64,000 nt of DNA from Pseudaminobacter salicylatoxidans (GTDB lineage: Bacteria; Pseudomonadota; Alphaproteobacteria; Rhizobiales; Rhizobiaceae). The DNA lies in contig NZ_QGGG01000008.1 in NCBI RefSeq assembly GCF_003148475.1, positions 62,001-126,000 on the forward strand, given 5' to 3'. Numbering within the stretch: position 1 is the first letter of the stretch; every line of letters starts with the position of its first letter. Below, piece by piece: positions 1-64,000 of this stretch. The position numbers were made by a program, and so were the translations under genes. Under the pieces are notes generated by a model. It saw only the letters and a list, made by a program, of their open reading frames with translations. It did not search any database and was not told where the DNA came from.

Positions 1-352
1 ATTGCGGCACGTTCTGGAAAGCCGAAGCGGCAAATCCCGCGACGACCAGCAGCACCATCAGCGTGCCCAGCAGCTTTGCGATTTCCATGAACACGACGCG
101 ATAGAGCCCGATGGCGTCCTGCTCGGTCGCCAGCGGCCACTCCTCCGGCCGCTCCAGGAAAATGCTCAGAAACACGCCCAACCGGGCAATGTCGTCTTGC
201 GCGAAGAAAATCGCGAACACCATGACGGCGGTGAGGGAGGCAAAGATCGAGGTTTCCTTCGAGACCGGCAGCTTGCCCTTCTCGATCGTGTCGCGGATCT
301 TCTTTTCCGTCGCCTCTTCTGTTTTGCTGTCTTTATCGGCGCTCTCGGACAT
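1..352 (-). CDS. flhB: Flagellar export protein FlhB, N-terminal part (cut by window edge)
   Basis: This is the start of FlhB, an inner-membrane component of the flagellar type III export gate that controls the switch in substrate specificity. About 117 codons are visible, beginning MSESADKDSKTEEATEKK, the charged and mostly soluble head with the conserved 'KTEEATxKK' pattern that marks the FlhB/YscU family. A hydrophobic stretch (SLTAVMVFAIFFAQ) follows at about residues 40-53. The ATG lies 20 bases downstream of the fliG stop, so the two are probably co-transcribed with fliG, fliN, fliM and motA. The C-terminal autocleavage domain lies outside the window and cannot be judged. Confidence 0.93.
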   Translation of the reverse strand, partial: MSESADKDSKTEEATEKKIRDTIEKGKLPVSKETSIFASLTAVMVFAIFFAQDDIARLGVFLSIFLERPEEWPLATEQDAIGLYRVVFMEIAKLLGTLMVLLVVAGFAASAFQNVPQ

Positions 353-372
353 GGCGCGGTCCGGTCAGCCGG

Positions 373-1380
373 TCAGGCAGCGTTCTGGGCGTTCGGCAGT
401 TCGAAAACTCCCTCCAGCGACATGCGGATGGCCGTCGAAGCCACGGTGCGGCGCGCATTCATCACATCGGCCATGATCAGCCCGTCCACCTCCTGCGCAA
501 GCTCCGTCTCGATCATGCGCCGCGTTCTGGCACCGATGGAGGACAGCACCGCCTCGGCCATTTCGGGCGGGGCTCCGCGCAGACACAGGGTCAGCAACTC
601 GGTCGAAAGCCCGTCGAACAGGGCCACGCGCGCCTTCTGCGAAAGAAACACGACATCGTCGAAGGAGAACATGCGTGCGCGGATGCCATCCAGGTCGGCC
701 GCGCCCTGCTGCTCCAGGTCCTGCATGAGTTCCTCGGCCTGCGACTTGTCCATTTCATTGAGCAGGCTGGCGACACGGCTCTGCCCGGCGGAAATGTCCT
801 TCGAGGCGCGCTCGGAAAGCACCCTGCTGCGGAGCTGGTTTTCGACGATGCGCGTGGCCGCCTCAGGCACCGTTCCCATCGACATCATGCGCTTGATGAT
901 CTCGGCGCGCATCTCCTTTTCCAGCGAAAGCAGGACATTTGCCGCAGCCGATGGCGCAAGCTTGGACAGGATAACGGCCGCTATCTGCGGATGCTCGCCG
1001 ACAAGGAAAGTGCCTATCCGCGCCGGATCGACCCTTTCCAGTTCGGGCCAGACCGGCGGCGGGCCGTCCTGGGCCTTGGCGCCGCCGCGCCCCATGATGG
1101 CGTTCATTTCCTCGGGCGACAGCGATTCATTGAGGAGCGCGTTCATGTCGTCGGCGGAATCGAGCAGGCCCGCGCCCTCGGTGAACTCGGCTTCGAACTC
1201 GGCGACGATCTTCTCAAGATCGCTTTGCGGGATGGTGCGCAGCAGGCGCGCCGCTTCGATCAGCGCCTTCAGCTCTTCCTGCTTGAAGAACTTCAGCAGC
1301 CGGCTGGCCGAGGGCTTGCCCATCGCCACCAGGATCGCGGCAGCCTTCTGCGCGCGCGTGAGCGTGGCCAGCGCCGTCAT
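373..1380 (-). CDS. fliG: Flagellar motor switch protein FliG
   Basis: FliG forms the part of the cytoplasmic C-ring that joins the MS ring (FliF C-terminus) to the switch and transmits torque from the MotA stator. The 335-residue protein has the usual family length. The N-terminal FliF-binding domain runs MTALATLTRAQKAAAILVAMG, a middle domain carries the EHPQ motif (GEHPQIAAVILSKL, about residues 128-141), and the C-terminal torque domain ends MADVMNARRTVASTAIRMSLEG. It lies between fliN and flhB on the minus strand. Its FliF partner is frameshifted in this genome exactly upstream of the region FliG binds. Confidence 0.97.
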   Translation of the reverse strand: MTALATLTRAQKAAAILVAMGKPSASRLLKFFKQEELKALIEAARLLRTIPQSDLEKIVAEFEAEFTEGAGLLDSADDMNALLNESLSPEEMNAIMGRGGAKAQDGPPPVWPELERVDPARIGTFLVGEHPQIAAVILSKLAPSAAANVLLSLEKEMRAEIIKRMMSMGTVPEAATRIVENQLRSRVLSERASKDISAGQSRVASLLNEMDKSQAEELMQDLEQQGAADLDGIRARMFSFDDVVFLSQKARVALFDGLSTELLTLCLRGAPPEMAEAVLSSIGARTRRMIETELAQEVDGLIMADVMNARRTVASTAIRMSLEGVFELPNAQNAA

Positions 1381-1423
1381 GCCGCCGAACCTTCAGGCTG
1401 ATCTGGCTGTAGGCGATACGACA

Positions 1424-1831
1424 TCAGGCAGGCTTCGCCGCGGTGATGATTTCGGTGAGCTTGATGCCAAAGCGCGACGGGTCGCTTTCCAGAACCGTGA
1501 TTTCGCCGCGCGCGATCCTGCGCCCGTTGACGACGACATCCACCGGCTCGCCGATGCGGCGGTTCAGCGCCACGGTCGATCCCTGTTGAAGCGCCAGCAG
1601 TTCCGACACCTGCATCTCGGTGCTGCCGAGCACGATCTGGACCTCCACCGGGATGTTCATGACGACCGCCGCGTTCGGCGTCGCCTGCCGCTCATGCCGC
1701 GAACTGTCGTCGGATGCCTTTCCGGCCTCGTCCCGCAGCGCGCCGCGCAGTTCCTCGATAGCCCGGTTGAGTTGCTCTTCCGGGATATCGGCGGCGGTAT
1801 CGGCCTGCTGTTCCGCGCTGGTCTGGTTCAT
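1424..1831 (-). CDS. fliN: Flagellar motor switch protein FliN
   Basis: FliN is the lower C-ring switch component. The C-terminal SpoA domain is clear: '[20 protein letters not shown]', then '[18 protein letters not shown]' and 'FGIKLTEI'. The N-terminal ~50 residues are low-complexity and rich in Ala, Glu and Gln. Two in-frame ATGs are close together (1843 and 1831). I prefer 1831 (MNQTSAEQQ) because a GGAG lies about 7 bases upstream, whereas 1843 has no clear ribosome site. The gene sits 43 bases after fliM and 43 before fliG, consistent with one operon. Confidence 0.95.
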
Positions 1832-1874
1832 CTGGGTCTCCATTTCAGGGCATTCCACGAAACGACGCCATGCG

Positions 1875-2810
1875 TCATCCCGGCAACAGCGTTTCCATAA
1901 GATCCTGGCCGGCATCGAACGGGTGCCTGATTCGCACCGTGTAATTCTGCCCCAGTTTACCGAATTCGCACATAAACAGCGTCTTGTTGCGCGACGAGAG
2001 CCGCGCCTGTGTCTGCGCCATGTCGTCCAGCTCGATCACCTGTCCCTCCCGCAGATGCGCGATCTCGCCAAGCGTCATGCGGGCGAGCTGGAGCGTCGCT
2101 TCCAGATTGACGCTGGAGCGCATCACTTCCTCGCCGAAGCGCTCCTGCCAGTCCTGCTCGGTCTCGGCAGCCGGCGACGGCACACCCGCTTCGCCGCGAT
2201 GCTTCAGGAGCACGCGCTCCGGCATGGTCAGCACGATCGTGCCCAGGTTCGCGGCCGACGAAATGGAGAACACGACGCGTACCGCCGGACCATCGCGCAA
2301 AATATGGCGCCTCAGATCCGTCCCGGTGATGGCGTGCGGCAGCGGCAGCCGGAACTCGAAAGCCCGCGGGCCGCTCCCGTTGATCGCCCTGGCGATCTCC
2401 TCGAACACCATGGTGGCGATCTCGGTCTCGGTCGGCGACAGGTCACGGTCGATGGCCGGCAATGTCTCGTCCACATCGCCGCCGAATAAGGCATGGACGA
2501 GCAGCGTGATCGCCGCAGGATTGGCCGAAAGGATCAGCGCGTCCGGAGAGGAGGCCGACGCGGCGACCGTCATGGCATGGCGCGCGTCGGACGGCCGCGC
2601 CTTGGCGAAGCGCACGAGTTCGACCGTGTCGATCTCCAGATCGAGCGGCGACGCAAGCTTGGCGTTCAGGCTCTCCATGATCGTCGACAGCGAACGCTCG
2701 GCAAGCGCCCGCGCCGCGCCGATGACGCGGCCGGGCTCGCCGGTGTCGCCGACGAGGCGCTCGACGATGAAGGAAGAAGGCGTTTCCGCTCGACTCGCCG
2801 CACTTACCAT
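1875..2810 (-). CDS. fliM: Flagellar motor switch protein FliM
   Basis: FliM is the C-ring protein that in enterics binds phospho-CheY and changes rotation direction. The 311-residue product has the CheC-like middle domain (about residues 40-210, e.g. '[23 protein letters not shown]', '[14 protein letters not shown]') and a C-terminal SpoA domain ('[25 protein letters not shown]', residues about 235-260). The N-terminal EIDxLL-type CheY-binding segment is not evident. I read this as the divergent rhizobial form rather than a truncation, because the length matches rhizobial FliM. It is flanked by motA and fliN on the same strand. Confidence 0.93.
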
Positions 2811-2844
2811 GGCTGGCCCTCATTCCACTTTACCGCTGCCATCC

Positions 2845-3723
2845 TCATGCAGCCTTCTTGGCTTCGGCAAAGCCGGTATTCATCGTGCTCTGGTCGACCG
2901 CATCGATGGAGGGACGGTCGTGGGAAGAGATGGTCTTGCGGCCGAACTCGATGGCGACCTGCGGCAGCGCGCCATTGAGATGGGCAAGCAGGGTCTGCTT
3001 CACGATGATGTAGAGACGGTGGTTCTTCTCGCGCACGACCTTGATCTTGGTCGCTACGGGCCCGACCACCGCATAGGAAAGGAAGATGCCGAGGAAGGTG
3101 CCGACAAGAGCCGCGCCGATCAACGCGCCGAGGATTTCCGGCGACTGGTCGAGCGCGCCCATGGCCTTCACCACGCCAAGCACCGCCGCGACGATGCCAA
3201 GCGCCGGAAGACCGTCCGCCACGGCCATCAGCGCGTGATAAGGCTTCAGCTTGTCGACGCGAATGGTATTGATTTCCTCATCCATCAACGCCTCGATCTC
3301 ATGCGGGCGTGCATTGCCGATGATGATGATGCGGCAATAGTCGCAAATGAACTGGGTGAGGTCAGGCTTCTTGAGAACGCTCGGAAACGCCTGGAAGATC
3401 GCCGATTCCTCGGGATTGTCGATATGCGCCTCGACCTCGCTGCGCGACTTGGCGCGCAGCTCGCGCATCAGGCTATGCAGTACGCCGAGCGTTTCGAGAT
3501 AGTCGCGTTCCTTGGGAACGGCCTGCCTGAAGGCCTCGCCGCAGGCTCGGGCGGTGTCCTTCACCGTCGCCATGGGGTTTGCGACGAGGAACGTTCCGAC
3601 AGCGGCACCGACGATGATGACCGCTTCCCACGGCTGGAGCAGAACATTGATATGCCCGCCCATGGCCATGAAGCCGCCAAGCACGCAGCCCATGGTCACA
3701 ACGATACCGATGATAATGCCCAC
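2845..3723 (-). CDS. motA: Flagellar stator protein MotA
   Basis: MotA is the inner-membrane stator subunit that, with MotB, couples proton flow to rotation. The 292-residue form chosen here starts at a GTG ([23 protein letters not shown]), with an excellent GGAAGGA five bases upstream. A longer open frame to 3810 would add 29 residues with no support. Four membrane segments are visible: about residues 1-20, 30-50, 170-190 and 203-225. The cytoplasmic loop between segments 2 and 3 carries the charged stretch that contacts FliG. The gene heads the minus-strand operon and is divergent from the DUF1217/flgF operon. Confidence 0.95.
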
Positions 3724-3883
3724 CGTCAGTCCTTCCGCAAGTCGCGTTATCGAAGAAGCAATAATGACCGTGCCTTGTGTGAGGCTTGAATCGATGCGCG
3801 CCACATCCACCGCCTCCCTTCAGCTTCGCGCAAGGAATCCGCTCTAGCATGGCAGGCTACGTTCGGGGTGCGGAGGCTGCCAC
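3724..3883. promoter_or_regulatory. Divergent promoter region between motA and the DUF1217/flgF operon
   Basis: This 160-bp gap separates two divergently transcribed flagellar operons and must carry promoters for both. The only signals I can place firmly are the ribosome binding sites: GGAAGGA for motA on the minus strand, and GGAGG about 8 bases before the GTG of the DUF1217 gene. I see no convincing -35/-10 pair for a housekeeping sigma factor. Regulation by the FtcR/Rem regulator encoded at 21801 is an inference. Confidence 0.5.
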
Positions 3884-5005
3884 GTGATCAACACCTACAC
3901 CAGTTACCAGCTCATCACGCGCGACATCGACAAGTCGTTGAGCCGCGTGCAGAAGCAGCCATTGGTGGACCGCGAGACGAAATACTACCTGGAGAACATC
4001 ACCAAGGTTAAGTCGATCGACGAGTTCGTCGATAACCCCCGCCTTTTCAAATACGCCATGAAGGCATTCGGGCTCGAGGACATGTCCTACGCCAAGGCCT
4101 TCATGAAGAAGGCGTTGAAGGAAGGCATTTCCGACCCCGACAGCTTCGCCAACAAGCTTACCGACAAGCGTTATGCTGAATTCGTCAGCGCCTTCAACTT
4201 CGCGGACCATGGCAGCGAGGCGACCGTCTACAACAAGGCGCAGCAGTTCGCCGTCGAGAATTTCCGGGCGCAGGCCGTGATCCGCGGCATCGATCCCAAT
4301 TCCGATGAGGTGAAAGCGGCGAACCAGTACTACCTCACCCACATCGTCGACGTGAAGTCGATCGACGACCTGATGGCCGACGACCAGCTCTTCGCCTATG
4401 CCGCCACGGCCTTCGGCATGGATCCCGAAGTCGATACGAAGGACTTCCTGCGCAAGATCCTCGAAGGCGGTGTGCGCGACCCCGACAGCCTGGCCAACAA
4501 GCAGTCCGAGCCTCGCTATGCCGCCTTCGCTACGGCCTACAATTTCGAAGCCTTTGGCGAGGAAGCCACGACGCGCAATCCGGCGCAGCTTTCCGTCACG
4601 GAAAAGTTCTATCGCCAGACGCTCGAGGAGGATGCCGGCCAGCAGAATGAAGGCGTGCGGCTCGCGCTCTACTTCCAGCGCAAGGCGTCAGGCATCACCT
4701 CCTTCTATCAGGTCCTCGGCGACAAGGCGCTTGCGCAGGTGGTGCGCACGGTGCTCGGGCTGCCGGACAGCTTTGTCCAGACCGACATTGACAAGCAGGT
4801 CAAGTATTTCGAGCAGAAGCTGAAAGTCGAGGATTTCTCCGACGCAAAGGCGCTCGAAAAGTTCCTGACCCGCTTCACCACCATGTGGGAGATCGAGAAC
4901 CCGTCATCTCCCGCGCAGGCCTCGCTCAGCATCCTGTTCAGCCAGCCGCCAGAATATGGCGTCTCGACCAATTTGCTGTTGGCCATCCAGAAAATGAGAA
5001 GCTGA
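3884..5005 (+). CDS. DUF1217 family flagellar-locus protein
   Basis: The 373-residue protein is of the DUF1217 type, found in the flagellar cluster of many Rhizobiales between motA and flgF; its molecular role is not established. It consists of tandem helical modules. The repeated phrase 'YYLENITKVKSIDEFVDNPRLFKYAMKAFGLED' at residues 34-66 recurs in related form ('YYLTHIVDVKSIDDLMADDQLFAYAATAFGMD') at about residues 148-179. Each is followed by 'ISDPDSFANKLTDKRYAEFVSAFNF' or 'VRDPDSLANKQSEPRYAAFATAYNF'. The start is GTG with GGAGG 8 bases upstream. No signal peptide or membrane segment is visible. It lies 10 bases before flgF, so it is probably co-transcribed. Confidence 0.85.
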   Translation: MINTYTSYQLITRDIDKSLSRVQKQPLVDRETKYYLENITKVKSIDEFVDNPRLFKYAMKAFGLEDMSYAKAFMKKALKEGISDPDSFANKLTDKRYAEFVSAFNFADHGSEATVYNKAQQFAVENFRAQAVIRGIDPNSDEVKAANQYYLTHIVDVKSIDDLMADDQLFAYAATAFGMDPEVDTKDFLRKILEGGVRDPDSLANKQSEPRYAAFATAYNFEAFGEEATTRNPAQLSVTEKFYRQTLEEDAGQQNEGVRLALYFQRKASGITSFYQVLGDKALAQVVRTVLGLPDSFVQTDIDKQVKYFEQKLKVEDFSDAKALEKFLTRFTTMWEIENPSSPAQASLSILFSQPPEYGVSTNLLLAIQKMRS

Positions 5006-5015
5006 GGACAAGCAC

Positions 5016-5738
5016 GTGCAGGACGGTCTTTACGTAGCCCTTTCATCGCAGATCGCGCTGGAGCGCCGGCTGAACACGATTGCCGACAACGTCGCCAATG
5101 CTTCCACGGTCGGCTTCCGGGCCACCGGCGTGAAATTTGAAGACGTGATTTCCGGACTCGGCCAGAAATCCGTGGCCTTCGTCTCCACCGGCGACACTTA
5201 TCTGTCGACCGCCTCCGGCGGCATGCGCGAGACCGGCAACCCCTTCGACTTCGCCGTCAAGGGAGAGGCCTGGTTCGGCCTCCAGACCCCGGCCGGTCTC
5301 GTGATGACGCGCGACGGCCGCTTCACCATGCAGGAGAACGGCGATCTCGTAAGCGTCGAAGGATACCCCGTCGTCGATGCCGGCGGTGCGCCGATCCAGC
5401 TGGACCCGCGCGCCGGGCCACCGGAAGTCGGCGCCGACGGCATGCTGCGTCAGGCCGGCCAGCAGATCGGCGCGATCGGCCTCTTCACCTTCGATCCCGG
5501 CCTCAACTTCACGCGCTTCGCCAATTCCGGCATCATTCCAAACGGGCAGCCCGAACCGGTGGTCGATCGCATCGAGATGGGGGTTGCTCAGGGCTTCGTG
5601 GAAGAATCCAACGTCAACCCCATCCTGGAATTGACACACCTGATCTCGGTCCAGCGCGCCTTCGAAAACACCTCCGCCCTGGTACGCAACACCAGCGAAA
5701 CCTTTAGCGAGGCGGTGCGTACGCTCGGCTCGAAGTAA
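5016..5738 (+). CDS. flgF: Flagellar proximal rod protein FlgF
   Basis: FlgF builds part of the periplasmic proximal rod. The 240-residue product has the axial-protein N-terminal motif ('ALERRLNTIADNVANASTVGFRA', about residues 13-35) and the C-terminal axial motif ('VEESNVNPILELTHLISVQRAFENTSALV', about residues 192-220). These form the coiled-coil that packs in the rod. It begins with GTG and runs just ahead of fliI. The product lacks a cleavable signal peptide, as expected for a substrate of the flagellar type III exporter. Confidence 0.95.
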   Translation: MQDGLYVALSSQIALERRLNTIADNVANASTVGFRATGVKFEDVISGLGQKSVAFVSTGDTYLSTASGGMRETGNPFDFAVKGEAWFGLQTPAGLVMTRDGRFTMQENGDLVSVEGYPVVDAGGAPIQLDPRAGPPEVGADGMLRQAGQQIGAIGLFTFDPGLNFTRFANSGIIPNGQPEPVVDRIEMGVAQGFVEESNVNPILELTHLISVQRAFENTSALVRNTSETFSEAVRTLGSK

Positions 5739-5747
5739 GCGCGCGAC

Positions 5748-7160
5748 ATGCCCGACACACTGCCGGCCAAGGCGAACCTCCAAGCACCGCCCATGATGGA
5801 GCGGGAGAACCGGCTGACCTTGCTGGAGCACGGCTTCGCGCGCTTCACCGATGAACGAACCATGGTCAAGCGCGGCGGTCGCATCATCGAGGTTTCGCAA
5901 ACCCATTACCGGGTTCGCGGCCTCTCGGACATAGCCCGGCTCGGCGACATCGTGGAACATCGCGGACAGGCCGGCGCCCGCCGTGGCGAGGTGGTGCAGA
6001 TCAACGCCGATGACGTTCTCATCGCGCCGTTCGAACGTTCGGCCGATGCGGGCGTCGGCGACCTGGTCTTCAATCGCGGTCCCTTCACGGTCGCCCCCCA
6101 TCATTCCTGGCGAGGTCGCGTGATCGATGCGCTGGCCATGCCCATCGACGGCGGGCCGGCGCTCATGCAGGGCGACGCTCGCGATGCCTGCAAGGCAACG
6201 CCCCCGGCCGCTCTCGCCCGCCAGCGCGTCGAGACATCCTTTCTGACCGGCGTGCGCGTCATCGACATTTTCACGCCGATCTGTTTCGGCCAGCGCCTCG
6301 GTATTTTTGCGGGTTCAGGCGTCGGCAAATCGACGCTGCTTGCGATGCTGGCGAACGCGCAGGCCTTCGATACGGTGGTGGTGGCGCTGGTCGGCGAGCG
6401 CGGCCGTGAGGTGCGCGAGTTTCTGGAAGACACGCTCGGCAAGGACGGCATGACAAAAACGGTTGCCGTGGTCGCCACCAGCGACGAAAGCGCTATGATG
6501 CGCCGCCGCGCACCCGACACCGCCATGCGCGTGGCCGAGCATTTTCGCGAGCGTGGCGACCGCGTGCTGCTGGTGCTCGATTCCATCACCCGCTTTGCCC
6601 ATGCCTTGCGCGAGGTCGCCATCGGCACCGGCGAGCCGCCGATCGCGCGCGGCTATCCGGCCTCCGTCTTCACCGACCTGCCCAAGCTTCTGGAGCGTGC
6701 CGGTCCGGGCGTCGAGGGCGCCGGCTCGATCACCGCGATCATCTCGGTGCTGGTGGATGGTGACGATCACAACGATCCGGTGGCCGACTCCGTGCGCGGC
6801 ATCCTCGACGGCCACATCGTGCTTGAGCGGGGCATTGCCGAACAAGGACGCTTTCCGGCCGTCAACCCGCTTGCCTCGATCTCACGTCTGGCCGGCAAGG
6901 CATGGAGCGACGACGAACGCGTGCTTGTCAGCCGCCTCAAGGCCTTGATCTCGCGCTTCGAGGACACCCGCGACATCCGCCTGCTCGGCGCATACCAGCC
7001 CGGTGCCGACGCCGAACTCGACATGGCCGTGCGGCAGGTCCCCATTGTCTATGAGGTCCTGACGCAAACGCCCGCCGATCCGCCCTCCCCCGATCCGCTG
7101 GCCGATCTCGCCCGTCATCTCAGAACGAAGGAAAAGCCCAATGCAGCTCAGCCAGATTGA
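5748..7160 (+). CDS. fliI: Flagellum-specific export ATPase FliI
   Basis: FliI is the cytoplasmic ATPase that energises and orders flagellar protein export. The 470 residues match the family. An N-terminal beta-barrel-like domain is followed by the catalytic F1-beta-like domain with Walker A 'GSGVGKST' (about residues 190-197) and Walker B 'RVLLVLDSITRFAHA' (about residues 271-285). The 'GARRGEVVQI' and 'GYPASVFTDLPKLLERAGPG' segments are typical of FliI. It overlaps the next gene by 20 bases, indicating translational coupling. Its usual partner FliH is not recognisable by name here; a coiled-coil candidate is encoded at 16570. Confidence 0.97.
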   Translation: MPDTLPAKANLQAPPMMERENRLTLLEHGFARFTDERTMVKRGGRIIEVSQTHYRVRGLSDIARLGDIVEHRGQAGARRGEVVQINADDVLIAPFERSADAGVGDLVFNRGPFTVAPHHSWRGRVIDALAMPIDGGPALMQGDARDACKATPPAALARQRVETSFLTGVRVIDIFTPICFGQRLGIFAGSGVGKSTLLAMLANAQAFDTVVVALVGERGREVREFLEDTLGKDGMTKTVAVVATSDESAMMRRRAPDTAMRVAEHFRERGDRVLLVLDSITRFAHALREVAIGTGEPPIARGYPASVFTDLPKLLERAGPGVEGAGSITAIISVLVDGDDHNDPVADSVRGILDGHIVLERGIAEQGRFPAVNPLASISRLAGKAWSDDERVLVSRLKALISRFEDTRDIRLLGAYQPGADAELDMAVRQVPIVYEVLTQTPADPPSPDPLADLARHLRTKEKPNAAQPD

Positions 7161-7755
7161 GCAGACCCTTCACGAACTGATCGAGAACGAAAGAGCGGCC
7201 GAGGCGAAACGACGCTGGAGACCGCTGGCGCTGCTGCGCCGCTGGGGCACCGAAGCCGGCAAGCCGGATCGCCGCGGCGACCTCGTCATCGCCGGTCTGG
7301 GCGTCACGCTCGGCCTCGTTTGCGCGCTGTTTCCCTGGTACATCTTCTTCAATCAGGAGAAATTCGGCATCGAAGCGCTGAAATTCGGCGAATATGGCGA
7401 GAGCGACCGCGCCGGTCCGCTTGCCTTGAACGCGCGCACCCTGCGGCCTGTCGATCTGCTGCCCGAGGATGCGCTTCCATCCGACGCGCTCGACCCCTTC
7501 GCCACCGGCACCCTGCCGGATGCGAAGCGGGAGCGCACACCCGTCGCAAACCAGCCCTTTCCGCTCGAGGATGTTCCCTATCAACTGCTTCACGTCGTCA
7601 ATGGCCGCGGCCTGATCGAGGATGAGGCCGGGTTGTGGGTGGTGCAGCCCGGCGCCCTGCTTCCCGACAGCAGCCGCGTCGCCAGCATCGAACGCCGCGC
7701 CGGAAAGTGGGTGATGGTGACCAACCGCGACAAGGTCGTAGAGATTAACAAATAG
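7141..7755 (+). CDS. Single-pass membrane protein of the flagellar operon, function unknown
   Basis: I do not recognise a named family for this 204-residue protein. It has a basic cytoplasmic N-terminus (about 45 residues, rich in Arg and Lys), one membrane segment (about residues 48-68, 'LVIAGLGVTLGLVCALFPWYIFF'), and an outer domain ending in a compact module ('YQLLHVVNGRGLIEDEAGLWVVQPGALLPDSSRVASIERRAGKWVMVTN') that looks beta-rich. It overlaps the fliI end by 20 bases and precedes flgB. In rhizobial flagellar clusters an unnamed gene occupies this same slot between fliI and flgB. A role at the basal body or export gate is inferred from position only. Confidence 0.75.
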   Translation: MQLSQIEQTLHELIENERAAEAKRRWRPLALLRRWGTEAGKPDRRGDLVIAGLGVTLGLVCALFPWYIFFNQEKFGIEALKFGEYGESDRAGPLALNARTLRPVDLLPEDALPSDALDPFATGTLPDAKRERTPVANQPFPLEDVPYQLLHVVNGRGLIEDEAGLWVVQPGALLPDSSRVASIERRAGKWVMVTNRDKVVEINK

Positions 7756-7820
7756 TTGCACGCCGCAAGGCCCGCGCAAGACTGACTGCCTAGAGTCCGG
7801 ACATCTGCCCGGAGAAGTCT

Positions 7821-8201
7821 ATGCAGCCCGTAAATTTGTTCCATCTCGCTTCGCAGCAATCGCAGTGGCTCACCGTGCGCCAATCGGCGATTGCCGGCAA
7901 CATCGCCAACGTCAATACGCCCGGCTACGGAACCGCCGAAATCGAGCCCTTCGAGAAAGTGCTCAACAATCAAAGCGTCTCGATGAAGGCGACGCAGGCG
8001 GGTCATTTCGAGGCCGGCGTGACCAATGCCGCCTTCGCCGTGCGCAACGAGAGCGGCAAGAATTCCGTGTTGCCTTCGGAGAATACGGTGGTTCTGGAAA
8101 ACGAACTCATGAAAGCCGGCGAAGTGCGCCGCACCTATGAGCTGAACACCGCCATCGTGAAGGCATTCCACCGCATGATGATGCTGAGCGTGAAAGGCTG
8201 A
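7821..8201 (+). CDS. flgB: Flagellar basal-body rod protein FlgB
   Basis: FlgB is the most proximal rod subunit, next to FliE and the MS ring. The 126-residue protein shows the rod signature '[30 protein letters not shown]' (about residues 21-50) and the C-terminal helix ('[21 protein letters not shown]') typical of FlgB. A GGAG lies a few bases before the ATG, and flgC starts 2 bases after its stop. With flgC, fliE and flgG it forms a tight rod operon. Confidence 0.96.
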
Positions 8202-8203
8202 CC

Positions 8204-8623
8204 ATGGACGCGCTCTCCGCCACCCTCAAGGTTGCCGCTTCCGGCCTGACCGCGCAGTCAGAACGCCTGCGCATCGTCTCGGAAAACCTTGCCAACGCGC
8301 AGTCGACCGGCAGCACGCCCGGTTCCGATCCCTACCAGCGCAAGACCGTCATCTTCTCCGCCGAGCTGGACCGTTCGGTTGGCGCATCCACGGTCAACGT
8401 CGCTTCGGTAGACCGCGACCGCTCGGCTTTCCCGGTCGAGTACCTGCCGGGCCACGAGGCGGCCGACGAAGCCGGCTACGTGAAGATGCCCAACGTCAAC
8501 GTGCTGGTCGAAATGGCTGACATGACCGAGGCCAACCGCTCTTACGAAGCCAACCTCCAGGTCGTGAAGCAGGCGCGTGACCTCATTTCCATGACCATCG
8601 ATCTTATGAGAGGCCAATCATGA
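8204..8623 (+). CDS. flgC: Flagellar basal-body rod protein FlgC
   Basis: FlgC is a proximal rod subunit. The 139-residue product carries '[27 protein letters not shown]' at residues 8-34 and the C-terminal axial motif '[37 protein letters not shown]' from about residue 95. Length and motifs fit the family. It overlaps the start of fliE by 4 bases (ATGA), showing translational coupling. Confidence 0.96.
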
Positions 8624-8943
8624 TTACCGGCGTCGGCCCGATCAACTCGCAGCTTCTGTCGAAGGACGCAGGCAGCGTCACCGGCGTCTCCCCCACGGCA
8701 CTCGCGCCGACGGGCGTCGAGACCGGCCAGTCCTTCGCGGCCATGGTGTCGGAAGTGGCCAATCGCACCATCGATACGCTGCAGGGTGCCGAGCAGGTTT
8801 CGGTGCGCGCGCTGCAGGGCGATGCCGATATGCGTCAGGTGGCCGACGCGGTGATGAACGCCGAGCAGTCGCTGCACGCGGCAACCGCCATCCGCGACAA
8901 GATCGTGTCCGCCTATCTCGAAGTCAGCCGCATGGCGATCTGA
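8620..8943 (+). CDS. fliE: Flagellar hook-basal body protein FliE
   Basis: FliE is the small adaptor between the MS ring and the rod and is the first rod-type export substrate. The 107-residue protein ends in the family helix '[34 protein letters not shown]', and its middle has '[25 protein letters not shown]'. The start ATG overlaps the flgC stop. With FliF frameshifted in this sequence, FliE would have no complete MS ring to dock on. Confidence 0.94.
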
Positions 8944-8957
8944 AGGGAACTGCAAAG

Positions 8958-9746
8958 ATGAAAGCGCTCGCCATCGCCGCCACCGGCATGAATGCCCAGC
9001 AGACCAATCTGGAAGTCATCGCCAACAACATCGCCAACATCAACACGACCGGCTACAAGCGCGCCCGCGCCGAGTTCTCCGACCTGATCTATCAGGTGGA
9101 CCGCCTGCAGGGCGTGCCCAACCGCGCCAACGCCAACATCGTGCCCGAAGGCGTCTCCGTCGGTCTCGGCGTCAAGACCGCGGCCGTTCGCAACGTCCAT
9201 ATCCAGGGGTCGCTCACCAGCACCGGAAACTCCTACGATCTGGCACTCACCGGCAAGGGCTGGTTCCAGGTCGATGGGGCAAACGGCGAGACGCTCTACA
9301 CGCGCGCCGGCGCCTTCAACATCAACGGCACCGGCGATCTCGTCACGGTGGACGGCTTTGCGGTGCAGCCGGCCATCAACGTTCCCGCCGACGCAATCGA
9401 AGTCATCGTTAACAAGTCCGGGCAGGTGTTTGCCCGCCTCGACGGACAGATGGACCTCCAGGAACTCGGCCAGCTCACGCTCGCCACCTTCTCCAACGAA
9501 GCCGGTCTTGCACCGTTGGGCGACAACCTGTTCCAGGAAACCGTCGCCTCCGGCCCCGCCAATGTCGGCGTCCCCGGCGATCCCGGCTATGCCACGATCG
9601 AGCAGGGCTATCTGGAATCGTCCAACGTCGATCCGGTGAAGGAAATCACCGAGCTGATTTCGGCCCAGCGCGCCTATGAAATGAACTCCAAGGTCATTCA
9701 GGCAGCCGACGAGATGGCTGCGGTCGTCTCCAAGAGCATCAGGTAA
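8958..9746 (+). CDS. flgG: Flagellar distal rod protein FlgG
   Basis: FlgG forms the distal, drive-shaft part of the rod. The 262-residue length is exactly that of typical FlgG. The N-terminus has '[31 protein letters not shown]' (about residues 10-40). The central '[36 protein letters not shown]' and the C-terminal '[36 protein letters not shown]' are highly conserved. It is followed closely by flgA. Confidence 0.97.
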
Positions 9747-9749
9747 GGC

Positions 9750-10223
9750 ATGATGGCGCGCGCCATGCACAACCTCGTCATTGCGGCTACCGTCGGTTTG
9801 GCGGTGCTTGCGGGCGCTGCGCCGGCACTGAGCGGGCAGACGGTGGCGATCGCCAATCGCGTCATCTATCCGGGCGAGCCCATCCCTGCCAATGCGTTGA
9901 AGGAAGTGATGCTGCGCGAAGGCAAGGTGCCGCCGGCCGCAGTCGCCCTGGCGATAGGCGACATCGAGGGCAAGGTTGCGCGTCGCACCCTGCTGCCGGG
10001 GCGCTATATCCCGCTCGCCTCGTTGCGCGACGCCTGGCTGGTCGAACAGGGGGCAACGGTGCAGGCTGTCTTCGTGGCCGGCCCGCTGACGATCACCGCT
10101 TCGGCCGTCTCGCTTCAGCCCGGCAGCCCCGGCGATCTGATCAGGGTCCGCAATGTCGATAGCGGCAAGGTGCTTTCCGGCACCGTACTGACGAACGGCA
10201 CCATCCAGGTTGGCGATCTATGA
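9750..10223 (+). CDS. flgA: P-ring assembly chaperone FlgA
   Basis: FlgA is the periplasmic chaperone for P-ring (FlgI) assembly. The 157-residue product starts with a Sec signal peptide (about residues 1-30, hydrophobic core 'LVIAATVGLAVLAGAAPALS'). The mature domain is of the SAF type ('IANRVIYPGEPIPANALKEVML', 'RRTLLPGRYIPLASLRDAWLVEQGATVQ', 'GDLIRVRNVDSGKVLSGTVL'). Two ATGs adjoin at 9750 and 9753; either may be used, and another at 9765 is possible. Its end overlaps flgI by 4 bases. Confidence 0.92.
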   Translation: MMARAMHNLVIAATVGLAVLAGAAPALSGQTVAIANRVIYPGEPIPANALKEVMLREGKVPPAAVALAIGDIEGKVARRTLLPGRYIPLASLRDAWLVEQGATVQAVFVAGPLTITASAVSLQPGSPGDLIRVRNVDSGKVLSGTVLTNGTIQVGDL

Positions 10224-11371
10224 TCCGTGCGCTGACGCTCATTCTGGCGCTTGTTCTCGGACTTCAGCCGACATTTGCCGATGGACCTGAGGGGCGGCTG
10301 CTGAGTTCCCTGCCCGGCGCGGGCGGCCCTATCTCGCGCATCAAGGACATCGCGCGCATCCAGAGTTCGCGCGACAACCAGCTTGTCGGCTACGGCCTCG
10401 TCATCGGCTTGCAGGGATCGGGCGACAGCCTGCGCAACGCGCCCTTCACCGAGCAGTCGATGCGCGCCATGCTGGAAAATCTCGGCATCGCCAGCGAAGG
10501 CGAGCGCATGCGCGCCAAGAATGTCGCCGCCGTGATCGTGACCGCCAACATGCCGCCCTTCGTGCAGTCGGGCGCGCGCATCGACGTCAGCGTATCGTCG
10601 CTGGGCGACGCCACCTCATTGGCCGGCGGAACGCTGGTGATGACCCCGCTGAAAGCCGCGGATGGCGAAATCTATGCGGTCGCGCAAGGGTCGGTCTTCG
10701 TCGCCGGCTTTGACGCACAGGGCCAGGCCGAGCGCGTGACGCAAGGCATTCCCACCAGCGGCAGCGTGCCCAACGGCGCCATTGTCGAGCGACAGGTGAA
10801 GGCCACCCTCGGCGATCAGGCGGTGCTGACCCTGCAACTCCTCAACGCCGACTATTCGACCGCCGTGCGCGTGACCGACGCCATCAACGAATATTCCCGC
10901 GCTCGTTTCGGACGACCTGTGGCCAGCGAGCAGGATGCCCGCACGGTCGTCATCCGTCGCCCGCCCAACATCTCCACCGCCCGCTTCTACGCGGAGCTGG
11001 AAAATCTCGTGGTCGAGACGGATGCCCCGGCGCGCGTGGTCGTGGACGAACGCACCGGCACCATCGTCATCGGCCAGGATGTCAGGATTTCGCGTGTGGC
11101 CATCAGCCACGGCACGCTGACAGTGCGCATCACCGAGACGCCCACCATCGTGCAGCCCGAACCCTTCTCGCGCGGCGTCACCGCCGTCGAGCCCAACACC
11201 AATATCGAGGTCGACCAACCCAATGCCAAGGTTGCCATTCTCGACGGACCGGATCTGCAAACGCTGGTTTCCGGGCTGAACCGACTAGGCGTGAAGCCTT
11301 CCGGCATCATTGCGATCCTGCAAGGCATCAAGTCGGCCGGCGCCCTGCAGGCAGACCTCGTGCTGCAATAG
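10220..11371 (+). CDS. flgI: Flagellar P-ring protein FlgI
   Basis: FlgI is the periplasmic P-ring subunit, a bushing around the rod at the peptidoglycan. The 383-residue precursor has a Sec signal peptide (residues 1-21, cleavage near 'LQPTFADG'). Family motifs are 'SRIKDIARIQSSRDNQLVGYGLVIGLQGSGDSLRNAPFTEQ', 'AAVIVTANMPPFVQSGARIDVSVSSLGDATSLAGGTLVMTPL' and the C-terminal 'LVSGLNRLGVKPSGIIAILQGIKSAGALQADL'. It overlaps flgA by 4 bases and is followed by motE after 9 bases. Confidence 0.97.
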   Translation: MIRALTLILALVLGLQPTFADGPEGRLLSSLPGAGGPISRIKDIARIQSSRDNQLVGYGLVIGLQGSGDSLRNAPFTEQSMRAMLENLGIASEGERMRAKNVAAVIVTANMPPFVQSGARIDVSVSSLGDATSLAGGTLVMTPLKAADGEIYAVAQGSVFVAGFDAQGQAERVTQGIPTSGSVPNGAIVERQVKATLGDQAVLTLQLLNADYSTAVRVTDAINEYSRARFGRPVASEQDARTVVIRRPPNISTARFYAELENLVVETDAPARVVVDERTGTIVIGQDVRISRVAISHGTLTVRITETPTIVQPEPFSRGVTAVEPNTNIEVDQPNAKVAILDGPDLQTLVSGLNRLGVKPSGIIAILQGIKSAGALQADLVLQ

Positions 11372-11380
11372 GTGACGAAG

Positions 11381-11926
11381 ATGACCGCTTCCACATCGCT
11401 GCCGCTCGCGATACGTCGCACCGGCCTTCTCGCGGCCTCGGCAGCGGCGATCGTGCTGATGACCGGCATGGCCGCGTCGGCGCAGCAAGGCGCGGCCGAA
11501 CCGATGGCGGCGATCACCGCAGCATCCGAACCCACCGAGATCGAGCGCTTCTGCTCCAACATCGCCGACGTTGCGCGCGACCGGCGCTATGCCCTGCAGC
11601 GTCAGGAACTGGAGACGCTGCAGAAGGACATCGACCAGCGCATGAAGGCGCTGGAGGAAAAGCGCGCCGAATATGAAGAGTGGCTGAAGCGGCGCGAGGA
11701 CTTCCTCTCCAGGATCGAGGACAACGTCGTCAAGATCTACTCCACCATGAAGCCGGATGCCGCCGCCGAGCGGCTGGCCGAGGTGAATGTGGAGGTTGCG
11801 GCCGGCATCCTCATGAAGCTCGAAGCCCGCAAGGCGGGCGTCATCCTCAACGAGATGAACCGCAAGTCGGCAGCCGAACTCACCCGCATCATGGCTGCGG
11901 CCACGCGCAAGGAAGACCCGACATGA
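11381..11926 (+). CDS. motE: MotE, periplasmic chaperone for MotC
   Basis: MotE is described in Sinorhizobium as a periplasmic chaperone that stabilises MotC. The product is about 181 residues. It has a signal-peptide-like N-terminus ('GLLAASAAAIVLMTGMAASAQQ'), a long coiled coil ('LQRQELETLQKDIDQRMKALEEKRAEYEEWLKRREDFLSRIEDN') and the MgtE-N-like C-terminal part ('YSTMKPDAAAERLAEVNVEVAAGILMKLEARKAGVILNEM'). I choose the ATG at 11381 because AGGTGA sits 5 bases upstream. A GTG at 11372 in the same frame would add three residues. Its stop overlaps the flgH start. Its client, motC, is at 18434. Confidence 0.9.
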   Translation: MTASTSLPLAIRRTGLLAASAAAIVLMTGMAASAQQGAAEPMAAITAASEPTEIERFCSNIADVARDRRYALQRQELETLQKDIDQRMKALEEKRAEYEEWLKRREDFLSRIEDNVVKIYSTMKPDAAAERLAEVNVEVAAGILMKLEARKAGVILNEMNRKSAAELTRIMAAATRKEDPT

Positions 11927-12624
11927 ACCGCCTCGTCCTGACCGCCCTCGCCGTGGCCGCTTTGTCCGGCTGCGCCGCGCGCACCGATGAAATCGGCAGG
12001 CCACCGGTCATGTCTCCCGTCGGCTCCGGTCTGGCACAGGCGCCGATGGTCTATCAGTATCCGCAGCAGCCGGCCCAGCCGGTGAAGCGCTTCTCGTTGT
12101 GGGACGACCGGCAGAAGCGGCTGTTCACCGATCCGCGCGCGCTCGCGCCCGGCGACATCCTGACGGTGAAGATCGAGATCAATGATCGCGCCCGCTTCAA
12201 GAATGAATCCGACCGCGACCGCAAGGTCGGCCGCTCGCTGGGCCTTGCCATGGATTTCGGCTGGAACGGCAGCAAGCAGGGCGGCTCCTTCGACGCCGAT
12301 ATCGATTCCAAGACCTCGACCAAGGGCTCGGGCAAGACCGAACGCTCCGAGACCATCGAACTGTCGGTGGCGGCCGTGGTCAGCGATGTGCTGCCCAACG
12401 GCAATATGCTCATCCATGGTTCGCAGGAGGTGCGTGTGAATGCGGAGTTGCGCATCCTCACCATCGCCGGCATCGTGCGGCCGCAGGACATCGGCCCCCA
12501 CAACACGATCCGCTATGACCGCATCGCGGAGGCCCGCATTTCCTATGGCGGCCGCGGACGCCTGACCGAGGTTCAGCAGCCGCCTTACGGCCAGCAGATC
12601 CTCGACAACGTATTGCCCTTTTAG
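11923..12624 (+). CDS. flgH: Flagellar L-ring lipoprotein FlgH
   Basis: FlgH is the outer-membrane L-ring lipoprotein. The 233-residue precursor has a short lipoprotein signal with lipobox 'LSGC' at about residues 13-16, followed by the L-ring domain ('SLWDDRQKRLFTDPRALAPGDILTVKIEINDRARFKNES', 'VAAVVSDVLPNGNMLIHGSQEVRVNAELRILTIAGIVRPQDI', 'AEARISYGGRGRLTEVQQPPYGQQILDNVLPF'). It starts on the ATGA overlap with motE and is followed 11 bases later by fliL. Confidence 0.97.
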   Translation: MNRLVLTALAVAALSGCAARTDEIGRPPVMSPVGSGLAQAPMVYQYPQQPAQPVKRFSLWDDRQKRLFTDPRALAPGDILTVKIEINDRARFKNESDRDRKVGRSLGLAMDFGWNGSKQGGSFDADIDSKTSTKGSGKTERSETIELSVAAVVSDVLPNGNMLIHGSQEVRVNAELRILTIAGIVRPQDIGPHNTIRYDRIAEARISYGGRGRLTEVQQPPYGQQILDNVLPF

Positions 12625-12635
12625 GCGAGGACCGC

Positions 12636-13124
12636 ATGTCGATCGTCGAGCAGACAACTTCGGAGGCCAAAGGCCCCTCGCTCATCGTGCAGAGCGCGGT
12701 TCTGCTTGCCATGACCGCCGCAGCGATCGGCCTGGGCTGGGCAGCCGGCCAGTATCTCTATCGCAACGACGCGGCCCGGATCGAGGCGCCTGCCGCAGCG
12801 ACTGCCGAAGCGGAAAGTGATGCCCATGGGCCTGGTACGCGCGGTATCGAGATCACGCTTGCGCCCATCACCACCAATCTTGCCGTGCCGGGCACGACAT
12901 GGGTGCGCATGGAAGCCTCCATCATCCTCGACGAGCCGGCCGCCCCCTCGCTCGCGGACGACATCCATCAGGACTTCGTCGCCTATCTGCGCACCCTGAG
13001 GGTCTATCAGGTCGAAGGCGCCACCGGCTTCCGCAACCTGAAGGCGGACCTCGAAGAGCGGGCGAAGATCCGCAGCGGCGGCCATGTCCGGCAGGTACTC
13101 ATCCAGACGCTGCTGTTCGAATGA
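12636..13124 (+). CDS. fliL: Flagellar basal body-associated protein FliL
   Basis: FliL is a single-pass inner-membrane protein that associates with the stator and affects motor torque. The 162-residue product has a short cytoplasmic N-terminus, a membrane segment (about residues 19-40, 'SAVLLAMTAAAIGLGWAAGQYL') and a periplasmic stomatin-like domain ending 'SGGHVRQVLIQTLLFE', the usual FliL C-terminus. It overlaps fliP by 4 bases. Confidence 0.92.
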   Translation: MSIVEQTTSEAKGPSLIVQSAVLLAMTAAAIGLGWAAGQYLYRNDAARIEAPAAATAEAESDAHGPGTRGIEITLAPITTNLAVPGTTWVRMEASIILDEPAAPSLADDIHQDFVAYLRTLRVYQVEGATGFRNLKADLEERAKIRSGGHVRQVLIQTLLFE

Positions 13125-13852
13125 AAAAACTTCCCATCATCGCCCTCGCGCTGTTCGCGACCGTCACGGCAGCGCAGGCGCAGCAGATCGACCTTGGCGC
13201 CATCGGCCAGGCCGACGGCACCACCGTGGGCTACATCATCCAGATGTTCGGCCTCATCACCGTGCTTTCGGTGGCGCCCGGCCTGCTGATCATGGTCACG
13301 AGCTTCACCCGCTTCGTCATCGCCTTTTCCATCCTGCGTGCCGGCATGGGCCTGCAATCGACACCGGCCAACCTGATCCTCATCAGCCTGTCGCTGTTCA
13401 TGACCTTCTACGTCATGGCGCCGACCTTCGATCAGGCATGGAACAACGGCGTGCGTCCGCTGATGAACAACGAGATCAGCCAGCAGCAGGCGCTGGAGCG
13501 CATCTCCGACCCGTTCCGCCAGTTCATGGCCAAGCATGTGCGCGACAAGGATTTCGACCTGTTCGCCGACCTCGCGCGCGAGCAGGGCCAGACCGTTTCG
13601 CGCGATAATGTCGATCTGCGCGTGCTGGTGCCAGCCTTCATGATCTCCGAAATCCGGCGCGGCTTCGAGATCGGTTTCCTGATCGTGCTGCCCTTTCTGG
13701 TCATCGACCTGATCGTGGCCACCATCACCATGGCCATGGGCATGATGATGCTGCCGCCCACCGTGGTATCCTTGCCGTTCAAGCTGCTGTTCTTCGTGCT
13801 CATCGACGGCTGGAACCTGCTCGTCGGCAGCCTGGTGAGGTCCTTCAGCTGA
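13121..13852 (+). CDS. fliP: Flagellar type III export gate protein FliP
   Basis: FliP is a core subunit of the FliP-FliQ-FliR export gate. The 243-residue precursor has a cleavable signal peptide (MKKLPIIALALFATVTAAQAQQ), characteristic of FliP. Conserved segments are 'LSVAPGLLIMVTSFTRFVIAFSILRAGMGLQSTPANLILISLSLFMTFYVM' and 'PAFMISEIRRGFEIGFLIVLPFLVIDLIVATITMAMGMMMLPPTVVSLPFKLLFFVLIDGWNLLVGSL'. fliQ and fliR occur further down the same strand at 27626 and 31076. The start overlaps the fliL stop. Confidence 0.97.
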   Translation: MKKLPIIALALFATVTAAQAQQIDLGAIGQADGTTVGYIIQMFGLITVLSVAPGLLIMVTSFTRFVIAFSILRAGMGLQSTPANLILISLSLFMTFYVMAPTFDQAWNNGVRPLMNNEISQQQALERISDPFRQFMAKHVRDKDFDLFADLAREQGQTVSRDNVDLRVLVPAFMISEIRRGFEIGFLIVLPFLVIDLIVATITMAMGMMMLPPTVVSLPFKLLFFVLIDGWNLLVGSLVRSFS

Positions 13853-13917
13853 TTTGCACCTGTCGGGTTAGTCTTTTGGTAGGAATTGTCCCCCATAAAG
13901 ACAGCCATACAGGGAGG

Positions 13918-13976
13918 GTGGCTTCAAAAAAGCCACAGGCATGATGCCGCTCCACCCTTCGCCGGTAATTTCCGGC
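13918..13976 (+). promoter_or_regulatory. Two hairpins in the flagellin 5' leader
   Basis: Between fliP and flagellin two short inverted repeats are visible. The first is GTGGCTT (13918-13924) with AAGCCAC (13930-13936), loop CAAAA. The second is GCCGG (13961-13965) with CCGGC (13972-13976). Neither is followed by a T-run, so they are not simple terminators. In Caulobacter and Brucella, FlbT acts on the flagellin mRNA leader, and flbT is present at 26747, so these may be part of a post-transcriptional control site. That link is inference. Confidence 0.5.
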
Positions 13977-14017
13977 ATGTTCCTGACAAAAAGTCTGATT
14001 TCATAAAGGAACACACA

Positions 14018-14800
14018 ATGGCCAGCCTTCTGACCAATACCTCTGCCATGACTGCCCTGCAGACCCTGTCGCAGACCAACAAGAACCTCGCCACCACCCA
14101 GAACCGCATCGCAACCGGCCAGCGCGTTTCGACCGCTTCGGACAACGCCGCTTACTGGTCGATCGCGACCGGCATGAAGGCGCAGAACAGCGTCAATCAG
14201 GCGGTCAAGGAATCGCTTGGCTTCGGCTCGGCAGTCGTCGACGTCGCCTATACCGGCATCGAAGAGGCCATCAAGCTCGGTGAGAAGATCCTCGCCAAGC
14301 TGGTGTCCAACGAACAGGGCGGCATTGACACTGGCGCGACCGACAAGGAAATCACCGCGCTCACCGAACAGATCGCCCAGATCGCCAAGTCGGCTGACTT
14401 CGAGGGTCAGAATCTTCTGAAGACCGGTGGTGCCGACCTGGAAGTTCTCGCCGGCAAGGTCAAGGATTCGGCCGCTGGCGCTGTCGACAAGATCACCGTA
14501 GCTGCCTACGATCTCGAAGCCGCCGACTTCGCCGACATCGCGACCGCCGAGGCGACGCTCAAGTCCATGCGCGAGGCTGCCGCTGACATGGGCGCCGCCA
14601 AGATCCGCATCGACTCGCAGCTCGAATTCACCTCGAAGCTGATGGACGCGGTGGACCGCGGCGTTGGCTCGCTCGTCGACGCCGACATGAATGCCGAATC
14701 GGCTCGCCTTGCCGCTCTGCAGACGCAGCAGCAGCTCGGCATCCAGGCGCTGTCGATCGCCAACCAGAGCTCGCAGGCCATCCTGTCGCTCTTCCGCTAA
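14018..14800 (+). CDS. fliC: Flagellin
   Basis: This is the filament subunit. The 260-residue protein has the conserved D0/D1 N-terminus ('NTSAMTALQTLSQTNKNLATTQNRIATGQRVSTASDNAAYWSIATGMKAQ') and C-terminus ('DADMNAESARLAALQTQQQLGIQALSIANQSSQAILSLFR'). The middle is very short, so surface domains D2/D3 are essentially missing, as in other small alphaproteobacterial flagellins. AAAGGA lies 7 bases before the ATG. Its own leader upstream and a strong terminator downstream suggest an independent, highly expressed unit. Only one flagellin gene is seen in this window, whereas some rhizobia carry several in tandem at this place. Confidence 0.97.
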   Translation: MASLLTNTSAMTALQTLSQTNKNLATTQNRIATGQRVSTASDNAAYWSIATGMKAQNSVNQAVKESLGFGSAVVDVAYTGIEEAIKLGEKILAKLVSNEQGGIDTGATDKEITALTEQIAQIAKSADFEGQNLLKTGGADLEVLAGKVKDSAAGAVDKITVAAYDLEAADFADIATAEATLKSMREAAADMGAAKIRIDSQLEFTSKLMDAVDRGVGSLVDADMNAESARLAALQTQQQLGIQALSIANQSSQAILSLFR

Positions 14801-14824
14801 GACGATCTCGCCTCACGGCGAACA

Positions 14825-14863
14825 CAGGCCGCGCTCTTTCAGGGCGCGGCCTGATTTCATTTT
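14825..14863 (+). terminator. Rho-independent terminator after flagellin
   Basis: A 10-bp perfect stem, CAGGCCGCGC (14825-14834) paired with GCGCGGCCTG (14844-14853), with a 9-base loop, is followed by the T-rich tail ATTTCATTTT. It begins 24 bases after the flagellin stop, so it should end the abundant flagellin message before fliF. Confidence 0.85.
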
Positions 14864-14920
14864 CGCACAAGCTTCGACCTCTACTGTTCCGGCGGACAGA
14901 CATGCAGGAGCCGTCGAACC

Positions 14921-16566
14921 GTGCCGCAGCAACTTCAGACCCTCATCTCCAATCTGCAGGAATTCGGCCCGCGCCGGCTTTCCATCATGGGTGGCGTGGC
15001 GGCTCTCGTTCTGGCGGTCATCGCCATCGGCGCGATCTATCTCAATCGCCCGAGCTACGAGACGCTCTATGTCGGGCTCGAGCGCTCGGATGTGAGCCAG
15101 ATCGGCGTCGCGCTTGGCGAAGCGGGCATTCCCTTCGATGTCGGCTCGGACGGAACCTCGGTCATGGTGCCCATCGGCAAGACGGCCGATGCGCGCATGC
15201 TGCTGGCGGAAAAGGGGCTGCCGACCAGCGCCAACGCCGGCTATGAGCTGTTCGATAATGTCGGCTCGCTCGGCCTGACCTCCTTCATGCAGCAGATAAC
15301 GCGCGTGCGCGCGCTCGAAGGCGAAATCGCCCGAACCATCCAGTCGATCAACGGTATCCGCGCCGCCCGCGTCCACATCGTGCTGCCCGAGCGCGCCAAT
15401 TTCCGCCGCGAAGAGCAGCCGCCTTCGGCCTCCGTCGTCATCCGTGCAGCCAACAATATCGATGCGGTCAAGAGCGCCATGTCGATCCGCCATCTCGTGG
15501 CGGCAGCCGTGCCCGGTCTCAACGCCGACAAGGTTACCGTGCTCGATTCCAGCGGCAACCTGCTTGCCGCCGGCGACGACCCGCTCAACTCCAGCGCCAG
15601 CCGTTCGCTCGGCGTCGAGCGCACCGTGGAAATGCAGATCGAGGAAAATATCCGCCGCGCGCTGACCCCCTATCTCGGGCCGGACAATTTCCGCGCCAGC
15701 GTGAAGGCCGACATCAACACCGATTCCCGGCAGACCGAGGAAACCATCTTCGATCCGGAATCGCGCGTCGAGCGTTCGGTGCAGGTGGTGCGTTCCAACG
15801 AGAATGCCAACCGGCGCGACGCCGCCGCCCCCGCCACAGTCGAGCAGAACCTGCCGGAAGCCAATCTCACGCCCGCCGAAGGCCCGCAATCTTCCGAGCA
15901 GAGCGAGCGCAAGGAAGAAACCACCAATTACGAGATCAACTCCAAGCGCATCGCCACCGTCAGCAACGGCTATGCCGTCACCAAGATGTCCATCGCCGTG
16001 GTGGTCAACCAGGGTCGCCTGTCCGAAATCCTCGGCAAGGACGCCACGCCCGAAATGATCAGCGAACGCGTCGCCGAAATCCAGAAAGTGGTGACCTCCG
16101 CCACCGGCTTTGACCAGAATCGCGGCGATATCATCAATGTCGCGGCGATATCATCAATGTCGCGGCGGTCGAGTTCATCGATGGGCTCGACGGCGTGCAG
16201 GTCCCCGAACCCGGCATGCTCGACGCCTTCAGCAGGCACCTCGGCACCATCATCAATGCCGCCGCCTTCATCGTCGTGGTCTTCCTCGTCGCCTTCTTCG
16301 GCCTGCGCCCGATGGTCGCCAGCCTGACCCGCACGGCCGAGGCACAGAACCCGAGCTTCGATGAGGTGCAGCGCTCGCTGCCGACACCGGAGGCGGCAGC
16401 GGCCGAAACGGAAGCGCTGCCGCAGCCGCGCAGCAACCCGCTGGAAGATCTGCGCCGCAAGCTGAAACCCGCACCGCAGGAGCGGCTGGCCCGCATGGTC
16501 GATCTCAACGAGGAACGCACCGCGCTCATCCTGCGCAAATGGGCGCATCAGGAAGCAGCGGGCTAG
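14921..16566 (+). pseudogene. fliF: MS-ring protein FliF, frameshifted by a 20-bp tandem duplication
   Basis: FliF forms the MS ring, the base on which the flagellum is built. The frame opens at a GTG with AGGAG upstream. It shows the first membrane segment (about residues 23-41) and the YscJ-like ring domains ('FMQQITRVRALEGEIARTIQSINGIRAARVHIVLPE', 'HLVAAAVPGLNADKVTVLDSSGNLLA'). After about residue 406 ('NRGDIINVAA') the frame is lost: it reads about 60 unrelated residues to a stop at 16327. The true C-terminus ('VEFIDGLDGVQVPEPGM', a membrane segment 'IINAAAFIVVVFLVAFFGLRPMV' and the FliG-binding tail) continues in another frame to 16566. Removing one copy of the 20-bp duplicate restores an intact 541-residue protein. 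It is either a true loss-of-function mutation or a sequence error. Confidence 0.93.
16121..16160 (+). repeat. Perfect 20-bp tandem duplication inside fliF
   Basis: The 20-base unit cgcggcgatatcatcaatgt occurs twice head to tail (16121-16140 and 16141-16160) with no mismatch, and the next bases (cgcggcggtc) start like a third copy. Twenty is not a multiple of three, so the extra copy shifts the reading frame of fliF. Each unit also contains GATATC. Loss of one copy by slippage would restore the gene. Confidence 0.98.
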
Positions 16567-16569
16567 ACC

Positions 16570-17205
16570 ATGTCCGCACTTGCATTGTTCGAGCTTCTGC
16601 AGGATTTCGGCACGCCGCCCACGGCGGCGCGGCCCACCGCCGTGCAGTCGGTCCAGACCTTTTCCACGCCGAGGCAGCCGGCGCCCGATCCGGTTCCGGA
16701 CCCGGCGGAACTCATTGCGGCAGAGGTCGCGCGCGCCGAGATCGCGCTGGCCCAGCGTCTCAACGAAGAACATGCGGCGGCCCTTGAGGCGGAGCAGCGC
16801 AAACATGCCGCCGAGCTGGAGGCGCTGACGCGCAGGCTCGGCGAGGACGCCGCCGCCATGATCGCCGACCGGCTTGCCGATATGGAGCAGCGGGTGAGCG
16901 AGCTGACCACGGCCGCTACGGCCCGCATCATGAGTGGCGTGCTGAGCGAAGCCCTGCAGGAAGGTTCGCTCGACAGGCTCGCGCGGTCGATCCGTCTTGC
17001 AGTGCAGGACAAGGAGGCGGTGCGCATCAGGATCAGCGGACCGGCAACGCTGTACAACGCGCTTGCCGCCGCCCTGCCGGAGCTTGCCGCGCGCTTCGAC
17101 CACACGCAGGCCGCCACCTTCGACCTCACGGTCGCGATTGACGAGGACATCTTCGAAACGCGTCTTTCGGAATGGTCCGCCGCGCTTACGGAGATACTGT
17201 CGTGA
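16570..17205 (+). CDS. Probable FliH-like coiled-coil protein
   Basis: This 211-residue protein is encoded between fliF and motB. After a Pro-rich region (residues 25-45) it has a long alpha-helical coiled coil ('AAEVARAEIALAQRLNEEHAAALEAEQRKHAAELEALTRRLGED'). A compact C-terminal domain follows ('DRLARSIRLAVQDKEAVRIRISGPATLYNALAAALPELAARFDHTQAATFDLTVAIDEDIFETRLSEWSAALTEIL'). This layout resembles FliH/YscL, the peripheral-stalk partner of FliI, and no other FliH candidate is seen. The assignment is inference. A gene of unknown name occupies this slot in Brucella and Mesorhizobium clusters. It overlaps motB by 4 bases. Confidence 0.7.
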   Translation: MSALALFELLQDFGTPPTAARPTAVQSVQTFSTPRQPAPDPVPDPAELIAAEVARAEIALAQRLNEEHAAALEAEQRKHAAELEALTRRLGEDAAAMIADRLADMEQRVSELTTAATARIMSGVLSEALQEGSLDRLARSIRLAVQDKEAVRIRISGPATLYNALAAALPELAARFDHTQAATFDLTVAIDEDIFETRLSEWSAALTEILS

Positions 17206-18437
17206 ATACGGTCGACATAGGCGACGTCAAGCACGAGATCGTCATCGTTCGCCGCAACCATGGCGATCATGACGACGGCCACCATGGCGGTGTCTGGAAG
17301 ATCGCCTTCGCCGATTTCATGACGGCGATGATGTGCTTCTTTCTGGTCATGTGGCTCATCAACGCCGCCGACGAGCACACCAAGGCAGCGGTTGCGAACT
17401 ACTTCAACCCGGTGAAGCTGATCGACCAGAAGTCGAGTCAGAAGGGGCTGGAAAACGCCGGTGACGGCGCCAGTGCCATCGGGCCAGACCCCGACCAGAG
17501 CACCGATATCGGCGGCGTGGACGGAAACGGCACCGCAGGTCCGACCAATGAAGACAATTCCAGCGCCTCGCTGAACGCTATCGAGCGTTCCGACCAGCAG
17601 CTTTTTGCCGACCCCTATGCGGTCCTGGCCGAAATCGCGGCCAATTCCGGCGTGCGCCAGAATGTCAGCGACAGGGGCGACGGCGGCGTTCAGGAGGCTG
17701 GTCCGGCGACCGGCGCCTCCGGCGGCGATTCCTATCGCGATCCTTTCGCGCCGGATTTCTGGTCCCAGCAGGTTGCCACGCCGCTTGCCGAGGCGAGCGC
17801 GGAACGCTCCAAAACCGGAGCCAATACTGCAAACGATGCGAGTCCAACCAAGGCAAGCGAGCTGAAAACCCCGCAGGATATCGCGCCGTTGCAGATGGCC
17901 GAGGCCGAAAAGGCGCAGCAATCCGCAGCCGCCGATATGCCCCGGGCACCTCAGGACGGCCGCCCCACGCCGGCCAACGAAAGCAAGGCGGAAGAGCTGA
18001 CCCAAAAGCTCAATGCCGCGCTCGGTGCAAACGACAAGCTCCATGACGGCATTTCCGTCACGGCGACCGCCAGCGGTGTCACCATCTCGATCACCGACCA
18101 GCTCGATTTCGGCATGTTCGAGATCGGCTCGGCCGTGCCCCGGCACGAGTTGGTGCTGGCGATGGAAAAGATCGGCAAGGTCCTGAGCGAGCAGAAGGGC
18201 AACATCGTCATCAGCGGTCACACCGACGCCCGCCCTTTCCGCGGCGAGGCCTATGACAACTGGCGGCTCTCCACCGCACGCGCGCATTCGGCCTATTACA
18301 TGCTGGTGCGTGGTGGCCTCGATGAGCAGCGCATCACCGAAGTATCGGGTTTCGCCGAGCGTCAGTTGAAGGACACCTCGCAACCGTTAGCAGCGGTAAA
18401 CCGCCGCATCGAAATCCGGCTGGAGCAGCCGCAATGA
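17202..18437 (+). CDS. motB: Flagellar stator protein MotB
   Basis: MotB anchors the stator to peptidoglycan and carries the proton-binding aspartate. The chosen GTG start (17202) overlaps the upstream stop and has a GGAG site, giving 411 residues. A His/Asp-rich N-terminus is followed by the single membrane segment 'VWKIAFADFMTAMMCFFLVMWLINAA', whose Asp (ADFM) is the expected proton site. Next comes an unusually long Ser/Ala/Asp-rich linker (about residues 75-280), then the OmpA-like peptidoglycan-binding domain ('NIVISGHTDARPFRG', 'NWRLSTARAHSAYYMLVRGGL', 'AVNRRIEIRL'). Rhizobial MotB proteins are long in this way and work with MotC. Confidence 0.95.
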   Translation: MNTVDIGDVKHEIVIVRRNHGDHDDGHHGGVWKIAFADFMTAMMCFFLVMWLINAADEHTKAAVANYFNPVKLIDQKSSQKGLENAGDGASAIGPDPDQSTDIGGVDGNGTAGPTNEDNSSASLNAIERSDQQLFADPYAVLAEIAANSGVRQNVSDRGDGGVQEAGPATGASGGDSYRDPFAPDFWSQQVATPLAEASAERSKTGANTANDASPTKASELKTPQDIAPLQMAEAEKAQQSAAADMPRAPQDGRPTPANESKAEELTQKLNAALGANDKLHDGISVTATASGVTISITDQLDFGMFEIGSAVPRHELVLAMEKIGKVLSEQKGNIVISGHTDARPFRGEAYDNWRLSTARAHSAYYMLVRGGLDEQRITEVSGFAERQLKDTSQPLAAVNRRIEIRLEQPQ

Positions 18438-19720
18438 CGCCGTTGTCGCGCCTGTGCGGAGTTGCCACTTTGGCGATGCTGGCGGTGGTGCCGGCGCTCG
18501 CGCGCGCGCAAACGGCATTGCAGCCCTATCAGATGGTCCGTTCGCTCGAAATCGTGCAGGACCGTATCGCCACCGGCGACCACGCCATCATGCCCATGCA
18601 GCGCGAATTGCTGGCCATCATCGACAGCCGTTTGCGCGCCATGAAGACTTCGGACTTCGCCGATGACCGCAACCTTCAGGCGCTGCTGGTCTACGCCATG
18701 AGCGGCGGCAACCCCGCAACCGTCAGTATCGTCCTTTCCCGCCTCGACCTTGCCGGACCCAACAAGGACATCGGCACGGGCGTCCTGCACTATCTCAATG
18801 GCCGAAACACGGAGGCGCACGCCGCCTTGCGCCCTGTCGATCCACTCGCTTTGCCGCCCGCTCTGGGCGCGTTCGCAGCTCTGATAAAGGGCTCCATTGT
18901 CGGGACGGAAGCTCCAGCGGAAGCGCTGAAACTGCTGGACGAGGCCCGGCTGCTGGCACCCGGCACGCTGGTCGAGGAAGGCGCCTTGCGGCGTTCGATC
19001 GGTCTCGCGGCCGGAACCGGCGATACCACGCGCTTCATGCGCGCCGCGTCGCAATATGCCGAGCGTTATCTGCGCTCGCCCTATGCGAGCCAGTTCGCTG
19101 ATGCATTCGTGGCCGGCGTCGTTACTCTCCACGGCTCGCTCGACCTCGCCGCAATCGGTGACATCACCGCCTTGATGGATGCCGAACAGGAACGCGTGAT
19201 TTATCTGCGCATCGCGCGCCGCGCCGGTATCAACGGCTTTGAGGAACTGGCTTCCTTCGCGTCCGACAAGGCGCAGGAAGCAGGCCTCCGCGTGAACGTG
19301 GCCGAGGACCCGCGCGCCCTGCTCTATTCGAGCCTCGCGGCCGTCTCGTCGGGCACATCCGAAGAGATCAGCGCAAAGCTGGCGAAGATCGACCGGCGCA
19401 AGCTGTCGGCCAGCGACCGTGAATTGTTCGATGCGGTCGCGGCCGTCGCGGCCAAGCTCACGGCCACACCGCCGCGTTTGCCGGCTCCTCCCGTCGAGCC
19501 TGAAACGGCGGACATGGCAGCCATGGACGAGGGCGATATTCCCGTTCTTGATGTCGAGACGGCGCCGCTGCCCCGGCAAGCCACGGCAGCAGGCAGGGTC
19601 GCACCCGCGCCCAAACCAGCTTCGGCAACTGCGCCCATCGCCGCGCCCTCGGACAAGAAGGTGGCGGAAACCCGTCGCCGGCTGGAAGAGATCGACAGAT
19701 TGCTGGGAGATGTACGATGA
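18434..19720 (+). CDS. motC: Chemotaxis/motility protein MotC
   Basis: MotC is a periplasmic motility protein of rhizobia that interacts with MotB to control motor speed. The 428-residue precursor has a Sec signal (residues 1-25, 'GVATLAMLAVVPALARAQ'). A large helical domain follows ('ATGDHAIMPMQRELLAIIDSRLRAMK', 'NLQALLVYAMSGGNPATVSIVLSRLDLAG', 'FADAFVAGVVTLHG'). It ends in a Pro/Ala-rich tail finishing with a short helix ('VAETRRRLEEIDRLLGDVR'). It overlaps motB and fliK by 4 bases each. MotE at 11381 is its probable chaperone. Confidence 0.92.
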   Translation: MTPLSRLCGVATLAMLAVVPALARAQTALQPYQMVRSLEIVQDRIATGDHAIMPMQRELLAIIDSRLRAMKTSDFADDRNLQALLVYAMSGGNPATVSIVLSRLDLAGPNKDIGTGVLHYLNGRNTEAHAALRPVDPLALPPALGAFAALIKGSIVGTEAPAEALKLLDEARLLAPGTLVEEGALRRSIGLAAGTGDTTRFMRAASQYAERYLRSPYASQFADAFVAGVVTLHGSLDLAAIGDITALMDAEQERVIYLRIARRAGINGFEELASFASDKAQEAGLRVNVAEDPRALLYSSLAAVSSGTSEEISAKLAKIDRRKLSASDRELFDAVAAVAAKLTATPPRLPAPPVEPETADMAAMDEGDIPVLDVETAPLPRQATAAGRVAPAPKPASATAPIAAPSDKKVAETRRRLEEIDRLLGDVR

Positions 19721-21060
19721 GCATAGGCATCAACCAGGCGATAGCCGCTCTGGCCCCTTCATCGGCAAAATCCGAAGGGGCGGGCAGGAAGGCGCAAGCC
19801 GAGGACGGGGATTTCAACTCGGCCCTCGATCTGGAGAAAACCGGCAGGCAGGACCGTCACGGGAAGGACCGGACCCGCGAAGCCGCTGAGGGCACGCGCG
19901 GCGAACCCAGACATGGCAAACGGATCGCCAAGGGTACCGAGATCGCCGACGCCGAGCCAGCGGCTGGGGAGACCAACGGCAAGGCAGCCGCAACACCGCT
20001 GTCGGCCATGATCGCGGCGCGTGCGCTCGATGAACGGGCCACGCAGACAGGCAACGGCGCGCGGGGCGCCGAAGGCACCCAGCATGGCAAGACGCAGATG
20101 GGCACAGGCGGCGAGCCGGATATCAAGGTCGCGCTGGACCCCGCAACCGTCGAAGCCGCCGAACACGCTGCCCGCAATGCTGCGGGCCGCTCGCGAACGG
20201 CGCAGAAGGCGGAGGCCGCCGGTTCGTCCGGCGCAAGCGCGCCCGGGAATGAAACCGCAGACGCCGCTGCCGCACGCAATGCTGCGACAAGAATGCCCGA
20301 TGCCGCCACGATCACGCTGTCGCTTGCTTCCAAGGCAAGTCAGGCGCAGCAGACTGCAACGCCCGCCGATGCGGCCCTGACACCCGGCCGCGATTTTCTC
20401 CAGACATTGGCCGCCGGGATCGACGGCGACCGTCCGCAACCCGACGCATTTGGCCGCAGACCCGATACCCGGCCGGAGCGTATCACCGTGGTTGCCCAGC
20501 AGAATATCCCCGCGCCTGTGGCTCAGCCCGGTCCCTCCACCGCAGTCGGGCTGGCAAATCTCATTTCCGCCGATCCGGGCTGGAAAGCGGCTGCTGCCCC
20601 GTCCTTCCAGCCCTTGACCGCGCAGCCGAACCTCGCCTCCGCACACACGCTGAAACTTCAATTGCACCCGGCCGAACTGGGCATGGTCACGGCCAATCTG
20701 CGTTTCTCGGGCGAGCACCTTACGGTGGAACTGCGCGTTGAAAACGGTGAGGCCTACAGACGCCTCAGCGCCGACAGCGAAACGATCGTCAAATCGTTGC
20801 GCAGCATGGGGCTCAATATCGATCAGGTCACTATCCAGCAGCCGCAGTCGTCGGCAACCGCACAGGGTGGCGCGGATGGCAACAATGCCGCAGCCGGCTT
20901 CGGCCCGCGCGACCAGCAGGCCTTCGCTTCCGCGAATTCCGGCGGCGGTGAAGGCGGGCGCGCCTCTGCCGGAAACAGCAACGAGAGTTCCCATGGGTCT
21001 TCCGAAGATGATGCCGCACCGGCTGCTTCCCATCGCCCTGGCGACAGCCTTTATATCTAG
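19717..21060 (+). CDS. fliK: Flagellar hook-length control protein FliK (MotD)
   Basis: FliK is the exported ruler protein that sets hook length and triggers the export switch through FlhB. In rhizobia it was first called MotD. The 447-residue protein is mostly low-complexity, rich in Ala, Gly, Glu, Lys and Thr, up to about residue 290. It then shows the compact C-terminal FliK domain ('SAHTLKLQLHPAELGMVTANLRFSGEHLTVELRVENGEAYRRLSADSETIVKSLRSMGLNIDQVTIQQ'), the best-conserved part of the family. The last ~60 residues are disordered. Its 3' end overlaps the transglycosylase gene by 68 bases. Confidence 0.92.
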   Translation: MSIGINQAIAALAPSSAKSEGAGRKAQAEDGDFNSALDLEKTGRQDRHGKDRTREAAEGTRGEPRHGKRIAKGTEIADAEPAAGETNGKAAATPLSAMIAARALDERATQTGNGARGAEGTQHGKTQMGTGGEPDIKVALDPATVEAAEHAARNAAGRSRTAQKAEAAGSSGASAPGNETADAAAARNAATRMPDAATITLSLASKASQAQQTATPADAALTPGRDFLQTLAAGIDGDRPQPDAFGRRPDTRPERITVVAQQNIPAPVAQPGPSTAVGLANLISADPGWKAAAAPSFQPLTAQPNLASAHTLKLQLHPAELGMVTANLRFSGEHLTVELRVENGEAYRRLSADSETIVKSLRSMGLNIDQVTIQQPQSSATAQGGADGNNAAAGFGPRDQQAFASANSGGGEGGRASAGNSNESSHGSSEDDAAPAASHRPGDSLYI

Positions 21061-21577
21061 CGTCGCGATGCCGGCGACGGCCGCGACCAATCCGTGCGAG
21101 CCGGAAATCCTGCGCGCGGCGGACCGCTATGGCGTGCCCGTCGGCATCCTCTATGCCGTGGGCCTCACCGAAACCGGACGCAAGGGCAGTCTGCAACCCT
21201 ATGCACTGAACATCGAAGGAAAGGCTGTATTTACCCGCTCGGCCAGCGAGGCGCTGGCCTCCTTCAATGCAGCCCGTCGCAGCGGCGCCAAGCTGATCGA
21301 CCTTGGCTGCATGCAGATCAACCACCATTATCACGGCAAGCAGTTCCGCAGCGTGGCAGAAATGCTCGACCCGCGCCGCAACGTGGACTACGCCGCGCGC
21401 TTCCTGGCCAGCCTTCATGCCAGGCACATGACCTGGTCGATGGCGGTGGCGCGCTACCATGCCGGGCCGAACAATGATCCGGCGCAGAAGCGCTATGTGT
21501 GCCGCGTCATCGCGAACATGGTCGCCACCGGTTTCGGCAAGTGGACCAGCAACGCGCGTTCCTTCTGCACGCCATAG
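20993..21577 (+). CDS. Secreted lytic transglycosylase (SLT-like)
   Basis: The 194-residue product has a signal peptide ('PIALATAFISSVAMPATA') and a Slt-type muramidase-like domain. This begins 'CEPEILRAADRYGVPVGILYAVGLTETG', where the Glu of 'LTETG' is the expected catalytic residue, and includes 'DLGCMQINHHYHGKQF' and 'MAVARYHAGPNN'. It should cleave peptidoglycan in the periplasm, probably opening a path for the rod, since FlgJ in this cluster (32287) lacks a muramidase domain. A transglycosylase gene sits between fliK and the ftcR/rem regulator in related clusters. The start could also be the ATG pair at 21008-21011. Confidence 0.88.
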   Translation: MGLPKMMPHRLLPIALATAFISSVAMPATAATNPCEPEILRAADRYGVPVGILYAVGLTETGRKGSLQPYALNIEGKAVFTRSASEALASFNAARRSGAKLIDLGCMQINHHYHGKQFRSVAEMLDPRRNVDYAARFLASLHARHMTWSMAVARYHAGPNNDPAQKRYVCRVIANMVATGFGKWTSNARSFCTP

Positions 21578-21800
21578 TGGCAGCCTCGGGATTCGCCTGC
21601 CGCCCCGGTCCGAGTCTCAACGTCAATGAATACACGCCTTGAGGGAGGTAAGCCGGCTCAACAAGCCGGGCGCCCAGGTGCAACCCTTGCGATTCCCGAC
21701 TCCCAAGAAAGCATCCACAAGATTTGATGGTTTTTCAGGATTCGCCTCTGCGTTTACGACTTGACGCACAGACTACCACTGCTGATTCGGGGGCGGATCT
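21578..21800. promoter_or_regulatory. Upstream region of ftcR
   Basis: This 223-bp gap should hold the ftcR promoter. A TTGACG hexamer is present at 21761-21766, but I see no good -10 at the normal distance. A 10-base direct repeat, GGATTCGCCT, occurs at 21589-21598 and 21738-21747 and could be a regulator site; a chance match cannot be excluded. A short GC-rich inverted repeat (GCCGGCT/AGCCGGG) lies near 21652-21668. Confidence 0.4.
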
Positions 21801-22469
21801 ATGATCGTGATCGTGGACGAGCGAGAGCTCGTCAAACAAGGCTATTCGTCACTTTTCGACCGGGAGGGTGTTGCCAGCGCCGGCTTCCGTTCGACCGAAT
21901 TCGGCGAATGGGTCGAGAGCGCGGCCGAATCGGACCTCAAGTCGATCAGCGCCTTTCTCATCGGCAATTGTGACGATGATGTGGTGTCCCCTCACCGTCT
22001 GCGCGACCGCACCGGCGCGCCGGTGATCGCGCTAAGCGATCATCACTCGCTGGAAAACACACTGAAGCTGTTCGAATCCGGCGTCGACGACGTCGTCCAC
22101 AAGCCGGTTCACATCCGTGAAATCCTTGCGCGCATCAACGCCATCCGCCGCCGCGCCAATGACGATGCGGCCTACACCCAGGTCGGACCGCTGCGCATCT
22201 TCCTCGACGGCCGCGACCCGGAGATCGACGGCGAGCCGATGCCGCTGCCGCGCCGCGAGCGCCGCATCCTCGAATATCTGGCGACCAATAGCGGCCGTCG
22301 CGTCACCAAGACCCAGGTATTCAACGCGATCTACGGCATCTTCGACGAGGACGTCGAGGAAAACGTGGTGGAGAGCCACATCAGCAAGCTGCGCAAGAAG
22401 CTGCGTGAGAAGCTCGGTTTCGATCCGGTCGATTCCAAACGCTTCCTCGGCTACCGCCTGGTCGCCTGA
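21801..22469 (+). CDS. ftcR: Flagellar master regulator FtcR/Rem (orphan OmpR-type response regulator)
   Basis: The 222-residue protein has a receiver domain (residues 1-115) and an OmpR-type winged-helix DNA-binding domain ('[58 protein letters not shown]'). It fits FtcR of Brucella and Rem of Sinorhizobium, which sit at the same place before flgE and activate flagellar genes. The receiver is atypical. The conserved Lys is present (HKP, residue 101), but where the phospho-acceptor Asp should fall (end of strand 3, '[10 protein letters not shown]', residues 51-60) the aligned positions are Gly/Asn. No kinase gene is nearby. It probably acts without phosphorylation. Confidence 0.93.
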
Positions 22470-22500
22470 TGTATACATCGCGGCCCGACATATCCGCTCC

Positions 22501-22517
22501 GCCCGGCCGCGCCGGGC
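22501..22517 (+). other. Short GC-rich hairpin between ftcR and flgE
   Basis: GCCCGGC (22501-22507) pairs with GCCGGGC (22511-22517) around a 3-base loop. There is no T-run after it. It may slow or partly end transcription from ftcR, or lie in the leader of the flgE message. Confidence 0.35.
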
Positions 22518-22593
22518 AAGCTCGCACCAGCTTCGCACAAGTCAGGAACTATACCCTGCCTGGCCAGAGCCCGGAAAATCAGGAGACGTTTCT

Positions 22594-23862
22594 ATGAGCT
22601 TGTACGGAATGATGCGCACCGGCGTGTCCGGCATGAACGCACAAGCCAACCGGCTGTCCACGGTTGCCGACAACATCGCCAACGCCAGCACCACCGGCTA
22701 CAAGCGCTCAAGCACCGAGTTCTCCTCGCTCATCATTCCGACCGTCACCGGCAACTACACCTCCGGTGGCGTGACCACGACGGTGCGCACGTCGATCAGC
22801 CAGCAGGGCGACCTGAAATACACCACCTCGGGCAGCGATCTGGCCATCAACGGCTCGGGCTTCTTCGTCGTCCAGAGCCCCGGTGGTGCGCCCGTGCTCA
22901 CCCGCGCCGGCTCCTTCGTGCCGGACGCGCAGGGGCGACTGGTGAACGCTGCCGGCTTCCAGCTGATGGGCTATTCCTACGAGAACGGCAATCCAAGCGT
23001 GGTGGCCAACGGCCTTGGCGGACTGGTGCCGGTCACCATCTCGCAGACCGACCTCGTCGCCATTCCGTCCGCCACCGGCATCTTCACGGCCAATCTGCCG
23101 GCCGATGCGGAAGAAGTCACTGATCCGAACGATTGGCCTTCCGCCAACAACGCGACGGCCAAATATTCCGCCAAGTCCTCGCTGGTGACCTACGACCACC
23201 TCGGCAGCGAACAGTTGCTCGACGTTTATTACACCAAGACCGGGCCGAATACCTGGGAAGTCGCGATCTTCAAGCAATCGGACGCCGCCCCCGACACCTC
23301 CTTCCCCTACGCAGGCGACGAGATGGTGGGCACCCAGACACTTACCTTCGACCCGTCGAACGGCAAGCTCACCACGACGCCGCTCAACGTCAACGTCACC
23401 ATCCCCGGCCCGCCCGCGCAGTCGATCGATATCGACCTGTCCAAGATGACCCAGCTCGACAAGAGCTACACGGTCGTCGATGCCAAGGTCGATGGCGCGG
23501 CCCCCAGCGGCATCGCCGGCGTGCAGATTGCCGAGGACGGCGTGGTCTACGCCCAATATGAAAACGGCGCGATGAAGCCGATCTTCCGCGTGCCGATCGC
23601 CGACGTTCCGAGCCCCGACCTGATGCAGGTGCTTCCGGGCAACGTCTTCGTTCCGACCGGGGATTCCGGCGCCGTGCAGCTTGGATTCCCCAACGAGAGC
23701 GGACGCGGCAAGATCGTGGCTGGCGCACTGGAGAACTCCAATGTCGATATTGCGCAGGAACTGACCGACATGATCGAGGCCCAGCGCAGCTACACGGCCA
23801 ATTCGAAGGTGTTCCAGACAGGCGCCGACCTCATGGACATTCTGGTCAATCTCAAGAGATAG
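22594..23862 (+). CDS. flgE: Flagellar hook protein FlgE
   Basis: FlgE polymerises into the hook. The 422-residue protein begins MSLYGMMRTGVSGMNAQANR and carries the axial motif 'LSTVADNIANASTTGYKRSSTEFSSLI'. It also has the central 'LAINGSGFFVVQSPGGAPVLTRAGSFVPDAQGRLVNAAGFQLMGY' and the C-terminal 'GALENSNVDIAQELTDMIEAQRSYTANSKVFQTGADLMDILVNLKR'. AGGAG lies 8 bases before the ATG. A longer open frame upstream (from 22117) runs through ftcR in another frame and is not real. flgK and flgL follow. Confidence 0.97.
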   Translation: MSLYGMMRTGVSGMNAQANRLSTVADNIANASTTGYKRSSTEFSSLIIPTVTGNYTSGGVTTTVRTSISQQGDLKYTTSGSDLAINGSGFFVVQSPGGAPVLTRAGSFVPDAQGRLVNAAGFQLMGYSYENGNPSVVANGLGGLVPVTISQTDLVAIPSATGIFTANLPADAEEVTDPNDWPSANNATAKYSAKSSLVTYDHLGSEQLLDVYYTKTGPNTWEVAIFKQSDAAPDTSFPYAGDEMVGTQTLTFDPSNGKLTTTPLNVNVTIPGPPAQSIDIDLSKMTQLDKSYTVVDAKVDGAAPSGIAGVQIAEDGVVYAQYENGAMKPIFRVPIADVPSPDLMQVLPGNVFVPTGDSGAVQLGFPNESGRGKIVAGALENSNVDIAQELTDMIEAQRSYTANSKVFQTGADLMDILVNLKR

Positions 23863-23891
23863 GCCCGGCCATCGCCGAACAGGATTAGGGT

Positions 23892-25340
23892 ATGTCACTT
23901 TCCACCGCACTCAACATCGCGCAATCGTCGCTTCTCAACACCGGCATCCAGACCAGCGTCGTCTCGCGCAACGTGATGCAGGAGAAGAACAGCGATTATT
24001 CCCGGCGGACTGCGGTGTTGTCGAGCAACGCTCCCGGCGCGCGCGTCGTCGTCATCCACCGCGCCACCAGCGAGCAGCTCTTTCGCCAGAACCTGTCGGC
24101 AACATCCTCGTGGAGCGCGCAAAGCACGCTGACAGGCGGCCTTGAACGGCTCAACCTTTCCGTCAACGGCGTTGACGGCGCCATGAACCCGGCAGCGTCC
24201 ATCGCCGAGTTGCAGAAGGCCCTGCAAATCTATTCGGCCTCCCCTTCCAACCGCACCCTTGCCGACAATGCCGTCAGCGCAGCGCAGCAGGTGGTGCGCA
24301 GCCTGAACGAAGGGGCGGCCGCGATCCAGACCTTCCGCGTCGAGGCAGACCAGGAAATCGCCGCCTCGATCACCGACCTCAACGCGCTGCTTGCACAATT
24401 CAAGGACGTCAACAACGAGATCGTCGCCGGCACGCGCGCAGGTCGCGACGTCAATGACGCACTGGACCAGCGTGACGGGCTGCTGAAGAAGATTTCGGAG
24501 TATGTTCCGATCTCAACCTTCAATCGCGGCGACAACGACATGGTCATCATGACCGCCGACGGCACCACGCTGTTCGAGACCGTGCCTCGCAGCGTTACGT
24601 TCGAGCCGGCGCCGGCCTATGCACCCGGCGCGACCGGCAACCAGATCTACATCGATGGCGTGCCGCTTCAGGCCGGCAAGGGCGCCAACACGAATTCGGG
24701 CGGCAAGCTTTCCAGCCTGGTCCAGCTTCGCGACGGCGTCGCCGTCGCCATGCAGCAGCAACTGGACGAGGTCGCGCGCGGCCTGATCTCCGCCTTCGCC
24801 GAAACGGACCCTTCCGGCGCCCTGCCCGATGCAGCCGGCCTGTTTACCTGGCCGGGCGCGCCAACGGTTCCCGATGGCGGCCTGCTGGTCAACGGGCTGG
24901 CTGGGCAGATTTCGGTCAACGCCGCATTCGTCGCCAATTCGCACCTGTTGCGCGACGGCGGCGCCAATGGCACGGATTACGTCCACAATGCCGACGGCGG
25001 CGCATCCTATGCCGACCTGCTGCTCGCCTATAATGAGCGCATGGATCAGCCGATGGACTTCGATCCGCTCGCGGGCAACGGCGACAAGGCGAGCCTGACC
25101 GGCTATGCGTCCAATTCCGTGGGCTGGTTCCAGGGGCTGCGGCAGGACGCTTCGCGCGCCTCCGACACCAAGGAAGCGCTGGCGGTGCGCACCGCCGAGG
25201 CGCTGTCGAACGACATCGGCATCAATGTGGACATGGAAATGTCGAACCTGCTCGATCTCGAACACTCCTATCAGGCGTCGGCCCGCCTGATTCAGGCCGT
25301 CGACGACATGTTGTCGGCCCTGCTCGCGGCTGTGAGGTAG
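23892..25340 (+). CDS. flgK: Flagellar hook-filament junction protein FlgK (HAP1)
   Basis: FlgK is the first junction protein between hook and filament. The 482-residue protein has an N-terminal FlgK motif ('TALNIAQSSLLNTGIQTSVVSRNVMQEKNSDYSRRTAVL'), the conserved 'RDVNDALDQRDGLLKKISEYVPISTF', and the C-terminal axial helix ('NVDMEMSNLLDLEHSYQASARLIQAVDDMLSALLAAVR'). It is 4 bases from flgL, so the pair is translationally close. Confidence 0.95.
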   Translation: MSLSTALNIAQSSLLNTGIQTSVVSRNVMQEKNSDYSRRTAVLSSNAPGARVVVIHRATSEQLFRQNLSATSSWSAQSTLTGGLERLNLSVNGVDGAMNPAASIAELQKALQIYSASPSNRTLADNAVSAAQQVVRSLNEGAAAIQTFRVEADQEIAASITDLNALLAQFKDVNNEIVAGTRAGRDVNDALDQRDGLLKKISEYVPISTFNRGDNDMVIMTADGTTLFETVPRSVTFEPAPAYAPGATGNQIYIDGVPLQAGKGANTNSGGKLSSLVQLRDGVAVAMQQQLDEVARGLISAFAETDPSGALPDAAGLFTWPGAPTVPDGGLLVNGLAGQISVNAAFVANSHLLRDGGANGTDYVHNADGGASYADLLLAYNERMDQPMDFDPLAGNGDKASLTGYASNSVGWFQGLRQDASRASDTKEALAVRTAEALSNDIGINVDMEMSNLLDLEHSYQASARLIQAVDDMLSALLAAVR

Positions 25341-25344
25341 CGCC

Positions 25345-26391
25345 ATGAAAGCAAGCTTCGTCTCGTCGTCTGCCATTTCGGAGGCGATGCGCTATTCGCT
25401 GATGAAGACCCAGGCGGATCTGGTCAAGGCGCAGAAGGAAAACGCCACGGGCTTCGTGGCCGACAAGGGCCTGGCGCTGGGCGTTCGCACCGCACAGTCG
25501 GTCACGTTCAACCGCGAGTTCGAACGCATCAAGGGCATAATCGATTCCAATGCTCTCGCGGCCACGAGGCTGTCAGCCACCCAGGAGGCTCTCGACCACC
25601 TTGCCGCAGGCGGCCAGGCCTTCCTGGCCACCCTGACCACGGCCAGGTCGGGAGCGCTTCAGGACAATGTGCTGCGCGGAGGCGCGGAAGACCTGCTCGA
25701 GTCGCTCATCGGCGCCCTCAACACCAGCGTCAACGGCGAGTATATCTTTGCTGGCATCAACACGGATGTGAAGCCGATCGATGACTTCTTCCAGGCCGGC
25801 TCGGCCGCGAAAACGGCATATGATGATGCCTATGCCCGGTATCTTTCAGACACAGGCGCAGACCCGACCAATCCGTTTCCCACCGCCGCCGACATGGACC
25901 TCTTCAGCGGCACATATCTGGAGCCATTGTTCATGGGCGCCGGCTGGAGCGACTGGTCCAGCGCCTCGGATCAGGCGATCACCAGCCGCATCTCGCTGAA
26001 CGAAACCAACGAGACATCCGTCAGCGCCAATCATTCCGGCGTTCGCAAGATGGCCATGGCTGCTACAATGATAAGCCAGCTTCTGAGCGATACCCTTGCC
26101 GACGATGCCAGGGCCGCTCTCGTCGACAAGGCAATGTCGCTGGTCGCGTCGTCGTTGACCGACCTGACGGATCTGCGTTCGCAGACGGGCATCGCGCAGA
26201 AGCGCCTGAGCGATGCCACCGATCGTCTGGGTCAGCAAAGCGACCTCATGGAACGACAAATCCTGTCGCTTGAAGGCGTCGACCCCTACGAAGCTGCCAC
26301 GCGCGTTTCCGAACTCATGTCGCATGTCGAAACCGCATACTCTCTGACAGCGCGCATACAGCAACTCAGCCTCCTCAGATTCCTGAGCTGA
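25345..26391 (+). CDS. flgL: Flagellar hook-filament junction protein FlgL (HAP3)
   Basis: FlgL is the second junction protein and belongs to the flagellin superfamily. The 348-residue product has a flagellin-like N-terminus ('[28 protein letters not shown]') and C-terminus ('[40 protein letters not shown]'). In between lies '[29 protein letters not shown]', the usual FlgL phrase. It is followed 11 bases later by flaF. Confidence 0.95.
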
Positions 26392-26402
26392 TTGGGAGCA
26401 TC

Positions 26403-26750
26403 ATGTATCAGTTTTCCTATGCCGATATTCAGGACGATTCCGTCGCCGACGCCAAGGATCGCGAAAAGCAGGCCCTCAGCCGGTCCATCGACCTGCTGGT
26501 CGAAGCACAGGCCAACGGCGTCGGCTCGCGGCAGGCTATAGAGGCGATCTACTTCCTGAACCGTTTGTGGACCGTCTTCGTCGAGGATCTTGGCAATCCC
26601 GAAAATGCACTGCCGCGCGAGTTGCGCGCCAACCTGATATCCATTGGGCTGTGGCTGATGCGCGAAGCCGAGGAGGTGCGCAGCGGCCGCTCCACGAATT
26701 TCGAGGGACTCATCGAGGTGTCGCAGATAATCCGCGACGGCATTCAATGA
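26403..26750 (+). CDS. flaF: Flagellin synthesis regulator FlaF
   Basis: FlaF is a small alphaproteobacterial protein that is needed for, or chaperones, flagellin secretion and works with FlbT. The 115-residue product ('[75 protein letters not shown]') has the normal family length and composition. It overlaps flbT by 4 bases. Confidence 0.94.
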
Positions 26751-27190
26751 AAAGCACCCTCAAGATTTCGCTGAAGCCCAACGAGAAGATTTATCTGAAC
26801 GGCGCGGTCGTGAAGGTCGACCGCAAGGTCACGCTCGAAGTGCTGAACGACGTCCAGTTTCTGCTGGAAGGTCATGTGCTGCAGCCGGAAGATGCCTCGA
26901 CGCCGCTGCGCCAGCTCTATTTCATGATACAGATCATGCTGATGAACCCGTCGGGCGCCGACGAGGCGCGTGCGCTGTTTCGCCAGTCGCTGCCGCTCCT
27001 CATCGACACCTTCGAAGAGCGGGAAATCCAGATCGGTCTCAAGCAGATCGACCGCATGGTCAGCGAAGACCGGGTCTATGAGGCCCTGAAGGCGGTGCGC
27101 GGCCTCTATCCGCTGGAAGCGAAAGTCCTTGCAGCCGCCAGCGCACCCGTGCCCGCACCACAGCCCCGTCCCCTGGCCGTAGGAGAATAA
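26747..27190 (+). CDS. flbT: Flagellin mRNA regulator FlbT
   Basis: FlbT controls flagellin mRNA stability or translation: a repressor in Caulobacter and an activator in Brucella. The 147-residue protein starts '[68 protein letters not shown]', typical of the family. I choose the ATG that overlaps the flaF stop; the longer open frame from 26567 lies over flaF. The flagellin leader with hairpins at 13918-13976 is its likely target. Confidence 0.95.
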
Positions 27191-27191
27191 A

Positions 27192-27629
27192 ATGGTCGCC
27201 CCCATCGGTCTCGTGAACAACAATCCAACTGCGACCAACACCAGCAATGGCACCGACCAGACGTCGAAGACTGCGGTGGACTACCAGTCTTTCCTGCGCC
27301 TGCTCATTGCCGAGATGCGCAACCAGGACCCGACCAACCCGATGGATTCCACCCAGTATGTGGCCCAGCTCGCCTCCTTCTCACAGGTCGAGCAATCGGT
27401 GCAGATCAACGACAAGCTGAACCAGCTCCTGCAATCGCAGTCGCTTTCGCAAGCCGATGCGCTGATCGGCCGGACCATCACCACCGCCGACGGCGTGACC
27501 GGCGAGGTAGCCTCCGTCAAACTTTATTCCGACGGCATCATCGCCGAACTCAGGGACGGCACGCAGGTCGTCGTCGGCCCCGGCATCACCATCCAGCCCA
27601 CCAAGCCCGAGGCCGAAGCCGACGCATGA
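27192..27629 (+). CDS. flgD: Hook capping protein FlgD
   Basis: FlgD is the hook scaffold cap. The 145-residue protein is the short alphaproteobacterial form. It has the conserved N-terminal motif 'DYQSFLRLLIAEMRNQDPTNPMDSTQYVAQLASFSQVEQSVQINDKLNQLL' and a reduced C-terminal part ('LIGRTITTADGVTGEVASVKLYSDGIIAELRDGTQVVVGPGITIQP'), without the large tudor/FnIII domains of enteric FlgD. It overlaps fliQ by 4 bases. Confidence 0.95.
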   Translation: MVAPIGLVNNNPTATNTSNGTDQTSKTAVDYQSFLRLLIAEMRNQDPTNPMDSTQYVAQLASFSQVEQSVQINDKLNQLLQSQSLSQADALIGRTITTADGVTGEVASVKLYSDGIIAELRDGTQVVVGPGITIQPTKPEAEADA

Positions 27630-27892
27630 ACGAGGCCGACGCCCTCGATATCGTCCAGTACGCCATCTGGACAGTGCTGACCGCCAGCGGCCCGGCCGTG
27701 GCGGCCGCGATGCTTGTGGGCGTGGGCATCGCGCTGGTGCAGGCGCTGACCCAGATCCAGGAAATCACCCTCACCTTCGTGCCCAAGATCGTGGCCATCA
27801 TGCTGGTCGTGGCCCTGACCGGTCCGTTCATGGGCGCGCAGATTTCCTCTTTCGCCAATGTGATCTTCGAGCGGATCGAACACGGTTTCTGA
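27626..27892 (+). CDS. fliQ: Flagellar type III export gate protein FliQ
   Basis: FliQ is the small gate subunit with two membrane helices (about residues 17-39 and 52-73). The 88-residue product carries the typical 'LVGVGIALVQALTQIQEITLTFVPKIVAIMLVVALTGPFMGAQI'. It overlaps flgD by 4 bases. Its gate partners are fliP (13121) and fliR (31076). A weak stem (ATCCC/GGGAT, 27899-27913) followed by CGATTTT could attenuate transcription after it. Confidence 0.95.
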   Translation: MNEADALDIVQYAIWTVLTASGPAVAAAMLVGVGIALVQALTQIQEITLTFVPKIVAIMLVVALTGPFMGAQISSFANVIFERIEHGF

Positions 27893-28038
27893 CGGCATAT
27901 CCCAATCGGGGATCGATTTTACCGGAAGACTGTGCATAGACTGTAGTGCCGGAACCGGGGAAACATGCAAGCCCGAAGACAGCGGATGGCGGTTCGCGGT
28001 CTTCCCGACAACCGATTGATCCGATCGGGAGGAAACGC

Positions 28039-28746
28039 ATGCCGAATTCCCCGCTCCTATCCCTTGTGTTCGCGGCCCCCCTGCTGGTTGCGGCCCCGGC
28101 ACACGCCAAGCCGGCGCCCAAGGCCGTCGATCTCTCCAAAAGCGTCACCGACGTTCGCATCGACAGCCCCGCCGGCGAAGTCACCATCACCACCGCCACA
28201 GGTCAGCCCTACCGCGCGTCGATCCGTGCCCGCGAGAGCGGTTCCAACTCCTCCGACAGCTTTCTCGAAGCCTGCCAGGCACTCGCCTCGATCGGAGTCC
28301 AGGGAGCCGCACTGGTCGTCAAGGTCGCGCCCTCCACCTCCTCCGATCTCGACGATTGTTCCTACGACATCAATGCGAATATTCCGGCGAATGCCGATGT
28401 TGCCATCAGGCAATACGGTCTGCAGGCATCACTCAATGGCGACTTCAAATCGGTGACGACCCGGACAAACGCCGTCAGGCTGCTGCTCCAGGGACATGCC
28501 ACCGCTCTCTCCATGGAAAGCCAAGCCGTGGATGCCGATATAAGCTTCGCCCAGGTAAACCATAACGAGACCATCGACATAAGCAGCAAGGCGCTCAACG
28601 CCACGCTGGATTTCGGTGGCGCCCAGCCGATCAGCTATTCGGCGGAAGGCGTTGCCTCCTGGGTGGACAGCCAGCTTCCCAGCACGCCGGGCGCGAAGCC
28701 ATCCATCCGATTGAAAGCCATGTCCGTCCGCGCGACCATTCGCTGA
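28039..28746 (+). CDS. Secreted protein of unknown function inside the flagellar cluster
   Basis: I do not recognise this 235-residue protein. It has a Sec signal peptide (residues 1-22, 'PLLSLVFAAPLLVAAPAHAK'). The mature part looks like an all-beta, repetitive fold ('VDLSKSVTDVRIDSPAGEVTITTATGQPYRASIR', 'ALSMESQAVDADISFAQVNHNETIDISSKALNATLDFGGAQPIS'), resembling DUF4097-like adhesin or solenoid proteins. Two Cys are present ('EACQAL' and 'DDCSYD', about residues 78 and 107) and could form a disulfide. The start at 28039 is set by GGGAGGA six bases upstream. It is flanked by noncoding gaps of 146 and 233 bases, so it is probably a separate insertion between fliQ and flhA rather than a core flagellar gene. 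Confidence 0.75.
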   Translation: MPNSPLLSLVFAAPLLVAAPAHAKPAPKAVDLSKSVTDVRIDSPAGEVTITTATGQPYRASIRARESGSNSSDSFLEACQALASIGVQGAALVVKVAPSTSSDLDDCSYDINANIPANADVAIRQYGLQASLNGDFKSVTTRTNAVRLLLQGHATALSMESQAVDADISFAQVNHNETIDISSKALNATLDFGGAQPISYSAEGVASWVDSQLPSTPGAKPSIRLKAMSVRATIR

Positions 28747-28979
28747 AACAGGAAGGCGGACACATCAGGCCGCCAGCGGCCGCGTCTTGGGCCGGGGAAA
28801 CAACGGAGTGCGGTCGCATCGCCGGAGAACAGCCCTGTGATGGCAGGCCTGCGGCTGCAAATCCGGCATCTGTTCCAAGGGAATTCACCCTCCTCATCCG
28901 AGGTGTCCCCTCCCATGCTCGCGCAAGCTTGGCGCCCTAAGGTCGAAGCGCCCGCATCGCGCGCCGGCGGGCAGCGAGC

Positions 28980-31079
28980 ATGGAGAAGCAAGTGGCCCTC
29001 GTAGAAACAACGACTTCCGGCACCGCCAGCCGAAGCGGTCGCGACGTCTTTTTCGCGCTTGGCATCATCGTTATCCTTGCGGTCCTGTTTCTTCCGATCC
29101 CGGCCTTCCTCATCGACGTAGGCCTCGCCTTCTCCATCGCGCTGTCGGTGCTGATCCTGATGGTGGCGCTGTGGATCCAGCGGCCGCTGGATTTCTCGTC
29201 CTTTCCGACGATCCTGCTCATCGCCACCATGCTGCGCCTGTCGCTCAACATCGCCACCACGCGCATGATCCTGTCTGAAGGCAATGTCGGCACCCACGCG
29301 GCCGGTTATGTCATCAGCGGCTTTTCCCAGCTCGTGATGAGCGGCGACTTCGTGATCGGCCTGATCGTCTTCCTGATCCTGATCATCGTCAACTTCATCG
29401 TCATCACCAAGGGCGCCACGCGTATCGCGGAAGTGGGCGCGCGCTTCACCCTCGACGCCATCCCCGGCAAGCAGATGTCGATCGACGCCGACCTCTCCGC
29501 GGGCGTCATCGACGACAAGACCGCGCAGCTCCGCCGCCGCGAGCTGGAGGAGGAAAGCTCCTTCTTCGGCTCCATGGACGGCGCCTCGAAATTCGTGCGT
29601 GGCGATGCCATCGCCGGCCTCATCATCACCGCCATCAACATCATCGGCGGCATCGCCATCGGCTATTTCCGACACAGTATGGATATGAGCCAGGCCACCG
29701 ACATCTTCGTCAAGCTGTCGGTGGGCGATGGCCTCGTCACCCAGATCCCGGCGCTGATCGTATCGCTCGCCGCCGGCCTTCTGGTGTCGAAGGGCGGCAC
29801 CCGCGGCTCGGCCAACCAGGCCGTGTTCGGCCAGCTCGGCGCCCATCCCCGCGCACTCTATGTGGCCGCCCTGCTTCTGGTGGTGCTGTCGCTGATGCCC
29901 GGCCTGCCTATGTTCCCTTTCATCATGCTGGCGGCGGCGATGGCGGCCGTGGGTTACGTCATTCCGCGCCGCGAGCAGGAGCGCCTTGCCGCCGCGCGTG
30001 CGGTGGAACAGGAAGCCAGGGCTAGCAAGGAGGAAGAGGAGAAGAACTCGGTCAAGAACTCGCTCAAGACCGCCGAGATCGAGCTGCTGATCGGCAAGCA
30101 GCTCTCCACCAAGCTGCTGCTGTCGCACCAGGAACTGGCCTTCCGCATGAACAAGATGCGCAAGAAATTCGCCCAGCAATACGGCTTCGTGGTGCCCGAG
30201 GTGCGGCTGACCGACGATGTCAGCCTGCCGGCCAAGACCTATCAGATCAAGGTGCATGGCACGGTGGTGGCCGAGTACCAGATGCGCATCGGCGAGGTGA
30301 TGGTGCTGCTGGGGCAGCGCGACGTGCCCGACATTCCGGGCGAGGAAGTGCGCGAGCCGGCCTTCGGCATGCGCGCCTACTCGGTGCCGGACATGTTCGT
30401 GGAAGATCTGAAACGCGAGCAGTATACCTTCGCCGACAACATGTCGGTGCTGCTGACGCATCTGTCGGAGGTGATCCGCAACAACCTGCCGCAACTGCTC
30501 TCCTACAAGGACATGAAGGCCCTTCTGGACCGGCAGGACCCCGAATACCGCAAGCTGGCCGACGAAATCTGCACCTCGCACATTTCCTATCCTGGCCTGC
30601 AGGCGGTGCTGAAGCTTCTGCTTGCCGAACGCGTATCGATCCGCAATCTGCATCTGATCATCGAGGCGATCGCCGAGATCGCGCCGCATGTGCGCCGCAC
30701 CGAGCAGATCGTGGAACATGTGCGCGTGCGCATGGCCCAGCAGATCTGCGGCGACCTCAGCGAAGGCGGCGTGCTGAAGGTGCTGCGGCTGGGCAACCGC
30801 TGGGATCTCGCCTTCCACCAGGCCCTCAAGCGCGACCCCAAGGGCGAGGTGCGCGAATTCGACATCGACCCGCGTCAGCTCGAGGAATTCGGCCAGGAAG
30901 CCACCAAGGTCATCCGCGCGCATCTGGAAGCGGGCGAGCGCTTCGCCATCGTCACCGCGCCGGATTCGCGGCCCTATGTGCGCATGATCATCGAGCGGCT
31001 GTTCTCCACGCTGCCCGTGCTCTCGCATGTGGAGATCGCGCGCGGCGTCGAGATCAAGGTGCTCGGAACCATTTCGTGA
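28980..31079 (+). CDS. flhA: Flagellar type III export gate protein FlhA
   Basis: FlhA is the large export gate protein. The 699-residue product has seven to eight membrane helices in the first ~330 residues and the highly conserved FHIPEP-family block ('[62 protein letters not shown]'). The cytoplasmic platform domain follows ('[63 protein letters not shown]', '[19 protein letters not shown]'). The ribosome site before the ATG is weak. It overlaps fliR by 4 bases. Confidence 0.97.
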
Positions 31080-31828
31080 ACGTAGCGCCCGAAACAGTGG
31101 TGCTGGCGGCCTTCGTCGCCTTCTGTCGCATCGGCGGATGCTTCCTCATCATGCCGGGCTTTTCGAGCGCGCGCGTGCCGGTACAGGTCCGGCTGTTCAT
31201 CGCGGTCGCGGCCACCGGTGCGCTTCTGGTGCATCTGTGGGACCACATCGTCCCCTTCATCGACCGCCGGCCGCAAGTGCTTGCGCCGATGATCGTCTCG
31301 GAACTGATGATCGGCGGGCTGATCGGCGGGCTGGCGCGGCTTTATGTGCTCGCGCTGCATTTCATCGGTGCGGCCATCGCCATGCTCATCGGTTATGGCG
31401 GCATGGGCGGCACGGCGATCGAGGAGAACGAACCGCAGGCGGCCCTTGCCAGCATCATTTCGTTCTCGGCGCTGTTGCTGCTGTTCGTGTTCGACTTCCA
31501 CCACGAGATCGTCAAGGCGCTGGTGACGTCCTACGAAGTCGCGCCGCTCAACACGCTTTTCAATCCGCGCGCGGCGCTGGTCGATGTCACCGACACGCTG
31601 TCGGAAAGCTTTCTCCTGGTGCTGCGGCTGGGCAGCCCCTTCGTGGCCTATGCCATACTGGTCAACCTGACCATCGGCTTCGTCAACAAGCTGGTGCCGC
31701 AGATACCGATCTACTTCATCTCGCTGCCCTTCGTCATCGCGGGTGGCCTGATCATCTTCTACTTCGCCATAGGCGTCATGATCAGCCTTTTTGCCGATGG
31801 CTTCGTCGCAACCACAATCGGAAGATAA
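31076..31828 (+). CDS. fliR: Flagellar type III export gate protein FliR
   Basis: FliR completes the FliPQR gate. The 250-residue protein has about six membrane helices and the family phrases '[37 protein letters not shown]', '[38 protein letters not shown]' and '[36 protein letters not shown]'. The start is a GTG overlapping the flhA stop. Confidence 0.95.
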
Positions 31829-31833
31829 TCGCC

Positions 31834-32223
31834 ATGTCCGACCGCAAGCAGCGTCTGGCAAAACTGGTCAAGGTGCAAAGGCAGCTCAAGGCCCTGCATG
31901 AGACACGCCATGCCGGCTTCCTGTCGGAAGCGGCGGCCGCCGAGAACGAGGCGGTCGAACTCGTCAATCGTTTCGATGCCAAGGGATCGCTGTCGGGCAT
32001 GTTCCCGGATGTCTATCATCGTCGCATCGGCAAGGCGGTCGCACGCAGGCAGGAGCAGGAGGAACTGGCTCGCACCGAGGCCGGCAAGGTGGCAGTCGCG
32101 ACCGCGCGCACCAACATGGTCGAGCGCGCCTATCGCGAGGTGCGCCAATGGGACGAACGCCAGAGCGCCGACCGCGACCGGCTGGAAATCATCGAACGCA
32201 ACGCCGTGGCCGACGACCGGTAA
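31834..32223 (+). CDS. FliJ-like coiled-coil protein (probable export chaperone)
   Basis: This 129-residue protein directly follows fliR by 5 bases. It is almost entirely helical and charged ('RKQRLAKLVKVQRQLKALHETRHAGFLSEAAAAENEAVELVNRF', 'YHRRIGKAVARRQEQEELARTEAGKVAVATARTNMVERAYREVRQWDERQSADRDRLEIIERNA'), the long antiparallel coiled-coil expected of FliJ, the stalk of the FliI export ATPase. The identification rests on shape, size and position; the sequence itself is weakly conserved in this family. No signal peptide or membrane segment is visible. Confidence 0.65.
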   Translation: MSDRKQRLAKLVKVQRQLKALHETRHAGFLSEAAAAENEAVELVNRFDAKGSLSGMFPDVYHRRIGKAVARRQEQEELARTEAGKVAVATARTNMVERAYREVRQWDERQSADRDRLEIIERNAVADDR

Positions 32224-32286
32224 GGTTGCCACAAGCTTGCCTGCACATAATGCAGGTTGCGTTAACCCGACGAAGGATGTCTCTCC

Positions 32287-32856
32287 TTGGCGATCTCTCC
32301 CCCCAGCGACATTGTCCTGGACGTGGCCCGCGCGGTCGAGCCGTCGGGCGTGCAACAAGCCCGCGCGGAACTGGCAAAGCGCGCCAATGCGACCGGAGCC
32401 GGGGGCATATCGGCAAGCTTCTCGCTTGGCGATGCCGGCCGCTATGGCAAGGCTGCAACCGCCAATGCGGAGGCGAAGGCGCCTGACGCCTTCAAGCGCT
32501 TCGAGGCCATGGTGCTGCAAACCTTCGTGCAGAACATGATGCCCAAGGAAGCCGAGAACGTCTACGGCAAGGGCATGGCGGGCGATATGTGGAAATCCAT
32601 GCTCGCCGGCAAGATCGCTGACGTCATGGCCGAGCGCGGCGGCATCGGCATCGCCGACCGCGTGCTGGGCGACCACTATATGGACGGCAAGGAAAGAAAG
32701 GCCGTGGGACCGATTTCCGGTGGACCCGGCAAGGCCGAACTCGACGAGCAGAACCGCCTTTCGACGGCTCTGGTGCAGGATCTGCAGCGCAAGCTGACGC
32801 GCGACCTCATCAGCGACAAAGCCGCCACCGCCGCCCCCTCGGGGCCGAAAATCTGA
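32287..32856 (+). CDS. flgJ: FlgJ N-terminal-type rod-binding protein
   Basis: The 189-residue product contains the rod-binding domain of FlgJ ('DAFKRFEAMVLQTFVQNMMPKEAENVYGKGMAGDMWKSMLAGKIADVMAERGGIGIADRVLGDHYM', about residues 65-132). It lacks the C-terminal muramidase domain found in enteric FlgJ. It therefore caps the rod, while peptidoglycan cutting is probably done by the transglycosylase at 20993. The start is a TTG at 32287 with AAGGA 9 bases upstream; no better ATG exists. Confidence 0.88.
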   Translation: MAISPPSDIVLDVARAVEPSGVQQARAELAKRANATGAGGISASFSLGDAGRYGKAATANAEAKAPDAFKRFEAMVLQTFVQNMMPKEAENVYGKGMAGDMWKSMLAGKIADVMAERGGIGIADRVLGDHYMDGKERKAVGPISGGPGKAELDEQNRLSTALVQDLQRKLTRDLISDKAATAAPSGPKI

Positions 32857-32880
32857 CAATCGCAACGGGATAGACCGATC

Positions 32881-33294
32881 ATGACCGAACCGCAGCCGAC
32901 CGTCCAGAACCTGCCGGCGCAGACCAGGGCCGCATCCGCGGCCCGGCTCGGCAATCTGTCGGCGATCATCGGACGCATCGTGGAGGCTGTTGATCAGGAA
33001 ACCGCCGCGATCCGTCGTGGCGGCGCCGATTTCGACATCAAGGCAGCCAATATGCGCAAGAGCCGCTATCTCTACGAGCTCACCCGCGCCACCAAGGGCA
33101 TCGAGGACGCCGAGGTGCTGGCCGAGCATCGCGACAGCCTCGTGCATCTGCGCGAACGGCTCGCCGCCAACGAGTCGGTCATCCTGGCGCATATGAATGC
33201 GGTGGGCGAGGTCGCCGCCCTCATGCAGAGCGTGATCCAGCGTGCCGAGACGGACGGCACCTATACGGAAGGTGAGTTCGGGTGGGCCCGTTGA
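32881..33294 (+). CDS. FlgN-like flagellar protein
   Basis: The 137-residue helical protein ('RLGNLSAIIGRIVEAVDQETAAIRRGGADFDIKAANMRKSRYLYELTRATKGIEDAEVLAEHRDSLVHLRERLAANESVILAHMNAVGEVAALMQSVIQRAE') resembles FlgN-type chaperones for the hook-filament junction proteins FlgK and FlgL in size, helix pattern and place at the end of the cluster. The similarity is not strong enough to be certain. It overlaps the next gene by 13 bases. Confidence 0.6.
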   Translation: MTEPQPTVQNLPAQTRAASAARLGNLSAIIGRIVEAVDQETAAIRRGGADFDIKAANMRKSRYLYELTRATKGIEDAEVLAEHRDSLVHLRERLAANESVILAHMNAVGEVAALMQSVIQRAETDGTYTEGEFGWAR

Positions 33295-33806
33295 TCAAGT
33301 TCATCGGCGCGGCGGTGTGGATATGCATCGTCACGCTCGGCGCCGTGTTTTATTCCTTCCAGACCTCCAGCGCCAAGCTGGAGGACGGCGCACTGCCACC
33401 GCTGCTGGGCGGCCTTGACTACGTCAAGACGAACATCATCACCGTGCCGGTATTCAACGAGGCCAATGTCGAAGGCTATTTTCTTGCGCGCCTCGTCTAC
33501 ACCGCCGATCCCAGCGAACTGAAGAAGCTGACGGTGCCGGCCGAGTCGCTGATCACCGATCAGGTGTATTCCTATCTCTACGCCAACCCGCAGATCGACT
33601 TTGCCAATCGCGCCAAATTCGATCTCGACGCCTTCCGCAATGGCATCCGCGACAGCATCAACGCCCGCGTGGAGCAGAAGCTGATCCACGAAGTCATCAT
33701 CGATCAGATCGACTTCCTGACGCGCGACGAAACACGCGGAAAGTCGATCCCCCGTCGGGATGTCGGCCAGCCGATCGCTCCAAAAACGTCCGCCTCCGCT
33801 CACTAG
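33282..33806 (+). CDS. Membrane-anchored protein of the flagellar cluster, FliL-like architecture, function unknown
   Basis: The 174-residue protein starts at a GTG inside the end of the preceding gene. It has one N-terminal membrane segment ('IKFIGAAVWICIVTLGAVFYSF', residues about 5-26). A periplasmic domain follows, rich in strand and helix ('YVKTNIITVPVFNEANVEGYFLARLVYTADPSELKKLTVPAESLITDQVYSYLYANPQIDF', 'IRDSINARVEQKLIHEVIIDQIDFL'). This topology and the closing helix recall FliL/stomatin-like domains, but the true FliL is at 12636. I infer a basal-body or stator-related role from context only. Confidence 0.65.
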   Translation: MGPLIKFIGAAVWICIVTLGAVFYSFQTSSAKLEDGALPPLLGGLDYVKTNIITVPVFNEANVEGYFLARLVYTADPSELKKLTVPAESLITDQVYSYLYANPQIDFANRAKFDLDAFRNGIRDSINARVEQKLIHEVIIDQIDFLTRDETRGKSIPRRDVGQPIAPKTSASAH

Positions 33807-33944
33807 AGGCCGCCTAGAAGCGGTTCGAAATCGGGTTGCCCGGGAAGAACAAATTGACGTTTACGTCAACGAAAGGCTATACGAAAAGTATGAACCGCTT
33901 TCATCAGGCGGTACCGCCAAAATGAATTCCAGGGAGAAGTTGCC

Positions 33945-34226
33945 ATGAGTGTCGAAGCTGTCGCCGATAAGATCCGGTCGCGCGTGGAGGCTTCCGGCTT
34001 CCATGGTTCGGTAAAGTTCGACACGGTCGGCGACGGGGTGATCGTCATCGACGGCAATACGATTTCCACCACCGACGCACCGGCCGACTGCACGATCACG
34101 CTGAGCCTTGACGATCTGGAGTCGATGATCGCGGGCGATCTCAGCCCCACCACCGCCTTCATGACCGGCAAGCTGAAGGTCGATGGCGATATGTCTGTGG
34201 CCATGGCGCTCAGCCAGATTCTCTGA
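33945..34226 (+). CDS. SCP2 sterol-binding domain protein
   Basis: The 93-residue cytoplasmic protein is a minimal SCP2 domain ('VKFDTVGDGVIVIDGNTISTTDAPADCTITLSLDDLESMIAGDLSPTTAFMTGKLKVDGDMSVAMALSQIL'), a lipid- or hydrophobic-ligand-binding fold. AGGGAGAAG lies before the ATG. It is separated from the flagellar run by 138 bases and followed by a strong terminator, so it is probably its own unit. The ligand is unknown. Single SCP2-domain proteins like this are common in Rhizobiales. Confidence 0.9.
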   Translation: MSVEAVADKIRSRVEASGFHGSVKFDTVGDGVIVIDGNTISTTDAPADCTITLSLDDLESMIAGDLSPTTAFMTGKLKVDGDMSVAMALSQIL

Positions 34227-34245
34227 ATCTGATCCGCGACTTTGA

Positions 34246-34279
34246 AAAAGCCCGGCGTTCACGCGAGCGCCGGGCTTTT
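34246..34279 (+). terminator. Rho-independent terminator after the SCP2 gene
   Basis: A perfect 12-bp stem, AAAAGCCCGGCG (34246-34257) with CGCCGGGCTTTT (34268-34279), and a 10-base loop. The A-run on one side and T-run on the other mean it can stop transcription from both directions. It separates the flagellar region from the convergent GNAT gene. Confidence 0.93.
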
Positions 34280-34317
34280 GCTTTGGCCTTGTTCAGGCGG
34301 CTGACTTGCCGGGCTTC

Positions 34318-34938
34318 TCACGCGACCAGCTTCACCCGCGTCGTCTTCATCTTGCGCCCGGCTGGCTTCAACACTCCGCAAGCATCGTTCAATGCGCCCT
34401 CGACAAGCTCCAGCGCGAGAAAGCGATGCAGCTCATAAGGTCCCGGCATAGCCAGCGATCCGGTCTTGGCGGCTGAAAAGCCGAAGCGCGCATAATAGGG
34501 CGCATCGCCCACCAGCAGGATCGCGCCATGGCCGAGCCTGGCCGCTTCGGCGATGGCGTGACGCATCAGGGCGGACCCGACGCCGGCGCCTTTCTGAGAC
34601 GGCTCGACAGCAAGCGGCCCGAGCAGCAGTGCTTTCGCCCCGCCCTCCCCAAGCGTCACGTCCCAAAGCCGCACCGTACCGATAACGACGCCCGCTGCAT
34701 CACGCGCAATAAAGGCCAGCCCTGCCGATGGCATGCGGCCACGACGCAGCTTTTCCGATGACTTGCGCCGCCGCTGCTGGCCCATCGCGCGATCGAGCAT
34801 TGCCTCACGCGCGGGAATGTCGGAGCCCTGTTCGGTGGTGATGGTGAAGGCCGTGCAACTGACGACCTCCCCTCTTGTGGAGGAGATCAGCCAATCCTCA
34901 GCGTTAGCGCCTTTGGCAATCCAGTCTGCATTTTCCAT
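34318..34938 (-). CDS. GNAT family N-acetyltransferase
   Basis: The 206-residue protein carries the GNAT acetyl-CoA fold. A strand 'LGPLAVEPSQKGAGVGSALMRHAIAEAARLGHGAILLVGD' contains the Q/RxxGxG/A-type loop ('QKGAGVG'), followed by 'YYARFGFSAAKT'. This YhbS-like pattern is typical of small cytoplasmic acetyltransferases of unknown substrate. Its N-terminal ~60 residues ('AKGANAEDWLISSTRGEVVSCTAFTITTEQGSDIPAREAMLDRAMG') are followed by a basic stretch (QQRRRKSSEKLRRGR). It lies downstream of the decarboxylase on the same strand, with hairpins between. Confidence 0.88.
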   Translation of the reverse strand: MENADWIAKGANAEDWLISSTRGEVVSCTAFTITTEQGSDIPAREAMLDRAMGQQRRRKSSEKLRRGRMPSAGLAFIARDAAGVVIGTVRLWDVTLGEGGAKALLLGPLAVEPSQKGAGVGSALMRHAIAEAARLGHGAILLVGDAPYYARFGFSAAKTGSLAMPGPYELHRFLALELVEGALNDACGVLKPAGRKMKTTRVKLVA

Positions 34939-34984
34939 TTCCGCGATCCTTCACAAGCGGAGGTCTGTTCCACGAGCGAACCCG

Positions 34985-35052
34985 CCGCCGATGAAGCCAT
35001 CGGCGGGCAGGATGATCTGGCGGCTGCCGGGCACCTGCGAACAGGTGCCCGG
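34985..35052 (-). terminator. Two hairpins after the decarboxylase gene
   Basis: Between the decarboxylase stop and the GNAT gene lie two strong inverted repeats. One is CCGGGCACCTG (35027-35037) with CAGGTGCCCGG (35042-35052). Read on the minus strand its loop is TTCG, the stable tetraloop. The other is CCGCCGATG (34985-34993) with CATCGGCGG (34998-35006). There is no long T-run, so they may be intrinsic terminators of a GC-rich type or mRNA 3'-end stabilisers. Confidence 0.6.
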
Positions 35053-35061
35053 AACGAGCCG

Positions 35062-36195
35062 TCAGATCACGTAGGATCGGAGCGGCTCGAAGCCGTTGAA
35101 GGCGACGGCCGAATAGGTCGTCGTATAGGCGCCGGTGCCTTCGATCAGCACCTCGTCGCCGATGGTCAGCGACACCGGCAGCGGATAGGGCGCCTTCTCG
35201 TAGAGCACGTCGGCCGAGTCACAGGTCGGACCGGCAAGCACGCAGGGCTCCACCGCATCGCCGTCTCGCGGGGTGACGATCGGATAGCGGATCGCCTCGT
35301 CCATCGTTTCGGCCAGCCCGCCGAACTTGCCGATGTCGAGATAGACCCAACGCACATTGTCGTTGTCGGCCTTCTTCGAGATCAGCACGACTTCCGACTT
35401 GATGACGCCGGCATTGCCCACCATGCCGCGGCCCGGCTCGATGATGGTTTCCGGAATGCGGTTTCCGAAGTGCTTCGAGAGCGCGTCGAAGATCGCCTCG
35501 CCATAGGCCTGCGCGGTCGGCACGTCCTTCAGGTAGCGGGTCGGGAAACCGCCGCCCATATTGACCATGCGCAGCGTGATGCCCTCCTGCGCCAGCGCCG
35601 AGAACACGGCCTTGGCGTCGGCCAGCGCGCGATCCCAGGCGACGAGGTCGGTCTGCTGCGAGCCGACATGGAATGACACGCCATAGGCATCGAGACCGAG
35701 CATCCTGGCTTGACGCAGCACGTCGACCGCCATCGCCGGCACGCAGCCGAACTTGCGCGACAGCGGCCATTCGGCTCCCTCGCCATCCGTCAGCACGCGG
35801 CAGAACACGCGGGCGCCGGGCGCGGCGCGGGCTACCTTTTCCACTTCCTCGACGCTGTCCACCGCGAACAGGCGAATGCCGTGCTCATAGGCGCGCGCGA
35901 TGTCGCGCTCCTTCTTGATGGTGTTGCCGTAGGAGATACGGTCAGGCGTGGCACCCGCATCCAGCGCCATCTCGATCTCGGCCACCGAAGCGGTGTCGAA
36001 GCACGATCCGAGCGATGCAAGCAGGCGCAGGATTTCCGGCGCGGGATTGGCCTTCACCGCGTAGTAGATCTTCGAATTCGGCAGGGCCTTCTCGAAGGCA
36101 TGATAATTGTCGCGCACGACGTCGAGATCCACCACGAGGCAGGGACCTTCGGGACGTCGGGTGGCAAGAAAATCGAGGATGCGCTGGGTGGCCAT
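35062..36195 (-). CDS. Ornithine (or lysine/ornithine) decarboxylase, fold-type III PLP enzyme
   Basis: The enzyme decarboxylates ornithine to putrescine, the first step of polyamine synthesis. The 377-residue length and sequence fit the bacterial eukaryotic-type decarboxylases of rhizobia. The PLP lysine is K48 in 'YYAVKANP'. 'HVGSQ', the glycine loop 'NMGGGFPTRY' and 'EPGRGMVGNAG' bind the phosphate, and C325 in 'GPTCDSAD' is the catalytic Cys donated across the dimer. The start at 36195 is fixed by AGGAGA 5 bases upstream; a longer frame to 36300 has no support. A long structured leader and a promoter lie upstream, suggesting control by polyamines. Confidence 0.92.
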   Translation of the reverse strand: MATQRILDFLATRRPEGPCLVVDLDVVRDNYHAFEKALPNSKIYYAVKANPAPEILRLLASLGSCFDTASVAEIEMALDAGATPDRISYGNTIKKERDIARAYEHGIRLFAVDSVEEVEKVARAAPGARVFCRVLTDGEGAEWPLSRKFGCVPAMAVDVLRQARMLGLDAYGVSFHVGSQQTDLVAWDRALADAKAVFSALAQEGITLRMVNMGGGFPTRYLKDVPTAQAYGEAIFDALSKHFGNRIPETIIEPGRGMVGNAGVIKSEVVLISKKADNDNVRWVYLDIGKFGGLAETMDEAIRYPIVTPRDGDAVEPCVLAGPTCDSADVLYEKAPYPLPVSLTIGDEVLIEGTGAYTTTYSAVAFNGFEPLRSYVI

Positions 36196-36329
36196 GGGTC
36201 TCTCCTCTGCGTGGGGTTCTTCCCACGCGAAAACAAAGCTGCGGCGCGATCCCGTCCGGTCGCTGATGCCGCTATGGACAAAGGCATGAATGCGATTCAA
36301 CGAGCCGGGCGGTGGAGATCCCGGAACGA

Positions 36330-36610
36330 AAAAACGCTTTCACGCGGCGATGAGCATGCGCCTTGCGGCATATGCTCGCTTTGTCTGCCTTGGCTTGGAT
36401 TGGGAGACCCGTTCCGCACTGCCGGCAATGAAGGTGTGCCTCTTCAGTAACCCCGATCTATGGACGATCGGCAGACACCAGAAAGGCCCGCACCGTCGTT
36501 GCTTCAAGACGTCCTCGGCTAGGCGGTTGGCCACTTAACCGACCGGGCTCGTTACTTCCCGGGTACCGTCCCGACTGTCCTCGCCATTCGAGGGGTCGGG
36601 GGACGCCCAC
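36330..36610 (-). promoter_or_regulatory. Structured leader of the decarboxylase mRNA (speF-type element candidate)
   Basis: The ~435-base untranslated leader contains five successive inverted repeats: CCCGAC/GTCGGG with inner CCTCG/CGAGG (36570-36600), CCGGG/CCCGG (36543-36562), CGGTT/AACCG (36524-36541), GGTGTGCC/GGC-ACACC enclosing CCGATC/GATCGG (36433-36479), and GAGCAT/ATGCTC (36352-36377). A conserved 'speF' RNA motif upstream of ornithine decarboxylase genes is known in alphaproteobacteria, and gene, position and length agree. I did not check the consensus base by base, so the family name is a well-placed inference. Confidence 0.6.
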
Positions 36611-36637
36611 AGGCACGTGCGACTTTGGGCAAGCGCG

Positions 36638-36666
36638 CATATAGGATCGCGCACTGTCACAATCAA
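36638..36666 (-). promoter_or_regulatory. Promoter for the decarboxylase leader
   Basis: On the minus strand TTGATT (36661-36666) is followed after exactly 17 bases by TATATG (36638-36643). This is a good housekeeping-type -35/-10 pair, placing the start near 36631, about 435 bases before the decarboxylase ATG. The 157 bases on to the LysR start (36667-36823) hold no other feature I can identify and should contain the divergent LysR promoter. Confidence 0.6.
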
Positions 36667-36823
36667 CAAAAATCTTGAGGTCGCTTGTAAAAAGCCGAGC
36701 ATCGAACGAAGCTGCCGCCAAGCTGCTGATTTGTTGAACGACGGGCCCCGATGCGCGACAGGCTGGATGCCTTTTTTCGGACGACCCGTGAACCGCCGTT
36801 TCCCAACGGCAAGAGGTGACTGA

Positions 36824-37723
36824 ATGGACACACTGACCCGTATGCGGGCCTTCATCGACGTGGTGGAGGCGGAGGGCTTTTCAGCCGCCGCGCGCAAGAT
36901 CGGCCGCTCCAAGGCGCTGCTTTCCAAATATGTGCGCGAGCTGGAAGACGAACTCGGCGCGCTGCTGCTCAACCGCACCACGCGCCAGTTTTCGCTGACC
37001 GAGGCCGGCCACACCTACTATCGCCGCGCCACTGAAATCGTCCGCGAAGTGGACAGCCTAGCCGACGCGGTGCGCGAATCTTCCGGTGACGTGAGAGGCC
37101 GCATCAAGCTGTCGGCGCCGCGCACCTTCGCCGATGCGCCCATCGGCCAGTCGCTGATCGATTTCGCCAAGACCTACCCGGACATCGTGCTGGAAACCCA
37201 TCTGGACGACCGTTTCGTCGATCTGGTCGAGGAGGGTTTCGACCTCGCAATCCGCATTTCGAGGCTCGAGAATTCCTCGCTGATCGCGCGCCGGCTCTCA
37301 CCGTTCTCGGTGCGCATCTGCGCCTCGCCGGAACTGATCGAAAAATATGGCAAGCCCGAGCGGCCGCAGGACATGGCCAATATGCCCTGCATCGTGGACA
37401 CTAACGGGCGCTGGCTGTCCAACTGGCCGTTCCTGGGAGAAAACGGCGAGACGATCACGGTGTCGGTAGACGGCAGGCTGGAAGTGAACAGCCCCATCGT
37501 CACGCGCACGGCCGCGCTTTCCGGTCTCGGCTTTGCCATACTGCCGGATTTCATCGCCGCATCCGACATCGAGGCCGGACGGCTGGTGCCGGTGCTGGAC
37601 GACCGCATTCTGCCTGGCGGCGGCATCTTCGCGGTCTACCCACACCGCCGCTATCTGCCGGCAAAGGTGCGGGTGTTCGTGGACTTTCTTGTGCAGTGGT
37701 TCAAGCCGCAGGATCGTGCCTGA
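36824..37723 (+). CDS. LysR family transcriptional regulator
   Basis: The 299-residue protein has the LysR winged helix-turn-helix at residues 1-60 ('MRAFIDVVEAEGFSAAARKIGRSKALLSKYVRELEDELGALLLNRTTRQFSLTEAG') and the periplasmic-binding-protein-like effector domain. That domain has 'GRIKLSAPRTFADAPIGQSLIDFAKTYPDIVLETHLDDRFVDLVEEGFDLAIRI', the pattern of the large subgroup that includes AaeR/DmlR-like proteins. It is divergent from the decarboxylase gene and shares a 628-base intergenic region with it, so it may regulate that gene, itself or neither. The effector is unknown. Confidence 0.93.
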   Translation: MDTLTRMRAFIDVVEAEGFSAAARKIGRSKALLSKYVRELEDELGALLLNRTTRQFSLTEAGHTYYRRATEIVREVDSLADAVRESSGDVRGRIKLSAPRTFADAPIGQSLIDFAKTYPDIVLETHLDDRFVDLVEEGFDLAIRISRLENSSLIARRLSPFSVRICASPELIEKYGKPERPQDMANMPCIVDTNGRWLSNWPFLGENGETITVSVDGRLEVNSPIVTRTAALSGLGFAILPDFIAASDIEAGRLVPVLDDRILPGGGIFAVYPHRRYLPAKVRVFVDFLVQWFKPQDRA

Positions 37724-37794
37724 CCCATTCCCCGGGATGGTCCCAATTTCGCCGGGTTTCTGATAACCTTCGGTAATCACGAATCCCGACAGGA

Positions 37795-38472
37795 ATGCGA
37801 CCGTCCATGCATGTCAGAACGAGAACGACGACCCTTGCCGCGTCCATCGCCGTGCTTCTCGTTTCGACCGGTCCCGCCAGCGTCCACCCCCATGTCTTCG
37901 CCGAGGCGAGGCTGGACGTGTTGGTCAACCCCGACCGCACGGTAAAGTCGTTGCGCCATGTCTGGCGCTTCGATGACCTGTTTTCGTCCACCGTGCTGAT
38001 GGAGTTCGACAAGAACGGCGATCTCAAGCTCGACGACGCGGAATTGAAGGACGTATCGGACACCGTCTACGAGTCGCTCGCCGAATTTGGCTATTTCCAG
38101 ATCGTGATGGTCGACGGAAAGGACGCGGCGATGAACCCGCCGCCAAAGCTCATGGCCAATTTCGATCAGGACCAGCTCCTGATCCTGTTCGAATCCGAGC
38201 CCAGGGAGCCGCTGAAGCTCTCCGGCAAGGTCAGTTTCGGCGTCTACGATCCGACCTTCTACACGGCCATCGATTTCATCGAGGACGACAACATGGCCGT
38301 GGATGGCATGCCGGCCGATTGCAGCCGCACCGTCATCCGGCCCGATCCGGAAGAAGCGCTTGCCCAGAACCAGGGAACGCTCACCGACGCCTTCTTCAAC
38401 GACCCGACCGGCACGGACATGAGCAAGATTTTCGCCACCCGTCTCGAACTCACCTGCCCAGCCCAAGGATAG
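37795..38472 (+). CDS. DUF1007 family periplasmic protein
   Basis: The 225-residue precursor has a signal peptide ('TTLAASIAVLLVSTGPASVHPHVF'). The mature protein starts near the His-containing 'VHPHVFAEARLDVLVNPDRTVKSLRHVWRFDDLFSSTVLMEFDKNGDLKLDDAEL', typical of DUF1007; the acidic part resembles a single EF-hand-like loop (DKNGDLKLDDAE). Genes of this family lie next to nickel/cobalt transporter genes, as here with the gene 4 bases downstream. That suggests a periplasmic metal-binding partner, which is inference. The start could also be the ATG at 37807. Confidence 0.87.
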   Translation: MRPSMHVRTRTTTLAASIAVLLVSTGPASVHPHVFAEARLDVLVNPDRTVKSLRHVWRFDDLFSSTVLMEFDKNGDLKLDDAELKDVSDTVYESLAEFGYFQIVMVDGKDAAMNPPPKLMANFDQDQLLILFESEPREPLKLSGKVSFGVYDPTFYTAIDFIEDDNMAVDGMPADCSRTVIRPDPEEALAQNQGTLTDAFFNDPTGTDMSKIFATRLELTCPAQG

Positions 38473-38476
38473 CCCC

Positions 38477-39580
38477 GTGAACAGAACCACCGGACGTCTG
38501 GTATTTGCCGCTCTTGTAGCAGGTTGCGCGCTCGCCCAGTTTTCGAGCATGGCCCATGCGCAGAGTTCGCTCGGCATCGGCACCAGCGAGGCAACCATCC
38601 CCTCGACCGGGCTGTTCGGCGGCCTGATGATGTGGATCAACATCCAGCAGCAGGCATTCTATCGCGCGCTCACCGGCGCGCTGAAGGCCATGCGGCAGGA
38701 CGGCGGGCAAATGTGGCTGCTGGTAGGCCTTTCCTTCGCCTACGGCATTTTCCATGCCGCCGGTCCCGGTCATGGCAAGGCGGTCATTTCCTCCTACATG
38801 CTGGCCAATGAGGTGGCGCTGCGGCGCGGCATCATGCTTTCCTTCGTCTCGGCCTTCCTGCAGGCGGCAACGGCCATCGCGATGATGACACTTCTGTTCC
38901 TGGTGCTGCGCGGCACCTCCATCACCATGACCAACGCGACATGGTTCCTGGAAGTGATAAGCTACCTGCTGGTCATGCTCTTCGGTGCATATCTGCTCTG
39001 GCAGAAGGCGGCGCCGCGCATTCGCGGCATGATCGGCGCGAACCCGGCCTACAGCCTTTCGGCGGCGCATGCGCATGATCATCACGATCACGCTTGCGTC
39101 CATCACAGCCATGAACCTGCCGGCGAGGATAGTCACGCGGGCCATGATCATTCGGATCACGCGCATGACCATCATCATCACCACCATCACGGTCCGGGCA
39201 CGGTCTGCTCCACATGCGGGCATTCGCACGCACCGGACCCGGCGATGATATCGGGCGACCATTTCAACTGGAAGACGGCCTGGTCAGCAGTGGCCGCCGT
39301 TGGCCTCAGACCCTGCTCGGGCGCACTGATCGTGCTGACCTTCGCCTTCCTCAACGGCCTTTGGGTCGGCGGCGTTCTTTCGGTTCTTGCAATGGCCGTG
39401 GGCACGGCCATCACCGTCTCGGCGCTGGCCATCATGGCGGTCACCGCCAAGAACTGGGCTGTTTCCTTTGCCGGTGACGGCCGCGCCGGCAATCGCATCC
39501 ATGCCGCGATCGAGATCGGTGGCGCGGGGCTCGTCTTCCTGCTCGGCCTCCTGCTTCTCACCGCAAGCCTGTCGGCCTGA
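38477..39580 (+). CDS. Nickel/cobalt transporter (RcnA/NicO-like)
   Basis: The 367-residue inner-membrane protein has a cleavable-looking N-terminus and six or so membrane helices. The metal-transport motif of the NicO/RcnA family is seen in 'FHAAGPGHGKAVISSYMLANEVALRRGI'. A second motif, 'GLRPCSGALIVLTFAFLNGLWVGGV', lies after the central loop. That loop, about residues 196-250, is extremely rich in His and Asp (including a run of seven His), a metal-binding feature of this family. The start is a GTG 4 bases after the DUF1007 stop. Export of Ni/Co is likely, but uptake cannot be excluded. Confidence 0.88.
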   Translation: MNRTTGRLVFAALVAGCALAQFSSMAHAQSSLGIGTSEATIPSTGLFGGLMMWINIQQQAFYRALTGALKAMRQDGGQMWLLVGLSFAYGIFHAAGPGHGKAVISSYMLANEVALRRGIMLSFVSAFLQAATAIAMMTLLFLVLRGTSITMTNATWFLEVISYLLVMLFGAYLLWQKAAPRIRGMIGANPAYSLSAAHAHDHHDHACVHHSHEPAGEDSHAGHDHSDHAHDHHHHHHHGPGTVCSTCGHSHAPDPAMISGDHFNWKTAWSAVAAVGLRPCSGALIVLTFAFLNGLWVGGVLSVLAMAVGTAITVSALAIMAVTAKNWAVSFAGDGRAGNRIHAAIEIGGAGLVFLLGLLLLTASLSA

Positions 39581-39592
39581 CCGGCGATCACA

Positions 39593-39625
39593 AAAATCGC
39601 CCTGGCCGTGGCAGCGACCAGGGCG
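39593..39625 (-). terminator. Rho-independent terminator for the minus-strand small secreted gene
   Basis: Read on the minus strand, CGCCCTGG (39618-39625) and CCAGGGCG (39598-39605) form an 8-bp stem around a 12-base loop, followed by ATTTTTG. It lies between the convergent transporter gene and the small gene at 39665-39907. Confidence 0.8.
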
Positions 39626-39664
39626 AAGAACAATCGGTCCGGCCGGCGGGCCGGCCCGACTGAT

Positions 39665-39907
39665 TTACATGGCCGACTTGTTCTCTTCCTTCTTCGGAGC
39701 AGCCTTCTTGTGGTGCTTCTTGTGCGTGGTCTTCTTATGATGAACGTTCTTGTTCATTTTCTTGACCGGCGCATTGGTGTTCTCGGTGGGGGAGCTGTAC
39801 GTGGTGGTCGTGCCTGCGGCATTGGCCGTGGCGGCGAACATCGGAGCCGAGAAGGCCAGGGCAACGGTCAGGCCAAGAGCCGACATCAGGGACTTGGAGA
39901 GGGTCAT
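39665..39907 (-). CDS. Small secreted Lys/His-rich protein
   Basis: The 80-residue precursor has a classical signal peptide (residues 1-30, 'LMSALGLTVALAFSAPMFAATANAA') and a mature part of about 50 residues rich in Lys, His and Thr, with no Cys. No family with a known function is recognised. Short basic secreted proteins of this kind are common in Rhizobiales. AGGAAACC lies before the ATG, and a terminator follows the stop. Confidence 0.8.
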   Translation of the reverse strand: MTLSKSLMSALGLTVALAFSAPMFAATANAAGTTTTYSSPTENTNAPVKKMNKNVHHKKTTHKKHHKKAAPKKEENKSAM

Positions 39908-39950
39908 GATAGGTTTCCTTGTCTAGAGGGGCCTGGGTTAACGTGGCCGA

Positions 39951-40244
39951 TCATGGCTCGATCGGCTGCACTCCGAGCATCTTCAGCGCGGTCGCATAGG
40001 CGCGTATGCCCTGTGCCTGGCGGTTGCCTGCACAGAATTTCACGGCCTTGCGCTGAAGGGCTTTCGCTTCGGCGGCCCGTTTTGCCTCCGCGTGCTCGGT
40101 GATTGCGTGGGAGAACTGCTGCTGCAGCTGATTGCATTGATCGGCCCGCGACGTCGTCCCCCGTGCCAGTGACTGGGTGGCAGCAGCGCCAAGCGCAAGC
40201 GCGGCGAGCAGAACGATCATCGAACTGGTCCCTGACTTTTGCAT
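39951..40244 (-). CDS. Small secreted protein, function unknown
   Basis: The 97-residue precursor has a signal peptide ('SSMIVLLAALALGAAATQSLARG') and a helical mature part ('CNQLQQQFSHAITEHAEAKRAAEAKALQRKAVKFCAGNRQAQGIRAYATALKMLGVQP') with two Cys that could form a disulfide. It lies 43 bases before the Lys/His-rich gene on the same strand. I cannot assign a function. Confidence 0.75.
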   Translation of the reverse strand: MQKSGTSSMIVLLAALALGAAATQSLARGTTSRADQCNQLQQQFSHAITEHAEAKRAAEAKALQRKAVKFCAGNRQAQGIRAYATALKMLGVQPIEP

Positions 40245-40444
40245 GACGACCCCTGAACCGGTGACTGGCAGCAGGGTCTTTATGCGGGGCCGTCATGTCC
40301 GGCGTTTTTCTGCTCTGCAGAATTTTGTTTCCGGATTGTAACAGCCGCTGTCCGCCGCTTCGCCTCGCTGGTCAATTCCGCGGTTGAACCTTATTTTGCC
40401 AATGTGCGGGCCGATCCCGATTCCGCCGATCAGGAACCCATGAA

Positions 40445-41161
40445 TTGAAGACTGAAGCCCACATTCTGATTGTCGATGACGACAAGGAAATCCGTGATCT
40501 GCTTCAGGAATATTTCCAGAAGCACGGGCTTCGCGTTTCCACCGCTCGCGACGAGGACGAAATGCAGGCCGCGCTGCGCCGCACCGCCATCGACCTCATC
40601 ATTCTGGACGTGATGCTGCCCGGTAAAAGCGGGCTGGATATCTGTCGCGAGCTGAGGACGCACTCGGCCGTTCCCATCATCATGCTCACCGCCGTGACGG
40701 AAACGATCGACCGCATCGTGGGACTGGAAATGGGCGCGGACGACTATGTGCCCAAGCCCTTCGATCCGCGCGAGCTTCTGGCGCGCACGCGCGCGGTGCT
40801 GCGCCGGCGCGCGGACCCCGGCGCCGCCTACAAACCTTTACAGCAAATCTACAAATTCGCCGGCTGGACCCTCGATTCCGGACGCCGCCGGCTGCTCAAT
40901 CCGGAAGATGTCCGCATCGAACTCACCACCGCCGAGTTCAATCTGCTGCTGACGCTCGCCAGAAGCGCGCAGCGCGTGCTGAGCCGCGACCAGCTCATCG
41001 AGCTTTCGAACCAGAATGGCGATTACAGCTACGACCGGAGCGTCGACATTCTGGTCAGCCGCCTGCGCCGCAAGATGGAGGATGATCCGCGCGCGCCGAA
41101 ACTGATCCTCACCGTGCGCGGCGGCGGCTACCAATTCGTGCCGGAGGTCGTCGCCGAATGA
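40445..41161 (+). CDS. OmpR-family response regulator
   Basis: The 238-residue protein has a complete receiver domain with acidic residues D11-D13, phospho-acceptor D55 ('LIILDVMLPG') and the conserved Lys in 'VPKPFDPRELLART'. A winged-helix DNA-binding domain follows ('FKFAGWTLDSGRRRLLNPEDVRIELTTAEFNLLLTLARSAQRVLSRDQLIEL', 'RSVDILVSRLRRKMEDDP'). The start is a TTG at 40445 with AGGA 9 bases upstream. It overlaps the histidine kinase gene by 4 bases, so they form a cognate pair. The signal is unknown. Confidence 0.93.
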   Translation: MKTEAHILIVDDDKEIRDLLQEYFQKHGLRVSTARDEDEMQAALRRTAIDLIILDVMLPGKSGLDICRELRTHSAVPIIMLTAVTETIDRIVGLEMGADDYVPKPFDPRELLARTRAVLRRRADPGAAYKPLQQIYKFAGWTLDSGRRRLLNPEDVRIELTTAEFNLLLTLARSAQRVLSRDQLIELSNQNGDYSYDRSVDILVSRLRRKMEDDPRAPKLILTVRGGGYQFVPEVVAE

Positions 41162-42597
41162 AATGGCTGCTGCCGCGATCGCTGCCGGCCTGGGTGCTGC
41201 TGATCGTCATCGCGGGGCTTCTCGCAATCCAGGTCTCGACGCTCTCCATCGTGGCGCGCGAGCGGGCGGCCTCCAACAACATCCTCGACCTGTTTCGTCT
41301 CAACGACCGCGCACTTTCGCTGGTACGTCTGACATATGCGGCCACGCCGGAAGAGCGTAAAACCGTCGCCGCCGGCCTCTCCGTGCCGCCCTATGCTGTG
41401 ACGATGTCCGACACGCCCGCCATCACCACCACGATCCCGAGCGACGACGAGATGGCTGAAATGGAAGACATCATCGTCGGCCGCCTCTCCAAATATGGCG
41501 TGCAGGACGCGCGCGTGCGCCGCGAAACCGCGACCGACGCCGAAAGCAGCCCGCACCGGCCCCGCGCGCCGCAACAGCAAGAAGACATCGGCAGCATCGA
41601 ACGCGAATTGCTGGAGCTTTCGGCCGATTTCACGAAAAGCGACACGCTGATCGCGTCGATCGAGTTCAATGATGGCCAGTGGCTCAACTTCGTCATGCCC
41701 TCAACGCCGCTGAGCCCGATCCTGACCTCGCAGAGCCTGCCCCTGTTCGCCTCCGCGGCGGCGGCGGTGGTGCTCCTGTCGATCTGGCTGCTGCGGCGTT
41801 TGACTGCGCCTTACAGAGCACTCGAAAGCGCTGTGCACCGCATCGGCGAGGACCTGAAAAGTCCGCCCCTGCCAGAACATGGCAGCAGCGAATACAAATC
41901 CGCTGCGCGCGCGGTCAACACCATGCAGGCGCGGCTGCGCGAATATGTCGAGGATCGCGAACTGCTGGCGGCCGCGCTCGCCCACGACCTGCGCACGCCA
42001 CTGACACGCATCCGCCTGCGGCTGGAGCTTCTGCGCAAATCGCCGCTGAAGACGGCGCTGATGCAGAACCTTGCCGACATCGAGTCAATTTCCTCATCGG
42101 TTCTGGACTTCGCCACTCATGACGGGGGCCATGACGATCTGGAGCGGATCGACTTCTGGTCGCTGGTGGATTCCGTTACCGACGGCAATCCGCATGTCTC
42201 TTTCGACGAAACGACGGCGCCCCTGCGTGGACTGGTCTGTCTCGGCCGCGCCGTACCCTTGCGCCGCTGCATCACCAATCTGATCGAAAACGCCGTGAAA
42301 TATGGCGGCGCGGCACGATTGGGCCTTTCGCACACCGACGACCGCATCGTGCTGACGATCGATGATGATGGCCCCGGCATACCGCAAGATCACATGGAAA
42401 AGGTGTTCCGTCCCTTCACCCGCGTGGAGGGGTCGCGCAACCGGCAGACGGGCGGCTTCGGCCTTGGCCTGACCATTGCCCGCAACATCGCCCGAAGCTT
42501 CGGCGGCGACGTGGTTCTGGAAAACCGTGCCGGCGGCGGCTTGCGCACGACGCTGACACTGCCGCGCGCGGCGGATGCGTATTCGGGGTCGGGCTGA
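41158..42597 (+). CDS. Sensor histidine kinase
   Basis: The 479-residue inner-membrane kinase has a membrane segment at about residues 9-33, a periplasmic sensor region of about 150 residues, a second membrane segment near residues 196-216, then HAMP. The HisKA domain ('ALAHDLRTPLTRIRLRLELL', phospho-accepting His in the H-box) and HATPase_c ('CITNLIENAVKYG', 'TIDDDGPGIP', 'GGFGLGLTIARNIARSFGG') are complete. It is co-transcribed with the OmpR-type regulator just upstream. No feature in the sensor region identifies the stimulus. Confidence 0.93.
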   Translation: MKWLLPRSLPAWVLLIVIAGLLAIQVSTLSIVARERAASNNILDLFRLNDRALSLVRLTYAATPEERKTVAAGLSVPPYAVTMSDTPAITTTIPSDDEMAEMEDIIVGRLSKYGVQDARVRRETATDAESSPHRPRAPQQQEDIGSIERELLELSADFTKSDTLIASIEFNDGQWLNFVMPSTPLSPILTSQSLPLFASAAAAVVLLSIWLLRRLTAPYRALESAVHRIGEDLKSPPLPEHGSSEYKSAARAVNTMQARLREYVEDRELLAAALAHDLRTPLTRIRLRLELLRKSPLKTALMQNLADIESISSSVLDFATHDGGHDDLERIDFWSLVDSVTDGNPHVSFDETTAPLRGLVCLGRAVPLRRCITNLIENAVKYGGAARLGLSHTDDRIVLTIDDDGPGIPQDHMEKVFRPFTRVEGSRNRQTGGFGLGLTIARNIARSFGGDVVLENRAGGGLRTTLTLPRAADAYSGSG

Positions 42598-42611
42598 TTT
42601 CTGAGTCGATC

Positions 42612-42818
42612 TCAGCGCGAGCGCTTCTTCTGGCTGCGGGCACGCAACCAGAAAACCACGAAGAAGGCCACGACGAACAGCACCGCCACGGCACCGGCCG
42701 CAATGGGGGAGACGCTGCCGATGTCAAGCATGATGGTGGGCATGAAATAGGCAAAAAGCCCAAAGCCCACCAGAATCACCGCCGCGGCGATTGCATTGCT
42801 GCGGTTGTTCGAATCCAT
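42612..42818 (-). CDS. Small two-helix membrane protein
   Basis: The 68-residue product starting MDSNNRSNAIAAAVIL has two membrane segments ('AIAAAVILVGFGLFAYFMPTIML' and 'IAAGAVAVLFVVAFFVVFWL') and a basic tail ('RARSQKKRSR'). No known family is recognised. The start at 42818 is chosen because a longer frame upstream (to 42950) encodes an unlikely Arg/Pro-rich extension that overlaps the end of the GNAT gene. It is convergent with the histidine kinase gene. Confidence 0.65.
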   Translation of the reverse strand: MDSNNRSNAIAAAVILVGFGLFAYFMPTIMLDIGSVSPIAAGAVAVLFVVAFFVVFWLRARSQKKRSR

Positions 42819-42861
42819 CGTTATTCCCATTCCGTTGCAGGGCCGAGCGACCGGCCCTCCG

Positions 42862-43548
42862 CTACGCGCCGGCTTCGGCGCGAAAATCTTCCAGCCGTTT
42901 TTTCTGGCCGCCATCGGCATCGAAATTAGTCGGGTCGAGCCAGTTGTCATAGGCGCGTTTCAGCGCAGGCCACTCACCGTCGATCACCGAATACCATGCC
43001 GTATCGCGATTTTCGCCCTTCACGACCAGATGCTGGCGGAAAATCCCCTCGAATTTGAAGCCGAAACGCTCAGCCGCCCGCTTCGAGGGCAGATTGGCAT
43101 TGTTGCACTTCCACTCATAGCGGCGATAGCCGAGCGTATCGAAGGCATATTGCATGAACAGGAATTGCGCTTCCGTGGCGGCGGGCCTGCGCGAGATGAG
43201 CGGTCCCCAATAGATATTGCCGATCTCTATGACGCCATTGCCAGCATCGATGCGCATCAAGGTCTGCCGTCCGGCGATCTTGCCGCTCGCCTTGTCGATG
43301 ACCGTGAAGAACAGCGGATCGTCGCTGGCGGCCGCTTTGTCGAGCCAGGGCTGGAACGCCGCGCGGCTTTGCGGCGGATAGTCCGGCAGCCAGCGGAAGC
43401 GACCATCGGCATCCGCCACCGACGAAGCAGCAAACAGCCCGTCGCCATGCCTGGAAGGGTCGAGCGGCTCGATCCGCACATAGCGCCCTTCCATGACTTC
43501 GCGCCGCGGGCGCGGCCGCGGCTGCCAGTTTGCCAGATCCTTCGTCAT
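42862..43548 (-). CDS. GNAT family N-acetyltransferase (RimJ/RimL-like)
   Basis: The 228-residue cytoplasmic protein resembles the RimJ/RimL-type acetyltransferases ('GRYVRIEPLDPSRHGDGLFAAS', 'LFFTVIDKASGKIAGRQTLMRIDAGNGVIEIGNIYWGPLISRRPAATEAQFLFMQYAFDTLGYRRYEWKCNNANLPSKRAAERFGFKFEGIFRQ'). The substrate, a protein N-terminus or small molecule, is unknown. The start MTKDLANWQPRP at 43548 is preferred over an upstream frame to 43704 that would run into the divergent aminotransferase gene. Confidence 0.9.
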   Translation of the reverse strand: MTKDLANWQPRPRPRREVMEGRYVRIEPLDPSRHGDGLFAASSVADADGRFRWLPDYPPQSRAAFQPWLDKAAASDDPLFFTVIDKASGKIAGRQTLMRIDAGNGVIEIGNIYWGPLISRRPAATEAQFLFMQYAFDTLGYRRYEWKCNNANLPSKRAAERFGFKFEGIFRQHLVVKGENRDTAWYSVIDGEWPALKRAYDNWLDPTNFDADGGQKKRLEDFRAEAGA

Positions 43549-43633
43549 CCGTTGTGTCCTCAAGATTGACTTTCCTTGCGTGAAAGCCTCACAAAAACGC
43601 ATTCTGCACGAAAGAACCAGACAGGCGCGAACC

Positions 43634-44833
43634 ATGCTCCAAACGATTGCCGCTTTCGACCGCCTCGGCGAGGAGAACGCCTTTGCCGTGCTCGCACGCG
43701 CCACGCAACTCGCCCATCAAGGCCGCGACATCGTCAATCTCGGCATCGGCCAGCCGGATTTCAGCACACCGCCGCACATCGTCGAGGCCGCGATAAAGGC
43801 ATTGCGCGACGGCCACCACGGCTACACGCCCGCCAATGGCCTGCTGGCCACGCGCGAGGCGGTGGCGCGTCGCACGCTGGCCACCACCGGTGTGGAAATA
43901 TCGCCCGAGAGCGTGATGATCATGCCCGGCGGCAAGCCGACCATGTTCGCCGCGATCCTGATGTTCGGTGAACCGGGCGCGGAAATCCTCTACTCCGATC
44001 CAGGCTTTCCCATCTATCGCTCGATGATCGAGTTCACCGGCGCGACCCCTGTTCCCGTGCCGATGCGCGAGGCCAACGGCTTCGCCTTCCCGGCCGAGGA
44101 AACGCTGGCGCTGATCACGCCCAGAACGCGGCTTCTGATCCTCAACTCGCCGGCCAACCCGACCGGCGGCGTCACGCCGCGCGCCGAAATCGAAAAACTG
44201 GTGAAGGGGCTGGAGGCGCATCCACATGTCGCAATCCTTTCGGACGAGATCTATGACGTCATGACCTATGATGGCGAGCAGCATTGCTCGCTGCTGCGAT
44301 TTCCTGAAATCCGCGACCGCCTGATCGTGCTCAACGGCTGGTCCAAGACCTGGGCGATGACCGGCTGGCGCATGGGCTGGTCGATCTGGCCGAACTCCGT
44401 AGAAAGCGGCCACCTTTATGACAAGGTCCGCAAGCTGGCGGTGAACTGCTGGTCCTGCGTCAACGCGCCGAGCCAATGGGCAGGCATCGCAGCCATCGAT
44501 GGGCCACAGGACGAGGTCGAAAAGATGCTGCGGGCCTTCGACCGGCGCCGCAAGGTGGTGGTCGAAGGGCTGAACGCCCTGCCCGGCATTTCCTGTATCA
44601 CGCCGAAGGGCGCTTTCTATGCGTTCCCCAACATCGCCGCCACGGGCTGGAAATCGAAGCAGCTTGCAAGCGCGCTTCTGGAGGAAGCCGGCGTAGCGCT
44701 CATCGGCGGGCCGGACTTCGGCATGCTCGGCGAAGGCTATATCCGGCTTTCCTACGCCAATTCCGAAGAAAACATCCTGCGCGCGCTGGAGCGAATCGGC
44801 GAATTTCTGTCGCACCGCAGTGCAAGCGTGTAG
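43634..44833 (+). CDS. Pyridoxal phosphate aminotransferase, class I/II
   Basis: The 399-residue enzyme belongs to the fold-type I aspartate-aminotransferase family. It shows 'NLGIGQPDFSTPPHIVEAAIKALRDGHHGYTPANG', the 'LNSPANPTGGV' substrate segment, 'ILSDEIYDVMTYDG' with the Asp that binds the PLP nitrogen, and the Schiff-base Lys K238 in 'LNGWSKTWAMTGWRMGW'. The C-terminus carries the arginine that binds the substrate carboxylate ('YIRLSYANSEENI'). Specificity (aspartate, aromatic or other amino acids) cannot be told. It is divergent from the GNAT gene across 85 bases. Confidence 0.92.
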   Translation: MLQTIAAFDRLGEENAFAVLARATQLAHQGRDIVNLGIGQPDFSTPPHIVEAAIKALRDGHHGYTPANGLLATREAVARRTLATTGVEISPESVMIMPGGKPTMFAAILMFGEPGAEILYSDPGFPIYRSMIEFTGATPVPVPMREANGFAFPAEETLALITPRTRLLILNSPANPTGGVTPRAEIEKLVKGLEAHPHVAILSDEIYDVMTYDGEQHCSLLRFPEIRDRLIVLNGWSKTWAMTGWRMGWSIWPNSVESGHLYDKVRKLAVNCWSCVNAPSQWAGIAAIDGPQDEVEKMLRAFDRRRKVVVEGLNALPGISCITPKGAFYAFPNIAATGWKSKQLASALLEEAGVALIGGPDFGMLGEGYIRLSYANSEENILRALERIGEFLSHRSASV

Positions 44834-44890
44834 GCGCGTTGATGCGCCCCGTACCGTCGTATGAAGCGGCAAGGCAACGGTGCGGCAACC

Positions 44891-45478
44891 TTAATCCGGG
44901 GGTGTGATCGCGGCACGCCCGCTGGTTATGTCCGTGACCATGCGGATGGTCTCCTGCAATTCCCTCTCCGGGAGCGTCACCACAAGCTCTGCCCCTTCCG
45001 CGCCGAAGGTTTCGCCTGCGATGTGCACGCCGGCGCGCGCCGAAAGCCGTGCCTTGACCAGCGCAAGATCGCTGAAGCCGCACCCTATGGCCACATCGAC
45101 GGTGGCCACGAGCTCCACTTTCGCCGCCGCGCGCAAACAGGAGGCGGCAGTGCCGCCATAGGCACGCATGAGCCCGCCACTGCCCAGTAATATGCCCCCG
45201 AACCAGCGCGTGACCAGAACCACCACGCCATCCAGCGACTGCCCGTCGATTGCCTGCAGGATCGGCTTGCCTGCGGTGCCGCCGGGCTCGCCGTCGTCGT
45301 TGAAGCGATAGTTCTGGCCCATGCGCCACGCCCAGCAATTGTGGGTCGCGCCGGAATCCGAATGCGCGGCGATGAATTCTCGCGCGGCCTGTTCGCTCGC
45401 GACAGGCCCGGCCACCGCATGGAAGCGGCTTTTTCTGATCTCCTGGCTGAAGGTCTCGACGTTTTCGAGGCTGAACAT
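44891..45478 (-). CDS. YigZ/IMPACT family protein
   Basis: The 195-residue protein has the UPF0029/IMPACT domain ('HAVAGPVASEQAAREFIAAHSDSGATHNCWAWRMGQNYRFNDDGEPGGTAGKPILQAIDGQSLDGVVVLVTRWFGGILLGSGGLMRAYGGTAASCLRAA'), which is highly conserved in bacteria. Its exact role is not settled; the fold suggests RNA or ribosome-linked function. MFSLENVETF at 45478 is taken as the start; the longer frame reaches into the CRISPR upstream region. It marks the chromosomal left border of the CRISPR locus. Confidence 0.9.
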   Translation of the reverse strand: MFSLENVETFSQEIRKSRFHAVAGPVASEQAAREFIAAHSDSGATHNCWAWRMGQNYRFNDDGEPGGTAGKPILQAIDGQSLDGVVVLVTRWFGGILLGSGGLMRAYGGTAASCLRAAAKVELVATVDVAIGCGFSDLALVKARLSARAGVHIAGETFGAEGAELVVTLPERELQETIRMVTDITSGRAAITPPD

Positions 45479-45597
45479 CTTTCGCGTCCTTTTACCCGGA
45501 CGTCCTAACCCCCATACGCCGCAGAGCCAAGTGCCTGCACGCATGCCAGCAGAAAGTGGCAGCTCGCGGCGGGCCGTAGCCTGTGATGCGAACAATG

Positions 45598-46293
45598 GTT
45601 GCGGCTGGACCGCGTTTTCTGAACTGCTAAGCTGCCGCCAGCGGCGTCAAGCATATCGCCGGTGTTGCGGCTGGACCGCGTTTTCTGAACTGCTAAGCTC
45701 GCAAGCCTTCCCAGCATCATACCTCTCCGGTTGCGGCTGGACCGCGTTTTCTGAACTGCTAAGCTGCCCGGTTTCACGCAAAGCTCTGCCGCCGAGTTGC
45801 GGCTGGACCGCGTTTTCTGAACTGCTAAGCTACAGCCTGAATGGCATCGCCCACTGTCATCGTTGCGGCTGGACCGCGTTTTCTGAACTGCTAAGCTACT
45901 GGACAAAGGCGGCATGCTTCTTGTGCTGTTGCGGCTGGACCGCGTTTTCTGAACTGCTAAGCTGGACCCTCATGGCGCTCGGTACGCAGAGCGGTTGCGG
46001 CTGGACCGCGTTTTCTGAACTGCTAAGCTTGCTGAAACGATTGGTGACGAGCCCGTACAGTTGCGGCTGGACCGCGTTTTCTGAACTGCTAAGCTGGCGG
46101 GTGAATGCGTCGAGCACCCTTTCCTGTTGCGGCTGGACCGCGTTTTCTGAACTGCTAAGCTTGCGCGCGACATCGAAGAACAGCGTGCCCTGTTGCGGCT
46201 GGACCGCGTTTTCTGAACTGCTAAGCTCAAGCGGCCCGAGTACGAACACCCCGACGAGTTGCGGCTGGACCGCGTTTTCTGAACTGCTAAGCT
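45598..46293 (+). CRISPR. Type II-C CRISPR array, 11 repeats and 10 spacers
   Basis: Eleven copies of one 36-base repeat (beginning GTTGCGGCTGGACCGCG, ending GAACTGCTAAGCT) start every 66 bases at 45598, 45664, 45730, 45796, 45862, 45928, 45994, 46060, 46126, 46192 and 46258. All copies appear identical. The ten spacers are all 30 bases and all different. The crRNA direction is taken as plus because the tracrRNA (plus strand, 51054 on) is complementary to the plus-strand repeat and because repeats of this subtype start GTTG. Because 66 is divisible by three, long open frames cross the array; these are not genes. The 119 bases before the first repeat (45479-45597) show no obvious leader signal. 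Confidence 0.98.
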
Positions 46294-46296
46294 CGG

Positions 46297-46357
46297 TGGC
46301 CGTCGATCTTCCTGATTTCAAAGGGAAAATCGACGGTCACGGCGCAGAAAAAGCGCC
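46297..46357. other. Hairpins between the array end and cas2
   Basis: Just beyond the last repeat, TGGCCGTCGAT (46297-46307) pairs with ATCGACGGTCA (46329-46339) with one G-T pair. GGCGC (46341-46345) pairs with GCGCC (46353-46357) around an A-rich loop. They could end array transcripts coming from the left or cas transcripts coming from the right; there is no T-run to decide. Confidence 0.5.
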
Positions 46358-46365
46358 TCATGGCC

Positions 46366-46728
46366 CTAGAACAGGGCAAGCTGATCAGGGTTTTTCTTTT
46401 GCCTTCGGCGGGCCTGATCGGAAAAGCGGACGATATTTTCATACTGCCTGTCCGTGAACTGAAAGACATAGATGTCACCCCATTCCGGCAGGTGTGATTC
46501 GATCTTGCGCAGGTAAGTCTCGAACTGCTCCTTGCCACTGCAGAAACGCAGATAGTTGGAAAGCTGGCTCATTTCGAAGCCCATGTCGAGCAGATACTGA
46601 CGGAATTTCGTGGCCGCCTTGCGCTGCTTCTTCGTTTCCACCGGCAGATCGAACGTCACTAAAATCCACATCAGCCTGTATCCACTGAGATGAGCGGGCC
46701 CCATATTTGCTTTGGCTGGCACCGTCAT
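46366..46728 (-). CDS. cas2: CRISPR-associated endonuclease Cas2
   Basis: Cas2 joins Cas1 to form the spacer-integration complex. The 120-residue protein has the ferredoxin-like core with the conserved Asp in 'WILVTFDLPVETKKQRKAATKFRQYLLDMGFEMSQLSNYLRFC' (D27) and 'GDIYVFQFTDRQYENI'. The ATG at 46728 overlaps the cas1 stop (ATGA). A start at 46704 (MGPAHLSGYRLMW) is also possible. It is the last cas gene before the array. Confidence 0.95.
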   Translation of the reverse strand: MTVPAKANMGPAHLSGYRLMWILVTFDLPVETKKQRKAATKFRQYLLDMGFEMSQLSNYLRFCSGKEQFETYLRKIESHLPEWGDIYVFQFTDRQYENIVRFSDQARRRQKKNPDQLALF

Positions 46729-47663
46729 GGCGCCGGTGCCCCAAGTCCCAGAAGGGCAAGCGGCGGCGGCATGCCAGGCAGTTCCAGCACGGCCTGCCGG
46801 GTTTCGAAGCTCAGGGCCAAAGAATGCACGAAGCGCTGAACCTGCACCGAAAGTGGCGAAAGCCCGACCGGCGTCTCCAGGTCGAACGTCGTCAGCGATG
46901 TCAGCGCGCGCTTGGCTTCCGGGGTCACGGTTTCGACCCCCTGCTTCATCAGGTTGAGCACGATCTGGTCCACCAGCGGCCGGTACGGCTCCATGAGGTC
47001 GTCAGCCAGCGCAAAGGCATTGGCGCGATTGGAGTGGAATATACCCGGCGTCGGATGCAGTCCGGCCGCGCAGATCGCACGCGAGAGCGTGGCCCGCAGG
47101 ACAGTATAGCCATAGTTAAGCAGCGCATTCGCGCCATCGGCATCGGTGTCGCGTTGAAACTCCTTGCCGAACAGCGTCTTCCAATAGCGCCGCGCCGCCT
47201 GCGCTTCCAGATTGTCGGGATCGCCCGAGCGCACCTTGCGCGCCAGAAGGTCGAAGCCGCCGCCTTCGGCACCATTTGCCGTCAGCACATACCCCTGCAT
47301 GCGGATTTTCGCGGCGATGACAACCTGCCAGAGCCGTTTCTTCAGCGGTCGCGACGCCTCCAGTTGCGCCCGCATGCGCGCGCCCTGAGCATGATGGCCT
47401 TGCAGCGGCCAAATGCAGGAAACCGGCGCGTGGTTCGAGCCACACAAAACCACCGGAACATTGCGCTCCGCCAACCGCGTGAACACGGTATTGCTCCATG
47501 TCGTGCCATGGGCATGCACGATCAAGGCGCCGATATCGTCCAGGGCAACACGGCCCTTTTCCTCACCACTATCGCTGATGGTGAGAAAACCGCGATGGAC
47601 GGCCAGATACAGACCGTCTGTCGCTATATCGACGACACGCTCCATGCGCCAAGTCTGGCGCAC
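46725..47663 (-). CDS. cas1: CRISPR-associated integrase Cas1
   Basis: Cas1 is the metal-dependent integrase that inserts new spacers. In the 312-residue product the predicted metal ligands are present: E153 ('NLEAQAARRYWKTLFG'), H210 ('GIFHSNRANAFALADDLMEPYRPLVD') and the acidic D221/D222/E225 cluster. The length is typical for type II. The frame can start at a GTG (47663) or the ATG at 47645 (MERVVDIATDGLYL); neither has a clear ribosome site, and coupling to cas9 16-34 bases upstream is likely. Confidence 0.96.
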   Translation of the reverse strand: MRQTWRMERVVDIATDGLYLAVHRGFLTISDSGEEKGRVALDDIGALIVHAHGTTWSNTVFTRLAERNVPVVLCGSNHAPVSCIWPLQGHHAQGARMRAQLEASRPLKKRLWQVVIAAKIRMQGYVLTANGAEGGGFDLLARKVRSGDPDNLEAQAARRYWKTLFGKEFQRDTDADGANALLNYGYTVLRATLSRAICAAGLHPTPGIFHSNRANAFALADDLMEPYRPLVDQIVLNLMKQGVETVTPEAKRALTSLTTFDLETPVGLSPLSVQVQRFVHSLALSFETRQAVLELPGMPPPLALLGLGAPAP

Positions 47664-47678
47664 GGAGGTAAAACAATC

Positions 47679-50600
47679 CTAAATTGCAATTGTTTTCAAT
47701 TTTTGGTTGCTGGTCATGCGGCTTTCCCGATCACGCGGCCCGGGATCGTAAACCCTGCCGGTTTCATCGATGCGGATCTGCCGCGCCTTTATCTCACGCA
47801 GGCCATTTGCCGTTTTGGAGAAATATTTGAAGGGGTCGTCCCGGTTGGCATCACGCGCCTTGAGACTGCCGCCCTCATTGTTCCGGGCAAAGACAATCTG
47901 ACCCGAACTGGCGAATTTCACCACCCGCGCAATCGTGTAGCCATCGCTCGGATGCTCATAGGCCACCATATCGTTCTGCTGCAGGCTCAGCACCTTGCGC
48001 GCGGTTGGATTTGCCTTGCGCACCGGCGATTCCCACCCCTTCTGATGCGCATCGAACATGGAGATGACTTCGGCCTGCCACTTGCCATCCTTCATTTCCC
48101 ATACATCGTAGCGATAGTTGGCGTCGCCTTTGTAGCCCTTGTAGACATTGCCGTCCTTGTCGCGGATTGGGATCACCGCCAGCGTTTCGGTGACACGTAC
48201 CCGGCGGATGCCCCGATATTTCGGATCGTTGCGCGCAAAATCGAGCAGCGCCTGCTGCAATTCCTTTCCCGAAAGCCCGCCGGCCGCCGAATAGAGCCGC
48301 GCGCGCAGTTCGTCGTCACGGATCGCGGGAATGTCCTTGTCGGTCAGCGAAAGCAGCATCTTGCGACGCACCACGATGGTGTTGCCTCTGGCATCCACTT
48401 CGCCGGTCAGGCCATAAGCGGTGTCGTTGTGCAGCTTGCCTGCCGTCTGCCACTTGCCTTTGTCATCAAGCCCAACGGTGCCGTGGTCGGGCTTGTGGCT
48501 GACGACGATGTTGTCGAGCGCCTGCTGCAGATCATCCCGGAAGTGCTCCCACGGCACCGGAATGCCCTTGACCACATCTTCCAGTTCCTGCTCCTCGCGC
48601 CGCGCGGCCTCCGTGGAAATTCTCTGCAGCATCGAACGCGTGGTGACGCCGACAACCGCCGCGTCAATGGCATGGTGGCGATGGTCATTGCGATTTTTCG
48701 CATCGCTGTAGTTGTGATCGGGCAGCAGGGTGTTGAGCCCCCAGTGGCGACGCAGCATTTCCGTCATGCGGCCGGGAATGACACGCACCCGCCACTGCTC
48801 GTGTTTCTCGGGATAGAGCGAGCAAAGATATTCGCGCGCCAGCCGCGACAGATATTGCGTGTCCGTGAGCTGCCGGTCGAGAAAGCCGCTATCGGCGTCG
48901 AAATCCGCCATGGCGTCGCGCGCAAAGCGCCAGCGCTTGGGCTTGGGCAGGCGGTTGGCGCGCTCGAGAATCTCATCGTAGTGATTGGCCCATTCCGTCA
49001 CTTCGGAAGGCGCGCGGTTGCGCTTCACGCGGTTGGCTTCCTTGAGGCACAGCAGCTTATTACCCTGCCCGTCATCCAGCGTGCGGGAATAGGGCAGGAT
49101 GTGATCGACATCCACCGCACCGGAAAACAGCATGGAAATGCTGATCGGCTTGCCGGTATAGATGCAGCAGCGATCCTCCGGCTTTGCCGGATTGAGCTCT
49201 TCCCAGAGCTTCAGCAACAAGCGGTTGTAGCCATTGTCGACGAGAGCCGGAGTATCTTTCCGGAGTTCCGCGATTTTTTCCGAACGCTGCCGCGCCGCGC
49301 GCGTGTTTTCGCCGATACGGCGATTGATCTCCACCTTTTTCTTCTCGCTTGTCTTCAGATCGCGCGCCAGTTCGACTGCGATTTCGGCCGGCTTGCCGAA
49401 ACGCCTGATCAGCCCGTTGACCAGTCTTTGCAGCTGGTTGAGCCCGATATGGACTGTGGGGTTTGTGATGCGGCCTTTCCGGACATCGTATTCGTCTTCC
49501 AGATCGCCTGTGCCCGGGGGAATGCTGCGGGCAACAACCTCCTGATATTTCGGCAGTTCATCGAAAATTTCACCGGTACCGAAATAGGAATGGTTGTAGC
49601 CGGCGCGCTCGGCCGCCTTAGCCTCGGGAATGACATCCGCCCTGAGTTCCTCCAACATGGTCGACAAGGCGGTGTGACCGAGCCGGCCGTAGCCTTCCGG
49701 CAGATGGCAGGCGGCCACGGCCTCGGCCGCATCGTCGGACAGGCCATGCGTTTCCACCAGCCACTGGTGAAGGACAAACGGGTTTTCCTCCTCCTGGATA
49801 CGCTCGATCACCTTCCATTGGCTATCCATGGAGAGCGTGTTCCAGCGCGGCCCGAAAAGCCCCTTGGCCGAAAGCGCCGCAGTAACCTCGTCGCCGGCCA
49901 TATCCACGCGGTTTTCGCTTTCCTTGTTGAAGCGCATGTCCGGCGTCAGCTTCAGGTCCTTGCGCAACGTCTTATATTTCGCCGTCTTCGCGCCACGCAG
50001 TTTTAACACCAGCGCATCGCGTTCATCCAACGTCAGCTTGCGTTGGGAAAGGTCCGGCGCCACGACCTCCAGTTCATTCACTTCCTTGTAGAGCCTGAAG
50101 GCCTGGAACAGCGGATGCGCCTTGGCCAGACGCTGTTCGAGCGGGTTGAAGGTGCAACTGCCGATGCGCGGCTTCTTCAGCGGACGCTGATGGAAGATCA
50201 CCTTGAACAGATGCTCGCCGCGCGCCTCGGTGAGAACATCAGGATAGTGCACCGCCTGCGCGTCCCAGATGTGCCGGAACTCTTCCTCGAGCAGGCTGCG
50301 GACGGGATAGAAATCATAACCATCGTCGAGAATGACGCTGCTGCCCGCACGCAGGCGCACATGCAGCCCCTGGGCGCGGCGCGATGCCAGAAACACACCG
50401 AGCGTTTCGGCCTTCGCCTCGCGAATGGCGTCGCGCAGGCGGTCTATGCCAATGGCTATCTTGCCCTTGTCGTTGTCACGCCGATCGGTCTTGCGGTTGG
50501 ACTTGAAACCGCGACGCTGGCCCAGATGAAACAGCGCGCGTCCGATGTGGTGAAGCGGCAACTTCTCCGTGAGCGCGCGGGCACGCAGGTTGAGCGGGTC

Positions 50601-50939
50601 GTTGGCGGGTGCATTTCTGTCGGCGCTGTCGGCCGTCTCGCGCAGCAGCCGTTCACGCTCGTCCTTCCCGCCCGGCATGAGGCCGTATTCGGCAAGCGTT
50701 CGCAGGGTCGCCTTCTGGCGACGCTTGGTCCGGTCGCGCCGGCGTGCGGCTGCCTTGGCCTCACGGCGGGCAACGGCCAGCGAGGTCTTCGATTGCGGAT
50801 CGCGCCCGTCGGAATAAATGCGCACCCCGGCATCGGCAATGGCCACGGGATGACCTGCGGCGCTAAGCCGAAAGACACACCAGCCAATGGAATTGGTGCC
50901 CATGTCAAATGCGTAAGAAACTGGCTGCCTGAAAGGCAT
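47679..50939 (-). CDS. cas9: CRISPR-associated endonuclease Cas9, type II-C
   Basis: Cas9 is the RNA-guided DNA nuclease of the system. The chosen ATG (MPFRQPVSYAFDMGTNSIGW) follows GGGGAGGGG, giving 1086 residues, the compact II-C size. RuvC-I has D12 ('AFDMGTNSIGW'). An Arg-rich bridge helix lies at about residues 57-82. RuvC-II has E523 ('IAVELARDLK'), and the HNH nuclease has H613 ('VDHILPYSRTLDDGQGNKLL'). RuvC-III has H755/H756 and D759 ('DHRHHAIDAAVVG'). The C-terminal ~200 residues form the PAM-interacting region. All catalytic residues are present, so it should be active. cas1 and cas2 follow; there is no csn2 or cas4. The open frame could be read from a TTG 30 bases earlier. Confidence 0.98.
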   Translation of the reverse strand: MPFRQPVSYAFDMGTNSIGWCVFRLSAAGHPVAIADAGVRIYSDGRDPQSKTSLAVARREAKAAARRRDRTKRRQKATLRTLAEYGLMPGGKDERERLLRETADSADRNAPANDPLNLRARALTEKLPLHHIGRALFHLGQRRGFKSNRKTDRRDNDKGKIAIGIDRLRDAIREAKAETLGVFLASRRAQGLHVRLRAGSSVILDDGYDFYPVRSLLEEEFRHIWDAQAVHYPDVLTEARGEHLFKVIFHQRPLKKPRIGSCTFNPLEQRLAKAHPLFQAFRLYKEVNELEVVAPDLSQRKLTLDERDALVLKLRGAKTAKYKTLRKDLKLTPDMRFNKESENRVDMAGDEVTAALSAKGLFGPRWNTLSMDSQWKVIERIQEEENPFVLHQWLVETHGLSDDAAEAVAACHLPEGYGRLGHTALSTMLEELRADVIPEAKAAERAGYNHSYFGTGEIFDELPKYQEVVARSIPPGTGDLEDEYDVRKGRITNPTVHIGLNQLQRLVNGLIRRFGKPAEIAVELARDLKTSEKKKVEINRRIGENTRAARQRSEKIAELRKDTPALVDNGYNRLLLKLWEELNPAKPEDRCCIYTGKPISISMLFSGAVDVDHILPYSRTLDDGQGNKLLCLKEANRVKRNRAPSEVTEWANHYDEILERANRLPKPKRWRFARDAMADFDADSGFLDRQLTDTQYLSRLAREYLCSLYPEKHEQWRVRVIPGRMTEMLRRHWGLNTLLPDHNYSDAKNRNDHRHHAIDAAVVGVTTRSMLQRISTEAARREEQELEDVVKGIPVPWEHFRDDLQQALDNIVVSHKPDHGTVGLDDKGKWQTAGKLHNDTAYGLTGEVDARGNTIVVRRKMLLSLTDKDIPAIRDDELRARLYSAAGGLSGKELQQALLDFARNDPKYRGIRRVRVTETLAVIPIRDKDGNVYKGYKGDANYRYDVWEMKDGKWQAEVISMFDAHQKGWESPVRKANPTARKVLSLQQNDMVAYEHPSDGYTIARVVKFASSGQIVFARNNEGGSLKARDANRDDPFKYFSKTANGLREIKARQIRIDETGRVYDPGPRDRESRMTSNQKLKTIAI

Positions 50940-51053
50940 AACCACCCCTCCCCTAGTAACTTCCCCCAATAATCACCTATCACCTCACCCCAAAAACTCC
51001 AATAGAAGCGTGCTTGACAAAGCAGAGTTACTGTGGAACTTTCATATATGTAA

Positions 51054-51132
51054 CAGTTCAGAAAACGCGGTCTGGCCGTTAACAAGCTAAGACAGCACCA
51101 GATAAGGCGCTCGCTCCGGCGGGCGCTTTTTT
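51054..51132 (+). ncRNA. tracrRNA
   Basis: On the plus strand, divergent from cas9, bases 51054-51072 (CAGTTCAGAAAACGCGGTC) are a perfect 19-nt complement of the CRISPR repeat. After a bulge (TGG) complementarity continues with CCG and TTAAC. The tail ends in a terminator stem, GCGCTCGC (51107-51114) with GCGGGCGC (51119-51126, one G-T pair), loop TCCG, then TTTTTTCTTTT. A TTGACA at 51014-51019 could be the -35; an AT-rich stretch (TTCATATAT) at 51041-51049 could supply the -10, though spacing is long. The true 5' end is likely between 51046 and 51054. Confidence 0.9.
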
Positions 51133-51343
51133 CTTTTGAGGTGACGCCTCGGCGATCATCTCCTGAACGCGTCGCTCCCGACCGGACCGCTGTGGCCGAC
51201 GCAACGTCGCACTCCGCAAGATCGGACCAACGTCATCCTTACCCGAAATCAGTCATTGATGACCGTCGACGCATCGGCTATGAAGCGCAGGATCGGTCGG
51301 CCAGTTGCCCGATTGCGCGGAAGTTTCTCCATATTTCCGCGAG

Positions 51344-51414
<71 letters not shown>

Positions 51415-51420
<6 letters not shown>

Positions 51421-51621
51421 AATACCGCCGATTACCCTCTGTTGCCGCCGATAGCCGCCGAAACTACGCCCGCGCAAAGAGCGTGAGACGGCCCTTGCGC
51501 GAAAAAGCGTAGAAACGGCGGTGTTTGGCGGTGGAAAAGTTCGAATCGTTTCCGGTTGATTGGTCGATTTTGACCCTGCGCAGACGTGGTTTATGGATCA
51601 CTAAACGACCGCTATGCGCCC
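51415..51621 (+). repeat. Left direct repeat of the island (att-containing)
   Basis: The 207 bases start at GCGCCA, the tRNA 3' end, and run to CGCTATGCGCCC. They match 60421-60626 at roughly nine of ten positions, with long identical blocks such as GAAACTACGCCCGC, GTAGAAACGGCGGTGTTTGG and GGTCGATTTTGACCCTGCG. The first part repeats the phrase CCGCCGA three times. No convincing protein is encoded. The last 100 bases before the NTPase stop (51622-51721) show nothing recognisable. Confidence 0.88.
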
Positions 51622-51721
51622 CCAATTCGGCCGTTGAGCAGAACCTAGCAGCTTCCCAAAACCAGCCATTCGGTCGAACAAATTGCGCAGCTCACGCTCT
51701 GCCAGCCGGACGCCCCAAACA

Positions 51722-54700
51722 TCAATGGTCTCGTCGCGAAGCTTTCTTCGCGTGCCAGAATCTAAGAGTCCCGTCATCCCGTCTGAGTCCAATAAGGATA
51801 AGCTTTACTCCGTTTGTAGCATCATAGTCGCGTGATGATCTGTATTTCCAAAGCTTCAGTTTGAAAACGAGTTGCTTCTCCACGGCGGACAGCATCGAAG
51901 CAAGCCAATCGGCCGAAGCCCATAGAATTTCACCATCGTTATTGTGGCGATATCTGGTGTCGTCGGGATTGGGACTCCAACTCCCCCAGACTTGGCTGCG
52001 CAGAGCGAGACTTCCATCGGCCGTGCACCAATCACCGCCGTTTGGTTCATTGACTAACTTGAGGCGTTTGGTGAGGTTGATTCCAAGACGAGGTCTCCCG
52101 GCGGGACCTTTCGCGGCGATTTCGTCGCCGATGTCGATGCCGAGACCGTGGGTCTCGGGTGCCCACACCAAGGGAGCGAAGGGGCTCTTTTCGCGATAGC
52201 GCTGATCATAGTAGCCCTCGTCCCAGAACTCCGGGAGCAAGAGGTCATGGCTGGGTTGCCTGGCGAGTGCGGTGCAGCGGCCTACAGCGCCCTTTCGCTC
52301 CGTCAGTGCCGACACGATACTCACCGAGACGCCGTCCGGCGATGACCAGCGCCCGTACAGCGGAAACTGCGCATCGTCCGGGGTGTCCCGGAAGCCTAGC
52401 TTACGCAAAACCGTTTGCTGATCCTGCAGCGTTTCCTGTTGGCCAATCCTATTGCCCAGCAGGTCTTCCTTTGCCTGTTGGGGGATCGGGTCCTTCCAGT
52501 CCGATAGCCATAAGCCGTCATCAAATGTAACGTCATAGCGATCGCGCCATTCCGTCCAGGGCGAGAGCTCTTCGGTTTCATAGCTGCGAACGACCACAGG
52601 TAGCTTCTTTGAAAGGCTCGTGGCAGCACTGAGCAGCGCGTGCCGTTGAACGTGTTCACGGAAGAATTCATATCGATCGTCGCGGTCCCATTGGTACCGG
52701 TCGCGGCCGGGGAAGCTGTCCAGGGAGGTTGCCTCCGGCCATAGGCGCACGATCTCGGCCGCAATGGCGTCTTCCGCCGTTGCCTTCGCGACATTGAACA
52801 GCCGGGCCAAGTTGTCGATTTCTGTTTTTGTGAACTCGTAGCCGAATCGAAAACCTGACGTGGGTTTTCCCGCGGGCGGGTGGGTGTCGTCGGTGACGAT
52901 TCCCTTCTGCGGCTTATCGATCTCATCCTGCAACGCGTCCAGCGCAGCGCCATGCTCTCGCTCGCTGCTGATGTGCCGCAAACAACGGACAAGGTGGACT
53001 TTATGTATGAGGTGCAGGTCGCTTCTTTGAGAAAGAGCCAACAACTTGGGCCAAAGCGGCCGCATCATTTGTCCGTGGCGCAACGCGGTCCGCGCCAGCC
53101 CCATCAGCAACCACTGCTGGGAGTTCTGAAACGGCAGCTTCCGATCCGGTGATGCCAGTGTTGCGACTTCTCTTCTGTCGAAGCGATCAAGCAGCAGGCC
53201 GAGATCGTTGACGAGCCCCAACTCGGCAAGTGTTCTCAGCCCCCTTGCAGCCGTCCAGCGGACATATGCGTCGTCATCGCCGAGGAGATGCCAAATCACG
53301 TCGGCAACGAAGTCATCCTCGTTCCCTGCAACTGCTTGTTCAGGACGAAAGGCGCCTTCTCCGATCTCGTCAGCTATGCGGGATGCAGGCCCGGACAGCA
53401 GTAACTCCAGCGCTTCTAACCCGGCCTGGCCCGACGTTACGTCGGTCAGCGCCGTTGCCAGTTGAAGCCACTCATCACTTCCGAAATCGACCTCATCCGC
53501 CACGACCTTGTTTAGAACGAGCTCCAATGCAAAGAGATTGTCGCCGCACAAATCCGACAGCTGGCGGACGCCGCGCGCGACATTGGAGAACTGGCCTTCG
53601 AGAAATTCCGAGGCCTTGTTCGCGAACAGTCGTCCAACCAGCGACTTTGCGTTTGAGACGAGATGCGCGGTGGAACCGCTCCAGACGCGAAAACAGTCGG
53701 TGAGGATTTCAAGGGACTGCGTGTAATTCAACTCGGTCGCGTCGCAGATCGCGAACAAAAATGCCAAACGCTTCGCGTATGGACACGCATCCCGCAACTC
53801 GGCGTAAAAGCGCCGCCGAGCATCGTAGGAAAATTGTATCTTCTCATCGATGGCCTTCAGCGCACTGTCGATCGAACTTGCCGACGACAGATCGCAGTTC
53901 TCGACCAACGCTGAGATGAAGTAGCTCATATCCTCTTTGGTCGATTTTGGGGTCTGCTCGGTCAGGATATCGGGTGAGGAGTTGTTCCGACTGTTATACG
54001 CATCCTGCTTGCGCTTGGCCTCGATCCTGAGCTGTTCGATCGCCTCTCGCTCCTCGGTCGTGATGGCGTTCGGATACTGATTGGCGGTCTCTAGGTAACT
54101 TTCCCAGAGCGAGGGCCAGGCGGCGTCCGGGTGTTCGGAGCGTAGTTTCGAGATGATCGCCTGAAAAATGCGCCTCTGATCCGCTGGTACGGACAATTTC
54201 AGTAAATCGGCGACCGCGTCTCCGGAGCGCCAGTCCCACCAGCCGTGATCTTCACAGATCGTAAGGACAAAGGCGGCGCGGCGTGGATCGAGATTGCCGT
54301 TTTCGGCTAGAAAGCATGCAAGCTGCGGCAAGCCGTAAGATAGCTTCGCTACATCCTGATCGTGCCATCGCACCAACTTAGTGATTGCCGGAAAACCTAT
54401 TGAGTTGGCAGCGGCGCGAGCGAACAATGTCCATCCGAACTTGCTTGGCTCGCCAGCCGCAATGATCTGGCAAAGATTCATCAGCCGCTGCGCTAGTGCG
54501 GGTTTCAGAAAGCCGCCTTTCTGAACCGCTGCAAAATGAAGCAGCGAGTAGATTTCCTCGTAGCTCTCTCCGCCCATTTGGTCCAACTGGGCCAAGCCTT
54601 GTCGATAGTATTCACGGGCCTCTTCAACGCCCATGGGCACAAGGGAAGCCGCAAGGTCGGCGTAGGAATCTCCACGCTGACCGATATTGTCATCCTGACG

Positions 54701-57700
54701 GATTTGCTCCACAACATGCTGCGCGAATTCCCCGGCAAGCTCATGAAGCTCTGGGCGCAAAGCCAGCCGAGCCAATAGATCGATTTTCTGCGCAGGAAAG
54801 AACCGCCCAGCGGAAACCAGATCGATCAGGACCTTGGCTTGGGCTGCCGATAGTGTCGGCGAATGGTTTAGCAGGATGCGAACGCAACCAAGCCCGATGG
54901 TGCGGGCAAGCACATCAGCTGCACTTTCCGCATTCCAGTGTATGCCAACGCGCAAGTGTTTGCGCCACACGTCGAGAAAGGTATCGACGCTCGTACCGGA
55001 GATACCCTTGCGCGACAGCACGGCTTCCTCAATCGGCGAGATCAACTCACGGGCAAGCTCGATAGCTTCGCTGATATCCTCCCGTTCTCGCTCACTAAAC
55101 CGCGCCCTCTGCTGCTTCTTGCGACTTTTCTCGGCCGAAACGGCGGGGGCGGCTTGGCGTAGCTCTTTGAGAAAAGCCACCAGTCCTCTTTTGTCATTAA
55201 CAGCCTTAGCCTGCCTGGTAATCTTCACGTCGTTCGGAAGCAGGTCATGACAGGCGAGCGGTCTTCCGGCCGACCATGCGCGAACACAAGCGCGAAGAAT
55301 TGGGGGCCAAACTCTCGAAGGGCCATAGCGTTCGCCGTAGTCGTAGGCGGAAGGACGGGTTGTTGGCGCACGGCGGATGATCGTTCTGGCAGCGCTTCGG
55401 GAACCATAGAAAAGCGTTGTCAGCGCCGCTTGCACGAGATCGCCGCTGTTCTCTCGCTCAGACCTGATTGAAAAGCCTTCATCTTCGCGGTCTTCGACGA
55501 AAACGTGAGATCCGATCGCTCTGGCGAGTGCCTTGACTTGCTTTCTGCCGAGATAGCGGGGGCGTGTTAGAAGCCGGAGCTTGAGCGCCTTGGACGTGCC
55601 TTTGTCGCTTGCGGCAAACGAGACAAAATTCGCGAGTATCGCCGTGCCGTTTGCCCTGTCGAAAAGCTCTAGAAGCTGCAGAAGCTTGTCGCTTGCTGAC
55701 AGCGAAAAGCCATCGTTCCAGCGAGCGAGGTTGCGGTCAGCGATGCCGAACTCCCCTTCGGTCACATGTTGGAACAGCACAGCCGCGTAGTCGTCGATCT
55801 CCGGCCCGGCGGGAGCGCCACGCGTCTCATCAGGTGGCTGCGCAATGTGCCAGTTGATCCAGCGAATCGTGCTTTCGCATTGAATTCCGGCTTCTTCGCT
55901 GTCACCCGCAAAGCGATGCGCAATTGTCAGCCTTGCACTTCTGGCACCGCGCCATCCGGAGCGATCTGCGAAGAGGCGGCGATAGGAATCGGCGTCACCA
56001 AGCACAACGGCGAGAGCCGGGGCGCCACGAATGAACTCGTCGCCTCGCAAATTCGCCGCGACCGCCTGTGCCAGTCGCATGCTGAGGCCCAGCACGCGGT
56101 CAAAGTCATGCTCCGCGACCGCCAGTCGAAAGGCCGCACGCAGCCGAGCGAGCGTCAGCCTGCGGCGACCGAACTCTGACTGAACTGTCGTCGGAAAACT
56201 GGTTGAATCAGCGAGTGCGAATGCTCTGTCGCTGTCTTTGATGACAACCAGAAAGTGCGGCAGCGCTTCGGCGGCATAGGCCGATGTACCCTGCGAAGAA
56301 AGAAGCCGGTCGGCAATGGCCCGTTGAGCTTCTGGTTTGCCGGAATAGGTCTCCCTCACATATGTTTCCGTGGGTTCGTCTCTGAAGATCGCGCCATGCG
56401 AAGTGATCTCGAGCATTGGAGCCAAATCCGATGCTGCGGTGTTGACCTGAGCCACAGACCACCCCAACGCGTTAGCCAGTTCGGCGAGCGGAATAGGGGG
56501 AGGTAGAAGTGAAAGTGCCACGAAGAACTCGGCTACCTCTGAATCCGGCCACCCGGCAACATGAAGGTCCGAGACAATCTTGTTACAACTTTCGGCGATA
56601 ATTTCGGGGACAGTGATGGGCGCAGCAGACGTCTCGCCGAGTACGTTTGTATCCCAGGTCTGAACCAGATAATCGAGGACACGCGCATTCCGACCGGAGC
56701 GGGTCAAGGCAGTGGCTATTTCTACACTGGAAGCGTGTGGCACGCGGGTCTTCAGAAATTCGCGGGCTTCCACATCGGTGAACGGCCCCAACTCGACTTC
56801 TTCCACCGTAGTGCGTCCGATGACGTTCTCTTTGCGATGCGTGCGGGCTGTAAGCAGCAACTTCACACCTTCGATCGGGTCTTCGTCGATGGTCGAGAGA
56901 AGAAGCTTCGGGAATGCCTCTTCGTGGCGGTAGTCAGCTTCAAGCTGGGCGTTATCGGCAGCATCGATGATGATGAGCAATCCGAGCCTGCTCGATTGGG
57001 TTCGGATTGCTGTCGCCGCTTGCGCCAGTCGTTTCCGTGCAGCTTTGATGATCCTGCGACTGTCATCCCCGCCTGGCAGCAGCGGATCGCAGAGGGTTCG
57101 TGACGCCAGTTCGTTGACGATCTGCACCAAGCCAATTCTGGGAAGGTGCCGGGAGTGATTGTCCGAACGGTATGAACCACCTCCGAAGCAATCAAAAACG
57201 ATGACCTCAAATTCGTTGGCCATCCTCGCCGCAAGGCTCTGGACGAACACTGTCTTGCCCACTCCGCCTTCCGCGTGGACGAAAACGGGAAGCGGTGAGG
57301 TCTTGATCAGTTCGCCTGTCGTCGAAAGCTCGGTTCGCCCGACGACAGCGCCCACGTCGATGAAGCGGGTGTCTGCCGGAAACAGGTCCTCCGGTTCACA
57401 ATCGAGCGCGTCTAAAACATCTTCGCGGTGAATAAGGTTCTTGCCCTGACCGCTTGGCCCGGCCTTCTTCAGGACAAGGTCCTGAAGTCCATGTAGCCGG
57501 AGCCGAGCCTCGGAGTCCGTCCCGGCCGACCAGTCGGTGAGTGTCCGCTTGAGTGCGTTATCTTGAGCTGCGAGGCTCTTCTCCCCGGCCCGAAAGACTA
57601 TTCTTGAGAAGAGGCGGCTTGCATCCGACAGGCCGCGCTTCGCGCACCATTTCTTGAGGTTGCGAGCCTGAGTGGCTGCGCCGAGATCTGAAGGCGTCGT

Positions 57701-58177
57701 TCCCTTGATGAGGGACTGGATCGCGTCCCAAAGACTGTCCGCAAATTCCGAGTTCGTGACAAAGAGGAACGATACCTTATCGTCAACGTCGGCCGCAGAC
57801 GACGCAGCCTCATAGCCGACGATTGTGTCAGCGAACTTTTCGATCGTCTTCTTCAGATAGGCGGCTGTGACAGCCTCGTCGCGTATCCTGTATTTGAATT
57901 GAACGGTCTCAAGCCGCTCGCAGCTGTGAAAATTGTCTCCATGGCCGTAATAGAGGACAAGATCGGCGACTTCCTCGCCGCTTGTGCCTGGGCTTGCAGT
58001 CTCGGTCGACGAGATTCCCTCTACGGCGATCGCAAACAGACCGTCATTCGGGAAAACCAACTGTAAGGCTCTCCGAGCAGCCCATCTCTCGTGGAAGGTA
58101 TGGCCTGCGCGCGATGCCCGGACGGTATCAATGTTCCCCGCAATATTTTGCACTATTTCAATTACGTCCTTTGCCAC
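51722..58177 (-). CDS. Giant (2151-residue) STAND-type NTPase with N-terminal Cap4-like nuclease domain; candidate defence protein
   Basis: The N-terminal ~200 residues look like the Cap4/dsDUF4297 nuclease family: 'HTFHERWAARRALQLVF', then E53, D72 ('EEVADLVLYY') and Q93-F-K95 ('TVQFKYR'), a PD-(D/E)XK arrangement. A P-loop ATPase follows, with Walker A 'EGGVGKT' (303-309) and Walker B 'LGLLIIIDAAD' (398-408). Winged-helix-like and helical parts come next ('IPLAELANALGWSVAQVNTAASDLAPMLEITSHGAIFRDEP'). The remaining ~1500 residues are mainly helical repeats, with a HEAT-like unit ('DDDAYVRWTAARGLRTLAELGL') near residue 1640. This is the layout of Avs-type antiviral STAND proteins (effector, ATPase, sensor), but larger. 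The start is GTG; HEPN and nuclease-like genes lie upstream in the same operon. Confidence 0.85.
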   Translation of the reverse strand: MAKDVIEIVQNIAGNIDTVRASRAGHTFHERWAARRALQLVFPNDGLFAIAVEGISSTETASPGTSGEEVADLVLYYGHGDNFHSCERLETVQFKYRIRDEAVTAAYLKKTIEKFADTIVGYEAASSAADVDDKVSFLFVTNSEFADSLWDAIQSLIKGTTPSDLGAATQARNLKKWCAKRGLSDASRLFSRIVFRAGEKSLAAQDNALKRTLTDWSAGTDSEARLRLHGLQDLVLKKAGPSGQGKNLIHREDVLDALDCEPEDLFPADTRFIDVGAVVGRTELSTTGELIKTSPLPVFVHAEGGVGKTVFVQSLAARMANEFEVIVFDCFGGGSYRSDNHSRHLPRIGLVQIVNELASRTLCDPLLPGGDDSRRIIKAARKRLAQAATAIRTQSSRLGLLIIIDAADNAQLEADYRHEEAFPKLLLSTIDEDPIEGVKLLLTARTHRKENVIGRTTVEEVELGPFTDVEAREFLKTRVPHASSVEIATALTRSGRNARVLDYLVQTWDTNVLGETSAAPITVPEIIAESCNKIVSDLHVAGWPDSEVAEFFVALSLLPPPIPLAELANALGWSVAQVNTAASDLAPMLEITSHGAIFRDEPTETYVRETYSGKPEAQRAIADRLLSSQGTSAYAAEALPHFLVVIKDSDRAFALADSTSFPTTVQSEFGRRRLTLARLRAAFRLAVAEHDFDRVLGLSMRLAQAVAANLRGDEFIRGAPALAVVLGDADSYRRLFADRSGWRGARSARLTIAHRFAGDSEEAGIQCESTIRWINWHIAQPPDETRGAPAGPEIDDYAAVLFQHVTEGEFGIADRNLARWNDGFSLSASDKLLQLLELFDRANGTAILANFVSFAASDKGTSKALKLRLLTRPRYLGRKQVKALARAIGSHVFVEDREDEGFSIRSERENSGDLVQAALTTLFYGSRSAARTIIRRAPTTRPSAYDYGERYGPSRVWPPILRACVRAWSAGRPLACHDLLPNDVKITRQAKAVNDKRGLVAFLKELRQAAPAVSAEKSRKKQQRARFSEREREDISEAIELARELISPIEEAVLSRKGISGTSVDTFLDVWRKHLRVGIHWNAESAADVLARTIGLGCVRILLNHSPTLSAAQAKVLIDLVSAGRFFPAQKIDLLARLALRPELHELAGEFAQHVVEQIRQDDNIGQRGDSYADLAASLVPMGVEEAREYYRQGLAQLDQMGGESYEEIYSLLHFAAVQKGGFLKPALAQRLMNLCQIIAAGEPSKFGWTLFARAAANSIGFPAITKLVRWHDQDVAKLSYGLPQLACFLAENGNLDPRRAAFVLTICEDHGWWDWRSGDAVADLLKLSVPADQRRIFQAIISKLRSEHPDAAWPSLWESYLETANQYPNAITTEEREAIEQLRIEAKRKQDAYNSRNNSSPDILTEQTPKSTKEDMSYFISALVENCDLSSASSIDSALKAIDEKIQFSYDARRRFYAELRDACPYAKRLAFLFAICDATELNYTQSLEILTDCFRVWSGSTAHLVSNAKSLVGRLFANKASEFLEGQFSNVARGVRQLSDLCGDNLFALELVLNKVVADEVDFGSDEWLQLATALTDVTSGQAGLEALELLLSGPASRIADEIGEGAFRPEQAVAGNEDDFVADVIWHLLGDDDAYVRWTAARGLRTLAELGLVNDLGLLLDRFDRREVATLASPDRKLPFQNSQQWLLMGLARTALRHGQMMRPLWPKLLALSQRSDLHLIHKVHLVRCLRHISSEREHGAALDALQDEIDKPQKGIVTDDTHPPAGKPTSGFRFGYEFTKTEIDNLARLFNVAKATAEDAIAAEIVRLWPEATSLDSFPGRDRYQWDRDDRYEFFREHVQRHALLSAATSLSKKLPVVVRSYETEELSPWTEWRDRYDVTFDDGLWLSDWKDPIPQQAKEDLLGNRIGQQETLQDQQTVLRKLGFRDTPDDAQFPLYGRWSSPDGVSVSIVSALTERKGAVGRCTALARQPSHDLLLPEFWDEGYYDQRYREKSPFAPLVWAPETHGLGIDIGDEIAAKGPAGRPRLGINLTKRLKLVNEPNGGDWCTADGSLALRSQVWGSWSPNPDDTRYRHNNDGEILWASADWLASMLSAVEKQLVFKLKLWKYRSSRDYDATNGVKLILIGLRRDDGTLRFWHAKKASRRDH

Positions 58178-58204
58178 CGAACCAGTCTGTTGGAGGCCTC
58201 GCCA

Positions 58205-58672
58205 TCAGTAATAACCGGTATAGTCGGCCTGCATCCCGCCGAACTCGGCCAGTTCTCCGAGCACGGTGATACAAAGCGGCAGCAACAGCCGTATTCGTTC
58301 GGGATCGTCCCAATAGGCACTTCCGTGCTTGCCGCCGTGGAACAGGTTGTTGCGCACCGTCTTTAGCAGTAATGTGACGCGGTCGAGCTGCGAGGCGCTG
58401 TCCGTGAAAGTCACCTCGGTGAACGTCAGCCCGGCATCGCCAACGATTTGCTTCTGCGGGTTGGCGACGACGAGCCGTCCGGCGGCATTGGACGGAACAT
58501 AGTCGCCGCCATACGCTTCGACGAAACCCTTCCAGTCCGCCAGCGCCGTTGCATTAACCGTTTTCGACTGGAGCCAGTTATTCTCTTTTAGGGCAGACTC
58601 GAACCGAGAAAACCAGAAGAAGAAGTCGCAAATCAGCGGCCACAGATCTTCCTCCACCTCTTCGTGGCGCAT
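58205..58672 (-). CDS. HEPN-domain protein (candidate RNase or toxin)
   Basis: The 155-residue helical protein carries R107-N-N-L-F-H112 in 'LLLKTVRNNLFHGGKHG'. This is the Rx4-6H motif of HEPN ribonucleases, preceded by a helix ('DSASQLDRVTLLLKTVRNNLFHGG') and followed by a C-terminal helix ('RIRLLLPLCITVLGELAEF'). The N-terminus ('EDLWPLICDFFFWFSRFESALKE') is typical of MAE_28990/pEK499-like HEPN proteins. GGGAG lies 7 bases before the ATG. It ends 27 bases before the giant NTPase, strongly suggesting co-transcription. Cleavage of RNA on activation is inference from the motif. Confidence 0.8.
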   Translation of the reverse strand: MRHEEVEEDLWPLICDFFFWFSRFESALKENNWLQSKTVNATALADWKGFVEAYGGDYVPSNAAGRLVVANPQKQIVGDAGLTFTEVTFTDSASQLDRVTLLLKTVRNNLFHGGKHGSAYWDDPERIRLLLPLCITVLGELAEFGGMQADYTGYY

Positions 58673-58943
58673 GACGCTCTCCCGAAACTAACCTGCCAGA
58701 CTGTCTGCGCAAATCGGATCATGTTGACGACGGTTGGGACGATTATGCAAGTCCGCAGAGTAAAGCTTCTCGGCGCGATCCGCATGCTGATGACTGAGGC
58801 GCGCAGAGCACGTCTCGCGGTTGCCTTCTGGGTAAACGGTTCCGATCGTCGGGCACGGTCGACGAGGATCAACGCGAGCAGGTTGAAGCGCGGGAGCGTC
58901 CCGTCACCTCGGGACGCCGGTCGATCTTGCCATGCGGTTGCGG

Positions 58944-59897
58944 TTAGTTACTGGCTGACCTCCCCCTTCTACGACGCACAGCGGCGCGGGCCTGCTCAAA
59001 GCTCGGGTGCTCGCGCGTTAGCTGGGTGCTGAGGATGACCCTCGGCCGTTGTAGAGTGGCTCGGTCTTTGTCGGTCACCTCGCCGGCAATTGCTCGGCGA
59101 ATGCTGTCGGGAAGTTCCCCTGACGAACGGACCTGGAAATCAGGGTCGGCGGCACGGGCGGCCACGCCGCGGCTCAGATTGATGCGCTCGGCGATTAGGT
59201 CCGGATGGAAGGCGATTGACAGATAGCTAAGCTCCCCGAACCCGCTAGGCAGGAGGAACTCGGTTGTGGGGCCCACTGGCGGTGACGGCGGCGAAGGCAG
59301 GTCAACCACCGGCCAGCACAGAAGATCTGACAGCGACATGAAGCCCGCCCGCCATCGGCTGACCTTTTTTTCCTTCCGCTTGCACCCACCGGCGACGATA
59401 CCGACGACATCGCGCGCAAGCCTAATGTTGATGCCTTCGATCGCCGGGAGGGCTCCTACCGGACGCTGCAGAGCCGACTGAGGATGATAGAACATGTAGA
59501 GCGGAAGCGTGGCCATGCCATCGGGCGATGCCGCAGCATGGTTCACCAGCGTCTGACTCTGACTACCTTTCGGTGTGCCATGATCGAGATGATCATAATA
59601 CCAGTAGCTTGAGCCATTCTTTAGCCTCTGCTCCTTACAGCGCTTCGATTGGATCATCAGGCGCAGGTAGCTGCCGCCCCCAACCTCATGCGGTGCTGCA
59701 TAGATCCAGTCCATGTCCGCGCCCGTGACCTTCTCATCCGGGAAGTCGACGCGGACGCCGAGCGGCTGGAGTGGCATGAGACCCATCATCAGCAGATCGG
59801 TCGCGGTCTCCTCGCGGAAGTTGCGGGTAAGACGACGGTTGCGCTCAAGGAGCTGAGCAAGGTCACGCGGAAAGCGGTTGGCAAACTCACAGAGCAT
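58944..59897 (-). CDS. PD-(D/E)XK-like nuclease protein (DUF6615-like)
   Basis: The 317-residue protein starts 'MLCEFANRFPRDLAQLLERNRRLTRNFREETATDLLMMGLMPLQPLGVRVDFPDEKVTGADMDWIY'. E30, D61/D63 and Q83-S-K85 ('LMIQSKR') have the order and spacing of a PD-(D/E)XK nuclease core. From memory the sequence resembles the uncharacterised family DUF6615. A Pro-rich linker ('PSPPSPPVGPT', about residue 205) separates a second domain, and the C-terminus is Arg-rich. GGGAAGGG lies 10 bases before the ATG. It lies 271 bases upstream of the HEPN gene on the same strand (58673-58943 holds no convincing gene), probably as the first gene of the defence operon. Nuclease activity is untested. Confidence 0.75.
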   Translation of the reverse strand: MLCEFANRFPRDLAQLLERNRRLTRNFREETATDLLMMGLMPLQPLGVRVDFPDEKVTGADMDWIYAAPHEVGGGSYLRLMIQSKRCKEQRLKNGSSYWYYDHLDHGTPKGSQSQTLVNHAAASPDGMATLPLYMFYHPQSALQRPVGALPAIEGINIRLARDVVGIVAGGCKRKEKKVSRWRAGFMSLSDLLCWPVVDLPSPPSPPVGPTTEFLLPSGFGELSYLSIAFHPDLIAERINLSRGVAARAADPDFQVRSSGELPDSIRRAIAGEVTDKDRATLQRPRVILSTQLTREHPSFEQARAAVRRRRGRSASN

Positions 59898-60420
59898 CAG
59901 TCGCTAACCCTTCCCACCGAGCGCAATTGGCTACACCCAAAATCGTATCTGATGCGGATTGGCAAGATGGGGAAATAGACCGACTAGCTCAAACTGGATA
60001 TCTCCTTGCCAGTTCTCGGATGTACTGCACCGTAGTAGCCCGCTTTCCTGTCCGCGCGCAAATGACTCTGCCGAGCAGCTAACGCCCTCGGTCCTGCCGT
60101 TTGGCGAGACTGAATGAACGGCAGGTTTTGGGTGGTGTTGGAAGAACACCGAACGACGACAATGGGTCGACGTTGCCGAACGGCGGCTTCCTGAGTTTTT
60201 CTGCCAGAACCGGACAGGCAGCAGCCGGCCCCAAATCCGCCGATCATAAATCTTCGGCCGTGGTAGCGCCGTCGTCGACAGATTGAGGCAATGGCTCGAA
60301 ATGTCACCAACCCGCTGATTAGATAAAACACTTCTTATTCCAATATGTTATCCGCAGAAACACTACTGGAATTTAGAGGGCTATAGCGTAGATGTAACTG
60401 TCATCTTCACCCGGTACAGC
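59898..60420. other. 523-base noncoding stretch upstream of the island operon
   Basis: This region should contain the minus-strand operon promoter. I find no convincing protein-coding frame or RNA gene. An AT-rich stretch lies at 60321-60366. Several short open frames on both strands lack ribosome sites and family resemblance. It ends at the second direct repeat. Confidence 0.5.
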
Positions 60421-60626
60421 GCGCCAAATACCGCCGATTGCCCTCTGTTGCCGCCGATAACCGGCGAAACTACGCCCGCACAAAGAGCATCAGACGGTCC
60501 TTGCGCGAAAAGGCGTAGAAACGGCGGTGTTTGGTGGTGAAAAAGTTCGAATCGCTTCCGGTCGATTGGTCGATTTTGACCCTGCGCAGACTTGTTTATG
60601 GTGCATTAAACGACCGCTATGCGCCC
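60421..60626 (+). repeat. Right direct repeat of the island, start of a second insert
   Basis: These 206 bases match 51415-51621, beginning GCGCCAAATACCGCCGATT and ending CGACCGCTATGCGCCC, with about 18 differences. The tRNA itself is not duplicated; only its last six bases are. The following 171 bases (60627-60797) hold no recognised gene and presumably the promoter of the next ATPase gene. Confidence 0.88.
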
Positions 60627-60797
60627 TCATCCTAGTCGTTCAAGTCCAATAGATCGTTCCCCGTAAGTTGCCGTTGGGCTTTGGCTGCACGAATGACGCC
60701 AATTGACTTCGGGGAAATATGGGCGATTGGGCCTATCAATGAAAAGATTTGGCCCGTACGTATTTGACCAGAATCGAGGGTTTGGTTACGCGTCGGC

Positions 60798-63700
60798 ATG
60801 TTTGAGATCACGGGCAATGATATCGCTCTTCTGAATGACAAAGATCTCAGAGATCTTGTCGCTCTTCTTTGCGAAGCGGAATTGCGTCACCGCGGCCTGC
60901 CTGCGTCGGCCGTGACCTGGGGCGGCAACCAGACTGCCCCCGACGGCGGCCTCGATGTCCGCGTTTCTCTCCCCGCCGGAACGCCGATCGACGGGTTCGT
61001 ACCGCGCGCCGCTACGGGCTTTCAGGTGAAGAAGCCCGACATGCCGCGCAGCGAAATTCTCGCAGAAATGCGCCCTACGGGAACGGTTCGGTTCGTCATT
61101 CAGGAGCTGGCGGCGCAAGCCGGCGCCTACATTATTGTCAGCGCAACCGGATCGACTGCGGACGGAGCGCTCGCCAATCGGCGGAAGGCGATGGCGGATG
61201 CGGTCGAGGACATCGCACAACGGGATGAGCTCGTCCTCGATTTCTATGATCGCGGGCGCGTCGCGACATGGGTACGCGGTCATCCGGGCCTCATCCCATG
61301 GGTCCGCACTCGCATCGGCAAATCCATGTCGGCGTGGCAACCCTATGGGCAGTGGGCGCAGACGCCTGCCGGCAGCGACGATAGCTACCTTGTCGATGAC
61401 GCATTGCGTATCCAGACTAGCAGCGCTGAGAATGGCGATGGCGTCGACGCGCTCACCGGCCTTGAGAGAATCCGCGATCTTCTGGGCCAACCTGGTAAAG
61501 TCGTGCGTTTGGTCGGACTTTCAGGCGTCGGGAAGACCCGCTTTGTCCAGGCGCTTTTCGATCCGGCCATCGGTGCGCGAAGCCTCGATCCGTCGCGTGC
61601 CGTCTATGCCGACATGGCGGACACGCCTGATCCGCAGCCGATCGCGCTTGCCAGCAATCTGGTCGCCCAACGCATGCGTGCAATCCTGGTTATCGACAAT
61701 TGCCCGCAGGAACTGCACCGGCGACTTTCGGAACTCGTCCGCGCCGCCGGCAGCACGGTCAGCGTCATCACCATCGAATACGACATCCGGGATGACGAAC
61801 CCGAGGGCACGGATGTCTTCACGCTGGAGCCGTCATCGCCCAACCTCGTCGAGAAACTGGTCAGCCGGCGCTTTCCATCGCTCTCCGACGTCGATGCGCA
61901 GACAATAGCCGAATTCTCAGGCGGGAACGCGCGGATCGCCCTGGCGCTCGGGGCAACCGTCGGCAAGAATGAATCGCTTGCCGGACTGACAGACGACGGA
62001 CTTTTCCGGCGCCTGTTTCAGCAGCGACACGAGCATGACAGCGGGTTGCTGCTCGTAGCGCAAGCGTGCGCGCTGGTCTTCTCCTTCGACGGCGAAACTG
62101 TCACTGGCGACGAGTCCGAGATCGCCCGTCTGGGTGGCATGGTTGGTAAGACTGGCGCCGAGATCTTCGCCGGCGTTGCCGAGCTTCGCCGCCGTGACCT
62201 TGTACAGCAACGCGGACTATGGCGGGCCGTGCTGCCGCACGCCATAGCAAACCGCCTCGCCGCCATGGCGCTTCAGAACATCCCTTGGGCAACCATTGAA
62301 ACCCAGCTCGTCAACGGCGCCTCGGAACGGCTGATAAGATCATTCTCGCGGCGCCTCGGCTACCTTCACGGCAGCAAGGAAGCGGTCGCGATCGTTGAAC
62401 GCTGGCTTGGACCCGGCGGCTATGTCGCCGATATCGCCAACCTGAACGCGTTCGGGCGGGCGATCCTGGAAAACATCGCGCCAGTGGCGCCGGCGGCCGC
62501 CCTCGATGCGATCGAGCGCGCCGCTCGCGGGCCTGACAGCGAGGCGATGCGAGAGAACGGGCGGCATCTCCTGCGCCTCCTGCGCTCGCTTGCGTATGAT
62601 GCCGAATTCTTTGATCGGACGGTCGCCCTCTTGGCAAGCTTCGCTCCGGCGGTCGATGACGTGCACGACGAAGCGGCCGACGCCACAGAATCCCTGTTCT
62701 ACCTCTATCTCTCCGGCACGCATGCCAGCATCGACCAGCGCCTGCGCGCGGTCGAAACCTGGTTGCGTTCGGGCGATCCGGCCGAGCGCGCACTCGGCAT
62801 TCGGGCGCTGGGCGCCATGTTCGAGGCCTATCACTTCACGTCCTCCTACAATTTCGATTTTGGTGCGCGTCCGCGCAATCACGGCTACCATCCGCGAACG
62901 GATGCCGAAGTGCATCATTGGTTCGAGTCCGCGCTGAATCTCGCCGGAACGCTCGTAATCGCAGGCCATCCTGCAGCCTCGGCCCTCCGCACCCTGATAG
63001 CGGAAAGGTTCCGCGGGCTATGGTCATCCGCCGGCGCGTTAGACGCGCTCGAAAGGACGGCCAAGGCCATTGCGACCGACGGCTTCTGGCGCGAGGGGTG
63101 GATCGCCGTACGTCAGACCCAAAAGTTTGACGGCTCGGCCAGGTCCGCAGAGATCGCCGCGCGCCTGGACGCCCTCGAGAAGATTCTGCGCCCAGCCAAT
63201 CTCGTCCAGAACGTGCTGGCCATCGTCATGAACCGTAGGGGGATTGGTGCCCTTGACCTTGATGACATCTTTGGTCCCGACGACGACATCGAAGCTGAAA
63301 GCGCACGCACGGAGCGGATCATTTTCCAGCTTGGCGAGGAGCTGGCACACGACGTGGATGCTTTTGCCATCTTGCTCCCCGAACTCGTCAGCGCCGAAGG
63401 GCAGTTGTGGTTTCTGGGGCGCGGTATGGCCAATGCCGCGCCTGATCGCGCCGTTCTATGGGACGTGCTTGTCGATGAGTTGGCGAAGACACCGGAAACC
63501 AACCAGAATGTTCAGTTGCTGCGTGGAATTCTGAACAGGGTTGCGGAACTGGATGCTGCCGCAGTCGATGAGCTTCTCGATGCGGCTTTGCTGCACGACA
63601 CATTGGCACCGTGGTTTCCGATCCTGCAATCTGCCGTGCCGATCAAATCGCGAGAAATGGCACGTCTCGGCCAATCGCTCACGAGCAATATGGCGCCGAT

Positions 63701-64000
63701 CACGCGGTTTCATGTTCTGGCTTGGGGGCGGGCGACCGATGGGGTCGATCCACGCGAACTGGCTGATCTTATCGTCGCAATCGCCGACAAGGCCGGCGGC
63801 TTCGACGTCGCCGCTGAAATTCTTTCAACGCGCTTTCATGCCGATCGCTCGCAAAAAGCGGAGCCGTCGCCAGAGCTTTTGGAAACCGGACGCGAGGTCC
63901 TCCAGCGTATCACCTTCGGCGACAAGAATGACCGCGAGGACCATCGGCTGGGACGAATTGCGCAGTTATGCCTCGTGGGCGACGAAGGAGCTTCGATAGC
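60798..64000 (+). CDS. Large STAND-type NTPase with nuclease-like N-terminus, partial (runs off window)
   Basis: An open frame of more than 1067 codons starts MFEITGNDIALLNDKDLRDLV and has no stop by the window end. The N-terminal ~170 residues look like an Mrr/PD-(D/E)XK module: acidic E26/E28, D53 in 'GGNQTAPDGGLDVRV', and Q76-V-K78 in 'TGFQVKKPD'. A P-loop ATPase follows, with Walker A 'GLSGVGKT' (240-247) and Walker B 'AILVIDN' (295-301). After the 'EFSGGNARIALALG' sensor-like segment and a winged-helix-like part ('LQNIPWATIETQLVNGA'), the rest is helical. It is a second Avs-like architecture next to the first island, on the opposite strand. The ribosome site is weak. Confidence 0.82.
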   Translation, partial: MFEITGNDIALLNDKDLRDLVALLCEAELRHRGLPASAVTWGGNQTAPDGGLDVRVSLPAGTPIDGFVPRAATGFQVKKPDMPRSEILAEMRPTGTVRFVIQELAAQAGAYIIVSATGSTADGALANRRKAMADAVEDIAQRDELVLDFYDRGRVATWVRGHPGLIPWVRTRIGKSMSAWQPYGQWAQTPAGSDDSYLVDDALRIQTSSAENGDGVDALTGLERIRDLLGQPGKVVRLVGLSGVGKTRFVQALFDPAIGARSLDPSRAVYADMADTPDPQPIALASNLVAQRMRAILVIDNCPQELHRRLSELVRAAGSTVSVITIEYDIRDDEPEGTDVFTLEPSSPNLVEKLVSRRFPSLSDVDAQTIAEFSGGNARIALALGATVGKNESLAGLTDDGLFRRLFQQRHEHDSGLLLVAQACALVFSFDGETVTGDESEIARLGGMVGKTGAEIFAGVAELRRRDLVQQRGLWRAVLPHAIANRLAAMALQNIPWATIETQLVNGASERLIRSFSRRLGYLHGSKEAVAIVERWLGPGGYVADIANLNAFGRAILENIAPVAPAAALDAIERAARGPDSEAMRENGRHLLRLLRSLAYDAEFFDRTVALLASFAPAVDDVHDEAADATESLFYLYLSGTHASIDQRLRAVETWLRSGDPAERALGIRALGAMFEAYHFTSSYNFDFGARPRNHGYHPRTDAEVHHWFESALNLAGTLVIAGHPAASALRTLIAERFRGLWSSAGALDALERTAKAIATDGFWREGWIAVRQTQKFDGSARSAEIAARLDALEKILRPANLVQNVLAIVMNRRGIGALDLDDIFGPDDDIEAESARTERIIFQLGEELAHDVDAFAILLPELVSAEGQLWFLGRGMANAAPDRAVLWDVLVDELAKTPETNQNVQLLRGILNRVAELDAAAVDELLDAALLHDTLAPWFPILQSAVPIKSREMARLGQSLTSNMAPITRFHVLAWGRATDGVDPRELADLIVAIADKAGGFDVAAEILSTRFHADRSQKAEPSPELLETGREVLQRITFGDKNDREDHRLGRIAQLCLVGDEGASI

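Follow-up and report, generated by a model that had tools for sequence, protein, structure and literature searches.

The giant protein encoded in this region is, by homology, a distant full-length relative of the anti-phage sensor SeAvs3, and its gene lies with two smaller genes on a 9.0-kb cargo unit at a tRNA-Arg gene. The reading that we hold, with good though not complete confidence, is that this Avs3-like sensor works alone and that the two smaller genes, one encoding a HEPN-type protein and the other a DUF6615 protein, are separable co-cargo. The initial annotation had instead taken the three genes as a single new defence system; across the genomes searched we found no conserved neighbourhood of the three families. 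Throughout, the window means the entire 64,000-nt stretch under study.

A repeat-flanked unit at a tRNA gene

The genes, the tRNA and the repeats discussed here are the following:

51344-51420, plus strand: tRNA-Arg (CCG), found by ARAGORN (Rfam tRNA, 71.6 bits)
51415-51624, plus strand: R1, the left-hand copy of the direct repeat, about 210 bp, from a repeat search; its start overlaps the final bases of the tRNA gene
51722-58177, minus strand: Avs3-like giant gene, 2151 aa, GTG start
58205-58672, minus strand: small HEPN-type gene, 155 aa
58944-59897, minus strand: DUF6615 gene, 317 aa
60421-60629, plus strand: R2, the right-hand copy of the direct repeat, about 210 bp and 91% identical to R1; it also bounds the next unit on the left
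G000:C8:130722-130877, outside the window: third repeat copy, 75%

The 9.0-kb unit between the 210-bp direct repeats, at the 3' end of the tRNA-Arg gene, contains all three genes, and these are the only assignable ORFs between R1 and R2 (a 115-aa frame at 59984-60331 had no Pfam match). The three minus-strand ORFs are real and lie where the initial annotation had placed them, and its description of the region as an island stands on firmer ground than its author could have known, now that direct repeats at a tRNA gene are seen to flank them. The genome carries three copies of the repeat in all. Between copies two and three lies the next unit, one of whose proteins gave a PADLOC PD-Lambda-4_A match along its length (1064.8 bits).

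Two genomes of the same genus (G297 and G298) have the left flank and the tRNA in common with the window and no match downstream across the roughly 10 kb compared, which fits an insertion at the tRNA; a third (G299) matches at the tRNA only. The tRNA-Arg (CCG) gene is thus probably where the island integrated. Searched locally with seven recombinases, neither the window nor the 16 kb beyond it yielded an integrase. Repeat matches occur in 19 of the 247 genomes of the family, the source genome included, at E 0.001, some of them short. At three of these loci (L144, L151 and L153) the repeat directly follows a tRNA-Arg, and at another (L145) a tyrosine integrase starts 180 bp from it. A common integration site would be a simple way to assemble these genes, including a second Avs and HEPN pair found in genome G256, which is some 8 kb away from a tRNA-Arg(CCG) accompanied by a large serine recombinase.

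The initial annotation had also described the three genes as one operon. By ORF coordinates, the HEPN and Avs genes are on the same strand with a 27-bp gap, which agrees with that description, whereas the 271 bp (58673-58943) between the DUF6615 and HEPN genes leave a single operon uncertain. A simple promoter scan of 51000-61000 gave 3 sites where 3.2 were expected; being at chance level, it is silent for or against an operon.

A distant homologue of SeAvs3

The giant protein divides into three parts:

N-terminal part: Cap4/PD-(D/E)XK-type nuclease (D72, Q93-x-K95)
ATPase part: STAND/NACHT ATPase, Walker A at 304-309, Walker B at about 400-409
C-terminal part: aligns with the corresponding region of SeAvs3

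The initial annotation had read it correctly as a Cap4-like nuclease joined to a STAND ATPase and a sensor, and on sequence evidence it can now be named as a distant full-length homologue of SeAvs3 (AVAST type 3) that has kept the nuclease and P-loop residues. Pfam detects NACHT (E 1.4e-7), and PADLOC assigns the protein to Avs3a (1.9e-162, best stretch 17-991). The NCBIfam Avs3a equivalog NF041816 matches at 7.4e-188 with 626.9 bits, below its 2800-bit cut-off. Among PDB sequences, SeAvs3 (8dgc_A) was the only match at E 0.01, with E 7.9e-96; it covers the giant in two stretches, 19-990 and 1144-2126, and a three-sequence profile matched it at E 1.3e-138. Homology to Avs3a extends over the nuclease, the STAND ATPase and the C-terminal sensor, the Cap4-type nuclease residues are present, and Walker A and B are intact. 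D72, Q93-x-K95, K308 and the Walker B residue D405 are conserved in 13/13 aligned Avs-like proteins, an alignment that includes the window giant and two annotated Avs3a proteins. The C-terminal half is predicted to consist of helical repeats, which rests on the SeAvs3 alignment together with sub-threshold HEAT matches in Pfam (E 0.08).

Relatives of the giant and the search for Avs3b

Searching the genome collection with a three-member alignment gave 31 loci (best segments 46-85% identical), to which we added the window, the locus in G256 (L017, whose Avs protein is 61% identical to the window giant) and the plasmid loci L100, L101 and L102, giving 36 distinct clade loci. L018 was left out of this count since it is the same place as L029. 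Distant Avs-like loci were also left out, namely L104 (32% identity over part of the query) and L019, L020, L103, L105 and L106 (20-28%), although they were still searched for HEPN, DUF6615 and Avs3b. The clade spans several classes, which we take from organism names to be Alpha-, Beta- and Gammaproteobacteria, plus a Desulfuromusa.

A single open frame is 1900 aa or longer at 20/36 clade loci (one of them, L051, barely reaches this length, in two pieces), indicating that the Avs gene is often intact where HEPN, DUF6615 and Avs3b are absent. How firm those absences are depends on the sequence available: at least 5 kb lies on both sides of 21/36 loci and at least 1.5 kb of 28/36, while at 15/36 one side or both fall short of 5 kb, so that a missing neighbour can be relied on at many clade loci, not at every one.

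In both annotated avs3a loci examined, avs3b lies downstream and overlaps the 3' end of avs3a. A profile built from the two annotated Avs3b proteins found Avs3b at 0/36 clade loci in the flanks searched, matching only its own two source loci in the whole searched set. This partner of Avs3a was therefore not found in the clade, and by gene content the clade loci are not full AVAST type 3 as annotated. The anatomy of the proteins nevertheless suggests that their mode of action should be Avs3a-like. We also considered the HEPN protein as a candidate Avs3b and rejected it; the two annotated Avs3b proteins have lengths of 231 and 257 aa, and their profile has no match to it. In the literature searched, no paper was found for Avs3b.

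The HEPN-type protein

The motif in question is the following:

R107-N-N-L-F-H112-G-G-K: HEPN motif in the 155-aa protein

R107-N-N-L-F-H112-G113 and K115 are invariant in 20/20 aligned sequences including the window's, with G114 nearly invariant, and the R-x4-6-H motif of HEPN ribonucleases is thereby present. The AlphaFold2 model (pLDDT 88.5) is mostly helical and places the motif in helix 95-116. An R-x4-H motif carried on a long helix, within a protein that is mostly helices, is what it shares with the HEPN superfamily. Its likeness to HEPN_Apea and to Ec3Ap (PDB 9hxj) is weak: HEPN_Apea matched 1/9 family members at E 0.051, and Ec3Ap, the nearest solved sequence, matched at E 0.22. Foldseek found no structural match to the model in the PDB (best E 0.9). 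PHROGs places the protein in phrog_19013 (3.8e-15), whose function is unannotated, and searches of Pfam, NCBIfam and PADLOC gave no confident family. The assignment is therefore made by motif and model, which together support a HEPN-type protein. Of what the initial annotation had claimed here, the motif and a confident helical model bear it out, and Foldseek against the PDB does not.

The family was found in 26 plasmid records at E 0.01 and at 29 loci on viral contigs, with no match in the phage collection searched. It occurs on prophages and plasmids, small plasmids included, beside varied neighbours. Such a distribution, as for maintenance or moron genes, might suggest that the HEPN or DUF6615 gene is a toxin-like addiction gene that stabilises the island and has no part in defence. 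We think this unlikely. By eye, one upstream neighbour is kept within some groups of related prophages but none recurs across groups, and with no partner recurring in this way there is no apparent antitoxin for HEPN.

The DUF6615 protein

The 317-aa protein is a member of DUF6615 by its Pfam score (PF20320, 1.3e-87, 294.4 bits vs 23.8), although the Pfam entry comes without a function, and no paper in the literature searched names the family. E30, D61, Q83 and K85 are invariant in 5/5 aligned sequences including the window's and also present at a further locus (L098), and D63 is D or E in the five-sequence alignment. The residues follow the PD-(D/E)XK pattern E...D...(D/E/Q)xK, and we regard the protein as a putative PD-(D/E)XK nuclease. 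The initial annotation had proposed as much; its residue pattern holds, while the fold is unconfirmed and the assignment rests on the motif, as modelling was unsuccessful (AlphaFold2 pLDDT 39.8, from a 2-sequence alignment only). A profile of the family against the PDB gave one unrelated match at E 0.17. On viral contigs, a single-sequence scan gave no confirmed DUF6615 and an alignment scan gave one locus.

Thus the catalytic-type residues named earlier for all three proteins are present and conserved in alignments of their relatives, and conservation of this kind, at the level of sequence, rules out chance.

Co-occurrence of the three families

If the three genes formed one system, with two DNases and one RNase, they should be conserved together. 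The HEPN family is present at 2/36 clade loci, the window and G256, where the gene follows Avs on the same strand after 299 bp. DUF6615 is likewise present at 2/36, the window and a locus in R. leguminosarum Vaf10 (L101), where it lies 103 bp past the Avs stop and is convergent to it. Both families are absent from the searched flanks of 33/36 clade loci, and the window is the single locus (1/36) with the trio. Another R. leguminosarum plasmid, L102, is similar to L101 and has ABC-transporter genes of the same kind after its Avs, but no DUF6615.

The same holds when starting from the smaller genes. Neither Avs nor DUF6615 was found in the searched flanks of the 41 HEPN loci elsewhere (0/41; this number includes the lookalikes L003/L007, L071/L073/L074, L081-L083/L095 and L085-L087), nor HEPN or Avs at the four other DUF6615 loci (0/4; L008, L009, L067 and L068). 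L098 was left out of this partner scan. Among 297 genomes of the order, Avs-like proteins occur in 5 (two of which, G058 and G206, have the distant kind), HEPN in 6 and DUF6615 in 5, and Avs and DUF6615 share no genome among the 296 that remain when the source genome is excluded. In 289 genomes of the class, HEPN is found in the source genome only (E 1e-8). Comparing the plasmid lists by eye, we saw no record common to HEPN and Avs and one common to DUF6615 and Avs.

As the trio is not found together elsewhere, the three genes look like neighbours on one mobile element, not a three-part system. That they share one strand inside one repeat-flanked unit favours a single system, but the 271 bp that set DUF6615 apart, its convergent orientation in one R. 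leguminosarum plasmid and absence from a similar one, and the lack of partners at every other HEPN and DUF6615 locus scanned make such a system highly improbable. Its appearance in the window is explicable as co-cargo of one unit, which calls for caution when naming new systems from a single locus.

Some weak matches were dropped as noise, namely those to DUF6615 at the Avs loci L022 (E 0.34), L023 (0.16), L026 (0.083) and L017 (0.21), and one to HEPN within the L026 Avs (E 0.8). By eye, we also recognised AbiEii-like neighbours at L033, L045 and L063. A literature search on HEPN, Avs and defence islands returned no paper for most combinations.

A possible link between HEPN and Avs

A narrower grouping would join the HEPN and Avs3-like genes as a two-gene variant, in which Avs senses phage and cuts DNA with its own nuclease, and HEPN, transcribed along with it, contributes RNA cleavage or modulates the response. 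We consider this unlikely. The 27-bp gap on one strand speaks for it, as does the HEPN gene of the same family adjoining Avs in G256, yet the pair is found at just 2/36 clade loci, with HEPN upstream of Avs in the window and downstream in G256, and 41/41 other HEPN loci are without Avs. Both pairs also lie in tRNA-Arg(CCG) regions, which can gather genes without function being involved. Statistically, Avs and HEPN share 1/296 genomes (source genome excluded), giving Fisher p = 0.066 with all Avs-like matches and p = 0.034 when just the clade members G031 and G256 are counted as Avs, and both values rest on that one shared genome.

The sequence upstream of Avs offers a further hint. We compared 14 relatives upstream of the approximate Avs start, and each of six (L024, L031, L032, L041, L048 and L050) has a block in common with another of them that extends at least 45 bp upstream; in several, a TATAAT-like box can be made out by eye. 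In the window, likeness to the block-bearing relatives stops within 5 bp of the Avs start codon, and the window's Avs gene may therefore depend on, and be transcribed from, the HEPN promoter. However, other relatives, L022, L026, L033 and L040 among them, likewise have no long shared block, and this coupling is a hint, no more.

The HEPN proteins of the window and G256 are 26% identical and their Avs proteins 61%, so HEPN may have arrived twice separately beside one clade, which again hints at a link. Perhaps an Avs3-like sensor took up HEPN more than once as an add-on effector and, in the window, HEPN now lies in the place where several relatives have the shared upstream block, and drives the sensor. 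Although we find this distinctly unlikely, it would mean that one phage trigger leads to the destruction of both DNA and RNA, and HEPN-Avs is the one link in the unit still worth testing.

Proposed mechanism and comparison with known systems

We return to the reading that we favour, an Avs3-like sensor travelling with separable co-cargo. Avs3 reportedly senses the large terminase and oligomerises, in work by Gao et al. from 2022. The 9.0-kb unit is probably a mobile element, with an Avs3-like STAND immune sensor as the product of its main gene. By homology to SeAvs3, the C-terminal part of this sensor would bind a conserved protein of the phage, most probably the large subunit of terminase, upon which the STAND ATPase would oligomerise and the N-terminal Cap4-type nuclease would cut DNA, killing or halting the cell and stopping phage production. 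We infer that Avs most likely needs no Avs3b, HEPN or DUF6615, and that HEPN, probably an RNase, and DUF6615, probably a DNase, may each function independently, in defence or as toxin-like genes. For Avs1-4, one source describes nuclease activity that cleaves the genomes of phage and host once a phage protein has been recognised, be it large terminase, portal or another one (PMC12931631).

In the arrangement of a separate nuclease gene upstream of the Avs gene, the window resembles AVAST type 1 (PMC12799240). In that system a protease fused to the defence enzyme is the partner of the upstream nuclease, an MBL-type proenzyme, whereas Pfam, PADLOC and NCBIfam searches gave no MBL-type or protease match among the window proteins. 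From AVAST type 3, in which the two annotated avs3a genes have an overlapping avs3b, the window's clade differs in that no Avs3b was found (0/36). With these two annotated Avs3a proteins the giant has the Cap4-type D...QxK, Walker A and Walker B in common, but it is only about 22% identical to them in the alignment, and its NCBIfam score of 627 bits falls short of 2800, the cut-off; at so low an identity, its trigger may differ from theirs. To SeAvs3 (AVAST type 3, Avs3a; PDB 8dgc) it is alike in homology along its full length, in two stretches, and similar in size (2151 vs 2092 aa). This places a proteobacterial clade beside Avs3, and with no Avs3b found in it, the clade makes the role of that protein testable by comparison.

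Tandem repeat-bounded units at tRNA-Arg

At tRNA-Arg(CCG), two tandem units, one of 9.0 kb and one of about 8.3 kb, are bounded by three copies of a repeat of about 210 bp (window 51415-51624 and 60421-60629, and, beyond the window, G000:C8:130722-130877). Defence genes are present in both units; the second encodes a 1265-aa protein (window 60798 onward, to G000:C8:126595) with a match to PADLOC PD-Lambda-4_A that spans the entire protein (1064.8 bits). The repeat contains a terminal inverted repeat, which is retained in most of the 17 copies compared and shows little covariation. No integrase was found in either unit. The units are possibly non-autonomous defence cassettes, mobilised in trans by an integrase.

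The window also holds a type II CRISPR-Cas locus, probably of subtype II-C:
45597-50969, CRISPR-Cas locus, including a repeat array (about 10.6 units of 66 bp)
46366-46728, Cas2
46725-47663, Cas1
47679-50969, Cas9
In the same-genus genome G298, about 0.65 kb stands in place of window positions 45478-51256.

Avs and HEPN families at other loci

AbiEii-like nucleotidyltransferase genes, recognised only by eye, lie close upstream of the Avs gene in two loci (L033 and L045) and of the HEPN gene in a third (L063), and are perhaps another recurring neighbour of both families. IS elements interrupt the Avs gene in two Rhizobium leguminosarum plasmids (L101, 5980-14643; L102, 5980-13870).

In six further loci (L080, L085, L086, L087, L091 and L093), the HEPN member occupies one fixed position among neighbours that look alike by eye. 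These neighbours are probably tail-region genes of related prophages, and the placement, again judged by eye, is like that of a moron gene.
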